A stretch of 64,000 nt of DNA from Sphingopyxis sp. OPL5 (GTDB lineage Bacteria; Pseudomonadota; Alphaproteobacteria; Sphingomonadales; Sphingomonadaceae), in the NCBI RefSeq assembly GCF_003797775.2, contig NZ_CP060725.1:310001-374000 (forward strand), read 5' to 3'. The notes below the pieces were generated by a model, which was not told the DNA's origin, searched no databases, and worked only from the letters and a program-made list of their open reading frames with translations. This document shows, piece by piece, positions 1 through 64,000 of the stretch. Both the position numbers and the translations under genes were made by a program. How positions within the stretch are numbered: position 1 is the stretch's first letter; each line of letters starts with the position of its first letter.

Positions 1-1887
1 CTCGACGAGATCGGCGCCAGGCTGTCGGCGATCATCGCCGAACATGGCCCGCACGCGGTCGCGGTCTATGGCGGCACTTACGCCTTTCAAAACAGCGCCG
101 GGGTCGGCAGCGCGATGGCCTTCGCGCAGGGGCTCGGCACGCGCAACATCTACACCTCGGTGACCCTCGATCAGCCCGCCAAGGTCTATACGACGATGCG
201 CTACGGCAACTGGATGGGCGGCATGCACACCTTTGCCGAGGCCGACGTCGCCTTTTTCATCGGCAACAACCCGATCGTCTCGCATTACGGCCCGCCGGGC
301 GGCCTCCCCCCCTTCTCGCCCTCGCGCCGCCTGCGCGATGCGCTCGACAAGGGGCTGAAGCTGATCGTCGCCGACCCGCGCGAGAGCGACGTCGCGGCGC
401 TCGCCCATATCCATCTGCCGGTGCGCCCCGGCGAAGACCCCGCGATGCTCGCCGGGATCATCCATGTCATCCTGTCCGAAGGACTCTACGACAAGGGCTT
501 CGTCCAGCAATATGTCGATGGTCTCGATGACCTGAAGCGTGCCGTCGCCGATTTCACCCCCGCCGTCGCCGCCGGCCGCGCCGGGGTCGATGAGGCGCAG
601 CTCGTCGCCGCCGCGCGCATGTTCGCGACCGGCACCAAGGGTGTGGTCTCGACCGGCACCGGCCCCGAAATGGCGGGCCAGGGCACCCTCACCCAATATC
701 TCGTCTCGTCGCTCAACATCCTCTGCGGGCGCTTCTGCCGCGAGGGCGAGAAAAGCTCGATCCCGCGCGTTTTCACCGCGGTCAGCCCGCGCCGCGCGCA
801 GGTCGCGCCGCCGATGGCGCTCTATGGCGAGGGCTTCCCCGCCTCGCGCATCCGCGGCCTCACCCATCTCGGCATGGAAATGCCGTGCAACGTTCTCGCC
901 GACGAGATGCTCACCCCCGGCGAGGGCCAGATCCGCGCGCTGATCGTGATCGGCGGCAATCCCGTCGTCGCCTTCCCCGATCAGGACAAGATGACCCGCG
1001 CGCTCGGCGGTCTCGACCTGCTCGTCAGCATCGACGTCAACGCCGAGAGCGCGACCGCGAAACGCTCCGACTATATCCTCGCCCCGACGATGTGCCTCGA
1101 ACGCGAGGACATCAGCAACCTGTCCGAATGGTGGTACGAAATCCCCTACGCCCGCTATACCGAGGCGATGATCGACGCGCCCGGCGACCTGATCGAGGAG
1201 TGGGAAATGCTCTGGGGCCTCGCGCGCCGCATCGGAAGCCCGATCCCGCTCGCGGGCGGCCCCTGCCCGATGGACGAGAAGCCCAGCAAACAGACGTTCC
1301 TCGACCTGATGACCGCCGGCTGCGTCGTCGCGCCGGGCCAGGTCCGCGCCGACACTATCGATGGCCAGGCGGTGATTTATCCCGACCTCCACCCGGTCGT
1401 CGAAGCCGGCGATCCCGATGCACCGGGCCGTTTCGACCTGACGGCGGGCGCGATGCCCGATCAGCTGATCGCCTATGCCACCGCCGACCAGCCCGCCGCC
1501 GACTTCCCTTACCGCATGGTATCGCGGCGCAGCCGCCATCGCTTCAATTCGACCGGTCAGAACCTGACCGCGCTCACCGCCAAGCGCACCACCAACCCCG
1601 CCTTCCTCCACCCCGACGACATGGCGCGCATCCCGTGCAGCGAGGGCGATATCGTCCGCATCCGCTCGGCGGCGGGCGAGGTCGTTGCCGAGGCGCGCGC
1701 CGCCACGGGCATGCGCCCCGGGGTGGTGTCGATGGCGCATGCGTTCGGTGGCCCCGATGTCGGCCCCGACCAGGTGCGAACACGCGGCAATTCGACCAAC
1801 CGCCTCGTCAGCGAAACCGTTCGTTACGACCCGATCACCGGCCAGTCGCTGCAAAGCGCGATCCCGGTCGCCATCACCCCTGCCTGA
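1..1887 (+). CDS. Molybdopterin-dependent oxidoreductase, C-terminal part (cut by window start)
   Basis: The reading frame is open from base 1, so the N-terminus (where an Fe4S4 motif would lie) is missing. The visible 628 residues match the formate dehydrogenase/DMSO reductase family. The central part has molybdopterin-binding signatures such as VIGGNPVVAFPDQDK and the segment around SDYILAPTMCLEREDI. The last ~120 residues (from RMVSRRSRHRFNSTG) look like the molydopterin-dinucleotide-binding domain. No Tat signal can be judged. It is followed after 9 nt by an NADPH-type reductase, so it likely heads or continues the same operon. The substrate cannot be read from sequence; similar proteins in catabolic islands oxidise or dehydroxylate organic substrates, which is only inference here. 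Confidence 0.85.
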   Translation, partial: LDEIGARLSAIIAEHGPHAVAVYGGTYAFQNSAGVGSAMAFAQGLGTRNIYTSVTLDQPAKVYTTMRYGNWMGGMHTFAEADVAFFIGNNPIVSHYGPPGGLPPFSPSRRLRDALDKGLKLIVADPRESDVAALAHIHLPVRPGEDPAMLAGIIHVILSEGLYDKGFVQQYVDGLDDLKRAVADFTPAVAAGRAGVDEAQLVAAARMFATGTKGVVSTGTGPEMAGQGTLTQYLVSSLNILCGRFCREGEKSSIPRVFTAVSPRRAQVAPPMALYGEGFPASRIRGLTHLGMEMPCNVLADEMLTPGEGQIRALIVIGGNPVVAFPDQDKMTRALGGLDLLVSIDVNAESATAKRSDYILAPTMCLEREDISNLSEWWYEIPYARYTEAMIDAPGDLIEEWEMLWGLARRIGSPIPLAGGPCPMDEKPSKQTFLDLMTAGCVVAPGQVRADTIDGQAVIYPDLHPVVEAGDPDAPGRFDLTAGAMPDQLIAYATADQPAADFPYRMVSRRSRHRFNSTGQNLTALTAKRTTNPAFLHPDDMARIPCSEGDIVRIRSAAGEVVAEARAATGMRPGVVSMAHAFGGPDVGPDQVRTRGNSTNRLVSETVRYDPITGQSLQSAIPVAITPA

Positions 1888-1896
1888 GGACTATCC

Positions 1897-2913
1897 ATGC
1901 CCGATAACCGCCGCTTCCTGCTGACCCGCCGTCCGAATGGCGAACCGGTCCCCGACGATTTTTCGCTGGTCACCGAACCCACCCCCGAACTCGCCGACGG
2001 CGAATTCCTGATCCGCAACCATTATGCCTCGCTCGACCCCGCGATCCGCGGCTGGATGGACGATGCGCCGAGCTATATGCCGCCGATCCCGCTCGGCGCC
2101 TCGGTGCGCGCCTCGACCGTCGGCGTGGTCGAGGCGAGCAGGGCCGAAGGGTTCGAACCGGGCCAATGGGTACTCGGCCTCAACGGCATCGAGGATTATT
2201 CGGTCGGCACCGTCGGCGGCTTCACCCAGCCGATCGACGCGACGCTGGTGCCGTCGATAACCAACTATCTCTCGGTCCTCGGCGCGGTCGGGATGACCGC
2301 CTATTTTGGCTATATCGACGTCTGCGAGCCCAAGCCCGGCGACGTCGTACTCGTCACCGGCGCAGCGGGCGCGGTCGGCTCGCTCATCGGGCAGATCGCG
2401 AAAATCAAGGGCGCGAGCAAGGTCATCGGCATCGCCGGCGGTCCCGAAAAATGCGCGAAGCTGACGGGCCGCTACGGCTTCGACGCCGCGATCGACTATC
2501 GCGGGAAAGACCTTCAGGCGCTCACCGCCGCGATCCGCGCCGAGGCGCCGGACGGCGTCGACATCATCTTCGAAAATGTCGGCGGCGACATCCTCGACGC
2601 CGGCCTCAACAACCTGCGCCACGGCGCGCGCATCGGCCTCTGCGGCCTGATCAGCGAGTATAACAGCGTCGAAAAGATCGGCGCGCGCAACATCTGGCAG
2701 CTCATCGTCCACCGCGCCTCGATCCGCGGGCTACTCGTCGCCGACTATATCCCGCGCTTTGCCGAAGGCGGCGCCGAGATGGCGGCCTGGCTGCAGCAGG
2801 GCAAGCTCGTCGCCGACGAACATATCGACGAAGGAATCGAGAACAGCTTCGACGCCTTCATGCGGCTCTTTGCGGGCAGCAATCAGGGCAAGATGATCCT
2901 GAAGATCGCATGA
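1897..2913 (+). CDS. NADP-dependent medium-chain reductase, CurA/2-alkenal reductase type
   Basis: 338 residues, the usual length for zinc-free medium-chain dehydrogenase/reductases of the CurA (curcumin reductase) and leukotriene B4 12-hydroxydehydrogenase group. The N-terminal GroES-like part has the family pattern YASLDPAIRGWM. The Rossmann part shows GAAGAVGSLIGQIAK and a following GGPEKC segment typical of NADPH binding. No zinc ligands are evident. The family reduces the C=C bond of alpha,beta-unsaturated carbonyls with NADPH. It lies 9 nt behind the molybdoenzyme and overlaps the next gene by 4 nt (ATGA), so it is translationally coupled. The substrate is unknown. Confidence 0.85.
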   Translation: MPDNRRFLLTRRPNGEPVPDDFSLVTEPTPELADGEFLIRNHYASLDPAIRGWMDDAPSYMPPIPLGASVRASTVGVVEASRAEGFEPGQWVLGLNGIEDYSVGTVGGFTQPIDATLVPSITNYLSVLGAVGMTAYFGYIDVCEPKPGDVVLVTGAAGAVGSLIGQIAKIKGASKVIGIAGGPEKCAKLTGRYGFDAAIDYRGKDLQALTAAIRAEAPDGVDIIFENVGGDILDAGLNNLRHGARIGLCGLISEYNSVEKIGARNIWQLIVHRASIRGLLVADYIPRFAEGGAEMAAWLQQGKLVADEHIDEGIENSFDAFMRLFAGSNQGKMILKIA

Positions 2914-3698
2914 CGGGGCAACGGCAACTTCTCGTCCTCTCGGGCGGGCATCCCTATGAGGCCGAACCCTTCGCCGGCCTGCTCGCGAGCTTCACCGGCT
3001 GGACGGTCACGCATCTGATCCACCCCGAGGCCGAGACGGCGATCGCCGAAGGCGCGGCGCAGGACGCCGACGCGATCCTCTTCTACGACATGCCCGGCTA
3101 TCGTTTCGAGGGTGGCAGGGCGGCGGCGCGGCCGCCCTCCTTCACCTATCGCCGCGCCATCGCCGACCATTTCGCCCGCGGCGGCGGTGCGGTAGCGATG
3201 CACCATGCGATCGCGGGCTGGGCCGAATGGCCCGAGTGGGCCGAGATGGTCGGCGGGCGTTTTCTCTATGCGCCCGGCGAAGCGAACGGCGCTGCGCATC
3301 TCGACTCGGGCTATCGCCACGAGGTCCAATACGACGCCATCGTCCTCGACCCCGAACATCCCGTGACCGCCGGACTGCCGTCCCGCTTTCCGCTCTGCGA
3401 TGAGCTGTATCTGGCCCCGGTCTGGGGCGCGGACAAACCGCTGCTCCGCGCCGACCACGCCTTCGTTCGCGACAATTTCTATTCGGCGGCGCAGGCCGTC
3501 GCGGGGCAGATGTTCAGCAATACGGGCTGGGACCATCGCCCCGAAACCGACCTCATCGCCTGGGAAAAACCCGTCGGCGCCGGCCGCCTCGTCTACCTGC
3601 AGCCCGGCGACGGACCCGCCGCTTATGCCGACCCGAACTTCCGCCGCCTGCTCGCCAATGCCCTCGCCTATGTCGCCCCCGATTTGGCAGTCGCCTAA
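2910..3698 (+). CDS. ThuA-like domain protein
   Basis: 262 residues with the ThuA fold, a class I glutamine amidotransferase-like family. The start LLVLSGGHPYEAEPFAGLL, the internal GGGAVAMHHAIAGWAEWPEW and the late TGWDHRPETDLIAWEKPVGAGRL all fit ThuA proteins. The name comes from trehalose utilisation in rhizobia, but most members have no proven reaction and often sit in sugar or secondary catabolic operons. The start ATG overlaps the previous stop by 4 nt. Its presence in an operon of CoA-dependent degradation genes does not reveal a substrate. Confidence 0.8.
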   Translation: MTGQRQLLVLSGGHPYEAEPFAGLLASFTGWTVTHLIHPEAETAIAEGAAQDADAILFYDMPGYRFEGGRAAARPPSFTYRRAIADHFARGGGAVAMHHAIAGWAEWPEWAEMVGGRFLYAPGEANGAAHLDSGYRHEVQYDAIVLDPEHPVTAGLPSRFPLCDELYLAPVWGADKPLLRADHAFVRDNFYSAAQAVAGQMFSNTGWDHRPETDLIAWEKPVGAGRLVYLQPGDGPAAYADPNFRRLLANALAYVAPDLAVA

Positions 3699-3773
3699 CG
3701 AAATTGTGCATCGCGCCCGGGGAGCGGCTGCATATAGTCGGGCGTATAAGAACAAGATTGAGGGAAGAGGCGC

Positions 3774-5021
3774 GTGAACGACATCGCCGCAGGCAGTTTT
3801 TTCGAACCACAGGTGATTGCGGACCCGTTCGACTATTATCGCGCGTGGATGCCCAAGAGCCCGGTCGTCCAGCTGTCGGAGGGCATGTTCCTCGTCCTCT
3901 CCTACGATCTCTGTTCGCAGGCGACCGGCGACGTCGAAACCTTCTCGAACAATTTTCAGGGTACCTTGTCGGGCGCGATGGCCGAGGATGGCGATGTCGC
4001 GGCGATCCTCGCCGACGGCTGGCCACAGGTCGATACGCTGCTCACCGCCGACCCGCCGACCCACACGCGCTTTCGCAAGCTCGTCAACCTTGCCTTCTCG
4101 ATGAAGCGCGTCGCCGCGATCGAGGAGAATATGCGCGGCGTCGTGATCGACCTGATCGACAAGATGGCGGCAAAAGGCGAAGCCGATTTCGTGCGCGATT
4201 TCGGCATCCCCCTGCCCGTCGCGATGATCGCCAGCCAGATCGGCATGACGAACGACGATCTCGACAAGGTGAAGCGCTGGTCCGACGCCTTCGTCGACCG
4301 CCTCGGGCGGATGATCCCCAAGGATCGCGAACTCGAATGTGCACGCGAAGTCGTCGAATTTCAGCATTTCGTCAAAGCCAAGATCGACGAGCGCCGCGCC
4401 AACCGCACCGAGGACCTGCTCTCCGACCTCGTTTACGCAGAGGTCGATGGCGAACGCCCGCTCGAAGACGCGGAAATATTGTCGATCATGCAGCAGCTGA
4501 TGGTCGCGGGGAACGAGACCACGACCTCGGCGCTCGCCGGCGGCTTGCTCCAGCTGATCGAAAACCCCGACCAGATGGCGAAGGCGGTCGCGGCGGTCGA
4601 CGAAGACAATGAGCGCGCGATCCTCAACCTCGTCGAAGAAGTGCTGCGCACCGAAAGCCCGACCGCGGGCATGTGGCGCATGGTTCTCAAGGACACCGAA
4701 CTCGGCGGCGTCGCGATCCCCAAGGGCGCGATGGTCCAGTTGCGCTATGCCGCCGCGAACCGCGATCCCGCCAAATATCCCGATCCCGACCGTTTCGACA
4801 TCGAACGGAGTAATGCACGCAGCCACCTCGCCTTCGGCAAGGGCATTCATATGTGCGTCGGCAATATGCTGAGCCGCAAGGAGATGGCGGTCGCCTACAC
4901 CGAATTGCTCAAACGCCTGACCGACTTCCGCGTCGCCGACGGCCACCAGCCGAGCTGGCCGCCGAACATGCTGCTGCGCGGGCTCACCACCCTGCCGATC
5001 AACTTCGGGCGGCGCGCATGA
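3774..5021 (+). CDS. Cytochrome P450
   Basis: 415 residues, full length for a soluble bacterial class I P450. The I-helix oxygen-binding motif is at about 245-251 (AGNETTTS), the ExxR pair lies near 288-292 (EEVLR), and the heme loop FGKGIHMCVG places the thiolate ligand at Cys361. GTG is the chosen start because a strong ribosome site (GAGGGAAGAGG) lies just upstream. It would hydroxylate a substrate using electrons from a ferredoxin and reductase, neither of which is encoded in the window. It overlaps the following acyl-CoA dehydrogenase by 4 nt. The order P450, acyl-CoA dehydrogenase, DUF35, aldolase recalls side-chain oxidation of steroids, which is inference. Confidence 0.93.
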   Translation: MNDIAAGSFFEPQVIADPFDYYRAWMPKSPVVQLSEGMFLVLSYDLCSQATGDVETFSNNFQGTLSGAMAEDGDVAAILADGWPQVDTLLTADPPTHTRFRKLVNLAFSMKRVAAIEENMRGVVIDLIDKMAAKGEADFVRDFGIPLPVAMIASQIGMTNDDLDKVKRWSDAFVDRLGRMIPKDRELECAREVVEFQHFVKAKIDERRANRTEDLLSDLVYAEVDGERPLEDAEILSIMQQLMVAGNETTTSALAGGLLQLIENPDQMAKAVAAVDEDNERAILNLVEEVLRTESPTAGMWRMVLKDTELGGVAIPKGAMVQLRYAAANRDPAKYPDPDRFDIERSNARSHLAFGKGIHMCVGNMLSRKEMAVAYTELLKRLTDFRVADGHQPSWPPNMLLRGLTTLPINFGRRA

Positions 5022-6079
5022 ATTTCGATCTCGACGAAGGCCAGCAGATGGCTCGCGAGTCGATCGGCCGCTTCCTCGGCCCGGTCGACGTCGCGGCACG
5101 CCACGCGATGCGCGGGCAGGCCGGCGGCTATTCGCGCGATCGCTGGCGGCAACTCGCCGACCTCGGCCTGCTTGCCTTCGCCGCGCCTGAAGCGATGGGC
5201 GGCATGGGCGGGACGATGGTCGATCTCGCGCTGGTCGGCGAAGCGCTGGGCAAGGGCCTTGCGATCGATCCCTGGCTCGAAAATGGCGTGCTGCCGATCC
5301 GTCTTGCCGCTGCTGTGGGTGAAACGGCGCTAGTCGGCGACCTGCTCGCGGGCGAGCGCTTCGCCGCTGTCGCCTTTGCCGAACCCGGCCGCCGCTATGA
5401 GACCGAGGCCGTCGGGACGAAGTCGGACGGCGACCATGTCGCCGGCGCCAAGACCTTCGTCCTCGGTGCGCCGATGGCCGATACGCTGCTCGTGACGCTC
5501 GCCGGCGGGAAGCTCGCGAAGATTGCGAGCGGCGCTGCCGGAATCGTGCAGCAGGATTATCCGGTCATCGACGGATCGAACGCGGCGATCGTCGATCTGC
5601 ACCGCACCCCGGCCGAAATCTTTGACCTGCCGCGCGCCGCCTTTGATCGCGTCATCGGCGACGTCCGCCTGCTCGCTGCCGCCGAGATGCTCGGCCTCGC
5701 GCAGACGATGTTCGACGACACCCTCGCCTATGTCGGCGAGCGCCAGCAGTTCGGCGCCGCGATCGGCAGCTTCCAGGCGCTCCAGCACCGGCTCGTCGAA
5801 TGCTATGCCGCGCTCGAACAGGCACGTTCGATGGTGCTGCGCACCGCGATGCTCGACCCGACGACCGACGATGCCAACTGGCCGCGCATCGCCGCAGGCG
5901 CGAAGGCCTTTGTCGGCGAAGCGGCGACGCGGATCGGGCTCGAAGCGGTCCAGATGCACGGCGGCATGGGCCAGACCGACGAACTCGCGATCGGCCATGC
6001 GCTGAAACGCGTCATGCTGCTCGACAAATTATTGGGCGATCAGGCCTATTGCCTGCGCAGCTATGCGAGGGCGGCATGA
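5018..6079 (+). CDS. Acyl-CoA dehydrogenase, small-subunit-like (FadE28/ChsE1 type)
   Basis: 353 residues starting MNFDLDEGQQMARESIGRFL. It carries the acyl-CoA dehydrogenase C-terminal helical bundle (YVGERQQFGAAIGSFQALQH and VQMHGGMGQTDELAIGH). The middle domain is short and poorly matched to the usual FAD-contact motifs. That is typical of the partner subunit in heteromeric acyl-CoA dehydrogenases (as in steroid-degrading FadE28/FadE29). The likely partner is the 402-residue dehydrogenase at 7621. The start is fixed by the ATGA overlap with the P450. It is expected to be cytoplasmic and FAD-dependent and to form a 2,3-enoyl-CoA. Confidence 0.85.
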   Translation: MNFDLDEGQQMARESIGRFLGPVDVAARHAMRGQAGGYSRDRWRQLADLGLLAFAAPEAMGGMGGTMVDLALVGEALGKGLAIDPWLENGVLPIRLAAAVGETALVGDLLAGERFAAVAFAEPGRRYETEAVGTKSDGDHVAGAKTFVLGAPMADTLLVTLAGGKLAKIASGAAGIVQQDYPVIDGSNAAIVDLHRTPAEIFDLPRAAFDRVIGDVRLLAAAEMLGLAQTMFDDTLAYVGERQQFGAAIGSFQALQHRLVECYAALEQARSMVLRTAMLDPTTDDANWPRIAAGAKAFVGEAATRIGLEAVQMHGGMGQTDELAIGHALKRVMLLDKLLGDQAYCLRSYARAA

Positions 6080-6468
6080 CCGCATTGACCCCCATCGCCC
6101 CCGGCCTGTGGACCGACGAGGCCGAACCCCGGCTGATCGGCGGGCGGCGCGCCAGTGGCGAGATCGTCTTTCCGGTTCCCGACGGCGACGCCGCGGCGCT
6201 GGTCGAACCGGTCGCGCTGGCGCGCCACGGCACGCTCTGGTCGTGGACCACGCAGGGTTTCGAACCCAAGCAACCCTATAGCGGCCCCCAGCCCTTCCAG
6301 CCCTTCCTCATCGGCTATGTCGAACTGCCCGGCGAGGTGATCGTCGAGACGCGGATCGTCGATGCGACGCCCGCCGACATGCGCATCGGCATGGCGATGG
6401 AATTCGCCGTCGTCGCCTTCGACGACAACCGTTCGACCTATGCCTTCAGGCCCCGGAGCACCGCATGA
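6076..6468 (+). CDS. OB-fold (DUF35-like) protein without zinc-ribbon cysteines
   Basis: 130 residues. The pattern LIGGRRASGEIVFPVP followed by a beta-rich second half (GTLWSWTTQGFEP, FLIGYVELPGE) fits the DUF35 OB-fold partner of thiolase-like enzymes. Standard members carry a four-cysteine zinc ribbon in the first half; this protein has no cysteine at all. It overlaps both neighbours by 4 nt, and the next gene is the thiolase-like protein, its expected binding partner. In steroid degraders such pairs (ChsH2 DUF35 domain with Ltp2) form a retro-aldolase; that role is inferred. Confidence 0.8.
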   Translation: MTALTPIAPGLWTDEAEPRLIGGRRASGEIVFPVPDGDAAALVEPVALARHGTLWSWTTQGFEPKQPYSGPQPFQPFLIGYVELPGEVIVETRIVDATPADMRIGMAMEFAVVAFDDNRSTYAFRPRSTA

Positions 6469-7613
6469 ACGACGACGTTTATATCATCGGCGCGGGCATC
6501 CACCCCTTCGGCCGCACCGACGGCCGCTCGGGCCGCGACCAGGGCGTCTATGCCGTAGGGCAGGCGCTCGGCGACGCCGGCATCGCGTGGAGCGATATCG
6601 AATTCGCCTATGGCGGCTCGGCGGCGGCGGGGTCGGCCGATATCATGGTCAACGAACTGGGCCTGACCAGCGTCCCCTTCATCAACGTCGCCAACGGCTG
6701 CGCGACCGGCGGCAGCGCGCTGACCTCGGCGCGCAACGCCATCGCGGCGGGGGCGTGCGATATCGCGCTCGCGGTCGGCTTCGACAAGCATCCGCGCGGC
6801 GCCTTCAACGCCAAGCCCGCCGAATATGGCCTGCCCGAATGGTATGGCGAAACCGGCATGATGCTGACGACGCAATTCTTCGCGCTCAAGATCCAGCGTT
6901 ACATGGCGCTCCACGGGATCAGCCGCCGCACCCTGGGCCTCGTCGCCGAAAAGGCCTTTCGCAACGGCACGCTCTGCGACCATGCCTGGCGCCGCTCGCC
7001 GGTCGAGCTCGACACGATATTGAACGCGCCGATGGTCAACGACCCGCTGACCAAATATATGTTCTGCTCGCCCGCCGAAGGCGCGGTCGCGCTGGTGCTC
7101 GCGAGCGCGAAGAAGGTGCGCGAACTCGGGTCCGACGCGGTGCGTATCGCCAGCGTCGCCTTCCGCACCCGCCCCGAGGGATCGTTCGAGGTGTTCGCGC
7201 CGTCGGTCAGCGTCGGCGGCGGCGGCAAGCCCACCGAGGTCGCCAGCCGCGCCGCCTTCGAAATGGCGGGCATCGGTCCCGGCGACGTCTCGGTCGCGCA
7301 ATTGCAGGACACCGAATCGGGCGCCGAGATCATGCACATGGCCGAAAACGGCTTCTGCGCCGACGGCGACCAGGAACAATGGTTCGCCGAGGGCTGGAGC
7401 GAAATCGGCGGCAAGCTGCCGATCAACACCGACGGCGGCTGCCTCGCCTGCGGCGAACCGATCGGTGCGTCGGGGCTGCGGCAGGTTTACGAAAACACGG
7501 TGCAACTGCGCGGTCGCGGCGGCGAGCGGCAGGTCCCGAACGACCCCAAGGTCGGTTATTCTCATGTCTATGGAGCGCCCGGCCTGTCGGCGGTGGCGAT
7601 CCTCGAACGCTAG
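6465..7613 (+). CDS. Thiolase-fold protein, probable Ltp2-like side-chain aldolase
   Basis: 382 residues of the SCP2/thiolase superfamily. The nucleophile-type segment NVANGCATGGSAL keeps Cys79. However, the second-half motif reads GEPIGASGLRQ with Glu331 where thiolases have His, and the C-terminal motif reads HVYGAPG with Tyr369 where thiolases have the second catalytic Cys. Loss of the His and Cys, with a Tyr near the C-terminus, is what is known of Ltp2-type aldolases that cleave a CoA side chain by retro-aldol reaction. It is directly coupled to the DUF35-like gene. A true thiolase is less likely; another CoA-binding role is possible. Confidence 0.85.
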   Translation: MNDDVYIIGAGIHPFGRTDGRSGRDQGVYAVGQALGDAGIAWSDIEFAYGGSAAAGSADIMVNELGLTSVPFINVANGCATGGSALTSARNAIAAGACDIALAVGFDKHPRGAFNAKPAEYGLPEWYGETGMMLTTQFFALKIQRYMALHGISRRTLGLVAEKAFRNGTLCDHAWRRSPVELDTILNAPMVNDPLTKYMFCSPAEGAVALVLASAKKVRELGSDAVRIASVAFRTRPEGSFEVFAPSVSVGGGGKPTEVASRAAFEMAGIGPGDVSVAQLQDTESGAEIMHMAENGFCADGDQEQWFAEGWSEIGGKLPINTDGGCLACGEPIGASGLRQVYENTVQLRGRGGERQVPNDPKVGYSHVYGAPGLSAVAILER

Positions 7614-7620
7614 TGAAATC

Positions 7621-8829
7621 ATGGATTTAGACCTCACCCAAGACGAACTCGAATTTCGCGAGGAGGTGCGCGATTTCCTGCGCACCTCGCTGCCCGACTA
7701 TGTCCGCGACGGCGCCAAGCGCACCCCCGGGGTATTTGTCGAACCCGATATCGGGCTCGTCTGGCACCGCATCCTCAATGACAAGGGCTGGGTCGCCTAT
7801 CACTGGCCCGAGGATTGCGGCGGCACCGGCTGGACCCCGATGCAGCGCTATATCTTCGAAAAGGAATGCGCGATCGCCGGCGCACCCGCGCTGTCGGTGC
7901 TCGGCCTCCGTCTCGTCGGTCCCGTCATCTGCGCCTTCGGCACGCAGGAGCAGAAGGACCGTTTCCTCCCCGCGATCCGCGCCGGCACCGATTATTGGTG
8001 CCAGGGCTATAGCGAACCGCAAAGCGGCTCCGACCTCGCCTCGCTGCGCACCCGCGCGCGGCGCGACGGCGACGATTATATCGTCGACGGGTCGAAAATC
8101 TGGACGACCCACGCGCATCACGCGAACTGGATCTTCTGCCTCGTCCGCACCGACGGCGAGGTCAGGAAACAGGCGGGGATCAGCTTCCTGCTCGTGCCGA
8201 TGGACCAGCCCGGGGTCACCGTCACCCCGATCGTCACCATGGCCGGCGACCATGAGGTCAACCAGGTCTTCCTCGACGCCGCGCGCACCTCGGTCGACAA
8301 CCGCATCGGCGAAGAAGGCCAGGGCTGGACGATCGCCAAATTCCTGCTCGAGAACGAGCGCGGCGGATCCTTCCACGCGCCGCGCCTGATCCGCGCGATC
8401 GACCATCTCGAACAGCTCGCAGGCATAGCGCCGAGCGGGCACAATGGCTCGCTCGGCGGCGACATCCAGGTCGCGACGCAAATCGCGCGGCTGCGGCTCG
8501 AAGCCGAAGCGCTCGAAACCACCGAATTGCGCATCCTCGCCGACATCGCCAAGGGCCGGCCCGCCGGCCCCCAGACCTCGCTCGTCAAGCTGATCTCGTC
8601 CGAACTCCACCAGCGGATCGACGGCCTCGCGATGGACCTCCATGGCTATGACGGCCTGCAACTGCCGACCGTCCGCCCGCTCTACGGCAATGAAGCCCCG
8701 CCCCCGATCGGCGACGCCGACGCGCAGGTCGCCGCCGCGCGCTATCTCAACAGCCGTGCCTGGACCGTATTCGGCGGTTCGAGCGAAGTTCAGAAAAACA
8801 TCATAGCAAAGACGGTGCTCCGCTTATGA
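7621..8829 (+). CDS. Acyl-CoA dehydrogenase, large-subunit-like (FadE29/ChsE2 type)
   Basis: 402 residues, a full acyl-CoA dehydrogenase. It has the N-terminal helical domain (MDLDLTQDELEFREEVRDFL), the FAD-contact motif WCQGYSEPQSGSDLASL, and a C-terminus ending FGGSSEVQKNIIAKTVLRL. ATG at 7621 is chosen because this is the canonical N-terminus, 7 nt after the preceding stop; the GTGAAATC stretch gives only a weak ribosome site. It probably pairs with the 353-residue dehydrogenase at 5018 to make a heteromer acting on a bulky acyl-CoA. It overlaps the LuxR-type gene by 4 nt. Confidence 0.9.
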   Translation: MDLDLTQDELEFREEVRDFLRTSLPDYVRDGAKRTPGVFVEPDIGLVWHRILNDKGWVAYHWPEDCGGTGWTPMQRYIFEKECAIAGAPALSVLGLRLVGPVICAFGTQEQKDRFLPAIRAGTDYWCQGYSEPQSGSDLASLRTRARRDGDDYIVDGSKIWTTHAHHANWIFCLVRTDGEVRKQAGISFLLVPMDQPGVTVTPIVTMAGDHEVNQVFLDAARTSVDNRIGEEGQGWTIAKFLLENERGGSFHAPRLIRAIDHLEQLAGIAPSGHNGSLGGDIQVATQIARLRLEAEALETTELRILADIAKGRPAGPQTSLVKLISSELHQRIDGLAMDLHGYDGLQLPTVRPLYGNEAPPPIGDADAQVAAARYLNSRAWTVFGGSSEVQKNIIAKTVLRL

Positions 8830-9692
8830 CACATGCATTGCGACTTGCCGGCCAGTATGAAATAGTCCCGATCATGGGAGAACAGGCAGAAAAACTGCCG
8901 CTCGACGGGTTCGCGCCCCCAATGGATGCCAGGACGCTCGTCGACGCGGTCACGATCCGCAACGTGGAGGATATCCACGATGCCGCGGTGCTGCTGCGCG
9001 ACTATGCGGCGGCCTTTGGCCTGCGCGCCGCGCTGTGCGACGATATCGCGTCGAAGGAAACGATGGTCGACGCCGATGGTGCCGTCCTCGCCGCCGACCT
9101 GTTCGGCTGGCTTGGCGACGGCGAACGCTGGTGGGAAGATCATCGGCTGGCGCTCCATTCGCCACTGCCGCGCTCGTGCCGCTACGAAAGCGAGCCCTTC
9201 TGGTGCAACAGCGACGGGTTCCGCACCGCGCAGCCGAACCCCTATCTCGATGAAATCGACCCGGCGCGCTATTTCGCCGCGAACCCGCGCTACAAGGCGG
9301 CGATCGTTATTCCGGTGCATCTGCCGTTCGGCCAGATTTCGGCCAACAGCTTTCATCCGACCGATCCCGACATCGACGACCTGTCCGATTTGTTCGCGGA
9401 AATCGGCGACACGCTGTCGCTGGCGACGCGGCGCTTCATTGCGGGCTATGCCTCGGCGATGCGGACCAAAAGGCGCATTCCGTCGGACTGCGAGCTGTCG
9501 AAGCGCGAGGTCGAGTGCCTGCGTTGGGCGGCGATCGGCAAGACCGATCGCGAGATCGGCATGATCATCTCGCTGAGCCACGCGACGGTGCGCTATCACG
9601 TCCACCGCGCCGGCGAGAAGCTGAACTCGGTCAACCGCGCCCAGACGATCTTCAAGGCCGGGCAACTGGGGTATCTGGGGGCGAACAGCTAA
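8826..9692 (+). CDS. LuxR-family transcriptional regulator (solo)
   Basis: 288 residues. The last ~65 residues are a LuxR-type helix-turn-helix (CELSKREVECLRWAAIGKTD, then HATVRYHVHRAGEKL). The N-terminal ~200 residues look like an autoinducer-binding-type sensor domain, with many Trp/Tyr (WWEDHRL, FWCNSDGF). There is no luxI-like gene in the window, so this is a solo regulator that may sense a plant, pathway or foreign signal. It is the last gene of the operon, overlapping the dehydrogenase stop by 4 nt, so it is co-expressed with the catabolic genes and may control them. Confidence 0.88.
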   Translation: MTHALRLAGQYEIVPIMGEQAEKLPLDGFAPPMDARTLVDAVTIRNVEDIHDAAVLLRDYAAAFGLRAALCDDIASKETMVDADGAVLAADLFGWLGDGERWWEDHRLALHSPLPRSCRYESEPFWCNSDGFRTAQPNPYLDEIDPARYFAANPRYKAAIVIPVHLPFGQISANSFHPTDPDIDDLSDLFAEIGDTLSLATRRFIAGYASAMRTKRRIPSDCELSKREVECLRWAAIGKTDREIGMIISLSHATVRYHVHRAGEKLNSVNRAQTIFKAGQLGYLGANS

Positions 9693-9697
9693 ACCCC

Positions 9698-9779
9698 GTT
9701 ATTGCGAGGAGCAAACCGACGCGGCAATCCAGAGCCTGCGTAAACCGCTCAGGATTGCTTCGCTTCGCTCGCAATGACG
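9698..9779. repeat. Imperfect inverted repeat, GTCATTGCGAG family, copy 1
   Basis: Left arm GTTATTGCGAGGAGC and right arm GCTCGCAATGAC flank internal arms containing GCAATCC and GGATTGCTTCGC. The same family recurs at 33380-33460. It lies between a plus-strand stop and a minus-strand stop, where it may act as a bidirectional terminator or a REP-like element. Left-arm differences show it is an eroded copy. Confidence 0.75.
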
Positions 9780-9804
9780 AAGCTTTTGGCGAAAAGTCCG
9801 CGCT

Positions 9805-10341
9805 CTATCCCAGCGACCTTAGCGGCGCGCTCCCGTCCCATCCCTTCGCCGCATCGCGCATCATCGCGAACAGCTCGCGCGTCCCCGCCTGCGGTTCGAG
9901 CAGTTCGACCAGCGTCCCCGGCCCGGTCCCCGGATCGGCGTAGATCACCCCGCCGCTTTCGCCGACCGGCGCCTCGAAAATAATCTCCGCGCCGACCTCG
10001 CCGCACCGCGCCCGCGCCTCGGCGATCGAGTCGACCAGCACGCAGACATGGTGCAGCCCCTCGCCCACCGCATATTCGCCGCGATATAGCGATTTCGCGT
10101 CATTCTCGGGCCGGATCAGCTCGATCTGCATCTCGCCCCAATACCCCAGCGCCATGGTGAACACCGGATCGCTCGGCTCGCCGCGATAGCGCCCGCCGGG
10201 AAGCGTCACGTTCGGCAGCAGGAAAAACGGCCCCGCGCCCATCACCTCGGTCCAGTGCTTCAGCGCCGCGTCGAAATCCGCCGGCACGAAAGCCAACTGC
10301 ATGATCTCGCCCAGCGATGCGAGCGTGGCGGGTCGGGTCAT
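9805..10341 (-). CDS. VOC (glyoxalase/dioxygenase-fold) family protein
   Basis: 178 residues with two beta-alpha-beta-beta-beta modules. The first starts MQLAFVPADFDAALKHW. The second contains HHVCVLVDSIAEARARC and ends VIYADPGTGPGTLVELLEP. Candidate metal ligands are Glu in EMQIELIRP, His in HHVCVLV and Glu in LVELLEP. ATG at 10341 is chosen over an upstream TTG because GAGGGGGAGAG sits 5-7 nt before it. The family includes glyoxalases, extradiol dioxygenases and methylmalonyl-CoA epimerases; the reaction here is unknown. It is transcribed convergently with the LuxR operon and divergently from the Rieske pair. Confidence 0.8.
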   Translation of the reverse strand: MTRPATLASLGEIMQLAFVPADFDAALKHWTEVMGAGPFFLLPNVTLPGGRYRGEPSDPVFTMALGYWGEMQIELIRPENDAKSLYRGEYAVGEGLHHVCVLVDSIAEARARCGEVGAEIIFEAPVGESGGVIYADPGTGPGTLVELLEPQAGTRELFAMMRDAAKGWDGSAPLRSLG

Positions 10342-10442
10342 CGGGTCTCTCCCCCTCAAAAGCGATAGCGCACAAGCGCCGGGCTTTGTGCGATAAGCTG
10401 TTCGAGACCCGGAGTCATACTGGGCAAAATGTGAGGAGAGCC

Positions 10443-11672
10443 ATGGCCGAGTCCGATCCCCATATCGTCCAGAAGGATTGGCCCGCCGTCCGCAAGCGCA
10501 ATGCGCGGACCGGGCTGCGCAAGCTGGTATCGATCGTCGCCGAAAACCGCACCGACCGCGCCGAGGCGCCGCTGCCGCTGCACAAGAGCATCTACACCGG
10601 CGAAGCCCGCAACGCGGCCGAGATGCAGCATATTTTCCGCAATGAACCGATCGTCGCCGGCCTGTCGGGCGACATTCCCAAGACGGGCGACACGCTGGTT
10701 TTCGACTCGGCCGGCCCGTCGATCCTCGTCGCGCGCGGCAAGGACGGCGTCGCGCGCGCCTTCCTCAACATGTGCACCCACCGTGGCGCCAAGCTGGTCG
10801 AGGAGACCGAACCGTGGAGCGGCCCGCGCCCGCGCCTCGTCTGCCCCTTCCACGCCTGGACCTTCGACCCCGCCGGCACCCTCGTCGGTCAGCCGGGCAA
10901 GGAGGGTTTCGCCGATTGCGAGATCGGCGCCCGCAACCTCATCGAACTGCCCTGCACCGAGCATCTCGGCCTCATCTTCGTGTGCGCCAATCCCGACGGC
11001 GCGCCGATCGATGCCGAGGCGCATCTGGGCGATTTCGGCCCGGTGCTCGCGCAGCTCGAACTGCACCGCGCCGAGCCGGTCAGAAAGGGCATCCTCACCG
11101 CCGATTCGAACTGGAAGTTCGCGCTCGACACCTATGGCGAGAGCTATCATTTCAAGATGCTCCACGCCTCGACGATCGGCGGCACCCATTACAGCGACCG
11201 CAACGTCTATGAACCGATCGGCCGTCACCACCGCGTCAGCTTCCCCGACCTGTCGATCGGCGCGCTCGTCGGCAAGGACGAGAGCGAGTGGCCCGAGACC
11301 GAATATGGCGGGGTGCATTTCCTGTTCCCGAACACCGTGATCTTTTTCGGCGCGGTCACCCCCGGCGTTTATTTCACGCAGGTTTTCAGACTGTTCCCCG
11401 ATGGCCCGGGCAAGATGTTCTGCCAGTTCGCGGTCTATGCGCCGTTCGGCGTCGAGAGCGACGAGCATCGCACAATGTGCGAAATGGCCTATGACATGAC
11501 CGCGACCGTGGTGCAGACCGAGGATTATCGTGTCGCCAGCAACGGCTATGCCAATCTGATGACCGCGCCCGCCGACTTCCGCGTCGTCCTCGGCGCGAAC
11601 GAACCCGCGCTCCACGGCGTCCACCGCTCGATCGCCGCCGCTTGCGGCATGCCGCTCGACCAGCTTGCCTGA
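10443..11672 (+). CDS. Rieske non-heme iron oxygenase, catalytic subunit A
   Basis: 409 residues. The Rieske [2Fe-2S] ligands are Cys111/His113 (CTHRG) and Cys134/His137 (CPFHAW). The mononuclear iron site contains His236 and His241 in ESYHFKMLH, and a C-terminal Asp is expected as third ligand. The start ATG at 10443 follows GTGAGGAGAGCC. The family hydroxylates or dihydroxylates aromatic and alicyclic rings, or demethylates, with electrons from a reductase and sometimes a ferredoxin. No beta subunit, ferredoxin or reductase is adjacent, so redox partners must be elsewhere. The next gene, 16 nt downstream, is a second Rieske oxygenase. Confidence 0.93.
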   Translation: MAESDPHIVQKDWPAVRKRNARTGLRKLVSIVAENRTDRAEAPLPLHKSIYTGEARNAAEMQHIFRNEPIVAGLSGDIPKTGDTLVFDSAGPSILVARGKDGVARAFLNMCTHRGAKLVEETEPWSGPRPRLVCPFHAWTFDPAGTLVGQPGKEGFADCEIGARNLIELPCTEHLGLIFVCANPDGAPIDAEAHLGDFGPVLAQLELHRAEPVRKGILTADSNWKFALDTYGESYHFKMLHASTIGGTHYSDRNVYEPIGRHHRVSFPDLSIGALVGKDESEWPETEYGGVHFLFPNTVIFFGAVTPGVYFTQVFRLFPDGPGKMFCQFAVYAPFGVESDEHRTMCEMAYDMTATVVQTEDYRVASNGYANLMTAPADFRVVLGANEPALHGVHRSIAAACGMPLDQLA

Positions 11673-11688
11673 CCTTTCGGAGTTACCG

Positions 11689-13113
11689 ATGAACGACCTC
11701 TCGCCTCCCCAGGACCAGACCCGCGACGACCGCTGCCCCGGCACCAGCTACACCGACATGCTCAACGCCGACACGCGGCGCGTCCCCGACTATCTCTTCG
11801 CCGAATCGAACCAGGAGCTCGGCGACGAGCCGATCGCGATCGAGCGTTATGTCAGCGACGATTGGGCAAAGCGCGAACGCGAAAAGATGTGGCCGAACAT
11901 CTGGCAGTTCGCGGCGCGCGAAGAGGATATGCCGAACCCCGGCGACACCGTCGTCTACGACATCAACGAAAAGAGCATCTTGCTCGTCCGCCAGAAGGAT
12001 CTGTCGGTCAAAGCCTTCTACAACGTCTGCCTCCATCGCGGACGCAAGCTGCGCACCGAGAGCGGCCCCGCGGTGAATCTGCGCTGCCCCTTCCACGGCT
12101 TTTCCTGGCACCACGACGGCCGCTTCAAGGAAGCGCCGTGCGCGTGGGACTTCAAGCATCTCGACGACAAGGACATGAGCCTTCCCGAGTTGAAGGTCGA
12201 AAGCTGGCAGGGTTTCCTGCTCGTCACCGAGAACCATAACCTGCCGCCTTTCCGCGACTGGGTCGGCCCCGGCGTCGAACATTATGACAATTGGCGGCTC
12301 GACGAATGCCACACCGCCGCGTGGGTCGGCCGGGTCATTCCCGCCAACTGGAAGGCGGTCGCCGAGGCGTTCATGGAGGCGTGGCACAGCATCGTCACCC
12401 ATCCGCAGATCCTCGGTTTCACCGCCGACGCGAACACCCGCTACGACCTCTATGGCGATTTCCTCAACCGCGCGATCACCCCGGCGGGCGCGATGTCGCC
12501 GCACATCAAGGGCAAGGACCAATTCTATGTCCTGAAGTCGCTCGAGGATTTCATCGGCGGCGGTGACAGCCGCGCGCGGCGCGCGACCGGCGATCCGACC
12601 GACCTCAAGGGCTTCGACGCCGACGATCCGATGCTCGCGCGCAAGGTGCTGGCGCAGGCGAACCGCGATGCTTTTGGCGCGATGAACGGGCATGATTATT
12701 CGGACGCGACCGACAGCGAGATGCTCGACAATTTCACCTATAATGTCTTCCCCAACTGGTCGCCATGGGGCGGGCTGGTACCGAACATCGTCTATCGCTG
12801 GCGGCCTTGGGGCGACACCGACCATTGCCTGATGGAGGTCCGCATCCTGATGCGCACGCCCAAGGGCGAGCAGGCCCCCAAATCGGCGCCGATGCACCTG
12901 ATCCCCGACGACCAGCCCTTCGCCAGCGCCAGCCACCTGATCGGCGCCGCGCTCGCCGGGGTGTTCGACCAGGATATGGAAAACCTGCCCTATGTGCAGG
13001 AGGGCATGAAGTCCTCGCCCAACGGCGTGATCGAGCTCGGCCATTATCAGGAAAGCCGCATCCGCCATTTCCACCGTACGCTGGAGAAATATGTCGAGGG
13101 TCACCTGCCATAA
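11689..13113 (+). CDS. Rieske non-heme iron oxygenase, catalytic subunit B
   Basis: 474 residues, distinct from its neighbour. Rieske ligands are Cys114/His116 (CLHRG) and Cys133/His136 (CPFHGF). The catalytic iron site has His233 and His238 (EAWHSIVTH). ATG at 11689 is chosen because TTTCGGAG lies 7-10 nt upstream; a TTG further up overlaps the previous gene. The two genes are probably one transcript. They could act on successive ring positions or form a mixed oligomer; neither can be decided from sequence. After the stop there is no gene on this strand for about 300 nt. Confidence 0.93.
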   Translation: MNDLSPPQDQTRDDRCPGTSYTDMLNADTRRVPDYLFAESNQELGDEPIAIERYVSDDWAKREREKMWPNIWQFAAREEDMPNPGDTVVYDINEKSILLVRQKDLSVKAFYNVCLHRGRKLRTESGPAVNLRCPFHGFSWHHDGRFKEAPCAWDFKHLDDKDMSLPELKVESWQGFLLVTENHNLPPFRDWVGPGVEHYDNWRLDECHTAAWVGRVIPANWKAVAEAFMEAWHSIVTHPQILGFTADANTRYDLYGDFLNRAITPAGAMSPHIKGKDQFYVLKSLEDFIGGGDSRARRATGDPTDLKGFDADDPMLARKVLAQANRDAFGAMNGHDYSDATDSEMLDNFTYNVFPNWSPWGGLVPNIVYRWRPWGDTDHCLMEVRILMRTPKGEQAPKSAPMHLIPDDQPFASASHLIGAALAGVFDQDMENLPYVQEGMKSSPNGVIELGHYQESRIRHFHRTLEKYVEGHLP

Positions 13114-13186
13114 AAAGGGTGCGCATATCTTTTTTTGCGAACCGGTGAAACGAGCGTGGGCTTTGGGGTGGGGAGCGGGCATTTAG

Positions 13187-13300
13187 CCCTCTCCCCTTTA
13201 GGGGAGAGGGTTGGGAGAGGGGGACATCGTCACGCCCCTCTCAACTCCGGCTAGCCGGTAAACCGGCAAGCCTGCGTATCTCTCCCCTGAAGGGGAGAGA
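13187..13300. repeat. Intergenic palindromic repeat cluster (CTCTCCCC family)
   Basis: Two perfect hairpins are visible. At 13187-13210 two 10-bp arms (CCCTCTCCCC and its complement) flank a 4-nt loop. At 13279-13300 two 10-bp arms (TCTCTCCCCT) flank 2 nt. Between them lies a GC-rich palindromic stretch around CCGGCTAGCCGG. Such CTCTCCCC/GGGGAGAG elements are common between genes in sphingomonads. Probable role: repeat element or terminator of the Rieske operon. Apart from this, 13114-13410 holds nothing recognisable. Confidence 0.7.
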
Positions 13301-13410
13301 GCATTATTCCTTCCGCGGCAACCAACGCCCGAAAGCGGTCATCGCATGCGCATCGGTATCGAACGGTTGAAATAGCTAGAAACCGGACACTTCTAAATCT
13401 AAGCTGGCGC

Positions 13411-13734
13411 ATGACGTTGATCGGTACAGCTTATCTGGTTTACCTGCCTACCCCGGCTTTCCGAGAGATTATGGCAGAATTTACCGAACCAGATGATTTC
13501 GGCTCCATATATTCCGTTCGACAGGGCCATCCCGATCGACACTGCGTCCCTGGGCGAGCAGAGTTGAGCGCAGCCCATTGGTCGATGTTCCTGGCATTGT
13601 TGAAGGACGATTTCCCGGAATTGAGACAAACCGCATTGGCGCGTGGGTTCGACGCCTGTTGGGAGGTGCATTCTCTCGACATTCAGGCGGGTGAAGACGC
13701 TGTTGCCGATGCCAAAACCTTGCCAGCATACTGA
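13411..13734 (+). CDS. Hypothetical protein, doubtful
   Basis: An open frame of 107 codons (begins MTLIGTAYLVYLPTPAFREI) in a 700-nt stretch that otherwise lacks genes. It uses many A/T-ending codons (ACA, GCT, TAT, TTG), unlike the strongly GC3-biased neighbours. The translation is protein-like, with the amphipathic stretch HWSMFLALLKDDFPELR. No ribosome site is obvious and no family is recognised. It may be a foreign gene, a decayed gene fragment or a chance frame; overlapping frames exist on the other strand. Confidence 0.3.
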   Translation: MTLIGTAYLVYLPTPAFREIMAEFTEPDDFGSIYSVRQGHPDRHCVPGRAELSAAHWSMFLALLKDDFPELRQTALARGFDACWEVHSLDIQAGEDAVADAKTLPAY

Positions 13735-13807
13735 GCGTCCGCAACCGGTCGAAAACGGTCGTTCCATGGATTTGCAAGAGATCCAATCGCGAAAAAAAAA
13801 AGCGGAA

Positions 13808-14722
13808 CTACGCCGTCACCGGCGACCAGTCCTGCCGCGCCGCCCACTCCGCGAACGGCGTCGGTGTCACCCCCAGCAGCCGCGCCGCCGGCACCGCGTC
13901 GAGCGCGACGGGCGACACCGGCTGCTCGTTGTACCAGCGATAGAATTTCGCCATCCCGTCATAGATGCTCGCGGGCTGCACCTCACGCGATCCGGTCACA
14001 AGTTCGCTCATCCGCGCGGCGAATTCGTCGGGGCTGAGACTCTGGAAACGCACTGGTCGGCCCGCCACGACGGACAGCCGCTCGGCAACCTCGGCGCCAA
14101 TGAGCGCCTCGGGCCCGCCGACCGCGATCCGGTCGGCGACCAGATCCTCATGGAGCAGCGCCGCGACCATATAGGCCGCGACATCCTCCAGGCAGACCCA
14201 GCTGATCTTCAGCGTCTCGGCCGCCGGATAGGCGAACACCCCGCGGCCCACGATCGCCGGGCGCGACCAGATGCGGGTGATATTGTCCATGAACACCATC
14301 GGTTCGATGATCACATAGGGAACGCCGCTGTCGTGGATCGCGCGCTCGATGTCGCGCCGCCCGTCGTGCGCCGACAGATCGAGGTCGCGGTCGGCGACGA
14401 AACAGCTCGTGTTGAAAACGATCTTCTTCAGTCCCGCCGCACGCGCCGCTTCGGCAATATTGCGCCCTATCGTCGCCGCGCGGGCGCGGTCGAACTCGAA
14501 CGGCAGGTGCATCGCCAGCGCATCCTGCCCGTGAAAGGCGGCGGTGAGGCTGGCGACGTCGTAGAGGTCGGCCGCGACCTCGGGAACGTCGGGGTGCGCG
14601 GTCGTCGCCATCGCGCCGGGGCGCCGCACGCCGGCGGTCGGCTCCAGCCCCCGCGCCTTCAGCGCGGTGAGCAGCGGAACGCCCTGGTCGGCCGGTGCGC
14701 CGAGGACGAGGATTTTCTTCAT
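13808..14722 (-). CDS. NmrA-like / atypical SDR NAD(P)-binding protein
   Basis: 304 residues. The N-terminus MKKILVLGAPADQGVPLLTAL is a Rossmann nucleotide-binding start (GxxxxQG variant of GxxGxxG) typical of NmrA-like and atypical extended SDR proteins. The segment KKIVFNTSCF and later GVPYVIIEPMVFMDN also fit. A classical YxxxK pair is not evident, so it could be a redox sensor or a non-standard reductase. The start overlaps the stop of the FAD dehydrogenase by 4 nt, making it the last gene of the long minus-strand operon. Confidence 0.82.
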   Translation of the reverse strand: MKKILVLGAPADQGVPLLTALKARGLEPTAGVRRPGAMATTAHPDVPEVAADLYDVASLTAAFHGQDALAMHLPFEFDRARAATIGRNIAEAARAAGLKKIVFNTSCFVADRDLDLSAHDGRRDIERAIHDSGVPYVIIEPMVFMDNITRIWSRPAIVGRGVFAYPAAETLKISWVCLEDVAAYMVAALLHEDLVADRIAVGGPEALIGAEVAERLSVVAGRPVRFQSLSPDEFAARMSELVTGSREVQPASIYDGMAKFYRWYNEQPVSPVALDAVPAARLLGVTPTPFAEWAARQDWSPVTA

Positions 14723-16368
14723 GCCGCGCCCTCCAGTTGCTTCGCCGACACGGTCGCGGCATGGCGCCCCGCGAGGAAGCCGAACACCATGCCCGGCGCG
14801 ATCGTCCCGCCCGGGCCGCCGTAAGTCATGCCCATCACCGAGGCCATGACATTGCCCGCGGCATAGAGGCCCCGGATCGATCCGCCGTCGACGCTCAGCA
14901 CCTGTCCATTCACATCGGTCTGCGGCCCACCCTTGGTGCCGAGCGCCCCGCTCTTGATCTCGACCGCGAAGAAGGGCCCCTGGCCGATCGGCCCGAGCGT
15001 CGCGGCGGTCGAGCCGCGCCCGTCGGGATCGCCCCACCATTGGTCGTGCGCCGCATCGCCGCGCCCGAAATCGGGGTCGCGCCCGCCCGCGCAATGCGCG
15101 TTGAAGCGCTCGACCGTCCCTTCGAGCGCGTCGGGATCGATCTCCAGCCGCTTCGCCAGTTCGGACAGGCTCTCGGCGCGCATCGCCCATTGCGGCGGCG
15201 CGACACCACGCTCGCCGCTGATCATGCCGAAACCGAAGCGGTCGATATATTGCTGGTCGAAGAGCAGCCAGCACGGCAGGTTCTTGTAATCGAACGCGCT
15301 GACGTCCTGGTCGTGGAACGCCGCGCCGATCGCATTGTAATTCGCCGCCTCGTTGGTGAAGCGCTGGCCCGCGTGGTTGACCATGATCGAATGCGGCAGG
15401 CTGCGCTGCCCCGCGACGAGCGTCTTGCCCGTCGAACTTTCGTTCGTAGGCACCTCGGCCACCGGCATCCACCAGGCCTCGCGCATATTGCCGAGCATCG
15501 CCCCGACGCGCATCGCCATCTTGAGCCCGTCGCCGCTATTGGTCTTCGGGCTCAGCGGATGCGTCATCGGGCCGCGGATGAAGGCGCGGAGGAGGTCGGC
15601 GTCCCATTCGAAGCCGCCGGTGGCGAGGATCACCGCATCGGCGCCGACCTCGACCTCGCCGTCGACGGTCTCGAACACGACGCCCGCCACGCGGTCGTCA
15701 TCCATGAGCAGCCGTACCGCGCGATGGCCGGTCTGCGGTTCTATACCGCGATCGAGGCAAGCCCGCAGCAGACGGCCAACCAGCGCCTGCCCGCTGCCGC
15801 GCAAGTCGCCGTCGATCCGGCGCTGCAATTCCTCGGGCGTCAGCGGCTGCGGCTTCGCCTGCCCCAGTGGCGTGTCGTAGATCGAGAAATAGGGCATCGG
15901 ATAATAGGGCGACAGCGTGACCCGGTCGGCCCACTCGCCCAGTTCGTGAAACGAATAGAGCGGGCAATCGAGCGACCGCCCGCCATTCGGCATCCCGCCC
16001 GGAAACTCGGCGTGATAGTCGGGAAATTCGGGGATCGGCCGGAACTGCACCGGGGTGTTCGCCTCGAGGAACGCGACCATCTCCGGCCCGTGGTCGAGAA
16101 ACGCCTCGACCAGAGGCTGCTGCATCAGCCCATGCGACATCGACATCAGATAGGTCAGCGCCTTGTCGCGGCTGTCCTCGACCCCCAGCGTCGCCTCATG
16201 ATGGTTGTTCGGAACCCAGATCATTCCGCCCGACCAGGCGGTGGTGCCACCGACCTGCTCGCCCTTTTCGAACAGCGACACCCGCGCCCCGGCCTCATGC
16301 GCCGCAATCGCGGCGGTGAACCCCGCGCCGCCGGTACCGAGGACGATGACATGCGGCGCTTCGGCCAT
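14719..16368 (-). CDS. FAD-dependent dehydrogenase, 3-ketosteroid delta1-dehydrogenase-like
   Basis: 549 residues of the fumarate reductase/KstD flavoprotein family. The FAD dinucleotide fold is at residues ~8-35 (VIVLGTGGAGFTAAIAAHEA). The closing motif MTYGGPGGTIAPGMVFGF places Tyr516 and Gly520 in the spacing known for the catalytic Tyr and Gly of 3-ketosteroid delta1-dehydrogenases. KstDs desaturate ring A of 3-ketosteroids, but relatives act on other cyclic ketones, so the substrate is inferred only from the motif. It begins 3 nt after the SnoaL-like gene stop and overlaps the NmrA gene by 4 nt. Confidence 0.88.
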   Translation of the reverse strand: MAEAPHVIVLGTGGAGFTAAIAAHEAGARVSLFEKGEQVGGTTAWSGGMIWVPNNHHEATLGVEDSRDKALTYLMSMSHGLMQQPLVEAFLDHGPEMVAFLEANTPVQFRPIPEFPDYHAEFPGGMPNGGRSLDCPLYSFHELGEWADRVTLSPYYPMPYFSIYDTPLGQAKPQPLTPEELQRRIDGDLRGSGQALVGRLLRACLDRGIEPQTGHRAVRLLMDDDRVAGVVFETVDGEVEVGADAVILATGGFEWDADLLRAFIRGPMTHPLSPKTNSGDGLKMAMRVGAMLGNMREAWWMPVAEVPTNESSTGKTLVAGQRSLPHSIMVNHAGQRFTNEAANYNAIGAAFHDQDVSAFDYKNLPCWLLFDQQYIDRFGFGMISGERGVAPPQWAMRAESLSELAKRLEIDPDALEGTVERFNAHCAGGRDPDFGRGDAAHDQWWGDPDGRGSTAATLGPIGQGPFFAVEIKSGALGTKGGPQTDVNGQVLSVDGGSIRGLYAAGNVMASVMGMTYGGPGGTIAPGMVFGFLAGRHAATVSAKQLEGAA

Positions 16369-16371
16369 GGC

Positions 16372-16764
16372 TTATGCCTTCAATTGGCCGACTATGTCGG
16401 CCGTGTCGAAATAATGGATACGCATCGACGCCATCTTGCCGGCGTCGTCGAACGCGGTGACCTCGGCGATATGCGTCTCGAAGCGCTTGCCGCTCGCCTT
16501 CGCGGTCACCGTGAAATGGAGCAGTGCGACGGCATATTTCTCGCCGCCGACCAACTCCTGCCATTTGACGACCGGATCGTCCCAATAACCCATGACATGC
16601 GTGTAGAGCCGTTGCAGCGCATCGCGCCCGCGCCATTCGCCGCCATAGGGCAGCGACGTGGGTTCATGGATGACGAAATCCTCGGCCATGAAATCGGCGA
16701 CCGCATTCCAATCGCCTGCGTGCACCGCGTCGTACATCGCCTTGCTGGCTTCGAGCGGGGTCAT
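16372..16764 (-). CDS. SnoaL-like (NTF2-fold) protein
   Basis: 130 residues with the SnoaL/NTF2 pattern: MTPLEASKAMYDAVHAGDW, then FMAEDFVIHEP, then GRDALQRLYTHVM. The fold is a cone-shaped pocket used by polyketide cyclases, ketosteroid isomerases and limonene epoxide hydrolases. The start ATG overlaps the stop of the lipoyl gene by 4 nt, which fixes it. Sitting between a lipoyl domain and a KstD-like enzyme, it may isomerise or hydrate a pathway intermediate. No specific catalytic dyad could be assigned. Confidence 0.82.
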   Translation of the reverse strand: MTPLEASKAMYDAVHAGDWNAVADFMAEDFVIHEPTSLPYGGEWRGRDALQRLYTHVMGYWDDPVVKWQELVGGEKYAVALLHFTVTAKASGKRFETHIAEVTAFDDAGKMASMRIHYFDTADIVGQLKA

Positions 16765-16991
16765 TCGATCGTCCCGACCAGCGCGCCGACCGGATAGACC
16801 TCGCCCTCGACGCCGATCGGGCGGATGATCCCCGCGACCTGGGCCTCGACCTCGACCGTCGTCTTGTCGGTTTCGACGGTATAGAGGATGTCGCCAACCT
16901 CGACGCGCTCGCCGTCGCCGAACATCCATTCGTTGAGCGTCATTTCGGTCGCCGACATGCCGATCTTCGGTATGCGCAATTCCTCCGCCAT
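16761..16991 (-). CDS. Stand-alone lipoyl (biotinyl/lipoyl) domain protein
   Basis: 76 residues that are a single lipoyl domain: RIPKIGMSATEMTLNEWM, then the lipoylation hairpin ETDKTT with Lys43, and a mirror hairpin near VEGEVYPVG. E2 subunits of 2-oxoacid dehydrogenases carry such a domain followed by an E1/E3-binding domain and an acyltransferase core; both are absent. The gene follows the E1 beta gene by 4 nt, so it should serve as the swinging arm for that E1. The acyl acceptor enzyme and E3 must come from elsewhere or be replaced by another enzyme. Confidence 0.9.
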   Translation of the reverse strand: MAEELRIPKIGMSATEMTLNEWMFGDGERVEVGDILYTVETDKTTVEVEAQVAGIIRPIGVEGEVYPVGALVGTIE

Positions 16992-16995
16992 CGCC

Positions 16996-17988
16996 TCAGC
17001 CCTTCCAGTTCATCGCGGTCCGCACCGCATCGGCGATCGCGTCCTTGTTAGGGATCCACGCCTGTTCGAGCGCGTTCGCCATCGGCACCGCCGAGAAGGC
17101 ACCGCCGATGCGCGTCACCGGCGCCTTCAGCTTGCCGAACAGCTTTTCATTGAGCCGCGAGGCGATCTCGGCGCCGGTGCCATATTGCTTCACCGCTTCG
17201 TGGAGCACGAGCGCGCGGCCGGTCTTTTCGACCGACGCCGTGACCGTCGCCTCGTCATACGGCGCGATAGTGCGCAGATCGATCACCTCGACCGAAATGC
17301 CCTCGCCCGCCAGACGCTCGGCGATTTCAAGCGCGTCGAGCACGGTGCGACCATAGGTGATGATCGAACAGTCGCTGCCCTCGCGCGTCACCGCCGCCTT
17401 GCCCAGCGGAACAATATGCCCCGGCCCCGGATCGTCCGATTTCAGCCCATAACAGAGGATATTTTCGATGAAGATCACCGGGTCGTTGCACGCGATCGCC
17501 GCGCGCATCAGCCCCTGCGCGTCGGCGGCGTTCGACGGCGTCACCACCTTCAGCCCCGGCACATGCGCGAACCAGGCCTCGAGCATGTCGCTATGCTGCC
17601 CGCCGAACCCGACCCCGACCCCGGTCGTCGTGCGCAGCACCAGCGGCACATGCGTCTGCCCGCCCGACATGAAGCGCAGCTTCGCGGCATGGTTGACGAT
17701 CTGGTCCATCGCGACCGTCACGAAGTTCATCAGCATGATCTCGGCGATCGGGCGGAAACCCGCGAGCGCCGCGCCGACGCACGCGCCGACGATCGCCTGC
17801 TCCGAAATCGGCGTCGCGCGGACGCGGTTCTCGCCATATTTCTCGGTCAGCCCCGCCGATATCTTGAACACCCCGCCGCCCTGCTTCGCGGCGACATCCT
17901 CGCCGAGCAGGATCACGCCTTCATCCTCGGCCATCGCCTCGTCGATCGCGCGGTTGATCGCCTGCGTCACTGTGATCTGCGCGCTCAT
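16996..17988 (-). CDS. 2-oxoacid dehydrogenase E1 component, beta subunit
   Basis: 330 residues, the normal length for pyruvate/acetoin/branched-chain E1 beta. Family motifs include VILLGEDVAAKQGGGVFKI, RVRATPISEQAIVGACVGAA, and GKAAVTREGSDCSIITYGR. With the alpha subunit encoded just upstream (4-nt overlap) it would form the alpha2beta2 thiamine-diphosphate enzyme that decarboxylates a 2-oxoacid or splits an acetoin-like hydroxyketone. The closest overall look is to acetoin dehydrogenase-type E1, but the substrate remains open. Confidence 0.93.
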   Translation of the reverse strand: MSAQITVTQAINRAIDEAMAEDEGVILLGEDVAAKQGGGVFKISAGLTEKYGENRVRATPISEQAIVGACVGAALAGFRPIAEIMLMNFVTVAMDQIVNHAAKLRFMSGGQTHVPLVLRTTTGVGVGFGGQHSDMLEAWFAHVPGLKVVTPSNAADAQGLMRAAIACNDPVIFIENILCYGLKSDDPGPGHIVPLGKAAVTREGSDCSIITYGRTVLDALEIAERLAGEGISVEVIDLRTIAPYDEATVTASVEKTGRALVLHEAVKQYGTGAEIASRLNEKLFGKLKAPVTRIGGAFSAVPMANALEQAWIPNKDAIADAVRTAMNWKG

Positions 17989-18962
17989 GCCGCAATCTCC
18001 TCTTCGAAGACATCCTTGCGGATTTCCTCCGGCCCCGGCAGCGGGCTGTTCGCCGCGAACTCGGCCGCCGCGTCCATCTGCACATCGAGGTCGGCGACGA
18101 TCGCGTCGAGCTCGGCCTCCGAAAACTGGTGGTCGAGCATCAACTGGCGGAGCCGCGGCAGCGGGTCCTCGGCCGCCATCTCGGCGAGATGCTCCTTGGG
18201 CATGTAGGAGAAGTCGGCACCGAAGAAATGCCCCATCATCCGGTAACACATCGCCTCGATCAGCGTCGGCCCCTCGCCCGCGCGCGCGCGATCCACGGCA
18301 GCCTTGGTGGTGTTGTACATGAGGATCGCGTCGTTGCCGTCGACCTTCACACCTTCCATCCCGTACGCCTTGGCGCGAGTGACGATCGAGTCGACCTTGG
18401 TGTGGTCGGCGAACGCGGTGTGCTCGCCATAACGGTTGTTCTGGCACAGGAAGATCACCGGCAGTTTCCACAGTTGCGCCATGTTCATCGCCTCGTGGAA
18501 GGCGCCGATATTGGTCGCGCCATCACCGAAACAGACGATCGTCACCTTGCCGTCGCCGCGGTTCTGCGACGCGAGCGCGAGGCCGTTGGCGATCGGCAAT
18601 CCCGATCCGACGACGCCGGTCGTCACCATCACCCCCGAGTCCGGATGGGTGATGTGCATCGACCCGCCCTTGCCGCGGCAGGTGCCGCCGACCTTGCCCG
18701 CGATCTCGGCGAACAGCGGGTTCAGTGGCACGCCCTTGGCGATCTGGTCGTGCTGGCCGCGATAGGTGGTGACCAGATAATCGTCCTGTTCGAGCGCCGC
18801 CATCGCCGCCGCCGACACCAGTTCCTGGCCGCGCACGGTGTAATAGATCACCGCGAGCTTGCCGGTCATCAGCAGCGAACGGAATTTCTCGTCGGCGCGC
18901 GCGACGCGCATCGTGCGGGTGTAGATATCGCGCAACTTGTCGCGATCGATCGTCTCGGTCAT
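17985..18962 (-). CDS. 2-oxoacid dehydrogenase E1 component, alpha subunit
   Basis: 325 residues. The thiamine diphosphate motif GDGATN is at 146-151, followed by IFLCQNNRYGEHT. The segments YRGQHDQIAKG and CRGKGGSMHI match the E1 alpha active-site loops. The start ATG at 18962 overlaps the stop of the GST gene by 4 nt. It pairs with the downstream E1 beta gene. Length and motif order are those of pyruvate and acetoin dehydrogenase E1 alpha subunits. Confidence 0.93.
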   Translation of the reverse strand: MTETIDRDKLRDIYTRTMRVARADEKFRSLLMTGKLAVIYYTVRGQELVSAAAMAALEQDDYLVTTYRGQHDQIAKGVPLNPLFAEIAGKVGGTCRGKGGSMHITHPDSGVMVTTGVVGSGLPIANGLALASQNRGDGKVTIVCFGDGATNIGAFHEAMNMAQLWKLPVIFLCQNNRYGEHTAFADHTKVDSIVTRAKAYGMEGVKVDGNDAILMYNTTKAAVDRARAGEGPTLIEAMCYRMMGHFFGADFSYMPKEHLAEMAAEDPLPRLRQLMLDHQFSEAELDAIVADLDVQMDAAAEFAANSPLPGPEEIRKDVFEEEIAA

Positions 18963-19606
18963 GCAGATTCTCCGATGCCATATTGGGGGTTGGCGCTGGC
19001 GGCAGTGCTGGGGCGCACCGCAACACGGTCGCGCCAGGCAGCAAGGTTGGTCAGCGCCGGATCGAGCGGCTGCCCGACCATCGCGCCGAACGCGACGAAG
19101 CTGTAAAGCAAGATGTCGGCAAGGCTGAACCGCTCGCCCGCGAGCCACGGCCCCGCACCGACAATCCGGTCGAGCTGCGCCAGCCCGTCGGCGGCGAGTC
19201 GCTTCAGGTCCGCCGCCGCGTCGGGCAGGCAGAGCAGCCGACTCTGAAACATCGGCAACCCCTCGGCACCGCGAAAGCCCGCGGTCATCGGCACGACGAC
19301 AAGCTGGTCGACGATCCGCACCAGCATCCGCGTCCGCCCGCGTTCCTCGGCTGTCGCGCCCAGCAGCGCATGACCGCCCAGCGTCTCGTCAAGATATTCG
19401 CAGATCGCGACACTCTCGGCGAGACACCCCCCGTCGTCGAGTTCGAGCAAGGGCGTGTGCCCGAGCGGGCTTTTCGCACAGAAATCGGGCTGCCGGTTCT
19501 CGGCCGTCATGATGTCGACGAACTGCCGATCGACCGCGACCCCGGTCTCGGCGAGGTACATCAGCACCACGCGCGGATTGGGGCCGAGCGACTGATAGAG
19601 CTTCAT
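18959..19606 (-). CDS. Glutathione S-transferase family protein
   Basis: 215 residues. The N-terminal thioredoxin-like domain (MKLYQSLGPNPRVVLMYLAE) includes the cis-Pro/SNAIL-like segment GHTPLLELDDG followed by AESVAICEYLDE. The all-alpha C-terminal domain contains the capping motif GPWLAGERFSLADILLYSF. Ser6 or Asn9 could activate glutathione. In ring-cleavage operons such enzymes open, isomerise or dehalogenate intermediates. It is coupled by overlap to the E1 alpha gene and follows the SDR after 10 nt. Confidence 0.88.
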   Translation of the reverse strand: MKLYQSLGPNPRVVLMYLAETGVAVDRQFVDIMTAENRQPDFCAKSPLGHTPLLELDDGGCLAESVAICEYLDETLGGHALLGATAEERGRTRMLVRIVDQLVVVPMTAGFRGAEGLPMFQSRLLCLPDAAADLKRLAADGLAQLDRIVGAGPWLAGERFSLADILLYSFVAFGAMVGQPLDPALTNLAAWRDRVAVRPSTAASANPQYGIGESA

Positions 19607-19616
19607 TGCGCGATCC

Positions 19617-20381
19617 TCAGAACTGGACGCGCTTGGTGAAACCGCCGTCGATGACGAGATGCGCGCCGGTCATGTACGGACAGGCGGGCGACGCCATGAA
19701 CACGATCCCCTTCGCCACTTCCTCGGGCTCGCCGAAGCGCCCCAGCGGCATCTGCGCCAGCGTGCCCTCGTAAAGCGCCGGCACCGCCGACTTGATGACC
19801 TCCCAATTGCCGCCGGGATAATAGATCGCGCCGGGCGACACGATATTGACGCGGATATTCTGCGCCGCGAGCGACTGGCTCAGCTGCGAGCCATAGGTGA
19901 TCAGCGCCGCCTTGAGCGCATTGAACGCCTGCGGGACGATGAAGGTCTCGACCGCCGCGGTCGACGACATGAAGATGATCGATCCCGATCCCGACGCCGC
20001 GAGCGCCTCGGTCAGCACCTCTACCCCGTGCACCGCGCCCATCACGTCCATGTCGAGCCCGCGCTGCCAGTCGCCGGTCGCGCCCTGCCCCGACGAGCTC
20101 GCGGTGTGGATGAAGATGTCGCAGCCACCGAGCGTATCGCGCGCCTTCTCCAGCCAGGCGCGATAGCCGTCGGGATTGCCGGTCATGTCGAACTGCTCGC
20201 CGAACACCTTGCCCGGCCCCGCCGCGTCGATCGCCGCGACCGCCGCCGCGACCTTTTCGGCGTCGCGCGAAAAGAACGCCACATCGGCGCCCTCGGCGGC
20301 GAAAATCTTGAGCGACGCCAGCCCCAGGCCGTGCGCGCCGCCGTTCATGATGACTTTCTTGCCCTTGAGACCCAGATCCAT
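19617..20381 (-). CDS. Short-chain dehydrogenase/reductase with Tyr-to-Phe active site
   Basis: 254 residues, a classical SDR length. The cofactor motif GGAHGLG is at about 14-20, and the catalytic Ser is in MSSTAA at ~140. At the expected YxxxK site the sequence reads FNALK: Phe153 replaces the catalytic Tyr while Lys157 is kept, with the usual 13-residue distance from the Ser. The NNAG-type motif is also changed (IHTASS). The codon is TTC on the coding strand. It may therefore be a non-reducing SDR, a binding protein or an enzyme with a different proton donor. Confidence 0.88.
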   Translation of the reverse strand: MDLGLKGKKVIMNGGAHGLGLASLKIFAAEGADVAFFSRDAEKVAAAVAAIDAAGPGKVFGEQFDMTGNPDGYRAWLEKARDTLGGCDIFIHTASSSGQGATGDWQRGLDMDVMGAVHGVEVLTEALAASGSGSIIFMSSTAAVETFIVPQAFNALKAALITYGSQLSQSLAAQNIRVNIVSPGAIYYPGGNWEVIKSAVPALYEGTLAQMPLGRFGEPEEVAKGIVFMASPACPYMTGAHLVIDGGFTKRVQF

Positions 20382-20480
20382 CGCATCCTCCTCTTGTGAT
20401 TTTGAAGGAGAGAGTATCGCGGGGACCGACGGCGGGACATCAGCAAAAATGGGAGCGGCGGGTCATTCGCCTGCAAAAGA

Positions 20481-21569
20481 TTATCCGGCCGCTTCCTCTT
20501 CGACGAATCCCGGCCAGCGCCGCATATAATGGACGAATTCGTCGCTCAGCCCTTCACCGAGCAGGTGCGGCACCGACGCGGGCAGCGGCGGCGAGCGATA
20601 GGCCGGGTCGCGGCGGACGCGTTCGGGGAAGTCGTGGCGCAGGATCGCGGCGCGCCCGATGACGACGAAATCGCAACCGGCGTCGAGCATATCGCGCGCG
20701 TCTTCGGCGGTCATCACTTTGCCCGCGGCGCCAAGGCGAACGTCGCCGCGCGGCAATTCGGCGAAATAGCTCAGCAGCGAGCGCCCTTTCAGCCTGTCGT
20801 CCTCGGGCTCCTTGCGGGCGTCCCACAGCGACATGTCGAGATAATCGATCTTGCCTCCGGCCATGACCTCCACCGCCAGATCGCGGATTTCCTCGAGCAC
20901 CAGCCCGAAGCGTTCGGGCGACAGGCGCAGGCCGAGCTGGAAATCGGGCCGCGTCGCGGCGCGGATGCCGTCGACGATCTCGAACAGGATGCGCGCGCGG
21001 TTTTCCAGACTGCCGCCGTAGTCATCGCTGCGACTGTTCGACGCCGCCGACAGGAACTCCGCGAGGATATAGCCATGGGCGCCGTGAATCTCGACGCCGT
21101 CGAACCCCGCGCGGTCGGCCCGCACCGCGCCTGCGATAAAATCGTCGCGCAGCGCCGCGACCTCGGCCTCGGTCAGCGCGCGCACGCCGCGGTCGGGCAC
21201 TGCGGACGGCGCGACCGGCGCGCCCACCAGCGCCGTCTCGGCGCGGCTGCCGGCATGATGCAATTGCACCGACGAAAGCGAGCCCTTCGCCCGTATCGCG
21301 GTGGCCAGCGCGGTCAGTCCCGCCACATGCTCCTCGTCGAAAACGCCAAGCTGCCCGGTAAAGCCCTGCCCCACCGGCTGTACATGCGCCGCCGCCGTCA
21401 TCGTCAGCCCGAACCCGCCCGCGGCGCGCATCTCCAACCACTTATGTTCGGCGTCGGACAAGCGACCATCGGCATGGCTTTGCCGGTTGGTCAGCGGCGC
21501 GAGCATGAAACGGTTTTGTATCGCGGGACCGCGCGACAGCGACAGCGGTTCGAACAGCCGATCGGGCAA
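20481..21569 (-). CDS. NADH:flavin oxidoreductase, old yellow enzyme family
   Basis: About 362 residues. The FMN TIM-barrel signatures are FMLAPLTNRQS, then GFDGVEIHGAHGYILAEFLS, then the OYE motif SRSDDYGGSLENRAR. The end VIGRAAILRHDFPERVRRDP fits. No ATG precedes the conserved start; the TTG at 21569 is chosen because GGAAAGG lies 9 nt upstream and it follows the monooxygenase stop by 38 nt. The family reduces activated C=C bonds, and some members open or demethylate larger substrates. The TTG start could lower its expression. Confidence 0.85.
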   Translation of the reverse strand: MPDRLFEPLSLSRGPAIQNRFMLAPLTNRQSHADGRLSDAEHKWLEMRAAGGFGLTMTAAAHVQPVGQGFTGQLGVFDEEHVAGLTALATAIRAKGSLSSVQLHHAGSRAETALVGAPVAPSAVPDRGVRALTEAEVAALRDDFIAGAVRADRAGFDGVEIHGAHGYILAEFLSAASNSRSDDYGGSLENRARILFEIVDGIRAATRPDFQLGLRLSPERFGLVLEEIRDLAVEVMAGGKIDYLDMSLWDARKEPEDDRLKGRSLLSYFAELPRGDVRLGAAGKVMTAEDARDMLDAGCDFVVIGRAAILRHDFPERVRRDPAYRSPPLPASVPHLLGEGLSDEFVHYMRRWPGFVEEEAAG

Positions 21570-21607
21570 CAGGAGGGACCTTTCCAGACAGGGACGCAGG
21601 GCGCCGG

Positions 21608-23230
<1,623 letters not shown>

Positions 23231-23271
23231 GATAGTCTTTCCGGGGATTCTTGTATCGGGTGCGGCGCGGG

Positions 23272-24858
23272 TCAGCCCGCATCGGCGAGCTGCGCGCGCG
23301 CGATGTCCATCCCCGTGCGATAGTCGCTCTTGCCGCTCGCATGGCGCGGCAGCACGGCGACGCGGATGATGGTGCGCGGCTGCTTATAGGCGGCGAGGTC
23401 GTGCGACAGCGCGGCGCGCAGCGCCTCGTCGTCGGGGGCATCGCCCGCTTCGACCAGCGCGGTGACGACGCTGCCCCATTTCGGGTCGGGCAGCCCGAAC
23501 ACCATCGCGTCGGCGACGCCGTCGATGCGCTTCAGCGCCTCCTCGACCTCTTCGACGAAGACCTTTTCGCCGCCGGTGTTGATGCACATGCTGCCGCGTC
23601 CGAGCAGGCGCAGCCGCCCGTCGGGCAGGCGTTCGGCCATGTCGCCGGGCACCGCATAGGGCTGGCCGTCGATGATGCGATAGACGCTCGCGGTTTTTTC
23701 GGGGTCGCCATGATAGCCGGCACCGAACGGCGGACGCCGCGCAAGCCAGCCCGAGCCGACCTCGTCGTCGGCGAGGACGCGGCCGCCGTCATGGTCGACG
23801 ATCACCGTCTGCGGCCCCGGTTCGAACAGCCCGGTCGGGGTGGCGCGATCCTTGTTGGTGATCGCATAGCCGAAACCCGAGGCCTCCGACGCGCCGAGAA
23901 TGTCGAGCAGGGTCAGCTGCGGCAGCGCGTCGAGCAGCGCCGCTTTCACCTGCTCGGACCACATCAGCCCGGCGGACGAAATCAGCCGCAGCGCCGACAG
24001 GTCCCAGTGTCCCGGATGGGCGAGCAAGGTGTCAGCCATCGGGCGTGCGAAGGCATCGCCGACGATCAGGATGCGGGTCACGCGATGCCGTTCGGCCTCA
24101 CTCCACAATTCCTCGGCGCTGAACCGGTCCGACGGTAGCAGCACGGCGGTGCCGCCGACGAGCAACTCGGCGAGCGAACTGTTGAGCCCCGCGCCATGCA
24201 TCAGCGGACAGGCGGGCATGACGCGGCCTGCCGCACCCTTCAGCACCTGCGCGACATGGTCGTCCATGCTCGCGGGCGTGGTGACGGCGACCGGCGATTC
24301 GAGCTGCGAGCGCCGCGCATCGGCCGAACGCCACATCACGCCCTTGGGCCGCCCCGTGGTACCGCCAGTGTAGAGCAAATAGCCGTCGTCGGGCGAACGC
24401 GCGATGCCCAGCGGCGACGCGTCGCCCTCCGCCACGATGCCATCATAGGCCCCGTCGCTGCCGATCTGCACGGCATAGGTCAGATGGTCGATCGCGCCGC
24501 CGATCAGCGATGCGACGACCGGCCCGAACTCGTCCTGATAGAATAGCCCCGCCGCCTGACAGTCACGCAGCACATATTCGATCTCGGACGTCGTGTAGCG
24601 ATAGTTGAGATTGACGTGGGTCAGCCGCGCCTTGAACGCCGCGGCCGCGATCTCGATGAACTCGGGGATGTTGCGCGCCAGGATCGCGATACGCGCACCG
24701 GCGGAAAGCCCCGCCGCCCGCATCGCGCGCGCCAGCCGGTTGGTGCGGGCGTCGAAATCCGCCCAGTTGGTGACATGGTCGCCGCGAATGATCGCCGGGC
24801 GATCGCCGGGCACATGCGCCGCGGTCGCATCGAGCAGGTCGCCGAAATTCCAGTCCAT
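23272..24858 (-). CDS. AMP-dependent acyl-CoA synthetase (FadD-like)
   Basis: 528 residues of the ANL superfamily. The phosphate-binding loop is LLYTGGTTGRPKGVM, the later motifs include GDMAERLPDGRLRLLGRG, and the C-terminal lysine region is HASGKSDYRT. It activates a carboxylic acid to its CoA ester. Similarity in style is to FadD3/FadD19-type synthetases used for bulky alicyclic acids, which is an impression, not a match. It sits between the monooxygenase and the enoyl-CoA hydratase. Confidence 0.9.
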   Translation of the reverse strand: MDWNFGDLLDATAAHVPGDRPAIIRGDHVTNWADFDARTNRLARAMRAAGLSAGARIAILARNIPEFIEIAAAAFKARLTHVNLNYRYTTSEIEYVLRDCQAAGLFYQDEFGPVVASLIGGAIDHLTYAVQIGSDGAYDGIVAEGDASPLGIARSPDDGYLLYTGGTTGRPKGVMWRSADARRSQLESPVAVTTPASMDDHVAQVLKGAAGRVMPACPLMHGAGLNSSLAELLVGGTAVLLPSDRFSAEELWSEAERHRVTRILIVGDAFARPMADTLLAHPGHWDLSALRLISSAGLMWSEQVKAALLDALPQLTLLDILGASEASGFGYAITNKDRATPTGLFEPGPQTVIVDHDGGRVLADDEVGSGWLARRPPFGAGYHGDPEKTASVYRIIDGQPYAVPGDMAERLPDGRLRLLGRGSMCINTGGEKVFVEEVEEALKRIDGVADAMVFGLPDPKWGSVVTALVEAGDAPDDEALRAALSHDLAAYKQPRTIIRVAVLPRHASGKSDYRTGMDIARAQLADAG

Positions 24859-24872
24859 GACGGCGGCTCCGC

Positions 24873-25637
24873 TCAGCGACCCTGAAAGACGGGCGCGCGC
24901 TTTTCGACAAACGCCGCGACCGCTTCCTGCGCGTCATAGGAGGTCGACAGCTTGGCGGTGTTGCCCTGCTCATAGATATAGCCGTCGCGCAGCGTCATAT
25001 TCTCGATCGTGCGCATGCTGTCCTTGGCATAGCGCGTCGCGAGCGGGCTCTTCGACGCGATCACCGCCGCCATCTCCATGCAATAGGGCAGCAGTTCGTC
25101 GACGGGCAGGCACGCCTCGATGATGCCGCGGCGATACATTTCGGATGCCGGGGCGCGATAGCCGGTGAGCATCATGCGCCGCGCCAGCGAGTGCGGGACG
25201 ATGCGCGAGGTGTGCTTGCCGCCGCCCATCAGCCCGACGTCGATCTCGGGCAGGCCGAAGACCGCATTTTCCGACGCGACGATGATGTCGCAGCTCGCGG
25301 CGAGGCCGAAGCCGGCGCCGAGCGCCGGGCCGTTGACCGCGGCGATCACCGGCTTGGCGCAATCGGCGATCGAGTACGCGACTTCGCGGACGACGCGGTT
25401 GCGGTTCCAGCGCTTGCCGGGGATCGACAGGTCGGGCCGGTTCTTGAGGTCGGCGCCCGCGCTGAAGCATTTGCCCGCGCCGGTGAGGACGGCGACGCGC
25501 ACATCGTCGCGGTCGTTGAAGCTGTCGAAGACGTCGGTCAGTTCCTGCAGCATATCGAGCGCGGCGGCGTTGACCGGCGCATTGTCGAGCGTGACCAGCG
25601 CGACATGGTTTTCGACTTCGGTGCGAATGTTGCTCAT
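24873..25637 (-). CDS. Enoyl-CoA hydratase/isomerase family protein
   Basis: 254 residues with crotonase signatures: the first oxyanion-hole segment SAGADL, the second NGPALGAGFGLAASCDI, and GLPEIDVGLMGGG with the candidate catalytic Glu. ATG at 25637 is preceded by GGGAGAAACGG. It is the first gene of the long minus-strand operon and probably hydrates a 2,3-enoyl-CoA or opens a ring. The ~295-nt gap to the divergent TonB receptor should hold promoters for both. Confidence 0.9.
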   Translation of the reverse strand: MSNIRTEVENHVALVTLDNAPVNAAALDMLQELTDVFDSFNDRDDVRVAVLTGAGKCFSAGADLKNRPDLSIPGKRWNRNRVVREVAYSIADCAKPVIAAVNGPALGAGFGLAASCDIIVASENAVFGLPEIDVGLMGGGKHTSRIVPHSLARRMMLTGYRAPASEMYRRGIIEACLPVDELLPYCMEMAAVIASKSPLATRYAKDSMRTIENMTLRDGYIYEQGNTAKLSTSYDAQEAVAAFVEKRAPVFQGR

Positions 25638-25767
25638 ATCCGTTTCTCCCAGTTGCCGTCTCCATGGCATCGGGCGGCGGCCACCGGACGCGAAAGCCGT
25701 CCATGGCGCCAAAAATCTCATTCGCGATTGAAACACGCGCTTCCGGAATCGCGCTTGTGATTATCGG

Positions 25768-25784
25768 GGGCGGCCGGGCCGCCC
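25768..25784. promoter_or_regulatory. GC-rich perfect hairpin in divergent intergenic region
   Basis: Seven-base arms GGGCGGC and GCCGCCC flank the loop CGG. It lies midway between the divergent enoyl-CoA hydratase and TonB receptor genes, about 150 nt before the receptor start. It could be an mRNA leader structure or a protein-binding palindrome; there is no T-tract, so a terminator is unlikely. Confidence 0.35.
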
Positions 25785-25932
25785 GCATTGCCCTTCGCCC
25801 CGCAACCCACGAACGGGGCCGGGCAACCTGCCCGACGGGCTGCACCAAGACCTTTAAAACCCCGCGCACCCCCTTCGAGGCGAACGCCATCGAGGGATGA
25901 CAAGGAAAGCGCGATTCATCAGGGAGTGGACG

Positions 25933-28104
25933 ATGAAGAAGCACAGCATATTTTTGGCGGGCGCCGGCATCGCCGCCCTCCTGACCGCGGCCCCCGCCTT
26001 CGCGCAGGACGCATCGGACGACGTCGCGCAGGACGAAGCGACGCAGGCCGATGAGGGCGGCCTCACCGCGATCGTCGTCACCGCGACCAAGCGCGGCTCG
26101 GCGCAGAATGTCCAGGACGTGCCGATCGCGGTCACCGCCTTCGGCAGCAACGAACTCGACAGCATCCACGCGCGCTCGATCGCCAGCGTCAGCTATGCGG
26201 TCCCCAACGCCTCGCTCGAAAGCGTCGGCACCACCCCGGGCTACGCCAATTTCTCGATCCGCGGCCTCGGTATCAACAGCTCGATCCCCTCGATCGACCC
26301 GACCGTCGGCGTGTTCGTCGACGGGGTCTATCTCGGCGTCAGCGCTGGCGTCCTGTTCGACACCTTCGACCTCGAGGGCGTCGAGGTGCTGCGCGGGCCG
26401 CAGGGCCTGCTCTTCGGCCGCAACGTCACCGGCGGCGCGGTCTTGCTGCGCACCACCACGCCCACCAACCGCTTCCGCCTCGATGCCAAGGCCGCGCTGT
26501 CGACCGGCCTCGAAAAGCGCGCGAGCATCTCGGTGTCGGGCCCGCTCGTCGGCGACGTGCTCAGCGGCAAAATCGCAGTCTATTACAATGACGACGACGG
26601 CTGGTTCAAAAACGACTTCGACGGCAAGAAGATCGGCGGCAGCGAAACGCTGATCGTCCGCCCTGCCCTGCGCTTCCAGCCCAACGACAGTTTCGACCTG
26701 ATCCTGCGCTACGAACATGGCCGCATCCGCGGCGACGGCCCGGCGGTCACCAACCACGGCCTCTTCCCGCGCGACAGCTTCCGCGTGAACCAGAATTACG
26801 CGGGCTTCACCAAGACCGACTGGGATCAGGGCATCGCCGAGATCAACATCGACACCGCCTTCGGTGACGGCACGATCACCAACATCGCCGCGGTCCGCGC
26901 GCTGAGCAACGACAGCGGCGCCGATGTCGACGGCTCGCCGATCACCAGCCTCCACTCGCGCAACAATATCGAGCAGTGGCAGATCAGCAACGAGTTGCGC
27001 TACGCGGGCACCTTCGGCGCCTTCGACGTGACGACCGGGCTCTTCTATTTCGACCAGGACATCAACTACGCCGAACAGCGCCTGCTCTCGGGCGGCGCGC
27101 TCACCGTTTCGGGCGGCGGGCGTCAGAAGCAGAAGACCGGCGGCGTCTTTGCGACGATCGACTGGAACATCACCGACATGCTGACGGTCAGCGTCGGCGC
27201 GCGCTATTCGGCCGAAGAAAAGGCCGTGCAGGTCCGCTCGATCGGCGTCGGCGGCTGCAACCTCGACACGCTGCGCTGTTCCTACGACTTCGTCGACAAG
27301 GACAATTGGAGCGGCTTCACCCCCCGCGTCGGCGTCCAGTTCAAGCCGACCGAGGACACCTTGCTGTACGCCTCCTTCGCACAGGGCTTCCGCAGCGGCG
27401 GCTACAACTTCCGTAACCTCAACCCCAATGTCGCGCCGGGTCCGTTCGACCAGGAAAAGCAGGACGCCTATGAAGTCGGGCTGAAGCAGGAATTCGGCAA
27501 TGTCGCGCGGATCAACCTCGCCGGCTTCTATAACCGCATCAACGGCACCCAGCGCGAGTTCCAGGCGCCCTTCGCGCCCTTCGGCAACTTCCAGATCATC
27601 ACCAACGCCGCCGACGTGTCGATCAAGGGGCTCGAGGGCGAATTGCTGGTCAAGCCCGTGTCGGGCCTGACGATCGCCGGCCAGTTCGGCTACACCAAGG
27701 GCAAGTACGAAAAAATCCTGTTCGATCTCAACGCTGACGGCGTCATCAACGACCGCGATTTCGCCCTGAAATTGCCGCGCCTGTCGCCGTGGAGCTATGG
27801 CGGCTCGATCACCTATGCCACCAATGTCGGCGGCGATTTCGATGCCGAAGCGCGCATCGGTGCCAACCACCGCGATGCCGCCTTCTACAACGATCAGAAC
27901 ACCGGCCTGCTCCGCGCCGCGACGATGGTCGATGCCAGCCTCGCGGTCACCCATGGTCGGGTCAAAGTCTCGGTCTACGGCAACAATTTGCTCAACGAAG
28001 CGACCTTCGGCACCGAGGCACCTTTGCCCTTCTTCGCCGGTTCGACCTTCTCCCCGCTCAACAAGGGCAGGGTCTACGGGGTCGAAGTCGGCTACAAATT
28101 CTGA
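25933..28104 (+). CDS. TonB-dependent outer-membrane receptor
   Basis: 723 residues. A signal peptide ends near AAPAFAQ (residues ~17-24), and a TonB-box-like segment LTAIVVTATKR follows. The plug domain has NVQDVPIAVTAF and VEVLRGPQGLLFGRNVTGG, and the beta-barrel ends with the aromatic C-terminus GVEVGYKF. ATG at 25933 is chosen because AGGGAG is 7 nt upstream and the signal peptide starts there. It should import the island's bulky substrate across the outer membrane. A strong terminator follows the stop. Confidence 0.95.
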   Translation: MKKHSIFLAGAGIAALLTAAPAFAQDASDDVAQDEATQADEGGLTAIVVTATKRGSAQNVQDVPIAVTAFGSNELDSIHARSIASVSYAVPNASLESVGTTPGYANFSIRGLGINSSIPSIDPTVGVFVDGVYLGVSAGVLFDTFDLEGVEVLRGPQGLLFGRNVTGGAVLLRTTTPTNRFRLDAKAALSTGLEKRASISVSGPLVGDVLSGKIAVYYNDDDGWFKNDFDGKKIGGSETLIVRPALRFQPNDSFDLILRYEHGRIRGDGPAVTNHGLFPRDSFRVNQNYAGFTKTDWDQGIAEINIDTAFGDGTITNIAAVRALSNDSGADVDGSPITSLHSRNNIEQWQISNELRYAGTFGAFDVTTGLFYFDQDINYAEQRLLSGGALTVSGGGRQKQKTGGVFATIDWNITDMLTVSVGARYSAEEKAVQVRSIGVGGCNLDTLRCSYDFVDKDNWSGFTPRVGVQFKPTEDTLLYASFAQGFRSGGYNFRNLNPNVAPGPFDQEKQDAYEVGLKQEFGNVARINLAGFYNRINGTQREFQAPFAPFGNFQIITNAADVSIKGLEGELLVKPVSGLTIAGQFGYTKGKYEKILFDLNADGVINDRDFALKLPRLSPWSYGGSITYATNVGGDFDAEARIGANHRDAAFYNDQNTGLLRAATMVDASLAVTHGRVKVSVYGNNLLNEATFGTEAPLPFFAGSTFSPLNKGRVYGVEVGYKF

Positions 28105-28117
28105 TCTCTCTCCCACT

Positions 28118-28150
28118 GGAGCCCGCCCCAAAAGCGGGCTCCATTTTTAT
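28118..28150 (+). terminator. Rho-independent terminator of the TonB receptor gene
   Basis: A perfect 9-bp stem (GGAGCCCGC with its complement) around the 7-nt loop CCCAAAA is followed by ATTTTTAT. It begins 14 nt after the receptor stop. The T-tract runs right up to the possible first ATG of the next gene, so that gene needs its own promoter or read-through. Confidence 0.85.
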
Positions 28151-28163
28151 GGGCAATCCATCC

Positions 28164-28925
28164 ATGACCAAGATACTCGCAGGGCGCGTCGCGCTCGTCA
28201 CCGGCGCATCGCGCGGCCTCGGCCGCGACATCGCGCTCAAGCTCGCCGCCAATGGCGCGGCCGTAGCGCTGCTCGACCGCAAGGCGCATTGGGCCGAAGA
28301 CCTCGTCCAGCAAATCGAGGCCGACGGCGGCAAAGCCGTCGCGCTCGGCTGCGACGTCTCCGATCGCGACGCGCTGCATGAGGCGTTCGACAGCGCGGCG
28401 GCCGACCTCGGCGGCATCGACATCGTCGTCAACAACGCGATGTGGACCAAATATTCGCCGATCGACGGCATCGACGCCGAAAGCCTCGACAAGATGCTCG
28501 GGGTCGGCATCGCGGGCATTATCTGGGGTACCCAGGCCGCGGCGAAGCATATGCGGACGCGTGGCGGCGGGTCGATCGTCAACATCGCCTCGGTGTCGGC
28601 GCACATGGGGCTGCCGGGTGCGATGGTCTACTGCGGGATCAAGGCGGCGGTCGAGGGCATGACGCGCTCGTCGGCGATCGAACTCGCCCCCGAGGTCATC
28701 CGTGTCAACGCCGTCGCCCCCTCGACCGTCGCGACCGAAGGCGTGCGCGCGATGCTCGACGACGCGACCTTCGCGGCGCGCGTCGCGAGCACCCCCCTCG
28801 GCCGTCTCGGCGAAACCTCGGACATCGCCGAGGCGGTGCTCTTCTTCGCCGACAGCGCCCGCTCGGGCTTCGTCACCGGCCAGTCGCTGCTCGTCGACGG
28901 CGGTATCTCGATCGCCTTGCGCTGA
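28164..28925 (+). CDS. Short-chain dehydrogenase/reductase
   Basis: 253 residues, classical SDR. The cofactor motif VTGASRGLGRDIAL is near residue 12, the NNAG-type motif reads NNAMW, the Ser lies in IASVSA, and the catalytic pair is YCGIK. Two in-frame ATGs are possible: 28149, inside the terminator tail, and 28164, chosen because the SDR fold begins there; neither has a clear ribosome site. It oxidises or reduces an alcohol/ketone with NAD(P). It ends against the convergent SMP-30 gene. Confidence 0.88.
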   Translation: MTKILAGRVALVTGASRGLGRDIALKLAANGAAVALLDRKAHWAEDLVQQIEADGGKAVALGCDVSDRDALHEAFDSAAADLGGIDIVVNNAMWTKYSPIDGIDAESLDKMLGVGIAGIIWGTQAAAKHMRTRGGGSIVNIASVSAHMGLPGAMVYCGIKAAVEGMTRSSAIELAPEVIRVNAVAPSTVATEGVRAMLDDATFAARVASTPLGRLGETSDIAEAVLFFADSARSGFVTGQSLLVDGGISIALR

Positions 28926-28933
28926 GGATATTA

Positions 28934-29000
28934 CCGTAGCCCTGAGCCTGTCGAAGGGCGCTTCTCTGACAGGCGCCCTTCGACAGGCTCAGGGCTACGG
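28934..29000. repeat. Perfect 28-bp inverted repeat (CCCTTCGACAGGCTCAGGG family)
   Basis: Arms at 28934-28961 and 28973-29000 are exact complements around an 11-nt loop. The arms contain the AGCCTGTCGAAGGGC core, widespread in sphingomonad intergenic DNA. The element fills the space between two convergent genes, so it can form a very stable RNA hairpin for either transcript and likely ends transcription both ways. Confidence 0.85.
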
Positions 29001-29012
29001 TTCAAAACGCAG

Positions 29013-29879
29013 CTAAGCGTAAACCCCCTCGGCAATCCCCCGCGCATCGAGCCCGCGGATCGCCGTGATCCGCCCCGCATCGGGATGATCCGCCACCAGC
29101 CGATGCCCCGAATTGGCGATGCTCGTCAGGTACAGCGTGTCGAGCCCCGGCCCGCCGAATGCCGGGCACGACGGGAACGGCAGCGGCAGCGGGATCGAGC
29201 GCAGCAATTTACCCTGCGGCGAATAACAGGCCACCGCCTGCGCCAGCACCAGCGCCGCCCAGATCCGCCCCTCGCTATCGACCGTCGCGCCGTCGGGGCC
29301 CGATCCCTGCTCGCGGCAATCGACCAGGTCCTCGCGCGGCCCGATCGCCCCGCTTTCGAAATCGTAGCGATAACGCCGCAGATGCCCATCGAGGCTGTCG
29401 GCGAAATAGAGCGTCGCGCCATCGGGCGAGAAACTGATCGCATTGCCGATCGCCACCCCGCCCTCGAGCTGTGCCCAGCCGCCGTCGGCATCGAGGCGGA
29501 ACAGCGCCCCCGCGTCATCGTCATAACCCGTGCGCATCGACGCCGTCAGGAAACGCCCATGGCGGTCGGCCTTGCCATCGTTGAGCCGCGTCGCGGGCGC
29601 CATCACGGGGTGCGCGATCGCCGCCTCTTGGCCGCTTTCGGGATCGAACCGGTAAAAACCATCGGCCAGCGCGGCGATCAGGCCGTCCGATGCCAGCCCG
29701 ATGCTGCCGACCGGCTGTTCGAGCGTCCAGCGGCGCACATCGCCCCCTTCCGCATCGCTCGACAGGATTTCGGGCGCGATCGAATCGACCCAGTAAAGCC
29801 GTTCGCTGCGATGATCCCACAGCGGGCTTTCGCCCAGCCCGGCGACGCCGGCGGGCAACAGGTCGATGGCGACGGGCAT
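29013..29879 (-). CDS. SMP-30/gluconolactonase/LRE family lactonase
   Basis: 288 residues with the six-bladed propeller signatures of SMP-30: GLGESPLWDHRSERLYWVD (metal-binding Glu), TRLNDGKADRHGRF (Asn/Asp), AIGNAISFSPDG and YFADSLDGHL (Asn and Asp ligands). The family are divalent-metal lactonases. Downstream of a Baeyer-Villiger-type enzyme it could hydrolyse a lactone intermediate, though it is on a separate short transcript. Its start is 92 nt from the end of the IclR gene on the same strand. Confidence 0.9.
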   Translation of the reverse strand: MPVAIDLLPAGVAGLGESPLWDHRSERLYWVDSIAPEILSSDAEGGDVRRWTLEQPVGSIGLASDGLIAALADGFYRFDPESGQEAAIAHPVMAPATRLNDGKADRHGRFLTASMRTGYDDDAGALFRLDADGGWAQLEGGVAIGNAISFSPDGATLYFADSLDGHLRRYRYDFESGAIGPREDLVDCREQGSGPDGATVDSEGRIWAALVLAQAVACYSPQGKLLRSIPLPLPFPSCPAFGGPGLDTLYLTSIANSGHRLVADHPDAGRITAIRGLDARGIAEGVYA

Positions 29880-29974
29880 GATCTTCTCCTCTTGTGACGG
29901 CAGAGGATAGCCGCTGCACGCGAACGCGCGGCGCCGGTCGGTCCGGCGCCGCCGCTTATTTCAGATGCGATTGT

Positions 29975-30787
29975 TCATTCGGCCGCGATGGCGAATTCCT
30001 CACTCTCGTCGGAGCTGTCATCGCCGCGATAATCCTGCGGGAAGCGATGGTGGAATTCGGCGATCGTCTCGCGCATGATCTCGACGAACTCGGCGCGGCG
30101 CGGCGACAGCCTTTCGGTCGTGCCGCCGATCCCGATCACCAGCGGGATGCCATGGCTGCTGTTGCCCAGCGGCATCGCGATCGACGCGATCCCCGGCACC
30201 GGATGCTCGGGCCAGTAACAATAGCCCGTGTGGCGGATCCAGCGGATCCGGCTCATCACATCCTCCAGCGTGATCGCCTTGTCGGGATTGAGCTCATAAT
30301 AGTTGGAATAACGATAGATTTTGTCGATCTCGCGGTCGCGCATCCGGCTCATCAGCGCCATCCCCGCGGTCGCGTCGAGCATCAGCCGCATCTCGCCCGG
30401 ATTGGGCGGGCGCTTGTGCGGATGGTCGGGGGTACGCATCGTCACATATTGGATGAACAGGTCGTTCTGCGTGACGAGGACGACGGTTTCCTCGGTCTTG
30501 CGGAACAGCTCGTCGATCAGCCAGTTATAGCCATTGCCATAGGCGACATGGCCGTAAAGCCAGCTGCCGAGCGAGGCGACCTGCAGCGTCGGCAGGTAAG
30601 TCCGCGTCTTGCGATTATAGTTGAGATAGCCTTCGATCACCATGCTTTTGAGCAGATTGGTCGTGCTCGACTGCGGATAGCCGAGCGCCGAATAAATCTC
30701 GTTGAGCCGCAACGGCTCGCGGCGGTCGCGGAACAGTTCGAGCACTTCAAAGGTGCGCGATGCCGATTTGACGGGTTTTCTCTTCAT
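29975..30787 (-). CDS. IclR-family transcriptional regulator
   Basis: 270 residues. The N-terminal winged helix-turn-helix covers about 8-70 (SASRTFEVLELFRD, LRLNEIYSALGYPQSSTTNL). The C-terminal effector domain contains DATAGMALMSRM and PGIASIAMPLGNSSHGIPLV. The start is supported by GGTGGAGAG directly ahead of it. IclR proteins often control aromatic and lipid catabolism and bind palindromes; a perfect 18-bp palindrome lies upstream in its own promoter region. It could regulate the SMP-30 gene downstream, the hydrolase and the island. Confidence 0.92.
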   Translation of the reverse strand: MKRKPVKSASRTFEVLELFRDRREPLRLNEIYSALGYPQSSTTNLLKSMVIEGYLNYNRKTRTYLPTLQVASLGSWLYGHVAYGNGYNWLIDELFRKTEETVVLVTQNDLFIQYVTMRTPDHPHKRPPNPGEMRLMLDATAGMALMSRMRDREIDKIYRYSNYYELNPDKAITLEDVMSRIRWIRHTGYCYWPEHPVPGIASIAMPLGNSSHGIPLVIGIGGTTERLSPRRAEFVEIMRETIAEFHHRFPQDYRGDDSSDESEEFAIAAE

Positions 30788-30920
30788 CTCTCCACCCCAA
30801 CAACGACAGCGCTGAAGCCATCTGTGGCCGGTCAATCTGCCGCCTTGCGGGCGGTCTCTGCTGCGCGCACGATAGCGGCCCGCCTCCGCCGGACGGGCAA
30901 AAGCGTGACTTCGATCGGTC

Positions 30921-30938
30921 ATATCACATATGTGATAT
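30921..30938. promoter_or_regulatory. Perfect 18-bp palindrome, probable operator
   Basis: ATATCACATATGTGATAT is self-complementary over all 18 bases and AT-rich in a GC-rich setting. It lies 133 nt upstream of the iclR-type start and just beyond the hydrolase stop. It is a good candidate for IclR autoregulation or for a GntR/CRP-type protein. No second copy was seen in the window by eye. Confidence 0.6.
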
Positions 30939-30948
30939 CCGGTGAAGC

Positions 30949-31833
30949 TCAGGACATGGGTGGCAAACCCGCCAGATGCGCGGCGATCCGCGCCCCCCAG
31001 GCGGCGCGCAGCCGCGGCGGCCCGTCATGCGCCATCTGCTCGTCGATCTCGATGATCGCACCCGATATGGCCTCCGCCGTCTCGAGCGCGCGCGCGAGCG
31101 GAATGACCTTGTCGTGGCGGCCATGGAGGATCAGCGTCGGCACGCACAGCGCGCCGAGCGCGGGGCGCAGGTCGGGCGCCGCAAGGCTGGCAGCGAAATG
31201 GCGTGCGGTGCCGCCGCGATGCACGCCGTGGCGCCAGGCTGTCCGCGCCTCCTCGGCAACGCGCCCCGCGTCGAAATCCGCCGCCATGCCGTTCGCCTGC
31301 GCGACGCCGAGCTGGCGTGCGGCATAGCTATTCTCGTCGGGGATATGGTCGGCAGCAAGCCGGTCGAGCGCGGCATCGGGAACCGCGTCGGCCATCGACC
31401 GGCTCATCGCCATCACCAGCGACAGGCTGAGCACGCGCCCGGGCGCCTGCACCGCCAGTTGCTGCGCGACCAGCCCGCCGATCGAGCGTCCGACCAGATG
31501 CACCGCACCGATCTTCTCGGCTTCCATCACCGCAAGCACATCGGCCGCCATATCGGCGATGCCATAAGGCGGCGGCGCATCGCCCTGCCCCAGCGCCGCG
31601 GCCTTGACCGCATGCAGGTCGGGCACATCATCGACCAGCGCGGTCGAACGTCCGGTATCGCGGCTGTCGATGCGGATCGGCACGAAGCCCGCCGCGACGA
31701 GCGGCGCGCAAAAGCCATAATCGAAATCGGTCGACGGACGCCCTGCCCCAGCCAGCAGGATCACGACGGGCCCGTTGCCCGCCGCCATGCGCTCATAATG
31801 GATGGTGACGGCACCGTTCGTCGCGAAGGCCAT
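30949..31833 (-). CDS. Alpha/beta hydrolase
   Basis: 294 residues. The alpha/beta-hydrolase core has the nucleophile elbow GRSIGG with Ser117, an oxyanion segment VVILLAGAGRPS, an acid near LILHGRHDKVIPL and a His near EQMAHDGP. The start follows GAGGAG by 7 nt. The family includes C-C bond hydrolases, esterases and lactonases; in a ring-degradation island a C-C or ester hydrolase is plausible but unproven. It is divergent from the MFS transporter gene. Confidence 0.88.
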   Translation of the reverse strand: MAFATNGAVTIHYERMAAGNGPVVILLAGAGRPSTDFDYGFCAPLVAAGFVPIRIDSRDTGRSTALVDDVPDLHAVKAAALGQGDAPPPYGIADMAADVLAVMEAEKIGAVHLVGRSIGGLVAQQLAVQAPGRVLSLSLVMAMSRSMADAVPDAALDRLAADHIPDENSYAARQLGVAQANGMAADFDAGRVAEEARTAWRHGVHRGGTARHFAASLAAPDLRPALGALCVPTLILHGRHDKVIPLARALETAEAISGAIIEIDEQMAHDGPPRLRAAWGARIAAHLAGLPPMS

Positions 31834-32020
31834 GGCTGCTTCTCCTCGCCCGCCCGTCTGCGCGCCGCACGACACCTCGGCGAGCGCGATGCGCGCGCGG
31901 GGTGACAAATCAGCATGGGGATAATGGCCAACCTTCGCGCTCTCGCCCAGTCGTCTTGCCAGCCTAAGCCTAGAGTGGCGCCTGCGAAGAACGGGCAAAG
32001 CGCCCGCCATGGAGAGGCCG

Positions 32021-33349
32021 ATGACCAGCGACACGATCACCCCCGACACGGCCCGGCCCGCGTCCATGCCCTATGGCGCGCTGTTCCTGCTGATGACGGT
32101 TTACGCCTTCAACATGCTCGACCGCCAGATCGTGACGATCCTCGTCGAGCCGATGAAGGCCGACCTCGGCCTCGCCGACTGGCAGATCGGGATGATCAGC
32201 GGCCTCGCCTTCGCGCTCTTCTACACCCTGCTCGGCATCCCGCTCGCGCGCATCGCCGATCGCGGCAACCGCGTCGGCATGATCGCGATCGCGCTCGCGG
32301 TGTGGAGCGGCTTCACCGCGCTCTGCGGCCTCGCGCGCAACTTCACCGAATTGCTGCTCGCACGCATCGGCGTCGGCGTCGGCGAGGCCGGCTGCACCCC
32401 GGCGGCGCACAGCCTGATCACCGATTATGTCCCGCGCGAACAACGCGGCCGCGCGCTCGCGCTCTATTCGCTGGGGGTGCCCGTCGGCTCGCTCGCCGGT
32501 CTCGTCCTCGGCGGCATCCTGCTCGCGACGCTCGGCTGGCGCGCCGCCTTCCTGATCGCGGGCGTGCCCGGCATCCTGCTCGCGATCATCGTCTGGTTCA
32601 CCCTCGACGAGCCGCGCAAGCGCGCGATCACGCCGCAGACGCCCGCCGCGCCGCACATGCCGCTGGGTCAGGTGCTCGCGACCTTGCGCGGCTTGCCGAG
32701 CTTCTGGCTCATCTCCTTCGGCACCGCGATGGGCGCCTTCGGCTATTATGGCCAGGCGTCCTTCTTCGGCTCGCTCTACATGCGCACCCATGTCGCGGGC
32801 ATCGACGCGCTGGCGGCGAGCTGGGGCGTGCCGTCCACGGTGTTCCTCGGCCTCAGCCTCGGGCTGATCGTCGGGTTCGTCGGCATGGTCGGCACCTTCG
32901 TCGGCGGCCAGCTCGCCGACCGCGCCGCGCGGCGCGGGATCAGGGGCTATACGCTCGTCCCCTCGACCTCGCTCGTCATCGCGGCGCCGCTGTTCGCGGG
33001 CGCCGCACTCGCCCCGACCGTGTCTTTGTCCTTCGCCTTTTTGAGCGGTGCGATCTTCGTCCACGCGCTCAACTATGGCTCGGTCTTCGCGTCGGTGCAG
33101 ACGCTCGTCCCCGCGCGCGTCCGCGCGATGGCGGCGGCGGTGCAATTGTTCGTGACCAATGCGATCGGCCTCGCGCTGGGGCCGCTGTTCGTCGGCATCG
33201 CGAGCGACCTGCTCGCCCCGTCGCTGGGTAGCGAACAAGGCCTGCGCGTAGCGATGGCGCTCGTCGCGCTGCCGCTCGCGATCGGGTCGCTGCTGTTCTG
33301 GCTGGCGGGGCGCCGGATCGAGGCCGACGAGGCGAAGCAGGGCGCCTAG
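32021..33349 (+). CDS. MFS transporter (Spinster-like)
   Basis: 442 residues with 12 predicted hydrophobic segments. The N-terminal motif FNMLDRQIVTILVEPMKADL and the loop RIADRGNR are typical of the spinster-like MFS group abundant in aromatic and lipid degraders. The ATG at 32021 is preferred over 32009 because GGAGAGG precedes it at good spacing. It likely moves the island's substrate or an acidic intermediate across the inner membrane. Confidence 0.9.
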   Translation: MTSDTITPDTARPASMPYGALFLLMTVYAFNMLDRQIVTILVEPMKADLGLADWQIGMISGLAFALFYTLLGIPLARIADRGNRVGMIAIALAVWSGFTALCGLARNFTELLLARIGVGVGEAGCTPAAHSLITDYVPREQRGRALALYSLGVPVGSLAGLVLGGILLATLGWRAAFLIAGVPGILLAIIVWFTLDEPRKRAITPQTPAAPHMPLGQVLATLRGLPSFWLISFGTAMGAFGYYGQASFFGSLYMRTHVAGIDALAASWGVPSTVFLGLSLGLIVGFVGMVGTFVGGQLADRAARRGIRGYTLVPSTSLVIAAPLFAGAALAPTVSLSFAFLSGAIFVHALNYGSVFASVQTLVPARVRAMAAAVQLFVTNAIGLALGPLFVGIASDLLAPSLGSEQGLRVAMALVALPLAIGSLLFWLAGRRIEADEAKQGA

Positions 33350-33379
33350 AATATTGATGACATTGGATTAATACACCTC

Positions 33380-33460
33380 GTCATTGCGAGCGCAGCGAAG
33401 CAATCCAGAGCGGATTACGCCACTCTGGATTGCCGCGTCGCTTCGTTCCGCGCAATGACG
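33380..33460. repeat. Imperfect inverted repeat, GTCATTGCGAG family, copy 2
   Basis: Left arm GTCATTGCGAGCGCAGCGAA with CAATCCAGAG pairs with the right part CTCTGGATTG and CGCAATGACG. It is a better preserved copy of the element at 9698-9779. It sits between convergent genes and may terminate both. Confidence 0.8.
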
Positions 33461-33483
33461 ATTCAATCTCATGTCATCGCGCG

Positions 33484-34596
33484 CTAGCGCGTCATCTCCG
33501 CAAACCGCGCCTTGTGATAATCACGATCCCCATGCGACAGGTCGAGCATCATCTGGCGGCGCAAATGATGGCTGACGATCAGTTCCTCGCTCGTCCCCAC
33601 CCCGCCGTGGAGCTGCACCGCCTGCTGCGCCACCGCGATACCGCATTGCGCGACGCGGACCTTCGCCGCCGCGATGAGCGACCTCGCGTCGCCCCCGCCC
33701 GCGAGCTGCGACGCCGCGACCATCATCAGCGCGCGCGCTTCCTCGCACGCGACGCTCATGTCGACGACCTTGTGCTGGACGACCTGGAAGCTGCCGATCG
33801 GCGCCCCGAACTGCTGGCGCGTGCGGACATAGTCGAGCGTCGCCTCGACCGCCGCCTCCATCGACCCCACCGCCTCGGCGAGGTGCGCGACGATCGCAAG
33901 GTCGAGCGCCGCCTCGATCCGCTCCGCCGCTTCGCCCACCGTGCCGACCGGGATGCCCGCGACACCTTCGAGCGCGAGGCTGCAATGGCGATGGCTGTCG
34001 ACCGCGCGGAACCGCTGGACACTCAGCCCCTCGGCGCTCGCCGGAACCAGGAACAGGCCGACGCCGTCGCGCTCGCCCGAAGTTCCCGCGCTGCGAGCCG
34101 ACACCAGATACCAGTCGGCGTCGGCGCCATCCTCGACATGCGCCTTGGCCCCCGTCAGCCTGAAGCCATCGCCGTCAGCAACCACACGGGTCGAAATGGA
34201 CGCGATATCAAAACCTTCCTCCTCGACCAGCGCCGCGGCGATGCGCACCTGCCCCGCCCCGACCTTCTCGAGCAGCGCCGCGCAATGCTCGCCCCCGCCC
34301 GCGATCAGCGCCGCCGGCAGCACGCAATGGCTGACATAGGCATCGGTCATCAGGTGCCGGCCGACAGCTTCCATGATCGCCATCACCTCGACCGGCCCGC
34401 CGCCGAGCCCACCGTCTTCCTCGGCGATCGGCAGCATCAGCCACCCCAGCTCGGCCATCTTGCCCCAACGCTGCGCGGCACCTTCGCCAACTTCCGCCAG
34501 CCGCTTCAACCGCTCGGCGGCATTCCATTCCTCCGCACCGAAGCGTTCGGCGCTGTCGCGCAGCATTTGCTGCTCGTCGTTAAAGGCGAACTGCAT
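33484..34596 (-). CDS. Acyl-CoA dehydrogenase, small-subunit-like
   Basis: 370 residues. It starts MQFAFNDEQQMLRDSAERFG and has the C-terminal dehydrogenase helices YVRTRQQFGAPIGSFQVVQH and VQLHGGVGTSEELIVSHHLR. Like the protein at 5018 it shows a weak middle domain, fitting the partner half of a heteromeric acyl-CoA dehydrogenase. The probable partner is encoded just upstream, with a 12-nt gap. It probably desaturates a bulky acyl-CoA. Confidence 0.87.
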   Translation of the reverse strand: MQFAFNDEQQMLRDSAERFGAEEWNAAERLKRLAEVGEGAAQRWGKMAELGWLMLPIAEEDGGLGGGPVEVMAIMEAVGRHLMTDAYVSHCVLPAALIAGGGEHCAALLEKVGAGQVRIAAALVEEEGFDIASISTRVVADGDGFRLTGAKAHVEDGADADWYLVSARSAGTSGERDGVGLFLVPASAEGLSVQRFRAVDSHRHCSLALEGVAGIPVGTVGEAAERIEAALDLAIVAHLAEAVGSMEAAVEATLDYVRTRQQFGAPIGSFQVVQHKVVDMSVACEEARALMMVAASQLAGGGDARSLIAAAKVRVAQCGIAVAQQAVQLHGGVGTSEELIVSHHLRRQMMLDLSHGDRDYHKARFAEMTR

Positions 34597-34608
34597 CGCT
34601 AATCTCCC

Positions 34609-35790
34609 TCAAAGCCCGAGCGCGCGGCGCGCGATGATGTTGCGCTGGATCTCGCTCGACCCGCCGTAAATGGTGGTGACACGCGCATAGAGCGCGCCTT
34701 TCAGCGCGAAGGGCATATCCTCGGGCAGCACGCTCGCATCGTCGAGCGCCGCGAAATGCTGTGCCTTCGGTCCCAGCGTCTCGACCCACAAAGCGGTCGC
34801 CTGCTGCGTCAGTTCGGACCAGCGCAGCTTGACCATCGATCCGCGCGGCCCGGAGTCGGCGCCCGCCGCGGCATCGGCCATCAGCCGCAACACCATCGCC
34901 TGCACCGCCAGTGCCTCGATCTCGACCTGCGCCAGTTTCGCCTTGAACTCGGGCTTGTCGATTAGCAGGCCGTGCGCGGTCTTGCGACGCGTCGCGGCCT
35001 CGCGCACCGCGCGCAGCGTCTGCGGCAGGAACATCGCGGTCGCCGCGGCGACCATGCGCTCGCGGTCGAGCAGCACTTTGCCGTAATTCCAGCCCATGCC
35101 CTCCTCGCCGACGACATTGGCGGCGGGAATGCGGACGTCGTCGAGGAACACCTCGTTGGTGTGATGCTTCTCATCGAGCGTGTGGATCGGACTCACCCGG
35201 ATACCGGGCGTGTCCATGTCGACGAGCATCAGCGAAATGCCCTGCTGGCGCCGCCCCTCGTTCGACGTGCGCGCGAGCACGAACATGCGGTCGGCGACAT
35301 GCGCATAGCTCGTCCACATCTTATGTCCGTTGATCACATACTCATCGCCTTCGCGATCGGCACGCGTACGCAGCGCCGCAAGGTCCGACCCCGCCCCCGG
35401 CTCCGAATAGCCCTGGCACCACCAATCCTCGCCGCTGATGATCCGCGGCAGGTAGAAATCCTTCTGCGCCTGGCTGCCATAGGTGAAGATGATCGGCCCG
35501 ATCAGTTCGAGCCCCTGGTGGAACTGCGCGGGCGCATCGGCCGCCGACGCCTCCGACCAGAAGATGTGAAGCTGCTGCGGCGTCCAGCCGGTGCCGCCAT
35601 ATTGCTTCGGCCAGGTCGGCGCCCCCCAGCCGCGATCGGCAAGGCGGCGCTGATAGGCGACCAGATTTTCGGGCGACAGGCGCAGCCCGGCGCGGACGGT
35701 CTTTTTCCAGTCCTCGGGAATCGAGTTCGCGAAAAACTCGCGTAGCTCCTGCTGAAACGCCCGGTCTGCGGGTGCCAGGTCCAGATTCAT
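34609..35790 (-). CDS. Acyl-CoA dehydrogenase, large-subunit-like
   Basis: 393 residues, complete. The FAD/substrate motif is WWCQGYSEPGAGSDLAALRT, followed by GHKMWTSYAHVADRMFVLAR, and the end is YGGSSEIQRNIIARRALGL. ATG at 35790 is chosen because GGGAG lies upstream and MNLDLAPADRAFQQEL is the usual family start. With the next gene it repeats the large/small dehydrogenase pairing of the first operon. It is divergent from the CoA ligase at 35974. Confidence 0.92.
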   Translation of the reverse strand: MNLDLAPADRAFQQELREFFANSIPEDWKKTVRAGLRLSPENLVAYQRRLADRGWGAPTWPKQYGGTGWTPQQLHIFWSEASAADAPAQFHQGLELIGPIIFTYGSQAQKDFYLPRIISGEDWWCQGYSEPGAGSDLAALRTRADREGDEYVINGHKMWTSYAHVADRMFVLARTSNEGRRQQGISLMLVDMDTPGIRVSPIHTLDEKHHTNEVFLDDVRIPAANVVGEEGMGWNYGKVLLDRERMVAAATAMFLPQTLRAVREAATRRKTAHGLLIDKPEFKAKLAQVEIEALAVQAMVLRLMADAAAGADSGPRGSMVKLRWSELTQQATALWVETLGPKAQHFAALDDASVLPEDMPFALKGALYARVTTIYGGSSEIQRNIIARRALGL

Positions 35791-35973
35791 GATCGCATCT
35801 CCCATCGATTGCGACGGACCTAGCCGCAGCAACGCGCGGCTGGCGCGCTAGCGGGGCGGGATCGTGCGACTTTCCCAAATGTGATTGTCGAGGTGCGCCG
35901 GTCGCCGCGCTTCGCGCCGCTCGCGGTCTGGGCAATCGTCGCGGCAATCAAGGGATCGAAAGGGAGAGAGTTG

Positions 35974-37618
<1,645 letters not shown>

Positions 37619-37626
<8 letters not shown>

Positions 37627-38089
37627 TCGCGAAGACGTGATACATCGGGCCGTCGTCGGTGCGCATGCCATTGGCGACGGCGACGGTCCGGTTGAGCCAG
37701 TCATAATCGGGGTGGCCGGTGACGAAGCGCGGCGTCGTGCGCAGATAGAGATCCTCATAAGGCCCCGGCTCGCGGCGCGCGAAACGCGCCGCCGCCTCAG
37801 GCGAGGTCGGCGCCATCAGCCCGGTATACTGCATCGCGATCCGCGCGCCGTCGTCGGTTTCCAGCGATGTGCGCACATCGATGATCATCGTGCCGTCACC
37901 GCGCCAGGTCACCCAGTCGGCGCCATCGGGCATCACCCGCCCGCGCAGGCGCGGCCCTTCGAACGTGCCTCCGTGGACCGGGAAAATCCCCATCCGGCCC
38001 TCGCCGCCGATCGGCTGCGCTTTGTCATAAGCGACGTTCAGTCGCATCACGAACAGCGGCTCCCACGCCAGTGTTTCGATCCCCATCAT
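37619..38089 (-). CDS. DUF3237 family protein
   Basis: 156 residues with the DUF3237 beta-barrel pattern: LFVMRLNVAYDKAQPIGG, then GRVMPDGADWVTWRGDGTM, then the end RTTPRFVTGHPDYDWLNR. No catalytic role is known for the family. The start at 38089 is fixed by overlap with the upstream SnoaL stop and by AAGGGAGAGG just ahead. The short operon with SnoaL suggests a joint pathway role. Confidence 0.85.
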
Positions 38090-38622
38090 GCCTCTCCCTT
38101 CGCGGTGGTACCGAACAGCGCGTAGACCGGATCGGCAGGCCAGCGCCTGCCGACCGACTTGCGATGCGCGAACCGTTCGGCCTCGCTCTTGTCGGGCGCC
38201 GGGCGTTCGTCGACCCAGTCGAAGACGACCACGCGGTCGGCGACCCGCCATTCGCCCGCGCGTTTCTCGAAGCGATCGACATAGCGCCCCGCCATGTAAA
38301 GCTCGACCAACGCGCCTTCGCCGCCGGGCTGGCGCTGCAAGGCGGTGAAATAGCTTTCGACCGCCGCCTCGTCGCCGCGCAGCTCGATCAATATATTGTG
38401 GATCTGGTGAATGCCGCGCTCGATCGACGGCAGCGCCTGCATCGCCCAGTCGACAAAGCCGTCGGTGGTACCATTATAGGCGCCATGATCGTCGGTGCCC
38501 CCGGGCCAACAGGCCGACCGCAATATCGCCTCGTCGCACCGGTCGATCCCGCGGCAATAGCGAAACAGGCAATCGCGGATCATCTCGCGATCCCAAAGCG
38601 CGGCAATCGTCTGCGCCGACAT
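38086..38622 (-). CDS. SnoaL-like (NTF2-fold) protein
   Basis: 178 residues of the SnoaL_4/ring-hydroxylating beta-subunit-like group. The start is MSAQTIAALWDREMIRDCLF, followed by FRYCRGIDRCDEAILRSACW, which is the common family signature. Another ATG lies 6 nt upstream (38628); 38622 is preferred because GAGGAG lies 7 nt ahead of it. It could be a dehydratase, an isomerase or an unpaired small subunit for a Rieske oxygenase. It is divergent from the LacI-locus esterase. Confidence 0.85.
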   Translation of the reverse strand: MSAQTIAALWDREMIRDCLFRYCRGIDRCDEAILRSACWPGGTDDHGAYNGTTDGFVDWAMQALPSIERGIHQIHNILIELRGDEAAVESYFTALQRQPGGEGALVELYMAGRYVDRFEKRAGEWRVADRVVVFDWVDERPAPDKSEAERFAHRKSVGRRWPADPVYALFGTTAKGEA

Positions 38623-38801
38623 GTCCATCTCCTCTTCGCGCCAATCGGGCGCCTTGCGCCCCAAAGGCCGACGCTAGACGCCGGCGCCGCGCCCGGCGAG
38701 CATCGCTCGCCCGCCGTGCGCGATTATCGCGTGGATGATGGACCGAAACCGGCAGGCCGATGACCCGCCCCGAAAGGTCGTTGGACAAATGCCCTTCGCG
38801 T

Positions 38802-38815
38802 TGTTATCGATGTCA
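38802..38815. promoter_or_regulatory. LacI-type operator 1 (TGNTATCGATNTCA)
   Basis: TGTTATCGATGTCA ends 15 nt before the esterase start at 38831. It matches three other sites in this locus (41713, 41779, 50679) and is a near-palindrome with a central CG, the usual shape of LacI-family operators. It would control the esterase and the regulator gene behind it, giving autoregulation. Confidence 0.75.
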
Positions 38816-38830
38816 TCGGAAGGATATTCG

Positions 38831-39736
38831 ATGCTCGATCCCGATATTGCCGCCTTCGCCGGTCCGCCGCAGGAGATGCCGGCGCTCACGCCCGAACTGG
38901 TTCCGCTGCTTCGCGCGAACATGGCGATGATGGCGGCGGCGATGCCGGGGGCCGCTATCGATCGGGTCGAGGATTTCGACGCCGACGGCGTTCCGGTTCG
39001 TCTCTACCGCCCCGCTTCCGACCGCCCCTTGCCGCTCCTCGTCTTTCTCCACGGCGGCGGCTGGATGTTCGGCGACCTCGATACGCATGACGCCATGACC
39101 CGTCACCTCGCCGCGGCGAGCGGCTGCGCGGTCCTCGGCGTCGGTTATCGCCTCGCGCCCGAGCATAAATTTCCGGCCGGGCTCGACGATGCGATGACCG
39201 CCTTCGACTGGGCGCGCCGATCGGCGGCGGACCTCGGCTGCGACCCGGTCCGCGTCGCGCTCGGCGGCGAAAGCGCCGGCGGCAACCTGACCGCCGCGGC
39301 GACCCTGCGGCTCCGCGACGAGGGCAAACCGCAACCGCTGTTCCAGCTGCTCATCCACCCCGCGACCGATATGAGCTTTTCCCTGCCATCGTTCGCCGAA
39401 GTCGCCGCACCGGGGCTGTCGAAACCCTATCTCGATGCGTGCCGCGAATATTATCTGGGCGATACGCCGGAATCCGATCCGCTCGTCTCGCCGCTGCTGG
39501 CCACCAACCATACGGGCCTCGCGCCCGCGATCGTCCTCACCGCGTCCGAAGACCCGCTGCGCGACGACGGCGAATATTATGCCGCGGCGCTGGTCCGGAG
39601 CGGGGTCGAAACGCTCGCCTGCCGCCTTCCCGGCCTGCCGCACGGCTTTCAGTTCCTCCCCATCACCATCGCGGCGGTCGCGGCCGCCAATGACTTGATC
39701 GGAGGGCTGGTCCGCCGCTACTTCGCCTGTAGATAG
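38831..39736 (+). CDS. HSL-type alpha/beta hydrolase (esterase)
   Basis: 301 residues of the hormone-sensitive-lipase family. The oxyanion motif HGGGW is at 74-78, the nucleophile Ser148 is in GGESAGG, an acid lies near TASEDPLRDD and the His in LPHGFQF. There is no signal peptide, so it is probably cytoplasmic. The start follows GGAAGGA. It heads a two-gene operon with the LacI regulator and has operator 1 just upstream. It should cleave carboxyl esters of the locus substrate. Confidence 0.92.
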   Translation: MLDPDIAAFAGPPQEMPALTPELVPLLRANMAMMAAAMPGAAIDRVEDFDADGVPVRLYRPASDRPLPLLVFLHGGGWMFGDLDTHDAMTRHLAAASGCAVLGVGYRLAPEHKFPAGLDDAMTAFDWARRSAADLGCDPVRVALGGESAGGNLTAAATLRLRDEGKPQPLFQLLIHPATDMSFSLPSFAEVAAPGLSKPYLDACREYYLGDTPESDPLVSPLLATNHTGLAPAIVLTASEDPLRDDGEYYAAALVRSGVETLACRLPGLPHGFQFLPITIAAVAAANDLIGGLVRRYFACR

Positions 39737-39763
39737 GGACCGGGTTTCAGGGGACGTGCAGCG

Positions 39764-40765
39764 ATGAGCAGAATCGGCAAGAGCGAACGACCGACCATGG
39801 AAAGGGTCGCGGCGCTGGCCGGTGTCTCCAAGATCACCGTGTCGCGCGCACTGCGCGGCAGCGACCTCGTCCGTCCCGAAGTGCGCGAACGCATCGCAGA
39901 GGTGGCGAAGCAGGTCGGCTATCGCATGAACGTCGCGGCGCGCAGCCTGCGGACGCGCGAAACGCGGACGATCGCGGTGGTGATCGACCATCGCGATCCC
40001 GACCACCAATCGCACACCGATCCGCTGATCCTCGCGATCATCGGCGGGCTGCTTGAGGCGCTGACCCCGGCGGGCTATTCGATCCTGCTGACGACGAACG
40101 AGCATTTCCTGTCGTCCAACGCGGTCGGCGCCGACGGCGCGGTCATGCTGGGTCAGGGCGAAGGCGCGCAGCGGGTGACCGAGGTTGCCGCGATGAACCT
40201 GCCGATCGTCGCCTGGGGCGAACCGGTGCCGGGGGTCGGCATCAAGGTGGTGGGCAGCGACAACCGCATGGGCGGCAAGCTCGCCGCCGAGCATCTCGTC
40301 GCGCACGGCGCTACGCGCCTGCTGTTCCTCGGCGACATGCAGCATCCCGAGATCGCCGCCCGCCTCGAAGGCTTTCGCGAGGCGCTGGCGGCCAGCGAGG
40401 CGCGGCTGGTCGGTGCGCTGCCCTGCCCCTTCACCCCCGAAGGCGCGGCCGATGTCGTCCGCCGCGCGCTCGACGACGGCACGGCGTTCGACGCCATTTT
40501 CGCCGCGAGCGACTTCATCGCCGCCGGCGCGTGCGACGCGCTGCTGGCGCATGGCACGACGGTGCCGGGCGACGTCGCGATCGTCGGGTTCGACGATGCG
40601 CCGATCGCCAGCGTCCACCGCCCGTCGATCAGTTCGATCCGGCAGGACGGCGCCGCCGCGGGCCGCACCCTCGGCGCGGCGATCGTCGCGCTGATCGAGG
40701 GAAATACGAGCACGACCGCGCATGCGCTTCCCGTCGAACTCGTCGCGCGCGAAACGAGCCGCTGA
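39764..40765 (+). CDS. LacI-family transcriptional regulator of the acyl-sugar locus
   Basis: 333 residues. The N-terminal DNA-binding domain (MERVAALAGVSKITVSRALR at about 12-31) is followed by a hinge and a periplasmic-binding-protein-like sensor domain with TIAVVIDHRDPDH, a GSDNRMGGKLAAEHLV segment and VAIVGFDDAPIAS. LacI proteins usually bind a sugar or sugar-derived inducer. Four matching palindromes flank the transcription units here, one in front of its own operon. It ends 4 nt from the convergent esterase stop. The inducer may be trehalose or an acylated derivative, which is inference. Confidence 0.93.
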   Translation: MSRIGKSERPTMERVAALAGVSKITVSRALRGSDLVRPEVRERIAEVAKQVGYRMNVAARSLRTRETRTIAVVIDHRDPDHQSHTDPLILAIIGGLLEALTPAGYSILLTTNEHFLSSNAVGADGAVMLGQGEGAQRVTEVAAMNLPIVAWGEPVPGVGIKVVGSDNRMGGKLAAEHLVAHGATRLLFLGDMQHPEIAARLEGFREALAASEARLVGALPCPFTPEGAADVVRRALDDGTAFDAIFAASDFIAAGACDALLAHGTTVPGDVAIVGFDDAPIASVHRPSISSIRQDGAAAGRTLGAAIVALIEGNTSTTAHALPVELVARETSR

Positions 40766-40769
40766 CGTC

Positions 40770-41699
40770 TCAGCCGAGATATTTGCGGAAGAAGCCGGCG
40801 ACGATCTTATAGGTCTCGACCGATTCGGGCAGGTCGACGTCCATATGATGCGCGTGCCACAGCCCGTCGAACAGGACGAAGCTCGCCTCGACACCCGCCG
40901 CGAGCAGGCGGCGGTGCATCACCGACACCGCGCTCGCGGCAAAATCGCGCGTCGCCGAGATCAGCAGGCTCGGCGGGAAATGCGCGAGCAGTTCGGGGTG
41001 CCCGGCCGCCAGCACCAGCGGATCAGAAAGGTCGGCGCCCGAGAAATATGGCAGGTCTTCGATCTTCGGGGTCGCACCCGAGCGGACGCGCGGATCGAAT
41101 AAGGCCTGCGCCAGCGCCGCATCGCCCGCAAAGGGGACCGGCGCGCCATGGAACAGCCCGATGGCGCCGGGCGGCGGCAGGCCCTGATGAAGACAATGCG
41201 CCACCGCCTGCGTCGTCAGCACCGCGCCCGCCGAACAGCCGTAGATGCCGATGCTCGCCGGATCTACCGTTTCGGTCACCGCGCGATAGACCGCGACGAT
41301 ATCGTCGACCGCGGCGGGATAGATATGGTCGGGCGCCAGGCGGTAATCGATCGCGAGCACGCGCATGCCGGCGACCGCTGCGATCGGCACCGCCTCAAGC
41401 AGCGCCCCCGGCCCTTCGCCCCACATGAACGCGCCGCCGTGCAGGCAGAGCAGCACCGGCGATCCGGAGGCGCCGCCCGACGGCACGACGTCATAAACCT
41501 TCACCCCGGCGATCTCGCGCTCGGCAATATCGACGGCATATCTGGCCGTCGCCTTGTCGAGCAGGCGCTGGTTGTAGGCGGCAAAATAGGGACGCGCTTC
41601 CGACAGGTCCGCCGGAGTCGCGGATTCGGTCAGGAAAGCGGCAAACCGCGCTTTCGCTTCCGTGCTGACCCACGGGCCGAATTGCTCGATATCGCTCAT
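40770..41699 (-). CDS. HSL-type alpha/beta hydrolase (esterase)
   Basis: 309 residues. The oxyanion motif is LHGGAFMWG, the nucleophile Ser156 is in GCSAGA and the C-terminal His in LWHAHHMD. No signal peptide is seen. It shares the GIYGxSAGAVLT pattern with the esterases at 44165 and 48400, so these three are paralogs. Operator 2 lies 13 nt before its start, and operator 3 serves the divergent TonB gene in the same gap. Confidence 0.9.
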   Translation of the reverse strand: MSDIEQFGPWVSTEAKARFAAFLTESATPADLSEARPYFAAYNQRLLDKATARYAVDIAEREIAGVKVYDVVPSGGASGSPVLLCLHGGAFMWGEGPGALLEAVPIAAVAGMRVLAIDYRLAPDHIYPAAVDDIVAVYRAVTETVDPASIGIYGCSAGAVLTTQAVAHCLHQGLPPPGAIGLFHGAPVPFAGDAALAQALFDPRVRSGATPKIEDLPYFSGADLSDPLVLAAGHPELLAHFPPSLLISATRDFAASAVSVMHRRLLAAGVEASFVLFDGLWHAHHMDVDLPESVETYKIVAGFFRKYLG

Positions 41700-41712
41700 G
41701 ACATCCCCATCC

Positions 41713-41726
41713 TGCTATCGATATCA
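41713..41726. promoter_or_regulatory. LacI-type operator 2
   Basis: TGCTATCGATATCA matches the shared 14-bp consensus. It lies 13 nt upstream of the minus-strand esterase start and 137 nt from the TonB receptor start. A repressor bound here and at operator 3, centred 66 nt away, could loop the divergent promoter. Confidence 0.75.
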
Positions 41727-41778
41727 GTTATCGACTTGCCCTATTGATAGCGCCCCGGCGGCTTGAAGCAAGAGCTAT

Positions 41779-41792
41779 TGACATCGATATCA
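41779..41792. promoter_or_regulatory. LacI-type operator 3, overlapping a possible -35
   Basis: TGACATCGATATCA is one base short of a perfect palindrome. It overlaps the plus-strand hexamer TTGACA (41778-41783), which could be the -35 of the TonB receptor promoter, although the base run 17 nt on (CATCCG) is a poor -10. It is 59 nt before the receptor start. Overlap of operator and -35 would fit simple repression. Confidence 0.78.
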
Positions 41793-41850
41793 TTTTCCTT
41801 CATCCGCTGTCTCGACCGGATGAATCCGGCTATCCTTTGGGAGGGAAGAG

Positions 41851-44160
41851 ATGATGTCGATGCGTTCCGCCTTTCTTGTCGCACTGGCTTGCAGCGCCAG
41901 CTTGCTGCCCGCCGCCGCGTTCGCGCAGGCCGATGCGGCGCCCGCCGACCAGCCGGACACGTCGGCCGAAGACGGTCGCGGCCTCAATGACATCATCGTC
42001 ACCGCGCGGCGCCGCGAAGAAAAGCTGCAGGACGTGCCGATCGCCGTCACCGCCTTTACCGACGAGGCGCTTGAGCAAAAAGGGGTCACCGACCGCACCT
42101 CGCTCGCCGACAACACGCCTTCGCTGTTCACGATCAGCGGCGGCTACCCGCGCGAGTTCGCCTATTTTGCGCTGCGCGGCCAGGGGCCGGCGTTCGGCTC
42201 GACCCCCGGCGTGGTCAATTATTTCGCCGAGGTCCCGAACAGCGTCAACGTCGACGGCCGCGTCGGCACCTATTTCGACCTCGCCAACATCCAGGTGCTC
42301 GCGGGGCCGCAGGGTACGTTGTTCGGCAAGAATGCGACCGGCGGCAACATATTGTTCGAACCGGTCAAGCCGAAGGACGAGTTCGAGGGTTATGTCCGCA
42401 TCCAGCTCGGCAATTATGACGACCGCCGGATCGAGGGCGCGCTCAACACGCCGATCGTCCCCGACCGCGTGCTGCTGCGCATCGCGGGCGAGGTCGGCCG
42501 CCGCGACGGCTATACCAAGGACGTCGGCCCGTTCTTCGCGGGCAAGGATTATGACAATCTCGCCTATGAAAGCTTCCGCTTCGGGCTGACCCTGCGCCCG
42601 ACCGACAATGTCGAACTTTATACGATGCTGCGCTATTATCACTCGGACAACAATGGCGGCGGCACCGTGCTCGGCGCGTACAACCCGGCGGCGGGTTTCG
42701 ACGCCACGCCGCTGGGGCTGGGCTTCCTGCCGGTGGCGGCCTTCTATCCAGGCGTGCTGACCGCGGTCGCCGAACAGCAGGCGCGCGGCCCGCGCCGCGT
42801 CTCCTATGACCTCGACCAATTCTCGGAGACGAAATATTGGCAGGTCATCAACCAGGCGTCGGTCCAGCTGACCGACAACATCAAGCTGCGCAACATCGTC
42901 AGCTATTCGGAGCTGCGCACGATCTACGGCTATGATTATGACGCGATGCCCTTCCCGATCGCCGGGCAGCGCGGGCGCATCCCGACCGTCGCACCCAATT
43001 TCTTCACCGAGGAACTGCAGCTGCAGGGCACTTTGTTCGACGACGCGGTCGATTTCTCGGTCGGCGGCTATCTCGACCGCCAGAGCTGGAGCGATCCCGC
43101 GGGGATCGAACAATATACTTTCTTCCCCATCGGCACCCTGCTTCCGACGATCTCGGGCTTCTTCACCCAGACGAACAAGAGCGAGGCGGTCTTCGGGCAG
43201 GCGACCGTCGACCTCGGCAAATTGTCCCCTGCGCTGACCGGGCTCAGTGTCACCGGTGGCCTCCGCTACACCTGGGAACATAGCTTCACCTCGCAGACGA
43301 TCGGCGGTCCGCCCGCGGTCTCGGGCTCGGTCGACAGCGATTATCCGAGCTACACCGCGACCCTCGACTATGATGTGACACCCGGCGTCCATGTCTATGT
43401 CACCGCGCGCGACGCGTATAAGTCGGGCGGCGTCAACGGCCCGGTGCCGATCGGGTCGGCATTCCGCACCTATGCACCCGAACGCCTCTCCGACATCGAG
43501 GTCGGGCTGAAATCGCAATTCTCGCTCGGCGACGTCGACGTTCGCGCCAATGTCGCTGCCTATCGCGGCATCTACGACAATATCCAGCGCACCACCGCGG
43601 AAGCGGTGCAGACGCCCGCGGGCACCGTGCTGCTCAACGTCACCCGCAGCGCGGCGAAGGGCAAGATCCAGGGGATCGAGCTGAACCTCGCGGTCATGCC
43701 GGTGCAGGGGCTGACGCTCAACGGCAGCTATTCCTACATCGACGCGCGCTACACCGAAGTGGCGGATGCGAGCGCGGGGGCCATCTTGAACGGCGCGCCC
43801 TTCCCTTACACCCCCAAGCATAAATTCTCGGTCGGCGGCTCGTACGAGACCTCGCTCGGCAGCGTGGGCGACCTGGTGCTCGCGGCCAATTATGTGCGTC
43901 AGACCAAGGTTTCGACCGCGCAGACCAACAGCAGCTTCTATAATTTCCTTCCCGCCTATGGCCTGCTCAACGGCAGCATCGGACTGAAGGACGTCGGCGG
44001 GCGGCCGATCGACTTCACATTCTTCGTCAACAACCTGACCAACGAGGCGAAGCCGGTCGGGGTGCTCGACCAATATGCCCAGTCGTCGGGCATGGTAGGG
44101 CTGACCTATAGCGAGCCGCGGATGTACGGGGTGCGGATCGGCTATCGGTTCGGGAACTGA
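41851..44160 (+). CDS. TonB-dependent receptor of the acyl-sugar locus
   Basis: 769 residues. A signal peptide is at about 1-26 (ending AAAFAQ), a TonB-box-like LNDIIVTARRREEKLQDVP follows, the plug motif is IQVLAGPQGTLFGKNATGG, and the barrel ends MYGVRIGYRFGN. GGAGGGAAGAG precedes the start. It heads an operon with an esterase, trehalase and CoA ligase and is preceded by operator 3. It should carry a large ligand, for example a glycolipid or its headgroup, across the outer membrane. Confidence 0.95.
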   Translation: MMSMRSAFLVALACSASLLPAAAFAQADAAPADQPDTSAEDGRGLNDIIVTARRREEKLQDVPIAVTAFTDEALEQKGVTDRTSLADNTPSLFTISGGYPREFAYFALRGQGPAFGSTPGVVNYFAEVPNSVNVDGRVGTYFDLANIQVLAGPQGTLFGKNATGGNILFEPVKPKDEFEGYVRIQLGNYDDRRIEGALNTPIVPDRVLLRIAGEVGRRDGYTKDVGPFFAGKDYDNLAYESFRFGLTLRPTDNVELYTMLRYYHSDNNGGGTVLGAYNPAAGFDATPLGLGFLPVAAFYPGVLTAVAEQQARGPRRVSYDLDQFSETKYWQVINQASVQLTDNIKLRNIVSYSELRTIYGYDYDAMPFPIAGQRGRIPTVAPNFFTEELQLQGTLFDDAVDFSVGGYLDRQSWSDPAGIEQYTFFPIGTLLPTISGFFTQTNKSEAVFGQATVDLGKLSPALTGLSVTGGLRYTWEHSFTSQTIGGPPAVSGSVDSDYPSYTATLDYDVTPGVHVYVTARDAYKSGGVNGPVPIGSAFRTYAPERLSDIEVGLKSQFSLGDVDVRANVAAYRGIYDNIQRTTAEAVQTPAGTVLLNVTRSAAKGKIQGIELNLAVMPVQGLTLNGSYSYIDARYTEVADASAGAILNGAPFPYTPKHKFSVGGSYETSLGSVGDLVLAANYVRQTKVSTAQTNSSFYNFLPAYGLLNGSIGLKDVGGRPIDFTFFVNNLTNEAKPVGVLDQYAQSSGMVGLTYSEPRMYGVRIGYRFGN

Positions 44161-44164
44161 TCCG

Positions 44165-45121
44165 ATGGCAGACCGCCCCGTGCAACCACCCTTCGCGCCG
44201 ACCGTCAGCGAAGAAGCGCGCGCCGCCATGGCGCCGTTGCTGGCGGCCGGCTCGGCACCCGAGATGACCGCGACGCTGATGCGCAACACGATCACGCGCA
44301 AGGCGGTCCGCGCCGCCGCCGCCAATCATCTGAGGCCGCTGAACAAGAGCCGCGCCAGGCGCTTCGACGTCGCGGTGAGCAAGGACAAGATCGCGGGCGT
44401 GCCGGTCAAGCTCGTCCGGCGCCGGGCAAGCGAAGCGGCCGCGGACCAGCGGCTGCTGATCAACTTCCACGGCGGCGGCTTCATGGTCGATTCGGGGTCG
44501 GAGACCGAGACGATCCCGATCGCCGGGCTGACCGGGATATCGGTCGTCACGGTGATGTACCGCATGGCGCCCGAACACCCCTTCCCCGCCGCGGTCGACG
44601 ATGCGCTGGCGGTCTACACCGATGCTCTCTCGCAGCGACCGGCGACCGCGATCGGCATTTACGGCACCTCCGCCGGCGCCGTTCTGACGGGACAGCTTCT
44701 GGCACGGATCAAGGCCGAAGGCCTGCCGATGCCCGCAGCGGCGGGCGTCTTTTCCGGCTCGGCGGACCTCGCGCTGGTCAGCGATTGCGAAGCCTTTCTG
44801 CCGTCGATCATGGGCGCACGGACCGCGCCCGACACATTGGCCGACTATAGCGCCGGGACCGAGCGCACCGACCCGCTGCTGTCGCCGCTCTATGGCGACC
44901 TGTCCGGCCTGCCGCCGACGCTGCTGATGACCAGCACCCGCGACCAGTTGCTCAGCCAGACCGTGCGCTTCCATCTGGCGCTGCGCAAGGCCGGGGTCGA
45001 TGCCGACCTGATGGTCTATGAGGGCATGCTCCATGCCTTCTGGGCTTATATGGAATGCCCGGAAACCGAAGACGCGCTCGCGGCGCAGGCCGCCTTTTTC
45101 AGCCGCCACCTGGCCCGCTGA
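44165..45121 (+). CDS. HSL-type alpha/beta hydrolase (cytoplasmic esterase)
   Basis: 318 residues. The oxyanion motif is FHGGGFMVDSGS, nucleophile Ser169 is in GTSAGA, the acid is in STRDQLL and the His in MLHAFWAYM. It is strongly similar to the signal-peptide-bearing esterase at 48400 (shared SGSxTETIPIA and HAFWAYM), but has no signal peptide. It begins 4 nt after the TonB receptor stop, so the two are translated from one mRNA. A cytoplasmic twin of a secreted esterase suggests stepwise deacylation in two compartments. Confidence 0.92.
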   Translation: MADRPVQPPFAPTVSEEARAAMAPLLAAGSAPEMTATLMRNTITRKAVRAAAANHLRPLNKSRARRFDVAVSKDKIAGVPVKLVRRRASEAAADQRLLINFHGGGFMVDSGSETETIPIAGLTGISVVTVMYRMAPEHPFPAAVDDALAVYTDALSQRPATAIGIYGTSAGAVLTGQLLARIKAEGLPMPAAAGVFSGSADLALVSDCEAFLPSIMGARTAPDTLADYSAGTERTDPLLSPLYGDLSGLPPTLLMTSTRDQLLSQTVRFHLALRKAGVDADLMVYEGMLHAFWAYMECPETEDALAAQAAFFSRHLAR

Positions 45122-45139
45122 GCCTTGACCCGATCACCC

Positions 45140-46633
45140 ATGCGCCCCGACCCCAGTCCCGCCGACCTGTTCGGCCCGCTCCTCGCCAAGGTACAGGAGC
45201 GCGCGATCCTGCCCGACGGCAAGACCTTCGTCGACGCGCTGCCGAAGCGCCCGGTCGCCGAGATCATGCGCGACTTCGCCGGCCTGCCCGCTGGCGACGA
45301 CGCGCTGCGCGCCTTTATCGCGGACAATTTCGATCTGCCCGCGACCACCGAAACCGCAGGACGCACGGCCTCCGCCCAGCCCGTCCGCGCGCGGATCGGC
45401 GCGATGTGGAAAGAACTGGCGCGCGCACCCGATGACCTTGTTACAGGCGGGTCGGCACTGCCCGTCCAGCACCGGCACGTCGTACCGGGCGGACGCTTCC
45501 GCGAAATCTATTATTGGGACAGCTTCTTTACCATGCTCGGCCTCGTCCGCGACGGCGAGCTCGAACTCGCCAACGGCATCGTCGACGCGATGACCGACCT
45601 GATCGAGGCGCATGGCCATGTCCCCAACGGGACGCGGACCTATTATCTCGGCCGGTCGCAGCCGCCGCTGTTTCACATGATGGTCGAATTGCTCGACGAC
45701 CGCCGTCCCGATGTCGCCGCGCGGCGATTGTCGGCGATGAAGCGCGAACATGGCTGGTGGATGGCTGGCACCGACGAACTGGCGCCCGGTCGGTGCGCGG
45801 CGCGCGGCGCGCGGCTGGCGGACGGGCGGCTGCTCAACCGCTATTGGGATCCGCGCGACACACCGCGCGACGAAAGCTGGCGCGAAGATGTCGCGACCGC
45901 CGCAAAAAGCGGCCGCCCTGCCGGAGAGGTCTACCGCGACCTGCGCGCCGGGGCCGAAAGCGGCTGGGATTTCTCGTCGCGCTGGCTGGGCGACGGCACG
46001 CTCGCGTCGATCCGGACGACGGCGATCGCCCCGGTCGACCTCAACGCCTTTCTGTTCGGTCTCGAAACCGCGATCGCCGCGAGCCCGGACGCCGAGGCCG
46101 GTCGCTACGCCCGACTGGCGGAGCAGCGGCGCGACGCGATGAACCGCCACTTGTGGGACGCCGAGGGCGGCTATTTCGCCGACCATGACATCGACAGCGG
46201 CGCATTGCGCACGCCGCTCACCGCCGCCGCGCTCGCCCCGCTCGCCGTCGGTGCCGCGACGCAGGAGCAAGCCGACAGCACCGCCCGCGTGGTCGCAAGC
46301 CACCTTGTCGCGCCCGGCGGCCTGCGCACGACGCTCGTCGAGACCGGCGAGCAATGGGACCGCCCGAACGGCTGGGCGCCGCTGCAATGGATCGGCGTCG
46401 CGGGTCTGAAACGCTATGGCCATGACGCGCTGGCACGCGACATCGCCAGCCGCTGGGTCGACACGGTCGGCGCGACCTTCGCCCGCACCGGCTTACTGTT
46501 CGAGAAATATGACATCGAAGCGGCCACCGTCGGCGGCGGCGGCGAATATGAGGCGCAGATCGGTTTTGGCTGGACGAACGGCGTCACAGCCGATTTTATC
46601 GACGGCTACGCGCTCCTGCCCTCCGGCAAGTGA
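45140..46633 (+). CDS. GH37 trehalase, cytoplasmic type
   Basis: About 497 residues matching glycoside hydrolase family 37. Signature one PGGRFREIYYWDSFF begins near residue 116 and signature two is QWDRPNGWAPLQW. The general acid corresponds to Asp277 in SGWDFSSRW and the base to Glu469 in GGGGEYEAQ. It hydrolyses alpha,alpha-trehalose to two glucose. No signal peptide is present, so it acts inside the cell (TreF-like). A TTG at 45125 is an alternative start; ATG 45140 is chosen because the family start (SPADLFGPLLAKVQ) follows. It lies between an esterase and a CoA ligase in a LacI-controlled operon. Confidence 0.93.
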   Translation: MRPDPSPADLFGPLLAKVQERAILPDGKTFVDALPKRPVAEIMRDFAGLPAGDDALRAFIADNFDLPATTETAGRTASAQPVRARIGAMWKELARAPDDLVTGGSALPVQHRHVVPGGRFREIYYWDSFFTMLGLVRDGELELANGIVDAMTDLIEAHGHVPNGTRTYYLGRSQPPLFHMMVELLDDRRPDVAARRLSAMKREHGWWMAGTDELAPGRCAARGARLADGRLLNRYWDPRDTPRDESWREDVATAAKSGRPAGEVYRDLRAGAESGWDFSSRWLGDGTLASIRTTAIAPVDLNAFLFGLETAIAASPDAEAGRYARLAEQRRDAMNRHLWDAEGGYFADHDIDSGALRTPLTAAALAPLAVGAATQEQADSTARVVASHLVAPGGLRTTLVETGEQWDRPNGWAPLQWIGVAGLKRYGHDALARDIASRWVDTVGATFARTGLLFEKYDIEAATVGGGGEYEAQIGFGWTNGVTADFIDGYALLPSGK

Positions 46634-46650
46634 CGCACTGCGGGAGAGAA

Positions 46651-48240
46651 ATGACGATGCTGCCCGGCCTGATGCAGGATGCCCCGCTGCAGATCAGCGC
46701 GATCCTGACCCACGCCGCCCGCGCCCACGGCGCGCGCGCGATCGTCTCAAAGTGCGTCGACGAACCCCTGTGGCGCTACGACTGGGCCGGCTGCGAGCGG
46801 CGGTCTCGGCAGGCGGCACAGATGCTCGGCACGCTCGGCATCGCCGGGGGCGACCGCGTCTCGTCGCTGGCGTGGAACACCCACCGGCACCTCGAGCTTT
46901 TCTATGCCGTCCCCGGCATCGGCGCGGTGCTCCATACGGCGAATCCGCGGCTCAGCGACGAGCAGATCGCCTTCACGATCAACCATGCGGGCAGCCGCAT
47001 CCTCTTTTTCGAGGCAAACCTCGCCGACCTCGTCGAGCGGCTGAAACCGCTGCTTCCCGCCATCGAACATTTCGTCCTGCTGGGCGATCCATATGAAAAT
47101 CTGATCGCCGCCGAGGATGGCGAATTCGACTGGCCGCGCTTCGACGAAAAGGCCGCGGCCTTTCTCTGCTACACCTCGGGCACCACCGGCGATCCCAAGG
47201 GCGTGCTCTACAGCCATCGCTCGATCGTGTTGCACGCGATGGCGGCGGGGCTGAGCAGCGCCTTCGGGTTCAGCGCCTTCGACACGATCATGCCCTGCTC
47301 TTCGATGTATCACGCGACCGCCTGGGGCCTGCCCTTCGCCGCCGCGATCAATGGCTGCAAGCTCGTGCTGCCGTGCGACCGGATGGACGGCGCCAGCCTC
47401 GCCGAACTGATCGCCGACGAGGGCGTGACCTTCTCGGGCGGCGTCCCGACGATCTGGACGATGTATCTCGCGCATCTTGAGGCCAGCGGCCAGGGCGTCG
47501 GCGATTTGAAGCGCCTCGTCATCGGCGGATCGGCGGTACCGCGCGCGATGGCCGAGACCTTCCGCGAAACATATGGCGTCACCGTGCTCCAGATCTGGGG
47601 CATGACCGAGACCAACCCGCTCGGCGTGATTTCGACCCCGACCCCGCTGCTGGCAGCCGAGGGCGAGGACTATGCGACCGAGACGATCCTGACGCGGCAG
47701 GGCCGGATGCAGTTCGGCATCGAACTGCGCATCATCGACGACGACGGCGCGCCGCTGCCGTGGGACGGCGAGCAGGCCGGCGCGTTGCAGGTGCGCGGGC
47801 CGTGGGTCGTCGATCGCTATTATCCCGACTTACCCGCCGCCCATGCCGACGGCTGGTTCGACACCGGCGATATCGGCACGATCGACCGCTTCGGCTTCCT
47901 GCGCCTGACCGACCGCGCCAAGGACGTCATCAAATCGGGCGGCGAATGGATCAGTTCGATCGACCTGGAGAATGCCGCGGTCGGCTGTCCCGGCGTCCGC
48001 ATCGCCGCGGTCATCGGCGTGCATCATCCGAAGTGGGAGGAACGACCGTTGCTCGTCATCGAGCCGCACGACGGTGAGCGGGTCACCGCCGCGCAAATCC
48101 GCACCCATCTCGAAAGCCGCGTCGTGCGCTGGTGGATGCCCGACGATATCCTGTTCGACACCGTCCCGCTCACCGCGACGGGCAAGATCGACAAAAAGAC
48201 GCTGCGCGACCGCTACCGCGACCATCTGGCGAAGGGCTGA
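46651..48240 (+). CDS. Acyl-CoA synthetase of the acyl-sugar locus
   Basis: 529 residues, ANL superfamily. The P-loop is [19 protein letters not shown], followed by [28 protein letters not shown] and the Lys region [15 protein letters not shown] at 46651 follows GGGAGAGAA; an upstream GTG overlapping the trehalase stop is less likely. It is a close paralog of the ligase at 35974. As the last gene of the operon it would activate the fatty or short-chain acid released by the esterases. Confidence 0.92.
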
Positions 48241-48259
48241 TCGCGGCCTCCAATTTGCC

Positions 48260-48348
48260 GTCACCCCGGGCTTGACCCGGGGCCTGCCTTGTCTTCGATC
48301 GACGGCGACGGAAGGAAGGCGGGTCCCGGGTCAAGCCCGGAATGACGA
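48260..48348. repeat. Inverted repeat (CCCGGGCTTGACCCGGG family)
   Basis: Left arm GTCACCCCGGGCTTGACCCG and right arm CGGGTCAAGCCCGGAATGAC are near-complementary, with a ~50-nt centre. It sits between the convergent ligase and esterase genes. This is another intergenic element of a type frequent in alphaproteobacteria and may act as terminator for both sides. Confidence 0.75.
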
Positions 48349-48399
48349 CGGGACATGAGGCTACGCCCGCGTCCCACCCCAAAGCCGCCGCCCCGCGCG

Positions 48400-49416
48400 C
48401 TATTTCGCGCCCGCCAGCCTATCCTTCAAAAACCGCGCAACCAGCTCGTTCGCCTGATCGCTCTCGGGCGCCGCCATATAGGCCCAGAAGGCGTGCGGCA
48501 GCCCGTCGAACACCACCAGCCGCGCGTCGACGCCCTTTTCGGTCAGCGCCCGCGCGAAGATCGCTGTCGGGCTCAGCAAGAAATCGCGCGAACTGGTGAG
48601 CAACAGCGTCGGCGGAAATTTCGACACGTCGCCGCGGATCGGCGACAGGATCGGGTCGGTCATCGCCGTCTTGCCCGCATAGGCCGCGACCCAGTCGAAG
48701 CCCGGGCCCGGCATCCAGCTTTCGGAATCGCCGCGCACCCCCAGGTCCGCGCTGCCCGAGAGAAAGCCGAGCGCCGCCGGCATCGGCCGGCCGCTGCTCG
48801 CGAGCTTCGCGACGAGTTGCCCCGACAGGACCGCGCCCGCCGACGTCCCGAACACCGCGATTTGCTTCGCGCCCCGCTCCTTCTCAAGCGCCTGATACAC
48901 CGCTAGCGCATCGTCGAGCGCTGCCGGATAGGGGTTCTCGGGCGCCAGCCGATAGAGCACCGCGACCACCGGCAGGCCCGTGCGCGCGGCAATCGGGATC
49001 GTCTCGGTCAGTGATCCCGAATCGATCGCGAAACCGCCGCCGTGCAGGTTGAGCAGCACCGGCCCCTTGCCGAGCGCGCTCACTCCCTTGGGATAGATAA
49101 TGCGCACCCGCACCCCGGCGATCGTCGCTTCCTCGACCCTTACCTCGTACCGCTTCTGAAGCGCGGCCCCCATGCTCGCCTGCATCGCACCGATGAAGGC
49201 GCGGATGTCGGGGAGCGGCGGCAGCGGATCGGGCATCGCCTGCGCCGCCGCGGCGGCGGCCGCCGCCTTGCCTTCGGGGCTCAATGTGTCGGGCAGCGGC
49301 CAGTTCTGCAGGCCCAGCGTCGGCAGAGCGGCGGGCGCGACCTGCGCGGCGACGGGAGTCGGCATCGCGCTGGTCAACAGTGCGGCGAGAAGGATCGTTA
49401 TGCGGCGCTTCATCAT
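48400..49416 (-). CDS. HSL-type esterase with signal peptide
   Basis: 338 residues. A Sec signal peptide covers about 1-25 (ITILLAALLTSAM, cleavage near PVAAQ). The catalytic part has LHGGGFAIDSGSLTETIPIA, the nucleophile elbow GTSAGA and the His in LPHAFWAYM. It is the exported paralog of the esterase at 44165. The start overlaps the MFS transporter stop by 4 nt, so it is in one operon behind operator 4. Likely role: periplasmic removal of acyl groups before inner-membrane transport. Confidence 0.92.
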   Translation of the reverse strand: MMKRRITILLAALLTSAMPTPVAAQVAPAALPTLGLQNWPLPDTLSPEGKAAAAAAAAQAMPDPLPPLPDIRAFIGAMQASMGAALQKRYEVRVEEATIAGVRVRIIYPKGVSALGKGPVLLNLHGGGFAIDSGSLTETIPIAARTGLPVVAVLYRLAPENPYPAALDDALAVYQALEKERGAKQIAVFGTSAGAVLSGQLVAKLASSGRPMPAALGFLSGSADLGVRGDSESWMPGPGFDWVAAYAGKTAMTDPILSPIRGDVSKFPPTLLLTSSRDFLLSPTAIFARALTEKGVDARLVVFDGLPHAFWAYMAAPESDQANELVARFLKDRLAGAK

Positions 49417-50642
49417 TCGGCTCCCGATACGGACATGGCGTCCTGATTGGGGTGGGTGTCGGTGGCGCTGCGCCGCGGCCAGGCGCAGAGCGCGCCGAGC
49501 AGCGCGAGCACCGACATGGCCAGATAGGCGACCGCCAGACCCTGGTTCCACAGCAGCCCCGACCCGACCATCGCGACCGCGAGAACCGCGCCGAGCAGGA
49601 CCGCGTTCATCCCCTGTGCGGTGGCGGTAAGATGGCTGGGTACCCGGCGCGCGATCACCAGCATGATCCCGAGGATCGTCCCGGTCGCGGTGATGCCGTT
49701 GAGAAGCTGCCCCACGACCAGAACCGGCAGGCCGGGACTCGTCGCCATGATCGCCCAGCGCAGCGCGCCGGCAATCGCCCCCGCCACGATCAGCAGACGC
49801 GGGTCGCGGTTGCCGAGCAGCTTCGCGCCGAACCAGAAGGCCCCGATCTCCGCCGCGACCGCCAGCGCTTGCAACAGGCCGATCACCGTGGTCGAAATGC
49901 CCTGCGCTTCCCACTGAATCGCGCCGAAGCTCGTCAGAACGCCGTGGCTGCCCATGATCAGCGACGCCGCGACCATCGCGAGAATCAGGCCCCCGTCGCC
50001 GAACAGGTCGCGCCAGCGGCCGCCGACCGCCGCATCGACGGCGGTCAGCTTGCGGTCCGCGGGCAGCAGGACCGCGACGATCGCCGGAGCGATCAGCAGT
50101 GTCGCGACCATCAACGGCAACATCTTAAGGCCGAACATACTGATCGCCCAGCCGGCGGCGGCGTTCGACACCACCACCGCGATCGATCCCCAGACGCGCA
50201 ATCGCCCGAAATCGAGCGACCGGCTGCGCACCGCCATCACCGCATAGGCGTCGGTGAGGACCGGAATCTGGTCCCACATGATCGAAAAGATGATGACGAT
50301 GCCGATACGCCCGGCATGATCGGGCTCGCCGAGCAGCAACAGGATGATCGCGGCCGAGGCGAGCGAGGTATAAGCGATCGCATTGCGCACCCATCCGCGC
50401 CGCCCGACGAAGGCCGCAAAGGGCGCGACGGTCAGCAGCCGCAGGATCATCGGGATCGCGAGCAGCACGCCGATTTCCTCGGCCGAGGCACCGGTGGATT
50501 TCAGCCACAGCGGCAGGAAGGCGAAAAAGCCATAATGGACATAGAGCGCGAGATAGAGGCCCGACACGCCGAACCCGAGCCGGCCCGGATCAGCGCCGCC
50601 GGAAACCGTTCGCGGCGACGCGCTGCCCTGTGTCGAATCCAT
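49413..50642 (-). CDS. MFS transporter, HcaT/nucleoside-symporter-like
   Basis: 409 residues with about 12 membrane segments. The start region FGVSGLYLALYVHYGFFAFLPL and the pattern LRLLTVAPFAAFVGRRGW resemble the MFS_1-like group (HcaT, LacY-related). The last residues (RRSATDTHPNQDAM) are a hydrophilic tail. It is first in the operon with the exported esterase. Operator 4 lies 36 nt upstream. It probably imports the deacylated sugar or a partly acylated form. Confidence 0.9.
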   Translation of the reverse strand: MDSTQGSASPRTVSGGADPGRLGFGVSGLYLALYVHYGFFAFLPLWLKSTGASAEEIGVLLAIPMILRLLTVAPFAAFVGRRGWVRNAIAYTSLASAAIILLLLGEPDHAGRIGIVIIFSIMWDQIPVLTDAYAVMAVRSRSLDFGRLRVWGSIAVVVSNAAAGWAISMFGLKMLPLMVATLLIAPAIVAVLLPADRKLTAVDAAVGGRWRDLFGDGGLILAMVAASLIMGSHGVLTSFGAIQWEAQGISTTVIGLLQALAVAAEIGAFWFGAKLLGNRDPRLLIVAGAIAGALRWAIMATSPGLPVLVVGQLLNGITATGTILGIMLVIARRVPSHLTATAQGMNAVLLGAVLAVAMVGSGLLWNQGLAVAYLAMSVLALLGALCAWPRRSATDTHPNQDAMSVSGAE

Positions 50643-50678
50643 CGCTCTCTCCCGTTATGGGCCGCGCATAATCAAAAT

Positions 50679-50692
50679 TGATATCGATGTCA
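50679..50692. promoter_or_regulatory. LacI-type operator 4
   Basis: TGATATCGATGTCA, one mismatch from a perfect palindrome, fits the 14-bp consensus of the other three sites. It is 36 nt upstream of the MFS transporter start and marks the outer edge of the LacI-controlled locus. Confidence 0.75.
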
Positions 50693-50846
50693 TTCAAATT
50701 CGCATCGAAGGAAAGGCGGCACGCCTCGCAATCCGCGCGAAGCGGGGCGGGGAAGCTATTCTGTTGGAAATGGTGGCAGGGCTTGTATCGAACGCAGAAA
50801 TTAGCGTCTAATTTAACAATAGGTTAGGTCGTCAAGAGGGCTTAAT

Positions 50847-50870
50847 TCCCCCACACTTTCCCCCACACTT
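50847..50870. repeat. Tandem 12-bp direct repeat near element edge
   Basis: Two adjacent copies of TCCCCCACACTT lie in an AT-richer stretch between the MFS gene and the conjugation-gene relic. The surrounding 50693-51289 has no convincing gene: several frames of 80-156 codons exist on both strands but none looks like a known protein. The stretch is probably the junction between chromosome and inserted element; the repeat could belong to an attachment or integrase-binding site. Confidence 0.4.
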
Positions 50871-51289
50871 TCGTTCATTAGGCGAAAAGATTCGAACGAC
50901 CGTATTCAGAAGCGCATCCATTTTCGTGGAAAATCTCGTCTCGATCAACCCCCGTTTCGAATGAGAGAACACTCGCTCGTCTGATCAATGCAAACGATGA
51001 GAATGAGCCGGAGCGGTCACAGCATTGCTCCGGCCGGAACACCGTCGAGGAGTGGGCAGCGACAGCCTGCGATTGATTTCTGCTGGGGAGTGTTGCGGCG
51101 ACCATTCGGGCAGATCCGAGAGTTGCGGCGACCGCGCATACCGGATGATGCGCCGTATGGAGACAGTCGGGCAGCGCTTGTCGCGCGGGTGCCCGAGACG
51201 CTGTTTGAGTGCGGCTTGGCAATGGCCGAGCCTTATCGTCAAGCCAATCAACTATCCACGCGGGTGAGAAGGCGCGCGGCAACCCATTC

Positions 51290-51490
51290 TCAGATGTCGG
51301 CTCGGTAAGAAGGTGGGTCCTCAATCCATTGATCAAGCTGCGATTCACGCCAGCCGACCGAGCTTTTGCTCAGACGGATTTGCTTCGGGAAAGTCCCTTC
51401 AGCGATTTTCTCGTAGATCGTCGATCGCGACAGTCCCGTTCGCGAAATAACCGTCGGGAGGCGTACGAGTCTGTCCGTTCCTCCGCTCAT
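51290..51490 (-). CDS. AlpA-family helix-turn-helix regulator
   Basis: 66 residues: LVRLPTVISRTGLSRSTIYE then GTFPKQIRLSKSSVGWRES is the AlpA/MerR-like winged helix signature. Such small proteins regulate integrase or transfer genes in phage-like islands and integrative conjugative elements. The start follows GGAGGAAAGC, and it overlaps the DUF2274 stop by 4 nt, which supports both. Confidence 0.88.
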   Translation of the reverse strand: MSGGTDRLVRLPTVISRTGLSRSTIYEKIAEGTFPKQIRLSKSSVGWRESQLDQWIEDPPSYRADI

Positions 51491-51711
51491 GCTTTCCTCC
51501 GGCGTTGTTTGCTGAACTCCCGATCACTGCCGATGAACCGTCCCACCATCGGCGCGATTAATTTTTCGGGCGCGAGCGGGGTGGCCAACCCGTTCAATCT
51601 TGCGTGGATGGCCGCATAGTCCGCAAGATCGCGCACGAGGGATCCTGGCAGCTCGACAGTCAGCTTGACCGGCCGCTCCTCGACGACCGGACCGAGGCGC
51701 AGCTTGCTCAT
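51487..51711 (-). CDS. DUF2274 family protein
   Basis: 74 residues: KLRLGPVVEERPVKLTVELP then LVRDLADYAAIHARLNG fits DUF2274, a small protein regularly found directly after trbI in trb-type conjugative elements of proteobacteria. It has a ribbon-helix-helix-like look but no proven function. It overlaps trbI by 4 nt on one side and the AlpA gene by 4 nt on the other. Confidence 0.85.
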   Translation of the reverse strand: MSKLRLGPVVEERPVKLTVELPGSLVRDLADYAAIHARLNGLATPLAPEKLIAPMVGRFIGSDREFSKQRRRKA

Positions 51712-52931
51712 CGCCGGCTCCTCGCCAGCGGTTCCTCGAGAATAAGATCTCGGGTCACGATCACTCGCAAGGAGAAGCCCGGCCGCACTGTGAGCGTCGG
51801 CGGAACGGAAAGTTCGCGTTCGACTATCCGACGCCCGGCCTCGTTCGTGCTGTCCTGCCAACCCGAGCGTAGTGCCCGGACGAGTTCATCGCCGTCCGCG
51901 GCAAGCTCCGTGCCGATCCCAAGGAACGATGACACCAACGCTGCCCGAAGCATCCGGCCCCAGTGATTGTTCACCCGGTCCTCGGCACCGGCCAAACCCG
52001 AGGCGTCGCCCGCGGGCTGGCGATCGAGCCGGATCGACCCCCCGCCCGGAAGAATGAGACGATCCCATGCAAGCAGGACGCGGCGCTGGCCGGCTGCGAC
52101 GTCGCTGTCATACTCGCCGACAAGCCGCGCACCTTGTGGAATGAGGAGCAGCCGCCCAGTCGGGCTATCATAAACATTCTGCGTGACCTGCGCGGTAATC
52201 TGGCCGGGGAGGTCGGACCGGATTCCCGTGATCAGAGCGGCGGGGATAACCGTGCCAGCCTGAACCACGGCCGCCGAACTCGGCGCGACGATCCGCTCGG
52301 AGCTTTCGAACGCGCGCTGCGGCCCGCCGGCGAGAAAGGCTTTGCGCGCCGCCGTAGGCGTACCCGCCTCCTTGGCTGGATCTGCGGCTGCCGGCTGGCC
52401 ATCGAGAATTTCGGGCGCGGCGGCCACTGCGCTGCCGCCGCCCAGAAACAGGCGGCTTCCCTCGGCCGCCTCGCGCTCCTGCAGTGCGCGCTGCCTCGCC
52501 TGCTCCCGCGCGATTTGCCGGGGATCAGGCGTTGGCGGCCCCATCGCCGGGACGGGAACAGGCTCGCCCGCCTTTTGCGCCGACACAATCGGCCGACCGA
52601 GGTCCCCGGGGAGCGGCGGCCCGAGCTTGGGGACGGCGCCATAGTCTGCGGGCGCCCCGGTCACGGCCTCGGACCGGTTCGGCGACGTAACCTCGTAGAG
52701 CTCCTGCGCCGCCTTCGGATCGACCGGGCGCAGCGCCCAGAGAAGCGCGCCGCCGATTGCGATCCCGGCGGTGCCGCCGAGCACCGCAAGCGTCTTGCGC
52801 GAAAGGCGCATGACGCGAGGCAGTTCGCCCTCAAGACGAAAACCGTCGGGGCTCGCAGGCGCTACCACTGCCGCGTCAGGTGCCATTTCAGCGGTCGGAG
52901 CCTCGCCTTCGGCGTCCTCGGGCCGGCTCAC
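51708..52931 (-). CDS. trbI: Conjugal transfer protein TrbI (VirB10 family)
   Basis: 407 residues, full length. A cytoplasmic Pro-rich tail is followed by one membrane segment at about 45-66 (TLAVLGGTAGIAIGGALLWA), a long Pro/Ala-rich periplasmic linker, and the C-terminal VirB10 domain (VIPAALITGIRSDLPGQITA, LLIPQGARLVGEYDSDV, NHWGRMLRAALVSSFLG). In intact elements it links inner and outer membrane parts of the mating channel. Here the other channel genes (trbB to trbF) are absent, so it is probably no longer functional. Confidence 0.93.
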   Translation of the reverse strand: MSRPEDAEGEAPTAEMAPDAAVVAPASPDGFRLEGELPRVMRLSRKTLAVLGGTAGIAIGGALLWALRPVDPKAAQELYEVTSPNRSEAVTGAPADYGAVPKLGPPLPGDLGRPIVSAQKAGEPVPVPAMGPPTPDPRQIAREQARQRALQEREAAEGSRLFLGGGSAVAAAPEILDGQPAAADPAKEAGTPTAARKAFLAGGPQRAFESSERIVAPSSAAVVQAGTVIPAALITGIRSDLPGQITAQVTQNVYDSPTGRLLLIPQGARLVGEYDSDVAAGQRRVLLAWDRLILPGGGSIRLDRQPAGDASGLAGAEDRVNNHWGRMLRAALVSSFLGIGTELAADGDELVRALRSGWQDSTNEAGRRIVERELSVPPTLTVRPGFSLRVIVTRDLILEEPLARSRR

Positions 52932-53524
52932 GGGCGTACCCGCGCAGCCGACGCATCGCGAACGATACGGACCTTCTTCGCCGCCTTTCCGGCGCCCAAG
53001 CGAAGCTCGCCGCGAACGAACAACCGGTCGACGATCATGAAGCGGCCGTCGACACGGTAGTTCAGAAGCTCGGCCACGCCCTTCTCGCCGACCGCAAAGA
53101 GCGGCGGCATCTCGCCGGTCGCGATCGAAGGGCTGAACTCAACAAAGAGCTGTCGGCCGTCGTCGAACGCGCGCACCGGGCGCCATGGCGCCTTGTCGCC
53201 GCTGATCCGGTAGGCGAAGTTAAGCGACGGCAGATTGATCCCGCTGGCGGCGGGCGCGGCCCTCACACGCTCGGCTTCGGCCGCGCGAAGCGCGATCAGC
53301 TCGTCCTGCGGATAGCGCCACGAGACTGCGGCCATATAGGTCGAAGGCGTCGCGCGCAGTTCAATGTGGTAAGTTCGGCGGCTCGTGTTGATGACGGGCT
53401 CGCTTTCCTTCATCTTGCGGCCGTTCGGGACGATTGCGATCGGCACGGTGACCATCAGGGTCGCGAGCGTGCCTTCATAGCTGCCGTCGTCCTTGAGGGT
53501 CAGATTTCCGATGGTGGTACCCAT
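52928..53524 (-). pseudogene. DUF736::TrbG in-frame fusion remnant
   Basis: 198 residues in one open frame with two unlike parts. Residues 1-~43 (MGTTIGNLTLKDDGSYEGTL, then a segment ending KESEP) look like the start of a DUF736 protein. From ~44 (VINTSRRTYHIEL) to the end it is the C-terminal half of TrbG/VirB9 (SWRYPQDELIALR, FAYRISGDKAPWRPVRAFDD). TrbG is normally ~300 residues with a signal peptide; both are lost. The start follows AAGGAG. A deletion joining the two genes of one conjugative element explains this. It overlaps trbI by 4 nt. Confidence 0.75.
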
Positions 53525-53543
53525 GTCCAGTCTCCTTTGATGC

Positions 53544-53560
53544 TCGGGGACCATCCCCGA
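53544..53560. promoter_or_regulatory. Hairpin in the leader of the DUF736::TrbG gene
   Basis: Arms TCGGGGA and TCCCCGA flank a 3-nt loop, 20-36 nt before the fusion gene start. It is probably the inherited DUF736 leader. The remaining stretch 53561-53942 holds no gene I can support; short frames there have random-looking Arg/Pro-rich products. Confidence 0.4.
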
Positions 53561-53942
53561 TGGCGCCAGAAGGAGGGGCCGTGAGCCGCCGTCACCGAGC
53601 GCATGCGAGGGCGAACCCCCGCAGGGGGTTGACGGCATTAGGCGAGCCGAGCCCCGCAATCAGGCAGCCAATGAGGGAAAGGTCCCATGCAACGGGAGCC
53701 GAGGGGTCACAGCGGAACTCATGACTCCGGATGCGAAAGCCGGGGCTCACGGCTGCCCGGCCCACCCCGCTCCACGCCCCGTCCCCGCTTCCCGGCGCAA
53801 TGCCCCGCACCTTCGATCTGCCGCACCGCCGGCTCGTATCTCCGCCCCGCGGCAAACCCCCGGCACCCTCGCTTTCCGGCTTTTCATCCACAGCGATGAT
53901 ACCGCTTCGCCGCAGCGCGCCTTGACGAAGAGCAGGCAATGA

Positions 53943-53957
53943 GAACAAAGAAGGAAC
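53943..53957. promoter_or_regulatory. SOS (LexA) box of the mutasome operon
   Basis: GAACAAAGAAGGAAC is an exact GAAC-N7-GAAC direct repeat, the alphaproteobacterial LexA box on its reverse strand (GTTC-N7-GTTC). It ends 31 nt before the imuA start, the normal position. LexA should repress imuA-imuB-dnaE2 until DNA damage. Confidence 0.85.
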
Positions 53958-53988
53958 ATAAGACCAGCTTGCCGAGTTATCCGCACCT

Positions 53989-54720
53989 ATGCGCCAGTCC
54001 GCCGTTCTTGAAGAAATTCGCGCGAAAATAGCGCAAATCGAAGGCGTTGGCGCTCGTCATGACGTCATCCCGTTCGGTATCGAGGATTTCGACTCGCGAA
54101 TTCCTGCGCGCGGAATCGCCACCGGCGCGCTTCACGAGCTCGCCGGCAGTCCCGAACTGGCGGACGATGCGAGCGCCACGATCTTCCTTGCCGGTATCCT
54201 CGCCAGGAGCGACGGCCCGGTTTTCTGGTGCCTGCGCTGGCGTGATCTCTTCGCCCCCGCGCTCCATCTTGCCGGGCTCCATCCCGACCGGCTGATTCAT
54301 GTCGAAGCGGGCAGCGACACCAACGTCCTCCTCGCGATGGAGGAGTGCCTCCGCCATCCGGGGCTCGCGGGGGTCGTCGGCGAGGTCAAGAAATACAGTA
54401 CCATCGCTTCGAAGCGGCTGCAGCTTGCCGCCGAAGCCTCGGGAGTCCCCGCCTTCATCTTCCGCCGCGCCTGCAAGGCCGGCGAGCCTGCCGAAGGCAG
54501 CGCCGCCGTGACCCGCTGGCGCGTCACCGCGAGTCCGACCGAGGATCTGGGCATCCCCGCGATCGGACGCGCGCGCTGGCGCGTCGCGCTCGAGCGCGCG
54601 CGCGGCGGCAATCCGCACAACTGGATCGTGGAGGGCTGCGATGCGACGGGTCGTATCGCTCTTCCTGCCGCACTGGTCGACCGACCGGCTGCGCAGGAAG
54701 ATGCGCAAGCCGCAGCCTGA
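53989..54720 (+). CDS. imuA: Mutasome protein ImuA
   Basis: 243 residues of the ImuA/RecA-like family. It starts MRQSAVLEEIRAKIAQIEG, has the motif GIATGALHELAG in place of a Walker loop, and ends in RWRVALERARGGNPHNWIVE with the ImuB-proximal tail. It assists error-prone translesion synthesis with ImuB and DnaE2. An SOS box lies just upstream. Its last 80 nt overlap the start of imuB in another frame. Confidence 0.92.
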   Translation: MRQSAVLEEIRAKIAQIEGVGARHDVIPFGIEDFDSRIPARGIATGALHELAGSPELADDASATIFLAGILARSDGPVFWCLRWRDLFAPALHLAGLHPDRLIHVEAGSDTNVLLAMEECLRHPGLAGVVGEVKKYSTIASKRLQLAAEASGVPAFIFRRACKAGEPAEGSAAVTRWRVTASPTEDLGIPAIGRARWRVALERARGGNPHNWIVEGCDATGRIALPAALVDRPAAQEDAQAAA

Positions 54721-56188
54721 CGGCCGCGCCCCGCCCCGCCCGCTCGTCACCGCGATCCCCGACCATGGCCGGCGTATCGTCGCGGCGACGTGCCGGGAGG
54801 CGCGGATGCTTGGCATTCAGACGGGCATGACGATCACGAAAGCGCGGGCTTTCGCGCCCGAGCTCGATGTCGTCGACGGCGAGCCCGAAGCCGATCTCGA
54901 CGGGCTGCGGCGCCTCGCCCTCTGGGCAGGCGAGCGTTATTCGCCGATTGTCGCGCCCGATCCGCCCGACGGGCTCTGGCTCGACATTACCGGCTGCGCG
55001 GCTATCTTCAGCAGCGAGCGAGCCTTGCTCAAGGATCTTCACCGCCGCGTCGCAGCCTTCGGTCTCAGCCTGCAAATTGCGGTCGCGGACACGGCCGGCT
55101 GCGCGCATGCGACCGCCCGCCATGTCCCCGCCGGGCGGCCCGTCACGGTTGAACCCGGAGCGCATCGCAAGGCGATCGCGCTCCTTCCCGTCGCAGCGCT
55201 CCGCCTGCCGTCCGCCGATGTCGAAGGCCTGCGCAAACTCGGCTTCGAGCGGATCGAGCAGCTGATCGGAAGTCCCCGCGGTCCGCTCGCTAAACGGTTC
55301 GGACGCGAACTGCATCGCCGCCTCGACCAGGCACTCGGCACGCTCCCAGAGCCCATCGAACCGATCTTCCCCGAAGTGCTGCCGCAAGCCAGGCGCGGCT
55401 TCATGGAGCCGCTCGCGACGGCGGATGCCTTGGCGCAGGTGATCGGCGACCTTGCGCACGATATCGCAGGCCAGCTCAACCGCGCCGGAACGGGCGCGCG
55501 GCGCCTCGACTGCTATTTCCACCGCGTCGATGGGCAGACGCAGGCCATCCGTATCGGAACCGCCTCGCCTTCGCGCGATCCCAGGCATCTTGCGAAACTG
55601 CTCGCCGCGCGGATCGAGAGCGTCGATCCCGGTCTCGGGATCGAGGCGATGACGCTCATCGCGGCGCTCGCGGAGCGGCAGCAAGGGAGCCAGGCCGACG
55701 CGCTCGAAAATATCGGACGCCGCGGACCCGATCTTCCCGCCTTAGTCGACACGCTCGCCAACCGCTTCGGGCAGCGCGCGCTCCAGCGCGCGGCGCCGCG
55801 ACCGAGCGCGATGCCCGAGCGCTCGGTCGCCGCCCTCCCCGCGCTCGCGCCCGAGACAGGCGAGAGCTGGAGCGACTGGCCGCGCCCGTCGCGTATGCTC
55901 GCGCGGCCCGAACCGGTCGATGTCGTCGCCTTGCTTCCCGATGATGCGCCGCGCCTCTTCATCTGGCGCCGCAAACGCTACCGGGTCACGCAGGGCGACG
56001 GACCCGAACGACTGCAGGGCGAATGGTGGCGCGAGGGCGGGATTGAAGGCGAAACCCATCTCACCGTCCGCGACTATTATCAGGTCGAGACCGAGACGGG
56101 CGGCCGTTACTGGCTCTTCCGCCTCGGCGACGGGGTCAATCCGGCCACCGGCTCCATGCGCTGGTTTATTCACGGAGCGTTCGCTTGA
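54641..56188 (+). CDS. imuB: Mutasome protein ImuB (inactive Y-family polymerase)
   Basis: 515 residues. It is a Y-family polymerase-like protein: RRVVSLFLPHWSTDRLRRKM start, then REARMLGIQTGMTITKARAF, DGLWLDITGCAAIFSSE, and the ImuB C-terminal part with PRLFIWRRKRYRV. The acidic pair of active DNA polymerase IV (DE) is not present at the GLWLDITG site, in line with ImuB acting as a clamp-binding hub rather than a polymerase. It overlaps imuA by 80 nt. The stop lies inside a 33-bp tandem repeat. Confidence 0.92.
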   Translation: MRRVVSLFLPHWSTDRLRRKMRKPQPDGRAPPRPLVTAIPDHGRRIVAATCREARMLGIQTGMTITKARAFAPELDVVDGEPEADLDGLRRLALWAGERYSPIVAPDPPDGLWLDITGCAAIFSSERALLKDLHRRVAAFGLSLQIAVADTAGCAHATARHVPAGRPVTVEPGAHRKAIALLPVAALRLPSADVEGLRKLGFERIEQLIGSPRGPLAKRFGRELHRRLDQALGTLPEPIEPIFPEVLPQARRGFMEPLATADALAQVIGDLAHDIAGQLNRAGTGARRLDCYFHRVDGQTQAIRIGTASPSRDPRHLAKLLAARIESVDPGLGIEAMTLIAALAERQQGSQADALENIGRRGPDLPALVDTLANRFGQRALQRAAPRPSAMPERSVAALPALAPETGESWSDWPRPSRMLARPEPVDVVALLPDDAPRLFIWRRKRYRVTQGDGPERLQGEWWREGGIEGETHLTVRDYYQVETETGGRYWLFRLGDGVNPATGSMRWFIHGAFA

Positions 56189-56270
56189 GAATGCGACCGG
56201 CATCAAATCGCATTCGCTTGAGAAGGCAGCAGGCATCGAACCGCATTCGCTTGAGAGTGCGGCCGCCGAA
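56177..56270 (+). repeat. 33-bp tandem repeat spanning the imuB stop
   Basis: Three units start at 56177, 56210 and 56243 (the last partial), each beginning GCNTTCGCTTGAGA and containing GGCATC. The imuB stop falls in unit one. Read in the next frame the units give an 11-residue repeat (HSLEKAAGIEP type). It fills most of the gap before dnaE2. It could have arisen by slippage, or it forms RNA structure or extends ImuB by frameshift. Confidence 0.8.
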
Positions 56271-56285
56271 TAGCGGCGCCTTAGC

Positions 56286-59200
56286 ATGACCGATGAAGGA
56301 CCGGCCTATGTCGAGCTGCAGGTCACGACGCATTTCAGCTTCCTGCGCGGCGCCTCCTCGCCGGAAGAGCTGTTCACCGCCGCTGCAATGCTCGGCCTGC
56401 CCGCGCTCGGCGTCGCCGACCGGCACAGCGTCGCCGGGATCGTGCGCGCGTGGGACGCCGAGAAGGTCACCGGGGTCCGCGCCCTGACCGGCACGCGTCT
56501 CGATCTTGCCGACGGAACCGCCCTTCTCGTCTATCCAACCGACAAGATGGCCTATGGCCGGATGTGCCGGCTGCTCAGCATCGGCAAGACGCGCGCCGGC
56601 AAGGGCTCCTGCCATCTCGACTGGCCCGATCTCGAGGACTGGACCGAGGGCCTGCTTGCAATCCTGCTTCCCGACCGCGCCGATAGCGCAGCCGAGGCGG
56701 CGATCGCCCGCGCAAGGCGCATCTTCGGCGATCGCCTCTATCTCGCCCTCACGATCCGGCGCCGCCCCGGCGATGCGATCAGGCTGCGTGATCTCGCAGC
56801 ATTGGCCGCCAAAGCGAAAGTGCCGACGCTCGCAACCGGCAACGTCCTTTATCATATGCCCGACCGGCGCCTGCTGCAGGATGTCGTCACCTGCATCCGC
56901 GAGAAATGCACGATCGACGAGCTTGGCGATCGCCGCGAACGCTTCGCCGACCGCCACATCAAGACGGCGGCCGAGATGGAACGCCTGTTTCTCCGCTACC
57001 TCAAGGATCGTTCGCCGGTCGCGCGCACGGTCGATTTCGCGAAGCGTTGCACCTTCAGTCTCGAAGAGCTGCGCTATCAATATCCCGACGAGATCCAGGT
57101 TCCCGGACGTACCCCGCAGGAGGAGCTAGAGCGACTGACATGGGAAAAGGCCCCGCTCCGCTACCCCGAAGGCGTCAGCCCGGCGGTCCGTACCCAGCTC
57201 GAGCATGAACTCAGATTGATCAGCGAACTCGATTACGCGCCCTATTTCCTGACGGTGCACTCGATCGTCGCAGAAGCACGTCGCCGCGAGATCCTCTGTC
57301 AGGGCCGCGGCAGCGCGGCGAACAGCGCGGTCTGTTACGTCCTCGGTATCACCTCGATCGATCCGGTGCGGTCCGAACTCCTGTTCGAGCGATTTGTCAG
57401 CGCCGAGCGCCGGGAGCCGCCCGATATCGATGTCGACTTCGAGCATGAGCGGCGCGAGGAAATTATCCAGTGGATTTACGAGACTTATGGCCGGACCCGC
57501 AGCGCACTCACCGCGGTCGTCACGCGTTACCGCTCGCGCGGCGCCGTCCGCGAAGTCGGCAAGGCGCTCGGGCTTAGCGAAGACATCACGGCGGGGCTCG
57601 CCGGCGCGGTCTGGGGCTATAGCCGCGAGGGCGTCGAGGAGAAGCATGCCGAAGCCCTGAACCTCGATCTCGGGGACAAGCGCCTCGCGCTGACGCTCGA
57701 GCTGGCGCGCATGCTCATCAACACGCCCCGCCACCTTTCGCAGCACCCCGGCGGCTTCGTGCTGACGCGCGACCGGCTAGACGAACTCGTGCCGATCGAG
57801 CCCGCCGCGATGGAAGACCGGCAGGTCATCGAATGGGACAAGGACGACATCGACGCCCTCGGTTTCATGAAGGTCGACATCCTTGCATTGGGCATGCTGA
57901 GTTGCATGCGCCGTGCCTTCGAATTCCTTCACGATCACAAAGGACTGAAGCACGATCTTTCCACCATTCCCGCGGAAGATCCGGCGACCTACGCGATGAT
58001 CCGCAAGGCCGACACGCTCGGCGTATTCCAGATCGAGAGCCGCGCGCAGATGGCATCGATCCCGCTTATGGCGCCGCGCACCTTCTACGATCTCGTCATT
58101 CAGGTCGCGATCGTCCGGCCGGGCCCGATCCAGGGCGACATGGTCCATCCCTATCGCCGCCGCCGAAACGGACAGGAGGAGGTCACTTATCCGACGCCCG
58201 AGCTACGGCGCGTGCTTGAAAAGACGCTGGGCGTCCCGCTCTTTCAGGAGCAGGCGATGCGCGTCGCGATCGAATGCGCCGGCTTCACGCCGAGCGAGGC
58301 CGATCTCCTCCGCCGTGCGATGGCGACCTTCAAGCTCACCGGCGGGGTCAGCCATTTCCGCGACAAGCTGATCGATGGCATGGTCGGCCGCGGCTACGAC
58401 CGCGAGTTTGCCGAAAAGACCTTCAAGCAGATCGAGGGCTTCGGCTCCTACGGATTTCCCGAGAGCCATGCCGCGAGTTTCGCTCTCATCGCCTATGCCT
58501 CGTCGTGGATGAAATGCCATCATCCCGACGCATTCTGCGCCGCGCTGCTCAACGCCCAGCCGATGGGCTTTTACGCGCCCGCGCAGATCGTCCGCGACGC
58601 CCGCAATCATGGCGTCGAGATCAGGCCCATCGATGTCAATCACAGCCGCTGGGACTGCACGCTCGAAGAGACTGCCAACGGCAAATATCATGCGGTGCGT
58701 CTGGGCCTGCGCATGGTCCGCGGCCTCGCCAACGAAGATGGCGCCGCGATCGCCGCGGCCCGTGCCGGCGTACCCTATAGCAGCGCCGAGGAAATCCAGC
58801 GCCGCGCACGCGTCGGGCGCGGAGCGCTCGACCGGATCGGCGATGCGGACGGCTTCGCCTCGCTCGGAAGCTCGCGCCGGGAAGGGTTATGGGAGGTGAA
58901 GGGCTTGGGACCTGCCGCCCTTCCCCTCTTCCAGGCTGCCGACGAACGCGCAGGACGTCTCCAGCGCGAAGCACTGGAACCAGCGACGCTGCTCGCGCCG
59001 ATGGGCGAAGGCGCCGAGGTCGTCGAGGATTACCGAGCCTCCGGCCTTTCACTGAGGGCCCATCCCCTCGCCTTCCTCCGCGACGAGCTTCGCTCGCGAA
59101 AGATCATCACCTGCCGGGAGCTTCAAGGCATCAAGGACGGCCGGTGGGTGAACCTCGCCGGGGTCGTTCTCGTCCGGCAAAAACCGGGCTCGGCGAAGGG

Positions 59201-59606
59201 CGTCATGTTCATCACCCTCGAAGACGAGACCGAGGTCGCGAACCTCGTCGTGTGGACCAATGTCTTCGAGAAATATCGCCGCGTCGTCCTCGGCGCCGCG
59301 ATGATGGGTGTGCGCGGTCAGGTTCAGCGCGAGGGCGAGGTCATCCATATCGTCGCGCAAAGGCTCGACGACCTCTCCCCGTTGCTCGCGAGCGTCGGGC
59401 AACGCAAGGACATCGCCGATATCTACAGGGTCGGCCGCGCCGACGTCGTCAAGAGCCCCGTCGGCCCCGACCCGCGCGATCCGGAAACGAAGCCGCTCGG
59501 CCGCAATCCGCGCGACATCTATATTCCCGACCTCCGCCTCGGGTCCGGCATCATTCCCGGCCAACCGACCGAAGGCATCAAGATCAAACCTCGGGATTTC
59601 CGTTAG
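56286..59606 (+). CDS. dnaE2: Error-prone DNA polymerase III alpha subunit DnaE2
   Basis: 1106 residues, the normal DnaE2 length. The PHP domain starts [20 protein letters not shown]. The polymerase active site [14 protein letters not shown] puts catalytic aspartates near 380-384, and motifs [18 protein letters not shown] and [20 protein letters not shown] follow. The C-terminal OB-fold ([19 protein letters not shown]) is present, and the end PRDFR is typical. It lacks the proofreading-subunit context and makes mutagenic translesion DNA synthesis with ImuA/ImuB. Confidence 0.95.
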
Positions 59607-59719
59607 CTTTCAAATGGCAGGGGGCGGAACTCGACATGCTTTCAGGGGTCTAGATCATGAGGGGCCAGCGCATGCCCCGCCAAGGTCGGCCCGGCACGCA
59701 ACCAAATGGAGTGATGCCG

Positions 59720-60163
59720 ATGAACCGCCTGATGATCCTTCCTCTCGCCGCCGCGACCGCCATGGTCGGTGCCTGCGCCTCGACCGGCAGCAGCTATGCC
59801 TATGACGACGGCGGCTATGGCTATTATGATCGCGCCTATTACGACCAATATGGCCGCTATGACTATGATCGCCCCGACCCGCGCTACAGCGGCTATTATG
59901 CGGAGAATTATTATCGCAACGACCGGCGCTATCGCGAACGCCGCCTTAGCGACAACGACCGCATCTATCGCGGCCGCGACAACAAATATTATTGCCGCCG
60001 AAACGACGGATCGACCGGCCTGATCGTCGGCGGGATCGCGGGCGGCGTGCTCGGCAACGTGATCGCCGACGGCAGGTCGGAAACGCTCGGCACCGTGATC
60101 GGCGCCCTCGGCGGGGCAGCCGTCGGGCGCGAAATCGATCGTAGCAATGTGCGCTGCCGATGA
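59720..60163 (+). CDS. Glycine-zipper lipoprotein, tyrosine-rich
   Basis: 147 residues. The lipoprotein signal ends at AMVGAC (Cys21). A strikingly Tyr/Asp/Arg-rich stretch (YDDGGYGYYDRAYYDQYGR) follows, and the C-terminal half is a 2TM glycine zipper (GLIVGGIAGGVLGNVI, TLGTVIGALGGAAVG). ATG 59720 is preferred since GGAG lies 8 nt upstream. Glycine-zipper lipoproteins reside in the envelope; function unknown. A terminator follows ~90 nt after the stop. Confidence 0.85.
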   Translation: MNRLMILPLAAATAMVGACASTGSSYAYDDGGYGYYDRAYYDQYGRYDYDRPDPRYSGYYAENYYRNDRRYRERRLSDNDRIYRGRDNKYYCRRNDGSTGLIVGGIAGGVLGNVIADGRSETLGTVIGALGGAAVGREIDRSNVRCR

Positions 60164-60250
60164 TTGAAATAATATCGACGGCCACGGGAACAATCCGGCC
60201 ATCCGCGCGCCGATAGTATGCAAGCTCGGGTCTCAGGACCCGACTTCAGG

Positions 60251-60290
60251 AAAGCCCCGCAGCCTTGTGCAGCGGGGCTTTACCTTTTCG
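60251..60290 (+). terminator. Rho-independent terminator after the glycine-zipper gene
   Basis: Ten-base arms AAAGCCCCGC and GCGGGGCTTT enclose an 11-nt loop and are followed by ACCTTTTC. It separates the lipoprotein gene from the diguanylate cyclase gene. The rest of 60164-60441 shows only an AAGGAG ribosome site for the cyclase. Confidence 0.75.
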
Positions 60291-60441
60291 GGCATCGAAT
60301 GTTCGGCGAATGCTCCCACGCTTCCAACTTTGTTAACGCTCGGCGTCTAGGCTGAAGCGTGCGGGATTTCAGGAGGTTCGGCCGTCCGCAGGAGGAACCG
60401 ATCCTCCCGGAGGGCGGTAATTCTCGGCAAGGAGCTGAGCG

Positions 60442-61566
60442 ATGTCGACCCCGGTCAAATATTCTCCCGACGCGATCGAAATCGAACTGATCCGAAGTCT
60501 CTACGATGGCATGCTGCCCTCGCGCGTCATGTCGCTCGGCTTTCTCATATGCGGGGCGCTGATCATCGAACAATCGGGCGACATGCTGATCGCCGGACCC
60601 TATGCGATCGGCGTCCTCGCCTCGATCGCCCGGCTCCTCGTTGCCTCACGCGACGCAACCGTCGCGGATAATCCCGCGATCGCACTCGGTGAGGCCCGCC
60701 GGCTCGAGCGCCGCTACGCGGCGAGCTACACCGTCTTTGCAGCCATGCTCGGCTTCTTCGCCGCGCGGGCGCTTGCCCTACCCGATCCAGCCATCGACAA
60801 GCTCGCGATCTGTCTCGTCATCGGCTATGCGGCCGGCGTCGCGGCGGGGACGAGCTTTCGCCCGCGCATCGCCATAGCCTCGCTCCTTCTCGCCGTCCTG
60901 CCGCCGGTCGTCACGATGCTCGCTGCCGGAACGCCGCTCCACATCGCAACCGCGCTGATGACCGCCGCCTTCCTCGCCGGCGGCATCTTCAGCTTGCGAA
61001 AAAGACACGCCCGCGCTCTCGATGACATCGGCCGCCGGCTCACCTTCGCCTCGCTCGCGCGATGCGACGGGCTCACTGACCTGCCCAATCGGCTGGCGCT
61101 GCGCGAATGGTTCGATCGCAATGTGCGCGCCGCTAAAGTCCGCCCGATCGCGCTTCATTGCCTCGACCTCAACGGCTTCAAACCTGTGAACGACAGCTTC
61201 GGCCATCCCGCAGGCGACGCGTTGCTCACAGCGGTCGCGAGACGAATTTCGGGAACCTTGCGCGAAGGCGACATTGCCGCGCGGCTTGGCGGCGACGAGT
61301 TCGTGATCGTCCAGCTTCAGATCGGCAATCCCGACGAGGCCTATATGCTCGCGGAACGCGTTGCAGCCTCGATCGCGCGCCCCTTTGCCGTCGGAAGCCA
61401 TGATGTCCGGGTTTCGGCGTCGATCGGTTACATTGTCTGCGACGACCTGTCGCGCGACCTTGAACAACTGATCAGCCTCGCCGACGAGGCGCTCTACACC
61501 GCAAAGCGAAGCGGCCGCGGCATATGCCGATATCAGGACGCTGCCGAGGTACAGGCAGCGGCTTAA
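60442..61566 (+). CDS. Membrane-bound GGDEF diguanylate cyclase
   Basis: 374 residues. The first ~200 hold about six hydrophobic segments (for example SLGFLICGALIIEQSGDMLI, LAICLVIGYAAGVAAG). The GGDEF domain follows DGLTDLPNRLALREW, with the active-site GGDEF at 283-287 and the inhibitory I-site RxxD (REGD, 274-277) five residues before it. It should make cyclic di-GMP and be feedback-inhibited. The start follows AAGGAG. No adjacent EAL gene. Confidence 0.93.
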   Translation: MSTPVKYSPDAIEIELIRSLYDGMLPSRVMSLGFLICGALIIEQSGDMLIAGPYAIGVLASIARLLVASRDATVADNPAIALGEARRLERRYAASYTVFAAMLGFFAARALALPDPAIDKLAICLVIGYAAGVAAGTSFRPRIAIASLLLAVLPPVVTMLAAGTPLHIATALMTAAFLAGGIFSLRKRHARALDDIGRRLTFASLARCDGLTDLPNRLALREWFDRNVRAAKVRPIALHCLDLNGFKPVNDSFGHPAGDALLTAVARRISGTLREGDIAARLGGDEFVIVQLQIGNPDEAYMLAERVAASIARPFAVGSHDVRVSASIGYIVCDDLSRDLEQLISLADEALYTAKRSGRGICRYQDAAEVQAAA

Positions 61567-61636
61567 AAACGGCCCGGGAGCAGCAACATCCGTTCACGTC
61601 GCGCGTTGGTGCTGCGAGGGGGATCGAGGATAAATG

Positions 61637-62131
61637 ATGCCCCGTATTCTATTGCTCATGACGTCCGTTCTCGCAATCGGTGCCGCCACCCTTTCGCTCC
61701 AGTCCTGCGGCAGCGAACCGGTTGAGGCCGCACCGCCGGAAGCAGCGACGAGCGCGCTCGTCACGCTGCCCGATGGATCGACGATGGGGGCAGCATCCGG
61801 ATCGCTCACGCGCGAGATGGCCGATTGGCTTGCATCGCGCGATGGCCAAAGCGAGACATTCACTTTTCATGGCTTCGACGAAGACAGGCCCAAACTGACA
61901 AGCATTGGACTCGGGCGAGCCGCAGACCTCGCCACCGTCCTTCGCGCAGCTCCGGCCGCGACAATCGAAATAGCCGGCGACGAAGCCCAGATTAGCCTTC
62001 TCGCCCATTTGCTCGAGGATCGCGGCATCGCATCCGAACGGATGAAGGTCGTCCCCGCGGCCGGGATCGGAACCGCCACGCTGACGCTCCATCGCGGCGC
62101 GCCGTCTTCGCTGATGACGGCGAAGTCCTGA
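61637..62131 (+). CDS. Hypothetical lipoprotein, OmpA-like C-terminus possible
   Basis: 164 residues. The signal peptide ends in a lipobox LQSC. The mature part has FTFHGFDEDRPKLT and LGRAADLATVLRAAPAATIE, which resembles an OmpA-like domain arrangement but lacks the usual peptidoglycan-binding residues. ATG 61637 is chosen over 61634 because GAGGA lies at better spacing. Function unknown; probably an envelope protein. Confidence 0.7.
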   Translation: MPRILLLMTSVLAIGAATLSLQSCGSEPVEAAPPEAATSALVTLPDGSTMGAASGSLTREMADWLASRDGQSETFTFHGFDEDRPKLTSIGLGRAADLATVLRAAPAATIEIAGDEAQISLLAHLLEDRGIASERMKVVPAAGIGTATLTLHRGAPSSLMTAKS

Positions 62132-62159
62132 ACCGCTGCCAGGCGAAAGAAGGCCGACT

Positions 62160-62494
62160 TTAGTCGGTCAACTCCTCGAACCACTGCGCATAGGGCGTGT
62201 TGACTGCCATGTGTCGATTGAAGTCCGGGGCTCCATCGTCCCACCACACCGGCCCGCGCTCGCCAAGCGCGCGCTTCGAGCGATCGACCGCGGAGCGAGC
62301 CTGCCGAAGCGTATGCCGTCCTTGGCTGCGAGCGCCGCTCGCACGCCCCGCCGGGCAGTCATCAGTTCGGATACTAGTCGCTCGCGCTGGCTAGGCTCTA
62401 ACGCCGGGTTCGACCTACGCCAAAGTCGGCCGCGAATAACGAAATAGCGGCCGTCCGGCGTGACATTCAGTGTGTCGGGCCGGTGCTCAGACAC
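62160..62494 (-). pseudogene. Frameshifted small conserved protein
   Basis: The first ~58 codons from GTG 62494 read well (VSEHRPDTLNVTPDGRYFVI, RLWRRSNPALEPSQRERLV). After AALAAKD the frame loses sense, but the neighbouring frame continues as SAVDRSKRALGERGPVWWDD, then NTPYAQWFEELTD and a stop at 62160. Both halves look like one small alphaproteobacterial protein of about 110 residues. A net single-base indel near 62320 breaks it. It is either a real pseudogene or a sequencing error. Confidence 0.75.
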
Positions 62495-62600
62495 GGCCGA
62501 TATGGGGAGAAGTTATAGTCGTGTGCCGGCGACCGAGGGGTTTGTGATCGCCGGCACCCGTGAGGATGGCAAAGTCGGAAACTTCGGCCATCCCGGAAAC

Positions 62601-62771
62601 TCAGGGCAATGTGCGGCGTCCGCGCCCGAAGACGAAGGCGACGATGAAGAGGACGACGCCGATCACGAGCAAGATCTTGGCGAAGTCGGCCGAAAGGCCG
62701 GCGATGCCGCCGAAGCCGAGAAGCGCCGCGACGAGCGCGACGACGGCAAAGATGATAGCCCATCTGAACAT
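62601..62771 (-). CDS. DUF1328 small membrane protein
   Basis: 56 residues: [20 protein letters not shown], then [20 protein letters not shown] and a basic tail GRGRR. Two membrane segments with the GFGGIAG turn match the DUF1328/YtjA family. GGGAG precedes the start. An EcfG-like promoter lies about 100 nt upstream, in line with stress-induced expression of such small membrane proteins. Confidence 0.88.
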
Positions 62772-62869
62772 GATAAATCTCCCGTCTGGACGCAGTCCGC
62801 CAGTCGCCCGACCGCACTTGCGGGGGACGGTGAAGGCCGCGCCAATTCATCCTTGGTGGATGTCCGGGT

Positions 62870-62894
62870 AACGCTGGCTCGCTTCGAAAGTTCC
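62870..62894 (-). promoter_or_regulatory. EcfG-like general stress promoter for the DUF1328 gene
   Basis: On the minus strand GGAAC, 16 nt, then CGTT matches the EcfG (sigma-T/RpoE2) consensus of alphaproteobacteria exactly. It is ~100 nt before the DUF1328 start. Apart from this and the opposite promoter nothing else is recognised in 62772-63141. Confidence 0.65.
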
Positions 62895-62952
62895 GCGCCA
62901 CAAGAGCATCCGCTCTCCCGAATAACCTGTGTTAATCCGAAAATTTTCTCGG

Positions 62953-62978
62953 GAACGCTTGCCGCCATCGGTGCGTCA
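62953..62978 (+). promoter_or_regulatory. Possible EcfG-like promoter for the DUF3606 operon
   Basis: On the plus strand GGAAC, 17 nt, then CGTC differs by one base from the GGAAC-N16/17-CGTT consensus. It would drive the DUF3606 gene 160 nt downstream, forming a divergent stress-promoter pair with 62870-62894. Confidence 0.45.
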
Positions 62979-63141
62979 TTCGAGGTTGAGATGCCTTCCC
63001 CTGAACCGGCGGGAGGGCCTATCAAAGGCAAGGTACCGACAGGATCGCGGCACAGACGGGCGCGGAAATTCTGCGCCTTCTGGGCCGGGCCGCAGCTCCC
63101 GCGCGGCCCGGCTTCGCGGGCCTCTCACGCAGGAGATCATG

Positions 63142-63324
63142 ATGGCGGACGACAAGAGACTGACGGGCGCCCCCGATCGCGATCGGATCAGCCTTTCCGA
63201 AGACTATGAGATCCGCGACTGGACCCAGAGCCTCGGCGTGGGCGAGGATGAACTGCGCGAGGCGGTCGATGCCGTTGGGAATAGCGCGGACGCCGTTCGC
63301 GCCTATCTGAACAACGGCCGATGA
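63142..63324 (+). CDS. DUF3606 family protein
   Basis: 60 residues: MADDKRLTGAPDRDRISLSE, then DYEIRDWTQSLGVGEDELRE and VGNSADAVRAYL. This is the standard DUF3606 pattern, a small, probably stress-linked protein of unknown role. AGGAG is at good spacing. It overlaps the next gene by 4 nt. Confidence 0.88.
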   Translation: MADDKRLTGAPDRDRISLSEDYEIRDWTQSLGVGEDELREAVDAVGNSADAVRAYLNNGR

Positions 63325-63587
63325 CTTGGGACGCTGCCGCAACGGCGCCGATCGAGCGCATCGCCCGGGTCCTTGCCGGACATGAGCTCAGCCGGAACGG
63401 CGAAGGCGAACTGGAATCGGCGGCCGCTGCGGTCGACGTTCTCTGGCCGGATTACACGGCCGCGGCGCTCGCTATCCTCAAGACGATGCGGGAGCCGAGC
63501 GGGCGCATGCTGGCGGTCGGGGATGCCCAGGTCTGGGAACGCATGATCGCCGCAGCAATAGAGGACGAGACGATCTCGGAGAGCTGA
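63321..63587 (+). CDS. Hypothetical small protein
   Basis: 88 residues beginning MTWDAAATAPIERIARVLAG and containing ELESAAAAVDVLWPDYTAAA. The composition and coupling by a 4-nt overlap to DUF3606 support a real gene. No family with a known function is recognised; alphaproteobacteria have similar small acidic proteins of unknown role. Confidence 0.75.
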   Translation: MTWDAAATAPIERIARVLAGHELSRNGEGELESAAAAVDVLWPDYTAAALAILKTMREPSGRMLAVGDAQVWERMIAAAIEDETISES

Positions 63588-63629
63588 TCGTTCAGCCCCG
63601 CGACACGAGGCCAGCGCTAGAGGCCTGAT

Positions 63630-64000
63630 ATGTCCCTCACCACTGATCTCGCTTGGGAACAGCTCGCGATCTATGCGGCTGGCGCGGCGCTGGTCCTCAT
63701 TCTGCTGTTCAAAATCCCCTATGTCGGCCGCGTGCTACGCGGCCTCTTCTCCTTCGCGCTCCTTGCCTTCGCGATCTTCCTCATTCTTCAGCACGCCCCT
63801 TTCGATCCGAACCTCGGTCGACTCACCTCTGCGATCGGTCTCGATCGACAGCAGGTGGTCGGCAGCGAGGTGCGAATCCCGATGGCGCGCGACGGGCATT
63901 TCTGGGTCGATGCCGAAATCAATGGCATCAAGCGAAAGATGCTCGTCGACAGCGGCGCCACCATGACGGCCGTGTCGCATGAGACAGCGCGCGCAGCCGC
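63630..64000 (+). CDS. Membrane-anchored retropepsin-like aspartic protease (cut by window end)
   Basis: 123 residues visible, no stop. Two N-terminal hydrophobic segments (LAIYAAGAALVLILLFKIPY and GLFSFALLAFAIFLILQ) precede a soluble part with MARDGHFWVDAEINGIKRKM and the catalytic motif MLVDSGATMTAVS. This is the TIGR02281-type clan AA protease. The Asp of DSGA is the single catalytic Asp of the half-domain. The C-terminus lies beyond the window. Confidence 0.88.
   Translation, partial: MSLTTDLAWEQLAIYAAGAALVLILLFKIPYVGRVLRGLFSFALLAFAIFLILQHAPFDPNLGRLTSAIGLDRQQVVGSEVRIPMARDGHFWVDAEINGIKRKMLVDSGATMTAVSHETARAA

Follow-up and report, generated by a model that had tools for sequence, protein, structure and literature searches.

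A LacI-Type Regulon in Sphingopyxis sp. OPL5 Is a Candidate TonB-Receptor Carbohydrate-Utilization Locus for Acylated Trehalose

Introduction

Which substrate would call for a trehalase, four esterases, an acid-CoA ligase, and an outer-membrane receptor under one repressor? An earlier note on the window (the whole 64,000-nucleotide stretch of the Sphingopyxis sp. OPL5 genome analyzed here) proposed that it is an acylated trehalose, which would be captured by the receptor, deacylated in the periplasm and cytoplasm, and split to glucose, with activation of the released acid by CoA. Several genera of actinobacteria make trehalose esters, which find use as biosurfactants; the natural forms named in the excerpts consulted of PMC4365757 are esters with C7-C18 chains, tetraesters and succinic tetraesters, diesters of the mixed C16-18/C2-6 type, and, besides these, mycolic esters.

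Carbohydrate-utilization loci with TonB receptors (CUT loci) are defined, in the excerpts consulted of Blanvillain et al. (2007; PMC1790865), by a TonB receptor, a degradative enzyme, an inner-membrane transporter, and a sugar-type regulator encoded side by side. The same excerpts describe the Xanthomonas sux locus for sucrose, whose receptor is induced by the carbohydrate and required for its use, and a putative maltose locus that is partly shared with Caulobacter. Our search of open-licence PMC papers found no report of a locus for acylated-trehalose use and none of the present make-up, in keeping with the earlier note, whose author knew of none.

Results

Nine Genes, Four Esterases, and One Trehalase

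Pfam and NCBIfam profiles identify nine genes at 38831-50642 of the window, within a genome that is a single contig of 4.68 Mb (100% complete). HSL1 and LacI are encoded on the plus strand, HSL2 on the minus strand, the receptor, HSL3, the trehalase, and the ligase on the plus strand, and HSL4 and the MFS transporter on the minus strand. All of the proteins named in the earlier note (TonB receptor, four HSL esterases, GH37 trehalase, CoA ligase, and MFS transporter) are present by these profiles. The features are listed below, with signal peptides read by eye.

38802..38815, unstranded: predicted operator TGTTATCGATGTCA before HSL1-lacI, 15 nt before the HSL1 ATG
38831..39736, plus strand: HSL1, HSL-family esterase; HGGG and GESAG motifs, without signal peptide
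39764..40765, plus strand: LacI-family repressor, by Pfam/NCBIfam profiles
40770..41699, minus strand: HSL2, HSL-family esterase; GCSAG motif, without signal peptide
41713..41726, unstranded: predicted operator TGCTATCGATATCA before HSL2, by pattern match
41779..41792, unstranded: predicted operator TGACATCGATATCA before the receptor operon, overlapping a -35-like TTGACA at 41778-41783
41851..44160, plus strand: TonB-dependent outer-membrane receptor; TonB plug profile, signal peptide
44165..45121, plus strand: HSL3, HSL-family esterase; GTSAG motif, without signal peptide
45125..46633, plus strand: GH37 trehalase; start at TTG 45125 or ATG 45140, without signal peptide, predicted cytoplasmic
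46630..48240, plus strand: acyl-CoA ligase (AMP-forming); AMP-binding profile, start at 46630 or 46657
48400..49416, minus strand: HSL4, HSL-family esterase; GTSAG motif, signal peptide MMKRRITILLAALLTSAMPTPVAAQ, predicted periplasmic
49413..50642, minus strand: MFS inner-membrane transporter (MFS_1_like), by Pfam/NCBIfam profiles
50679..50692, unstranded: predicted operator TGATATCGATGTCA before MFS-HSL4, by pattern match

HSL1 starts at ATG 38831; the longer open reading frame from 38735 would cross an operator. No RNA families or tRNAs were found in the window.

The four esterases match the Abhydrolase_3/HSL family at 104-215 bits (Pfam cut-off 25). Each has a catalytic serine motif (GESAG in HSL1, GCSAG in HSL2, and GTSAG in HSL3 and HSL4, making three motif classes), and HGGG/HGGA motifs are also present. 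HSL4 scores above the cut-off of NF058649, the GTSAG subfamily of HSL esterases (437.5 versus 380 bits), and HSL3 just below it (373.8 bits); the best NCBIfam matches of HSL1 and HSL2 are to other HSL models, at scores below the cut-offs of those models. Within these 12 kb lie four of the eight strong PF07859 proteins of the genome (at least 100 bits) and four of its 21 PF07859 matches of any strength, a clustering that is more than chance. Only HSL4 and the receptor, within the set, carry signal peptides. Comparison with solved structures gave only weak matches for the receptor (siderophore or pesticin type) and for the MFS transporter.

The trehalase is the sole PF01204 (GH37) match in the genome (447.8 bits; cut-off 21). 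It matches E. coli TreA (2jf4) at 474 bits, and the catalytic motifs PGGRF, GWD, QWDxPxGWAP, and EKYD are intact in the alignment. The NCBIfam TreF model (PRK13270) is passed (542 versus 512 bits), and the scores against both TreA models are below their cut-offs (562.9 versus 941 and 519.4 versus 560). To our knowledge, trehalase is the only activity of GH37. Inspection by eye agreed with the earlier note that this trehalase has no signal peptide. The genome contains one glucokinase (PF02685) and no match to OtsA, TreY, or TreS, so turnover of home-made trehalose is unlikely; recycling as an explanation is weakened to the extent of these synthesis routes.

A Conserved Palindrome Precedes Each Transcription Unit

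A LacI-type palindrome, TGNYATCGATRNCA, precedes each of the four transcription units. It was first found by comparing promoter regions among sister loci, the fetched loci (numbered with an L) whose trehalases fall in the same clade. The pattern TGNYATCGRTRNCA has four sites in the window and matches each of them on both strands (eight matches, versus 0.03 expected by shuffling), and these are the sole both-strand matches in the 4.68 Mb genome; there are two one-strand matches elsewhere, and a looser pattern, TGNNATCGATNNCA, finds three further palindromes. The LacI control asserted in the earlier note is backed by these four predicted operators.

The operator pattern is present in 14 of the 16 fetched sister loci, the other two being L006, whose 3.5 kb contig has HSL3, the trehalase, and the ligase and nothing else, and L012, whose LacI is 38% identical. 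Among the 108 remaining fetched loci from other genomes, it occurs in one (L119), on one strand only. In all 11 loci in which both of the divergent operators match, the window included, they start 65-67 bp apart. Because the predicted operator at 41779 overlaps the -35-like TTGACA, LacI probably represses the receptor operon by blocking its promoter. The conserved sites argue that the nine genes form a real and recurrent regulon under one LacI, which would bind at these operators. The LacI scored 59.6 bits against TIGR02405 (the TreR trehalose repressor), and its assignment as a trehalose-specific repressor was rejected because the NCBIfam cut-off is 357.35.

Other Sphingomonads Carry the Set in Three Gene Orders

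The search for the same gene set in other sphingomonads, suggested in the earlier note, was successful, and three gene orders were found. The full set in the order of the window is present in L002, L004, and L005 (Sphingopyxis and one Sphingomonadales; 61-93% protein identity) and, by profile search, in L082; L003, L006, and L007 hold partial sets on contigs that end inside the set. In L009-L011 the MFS and HSL4 genes precede HSL1 (for L008, the MFS gene alone was found in that place), and in L014, L015, L018, and L084 they follow the trehalase. Two of these loci come from collection strains: L004 from Sphingopyxis panaciterrae DSM 27164, and L015 from Sphingobium fuliginis DSM 18781, where another trehalase (L037) stands alone. 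Four of 20 sampled genomes of the own genus had a strong trehalase match, and all four matches were esterase linked. On plasmids, 79 records had a trehalase match, with the best places all below 60% identity. The sample of relatives is the best 80 of 533 confirmed relatives and leans to close ones. The order census gave 43 places in 39 of 397 genomes at E <= 1e-130, of which 42 (all but the window's own) were fetched together with two partial ones, with 11 weak rows left out.

Three genes of the catabolic region on the left of the window's set lie about 7 kb beyond the trehalase in L009 (SDR, 99% identity; GST, 92%; E1, 92%). In each of the remaining 15 sister loci, whose flanks were covered to at most about 10 kb, 51% identity was reached by none of the 30 flank proteins (25 from the left of the set and 5 from the right); the 48-50% matches to the window's other ligase (35881-37626) are to the set's own ligase. 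Because left-region genes lie near the trehalase in only one of the 16 sister loci, the set appears mostly to travel without that region, with L009 as the one exception.

Esterases Are Linked to Trehalases in Several Lineages

Of 123 trehalases (114 different ones, as several genomes appear twice), 26 have an HSL esterase no more than 5 kb away. A search of the other 97 loci (1,945 kb) with HSL profiles derived from the window and its relatives, at cut-offs of our choosing, gave no match by these profiles. In the order census alone, nine of the 43 strong trehalase places are esterase linked. Apart from the set, 17 PF07859 matches occur across the 4.68 Mb of the own genome, and from the genome's esterase density we estimate that about 4% of random places would show linkage by chance (in an 11.5 kb stretch). 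The 21% seen is well above this estimate, and the six linked among 103 trehalases with a signal peptide are not far above it. In five of these six (L036, L080, L087, L090, and L095), chance is disfavored because the esterase and trehalase genes are immediate neighbors in the same orientation.

On a trehalase tree without L124 and L125 (fragments) and L001, the linkage label changes six times (five changes are forced by well-supported branches; shuffled mean, 23.9). As the label changes this often, on a tree where gains and losses are indistinguishable, the link probably arose more than once. A pair test beside the tree had only two independent pairs, too few for significance. A second type of locus (L076, L088, and L100) joins a trehalase without a signal peptide to a receptor, a LacI, two HSLs, and a GH1 enzyme; an MFS gene stands just before the trehalase in L088, and a similar one was seen by eye in L076. 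The second-type receptors are only about 33-36% identical. GH1 enzymes are encoded in five second-type loci and near L005, where they hint at a larger or different glycoside, and a GH95 enzyme is encoded beside L012.

Trehalase Location, Carriers, and Acid-CoA Enzymes

By a fixed rule, a signal peptide is absent from 18 of 24 readable esterase-linked trehalases (window excluded) versus 11 of 97 stand-alone ones; the rule is crude, and several of those 11 show a weak signal peptide or lipobox by eye. The signal-peptide calls used with the tree were read by eye. The start of the L007 trehalase is cut by a contig end, and L109 is broken. In Brevundimonas locus L036, the linked trehalase carries a signal peptide and is directly followed by a gene for a GluP glucose/galactose transporter (246.8 bits; cut-off 202.55). 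This single case agrees with the idea that a trehalase acting in the cytoplasm depends on a carrier for the disaccharide, and one acting in the periplasm on a carrier for glucose. In L080, a close relative of L036, the gene after the trehalase is unlike a carrier. The MFS genes of L085 and L088 have no NCBIfam match, and the window's MFS transporter scores 174.7 bits against PRK11128 (a 3-phenylpropionate MFS transporter), below the cut-off of 259.

Seven other loci (L002-L007 and L082) share the window's ligase, at 89-92% identity. Other AMP ligases, in L009/L010, L014/L015, and L036/L080, are 26-35% identical to it and to each other, giving four non-orthologous groups in total. L014, L015, L018, and L084 have a CoA-transferase in common (the best model, in L015, is butyryl-CoA:acetate CoA-transferase, below its cut-off), and L014 and L015 additionally have a thiolase. 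The ligase is the least conserved part of the set, swapped or missing in several sister loci. Of the 25 esterase-linked loci other than the window, 13 have an AMP ligase at a distance of 6 kb or less, compared with two of the 97 others. With four AMP ligases and a CoA-transferase, acid-CoA enzymes have been recruited repeatedly. The nearest NCBIfam model to the window's ligase by score is PRK07008 (673.4 bits; cut-off 822). A named substrate was rejected for both the ligase and the carrier because their scores are below the NCBIfam cut-offs, and the ligase models, which span short- to long-chain acids, hint only weakly at acyl length.

Discussion

We consider it fairly probable that the locus is a TonB-receptor carbohydrate-utilization (CUT) locus for acylated trehalose. 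The acyl-trehalose model of the earlier note gains from the predicted regulon, its recurrence, the esterase-trehalase linkage, the mostly unexported trehalases of the esterase-linked loci, the repeated recruitment of CoA enzymes, the trehalase motifs, and the lack of OtsA, TreY, and TreS matches; the substrate and its acyl groups are the parts that we infer. Without substrate, LacI bound at the four operators, one of them over the -35-like hexamer, would silence all four units, including the one that encodes it. When substrate, the presumed source of the inducer, is present, the receptor would take acyl-trehalose across the outer membrane, HSL4 would strip acyl groups in the periplasm, and the MFS carrier would import trehalose or a partly acylated form. 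HSL1-3 would then complete deacylation in the cytoplasm, the trehalase would yield two glucoses for glucokinase, and the ligase would convert the freed acid to its CoA ester.

The acyl groups are probably short to medium chain, and the substrate may come from mycobacteria or rhodococci. HSL-family esterases usually favor short to medium chains, and for this reason rhodococcal or Tsukamurella-type esters fit better than mycolates. Several findings count against the acyl-trehalose reading. The parts of the set are not close to any protein of known acyl-trehalose specificity, and the ligase, the carrier, and LacI all score below the NCBIfam cut-offs of named substrates. AMP ligases are common, and several sister loci lack the ligase or have another enzyme in its place; in addition, six esterase-linked trehalases bear signal peptides.

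Trehalase, LacI, receptor, and transporter alone would suffice for free trehalose, and 97 of the 123 sampled trehalases have no esterase nearby. The locus might then serve plain trehalose, with the four esterases and the ligase acting on other esters of the same habitat, but all four esterases lie inside the same predicted regulon and esterases recur beside trehalases in several lineages, and we regard this explanation as unlikely. Nor do we put much weight on an ester of another sugar or glycoside, such as a plant acyl sugar, with the GH37 enzyme acting on a different alpha-glucoside. The GH1 enzymes of five second-type loci and near L005, the GH95 enzyme beside L012, and the divergence of the second-type receptors (only about 33-36% identical) would suit such a substrate, whereas the intact trehalase motifs, the 474-bit match to E. 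coli TreA, the passed TreF cut-off (542 versus 512), and the single activity known to us for GH37 point to trehalose as the probable sugar in vivo.

Four esterases in three motif classes could also inactivate varied acyl patterns, and trehalose lipids are biosurfactants (PMC4365757, in the excerpts consulted); the set might therefore defend the cell by breaking down toxic or membrane-active trehalose glycolipids of neighboring actinobacteria. We think this very improbable, as the import receptor, the trehalase without a signal peptide, and the CoA enzyme point to carbon use. Least credible is that the set belongs to the large aromatic/steroid-type catabolic region on its left, with the trehalase there by chance. 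On its left the set does border on acyl-CoA dehydrogenase and ligase genes, beyond which lie P450, Rieske, and other genes, and in L009 (one of the 16 sister loci) SDR, GST, and E1 genes (99%, 92%, and 92%) lie about 7 kb away on the other side of the trehalase. However, the other 15 sister loci have no left-region gene at 51% identity or more within flanks of up to 10 kb, and the both-strand operators are confined to the trehalase-esterase set.

A wider form of the acyl-trehalose reading is offered tentatively, as one that we doubt more than we believe. Sphingomonads and Brevundimonas might possess a family of dedicated systems for feeding on the trehalose glycolipids of actinobacteria. These would be esters of medium-chain, succinoyl, or mixed short/long type and, for the GH1 versions, perhaps beta-glucosylated, lipooligosaccharide-like trehalose. 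The systems would have been put together on several occasions, drawing on different esterases, acid-CoA enzymes, and carriers, and the location of the trehalase would match the carrier. The set is a candidate for acylated-trehalose use, and a sensor could be built from its repressor and four predicted operators.

E. coli TreA and TreF share the GH37 family and motifs with the window's trehalase, which differs from them in sitting inside an esterase regulon. PMGL2 and MGS-MT1, solved HSL-family esterases, share the family profile and the HGGG/HGGA and GxSAG motifs of the four esterases, but here four paralogues of three motif classes lie in one regulon. The ligase is nearest to the 3-(methylthio)propionyl-CoA ligase model PRK07008, although under its cut-off, and its nearest solved chain is 6ihk, which we take to be DmdB. 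The locus qualifies as a CUT locus under the definition of Blanvillain et al. (2007): a receptor (41851-44160), a GH37 trehalase as the degradative enzyme, an MFS transporter (49413-50642), and a LacI with conserved palindromes are encoded together. This four-part make-up is that of the Xanthomonas sux and putative maltose loci as described in the excerpts of PMC1790865, to which the window's locus adds four esterases and an acid-CoA ligase, with a trehalase as the sugar enzyme.

Gene Content and Probable Exchange around the Set

Features in the window and in related loci:
Window 1-37626, left catabolic region, a long stretch of aromatic- or steroid-type catabolic genes
Window 51708-53659, TrbI and CagX-type conjugation genes, immediately right of the set
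L009 (sister locus) 5113-7422, TonB receptor, 92% identical to the window's receptor
L009 18566-20955, counterparts of the SDR, GST, and E1 genes at window 17985-20381, with 92-99% identity
L008 (sister locus) 11785-12801, transposase-like ORF, IS110-like by eye
L125 (trehalase fragment) 8665-9372, overlapping gene fragments of a trehalase (66%) and an L010-type ligase (76%)
L005 (sister locus) 302-3297, GH1 enzyme and a further esterase-like ORF

In protein comparisons with the window, each of the other set genes of L009 is only 49-73% identical to its counterpart, and because the receptor is so much closer, an exchange in L009 seems to have affected the receptor only. The left catabolic region encodes a molybdopterin oxidoreductase, a P450, Rieske oxygenases, a flavin monooxygenase, an FAD dehydrogenase, a thiolase, SMP-30, IclR, acyl-CoA dehydrogenases, and ligases. 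Its SDR/GST/E1 block also lies close to the set in L009, yet on the opposite side; this position, together with the near identity, suggests that part of the region moves between Sphingopyxis strains. Beyond the conjugation genes on the right lie ImuB-like and DnaE-like genes.

The transposase-like ORF of L008 is downstream of the trehalase, where other loci carry the ligase. The L125 fragments are what genome G342 retains of a set that has decayed. In L005, the GH1 enzyme and esterase-like ORF adjoin a first-type (window-like) set on its left side, and this GH1 resembles that of the second-type loci, which combine a trehalase lacking a signal peptide with a receptor, LacI, two HSLs, and GH1.
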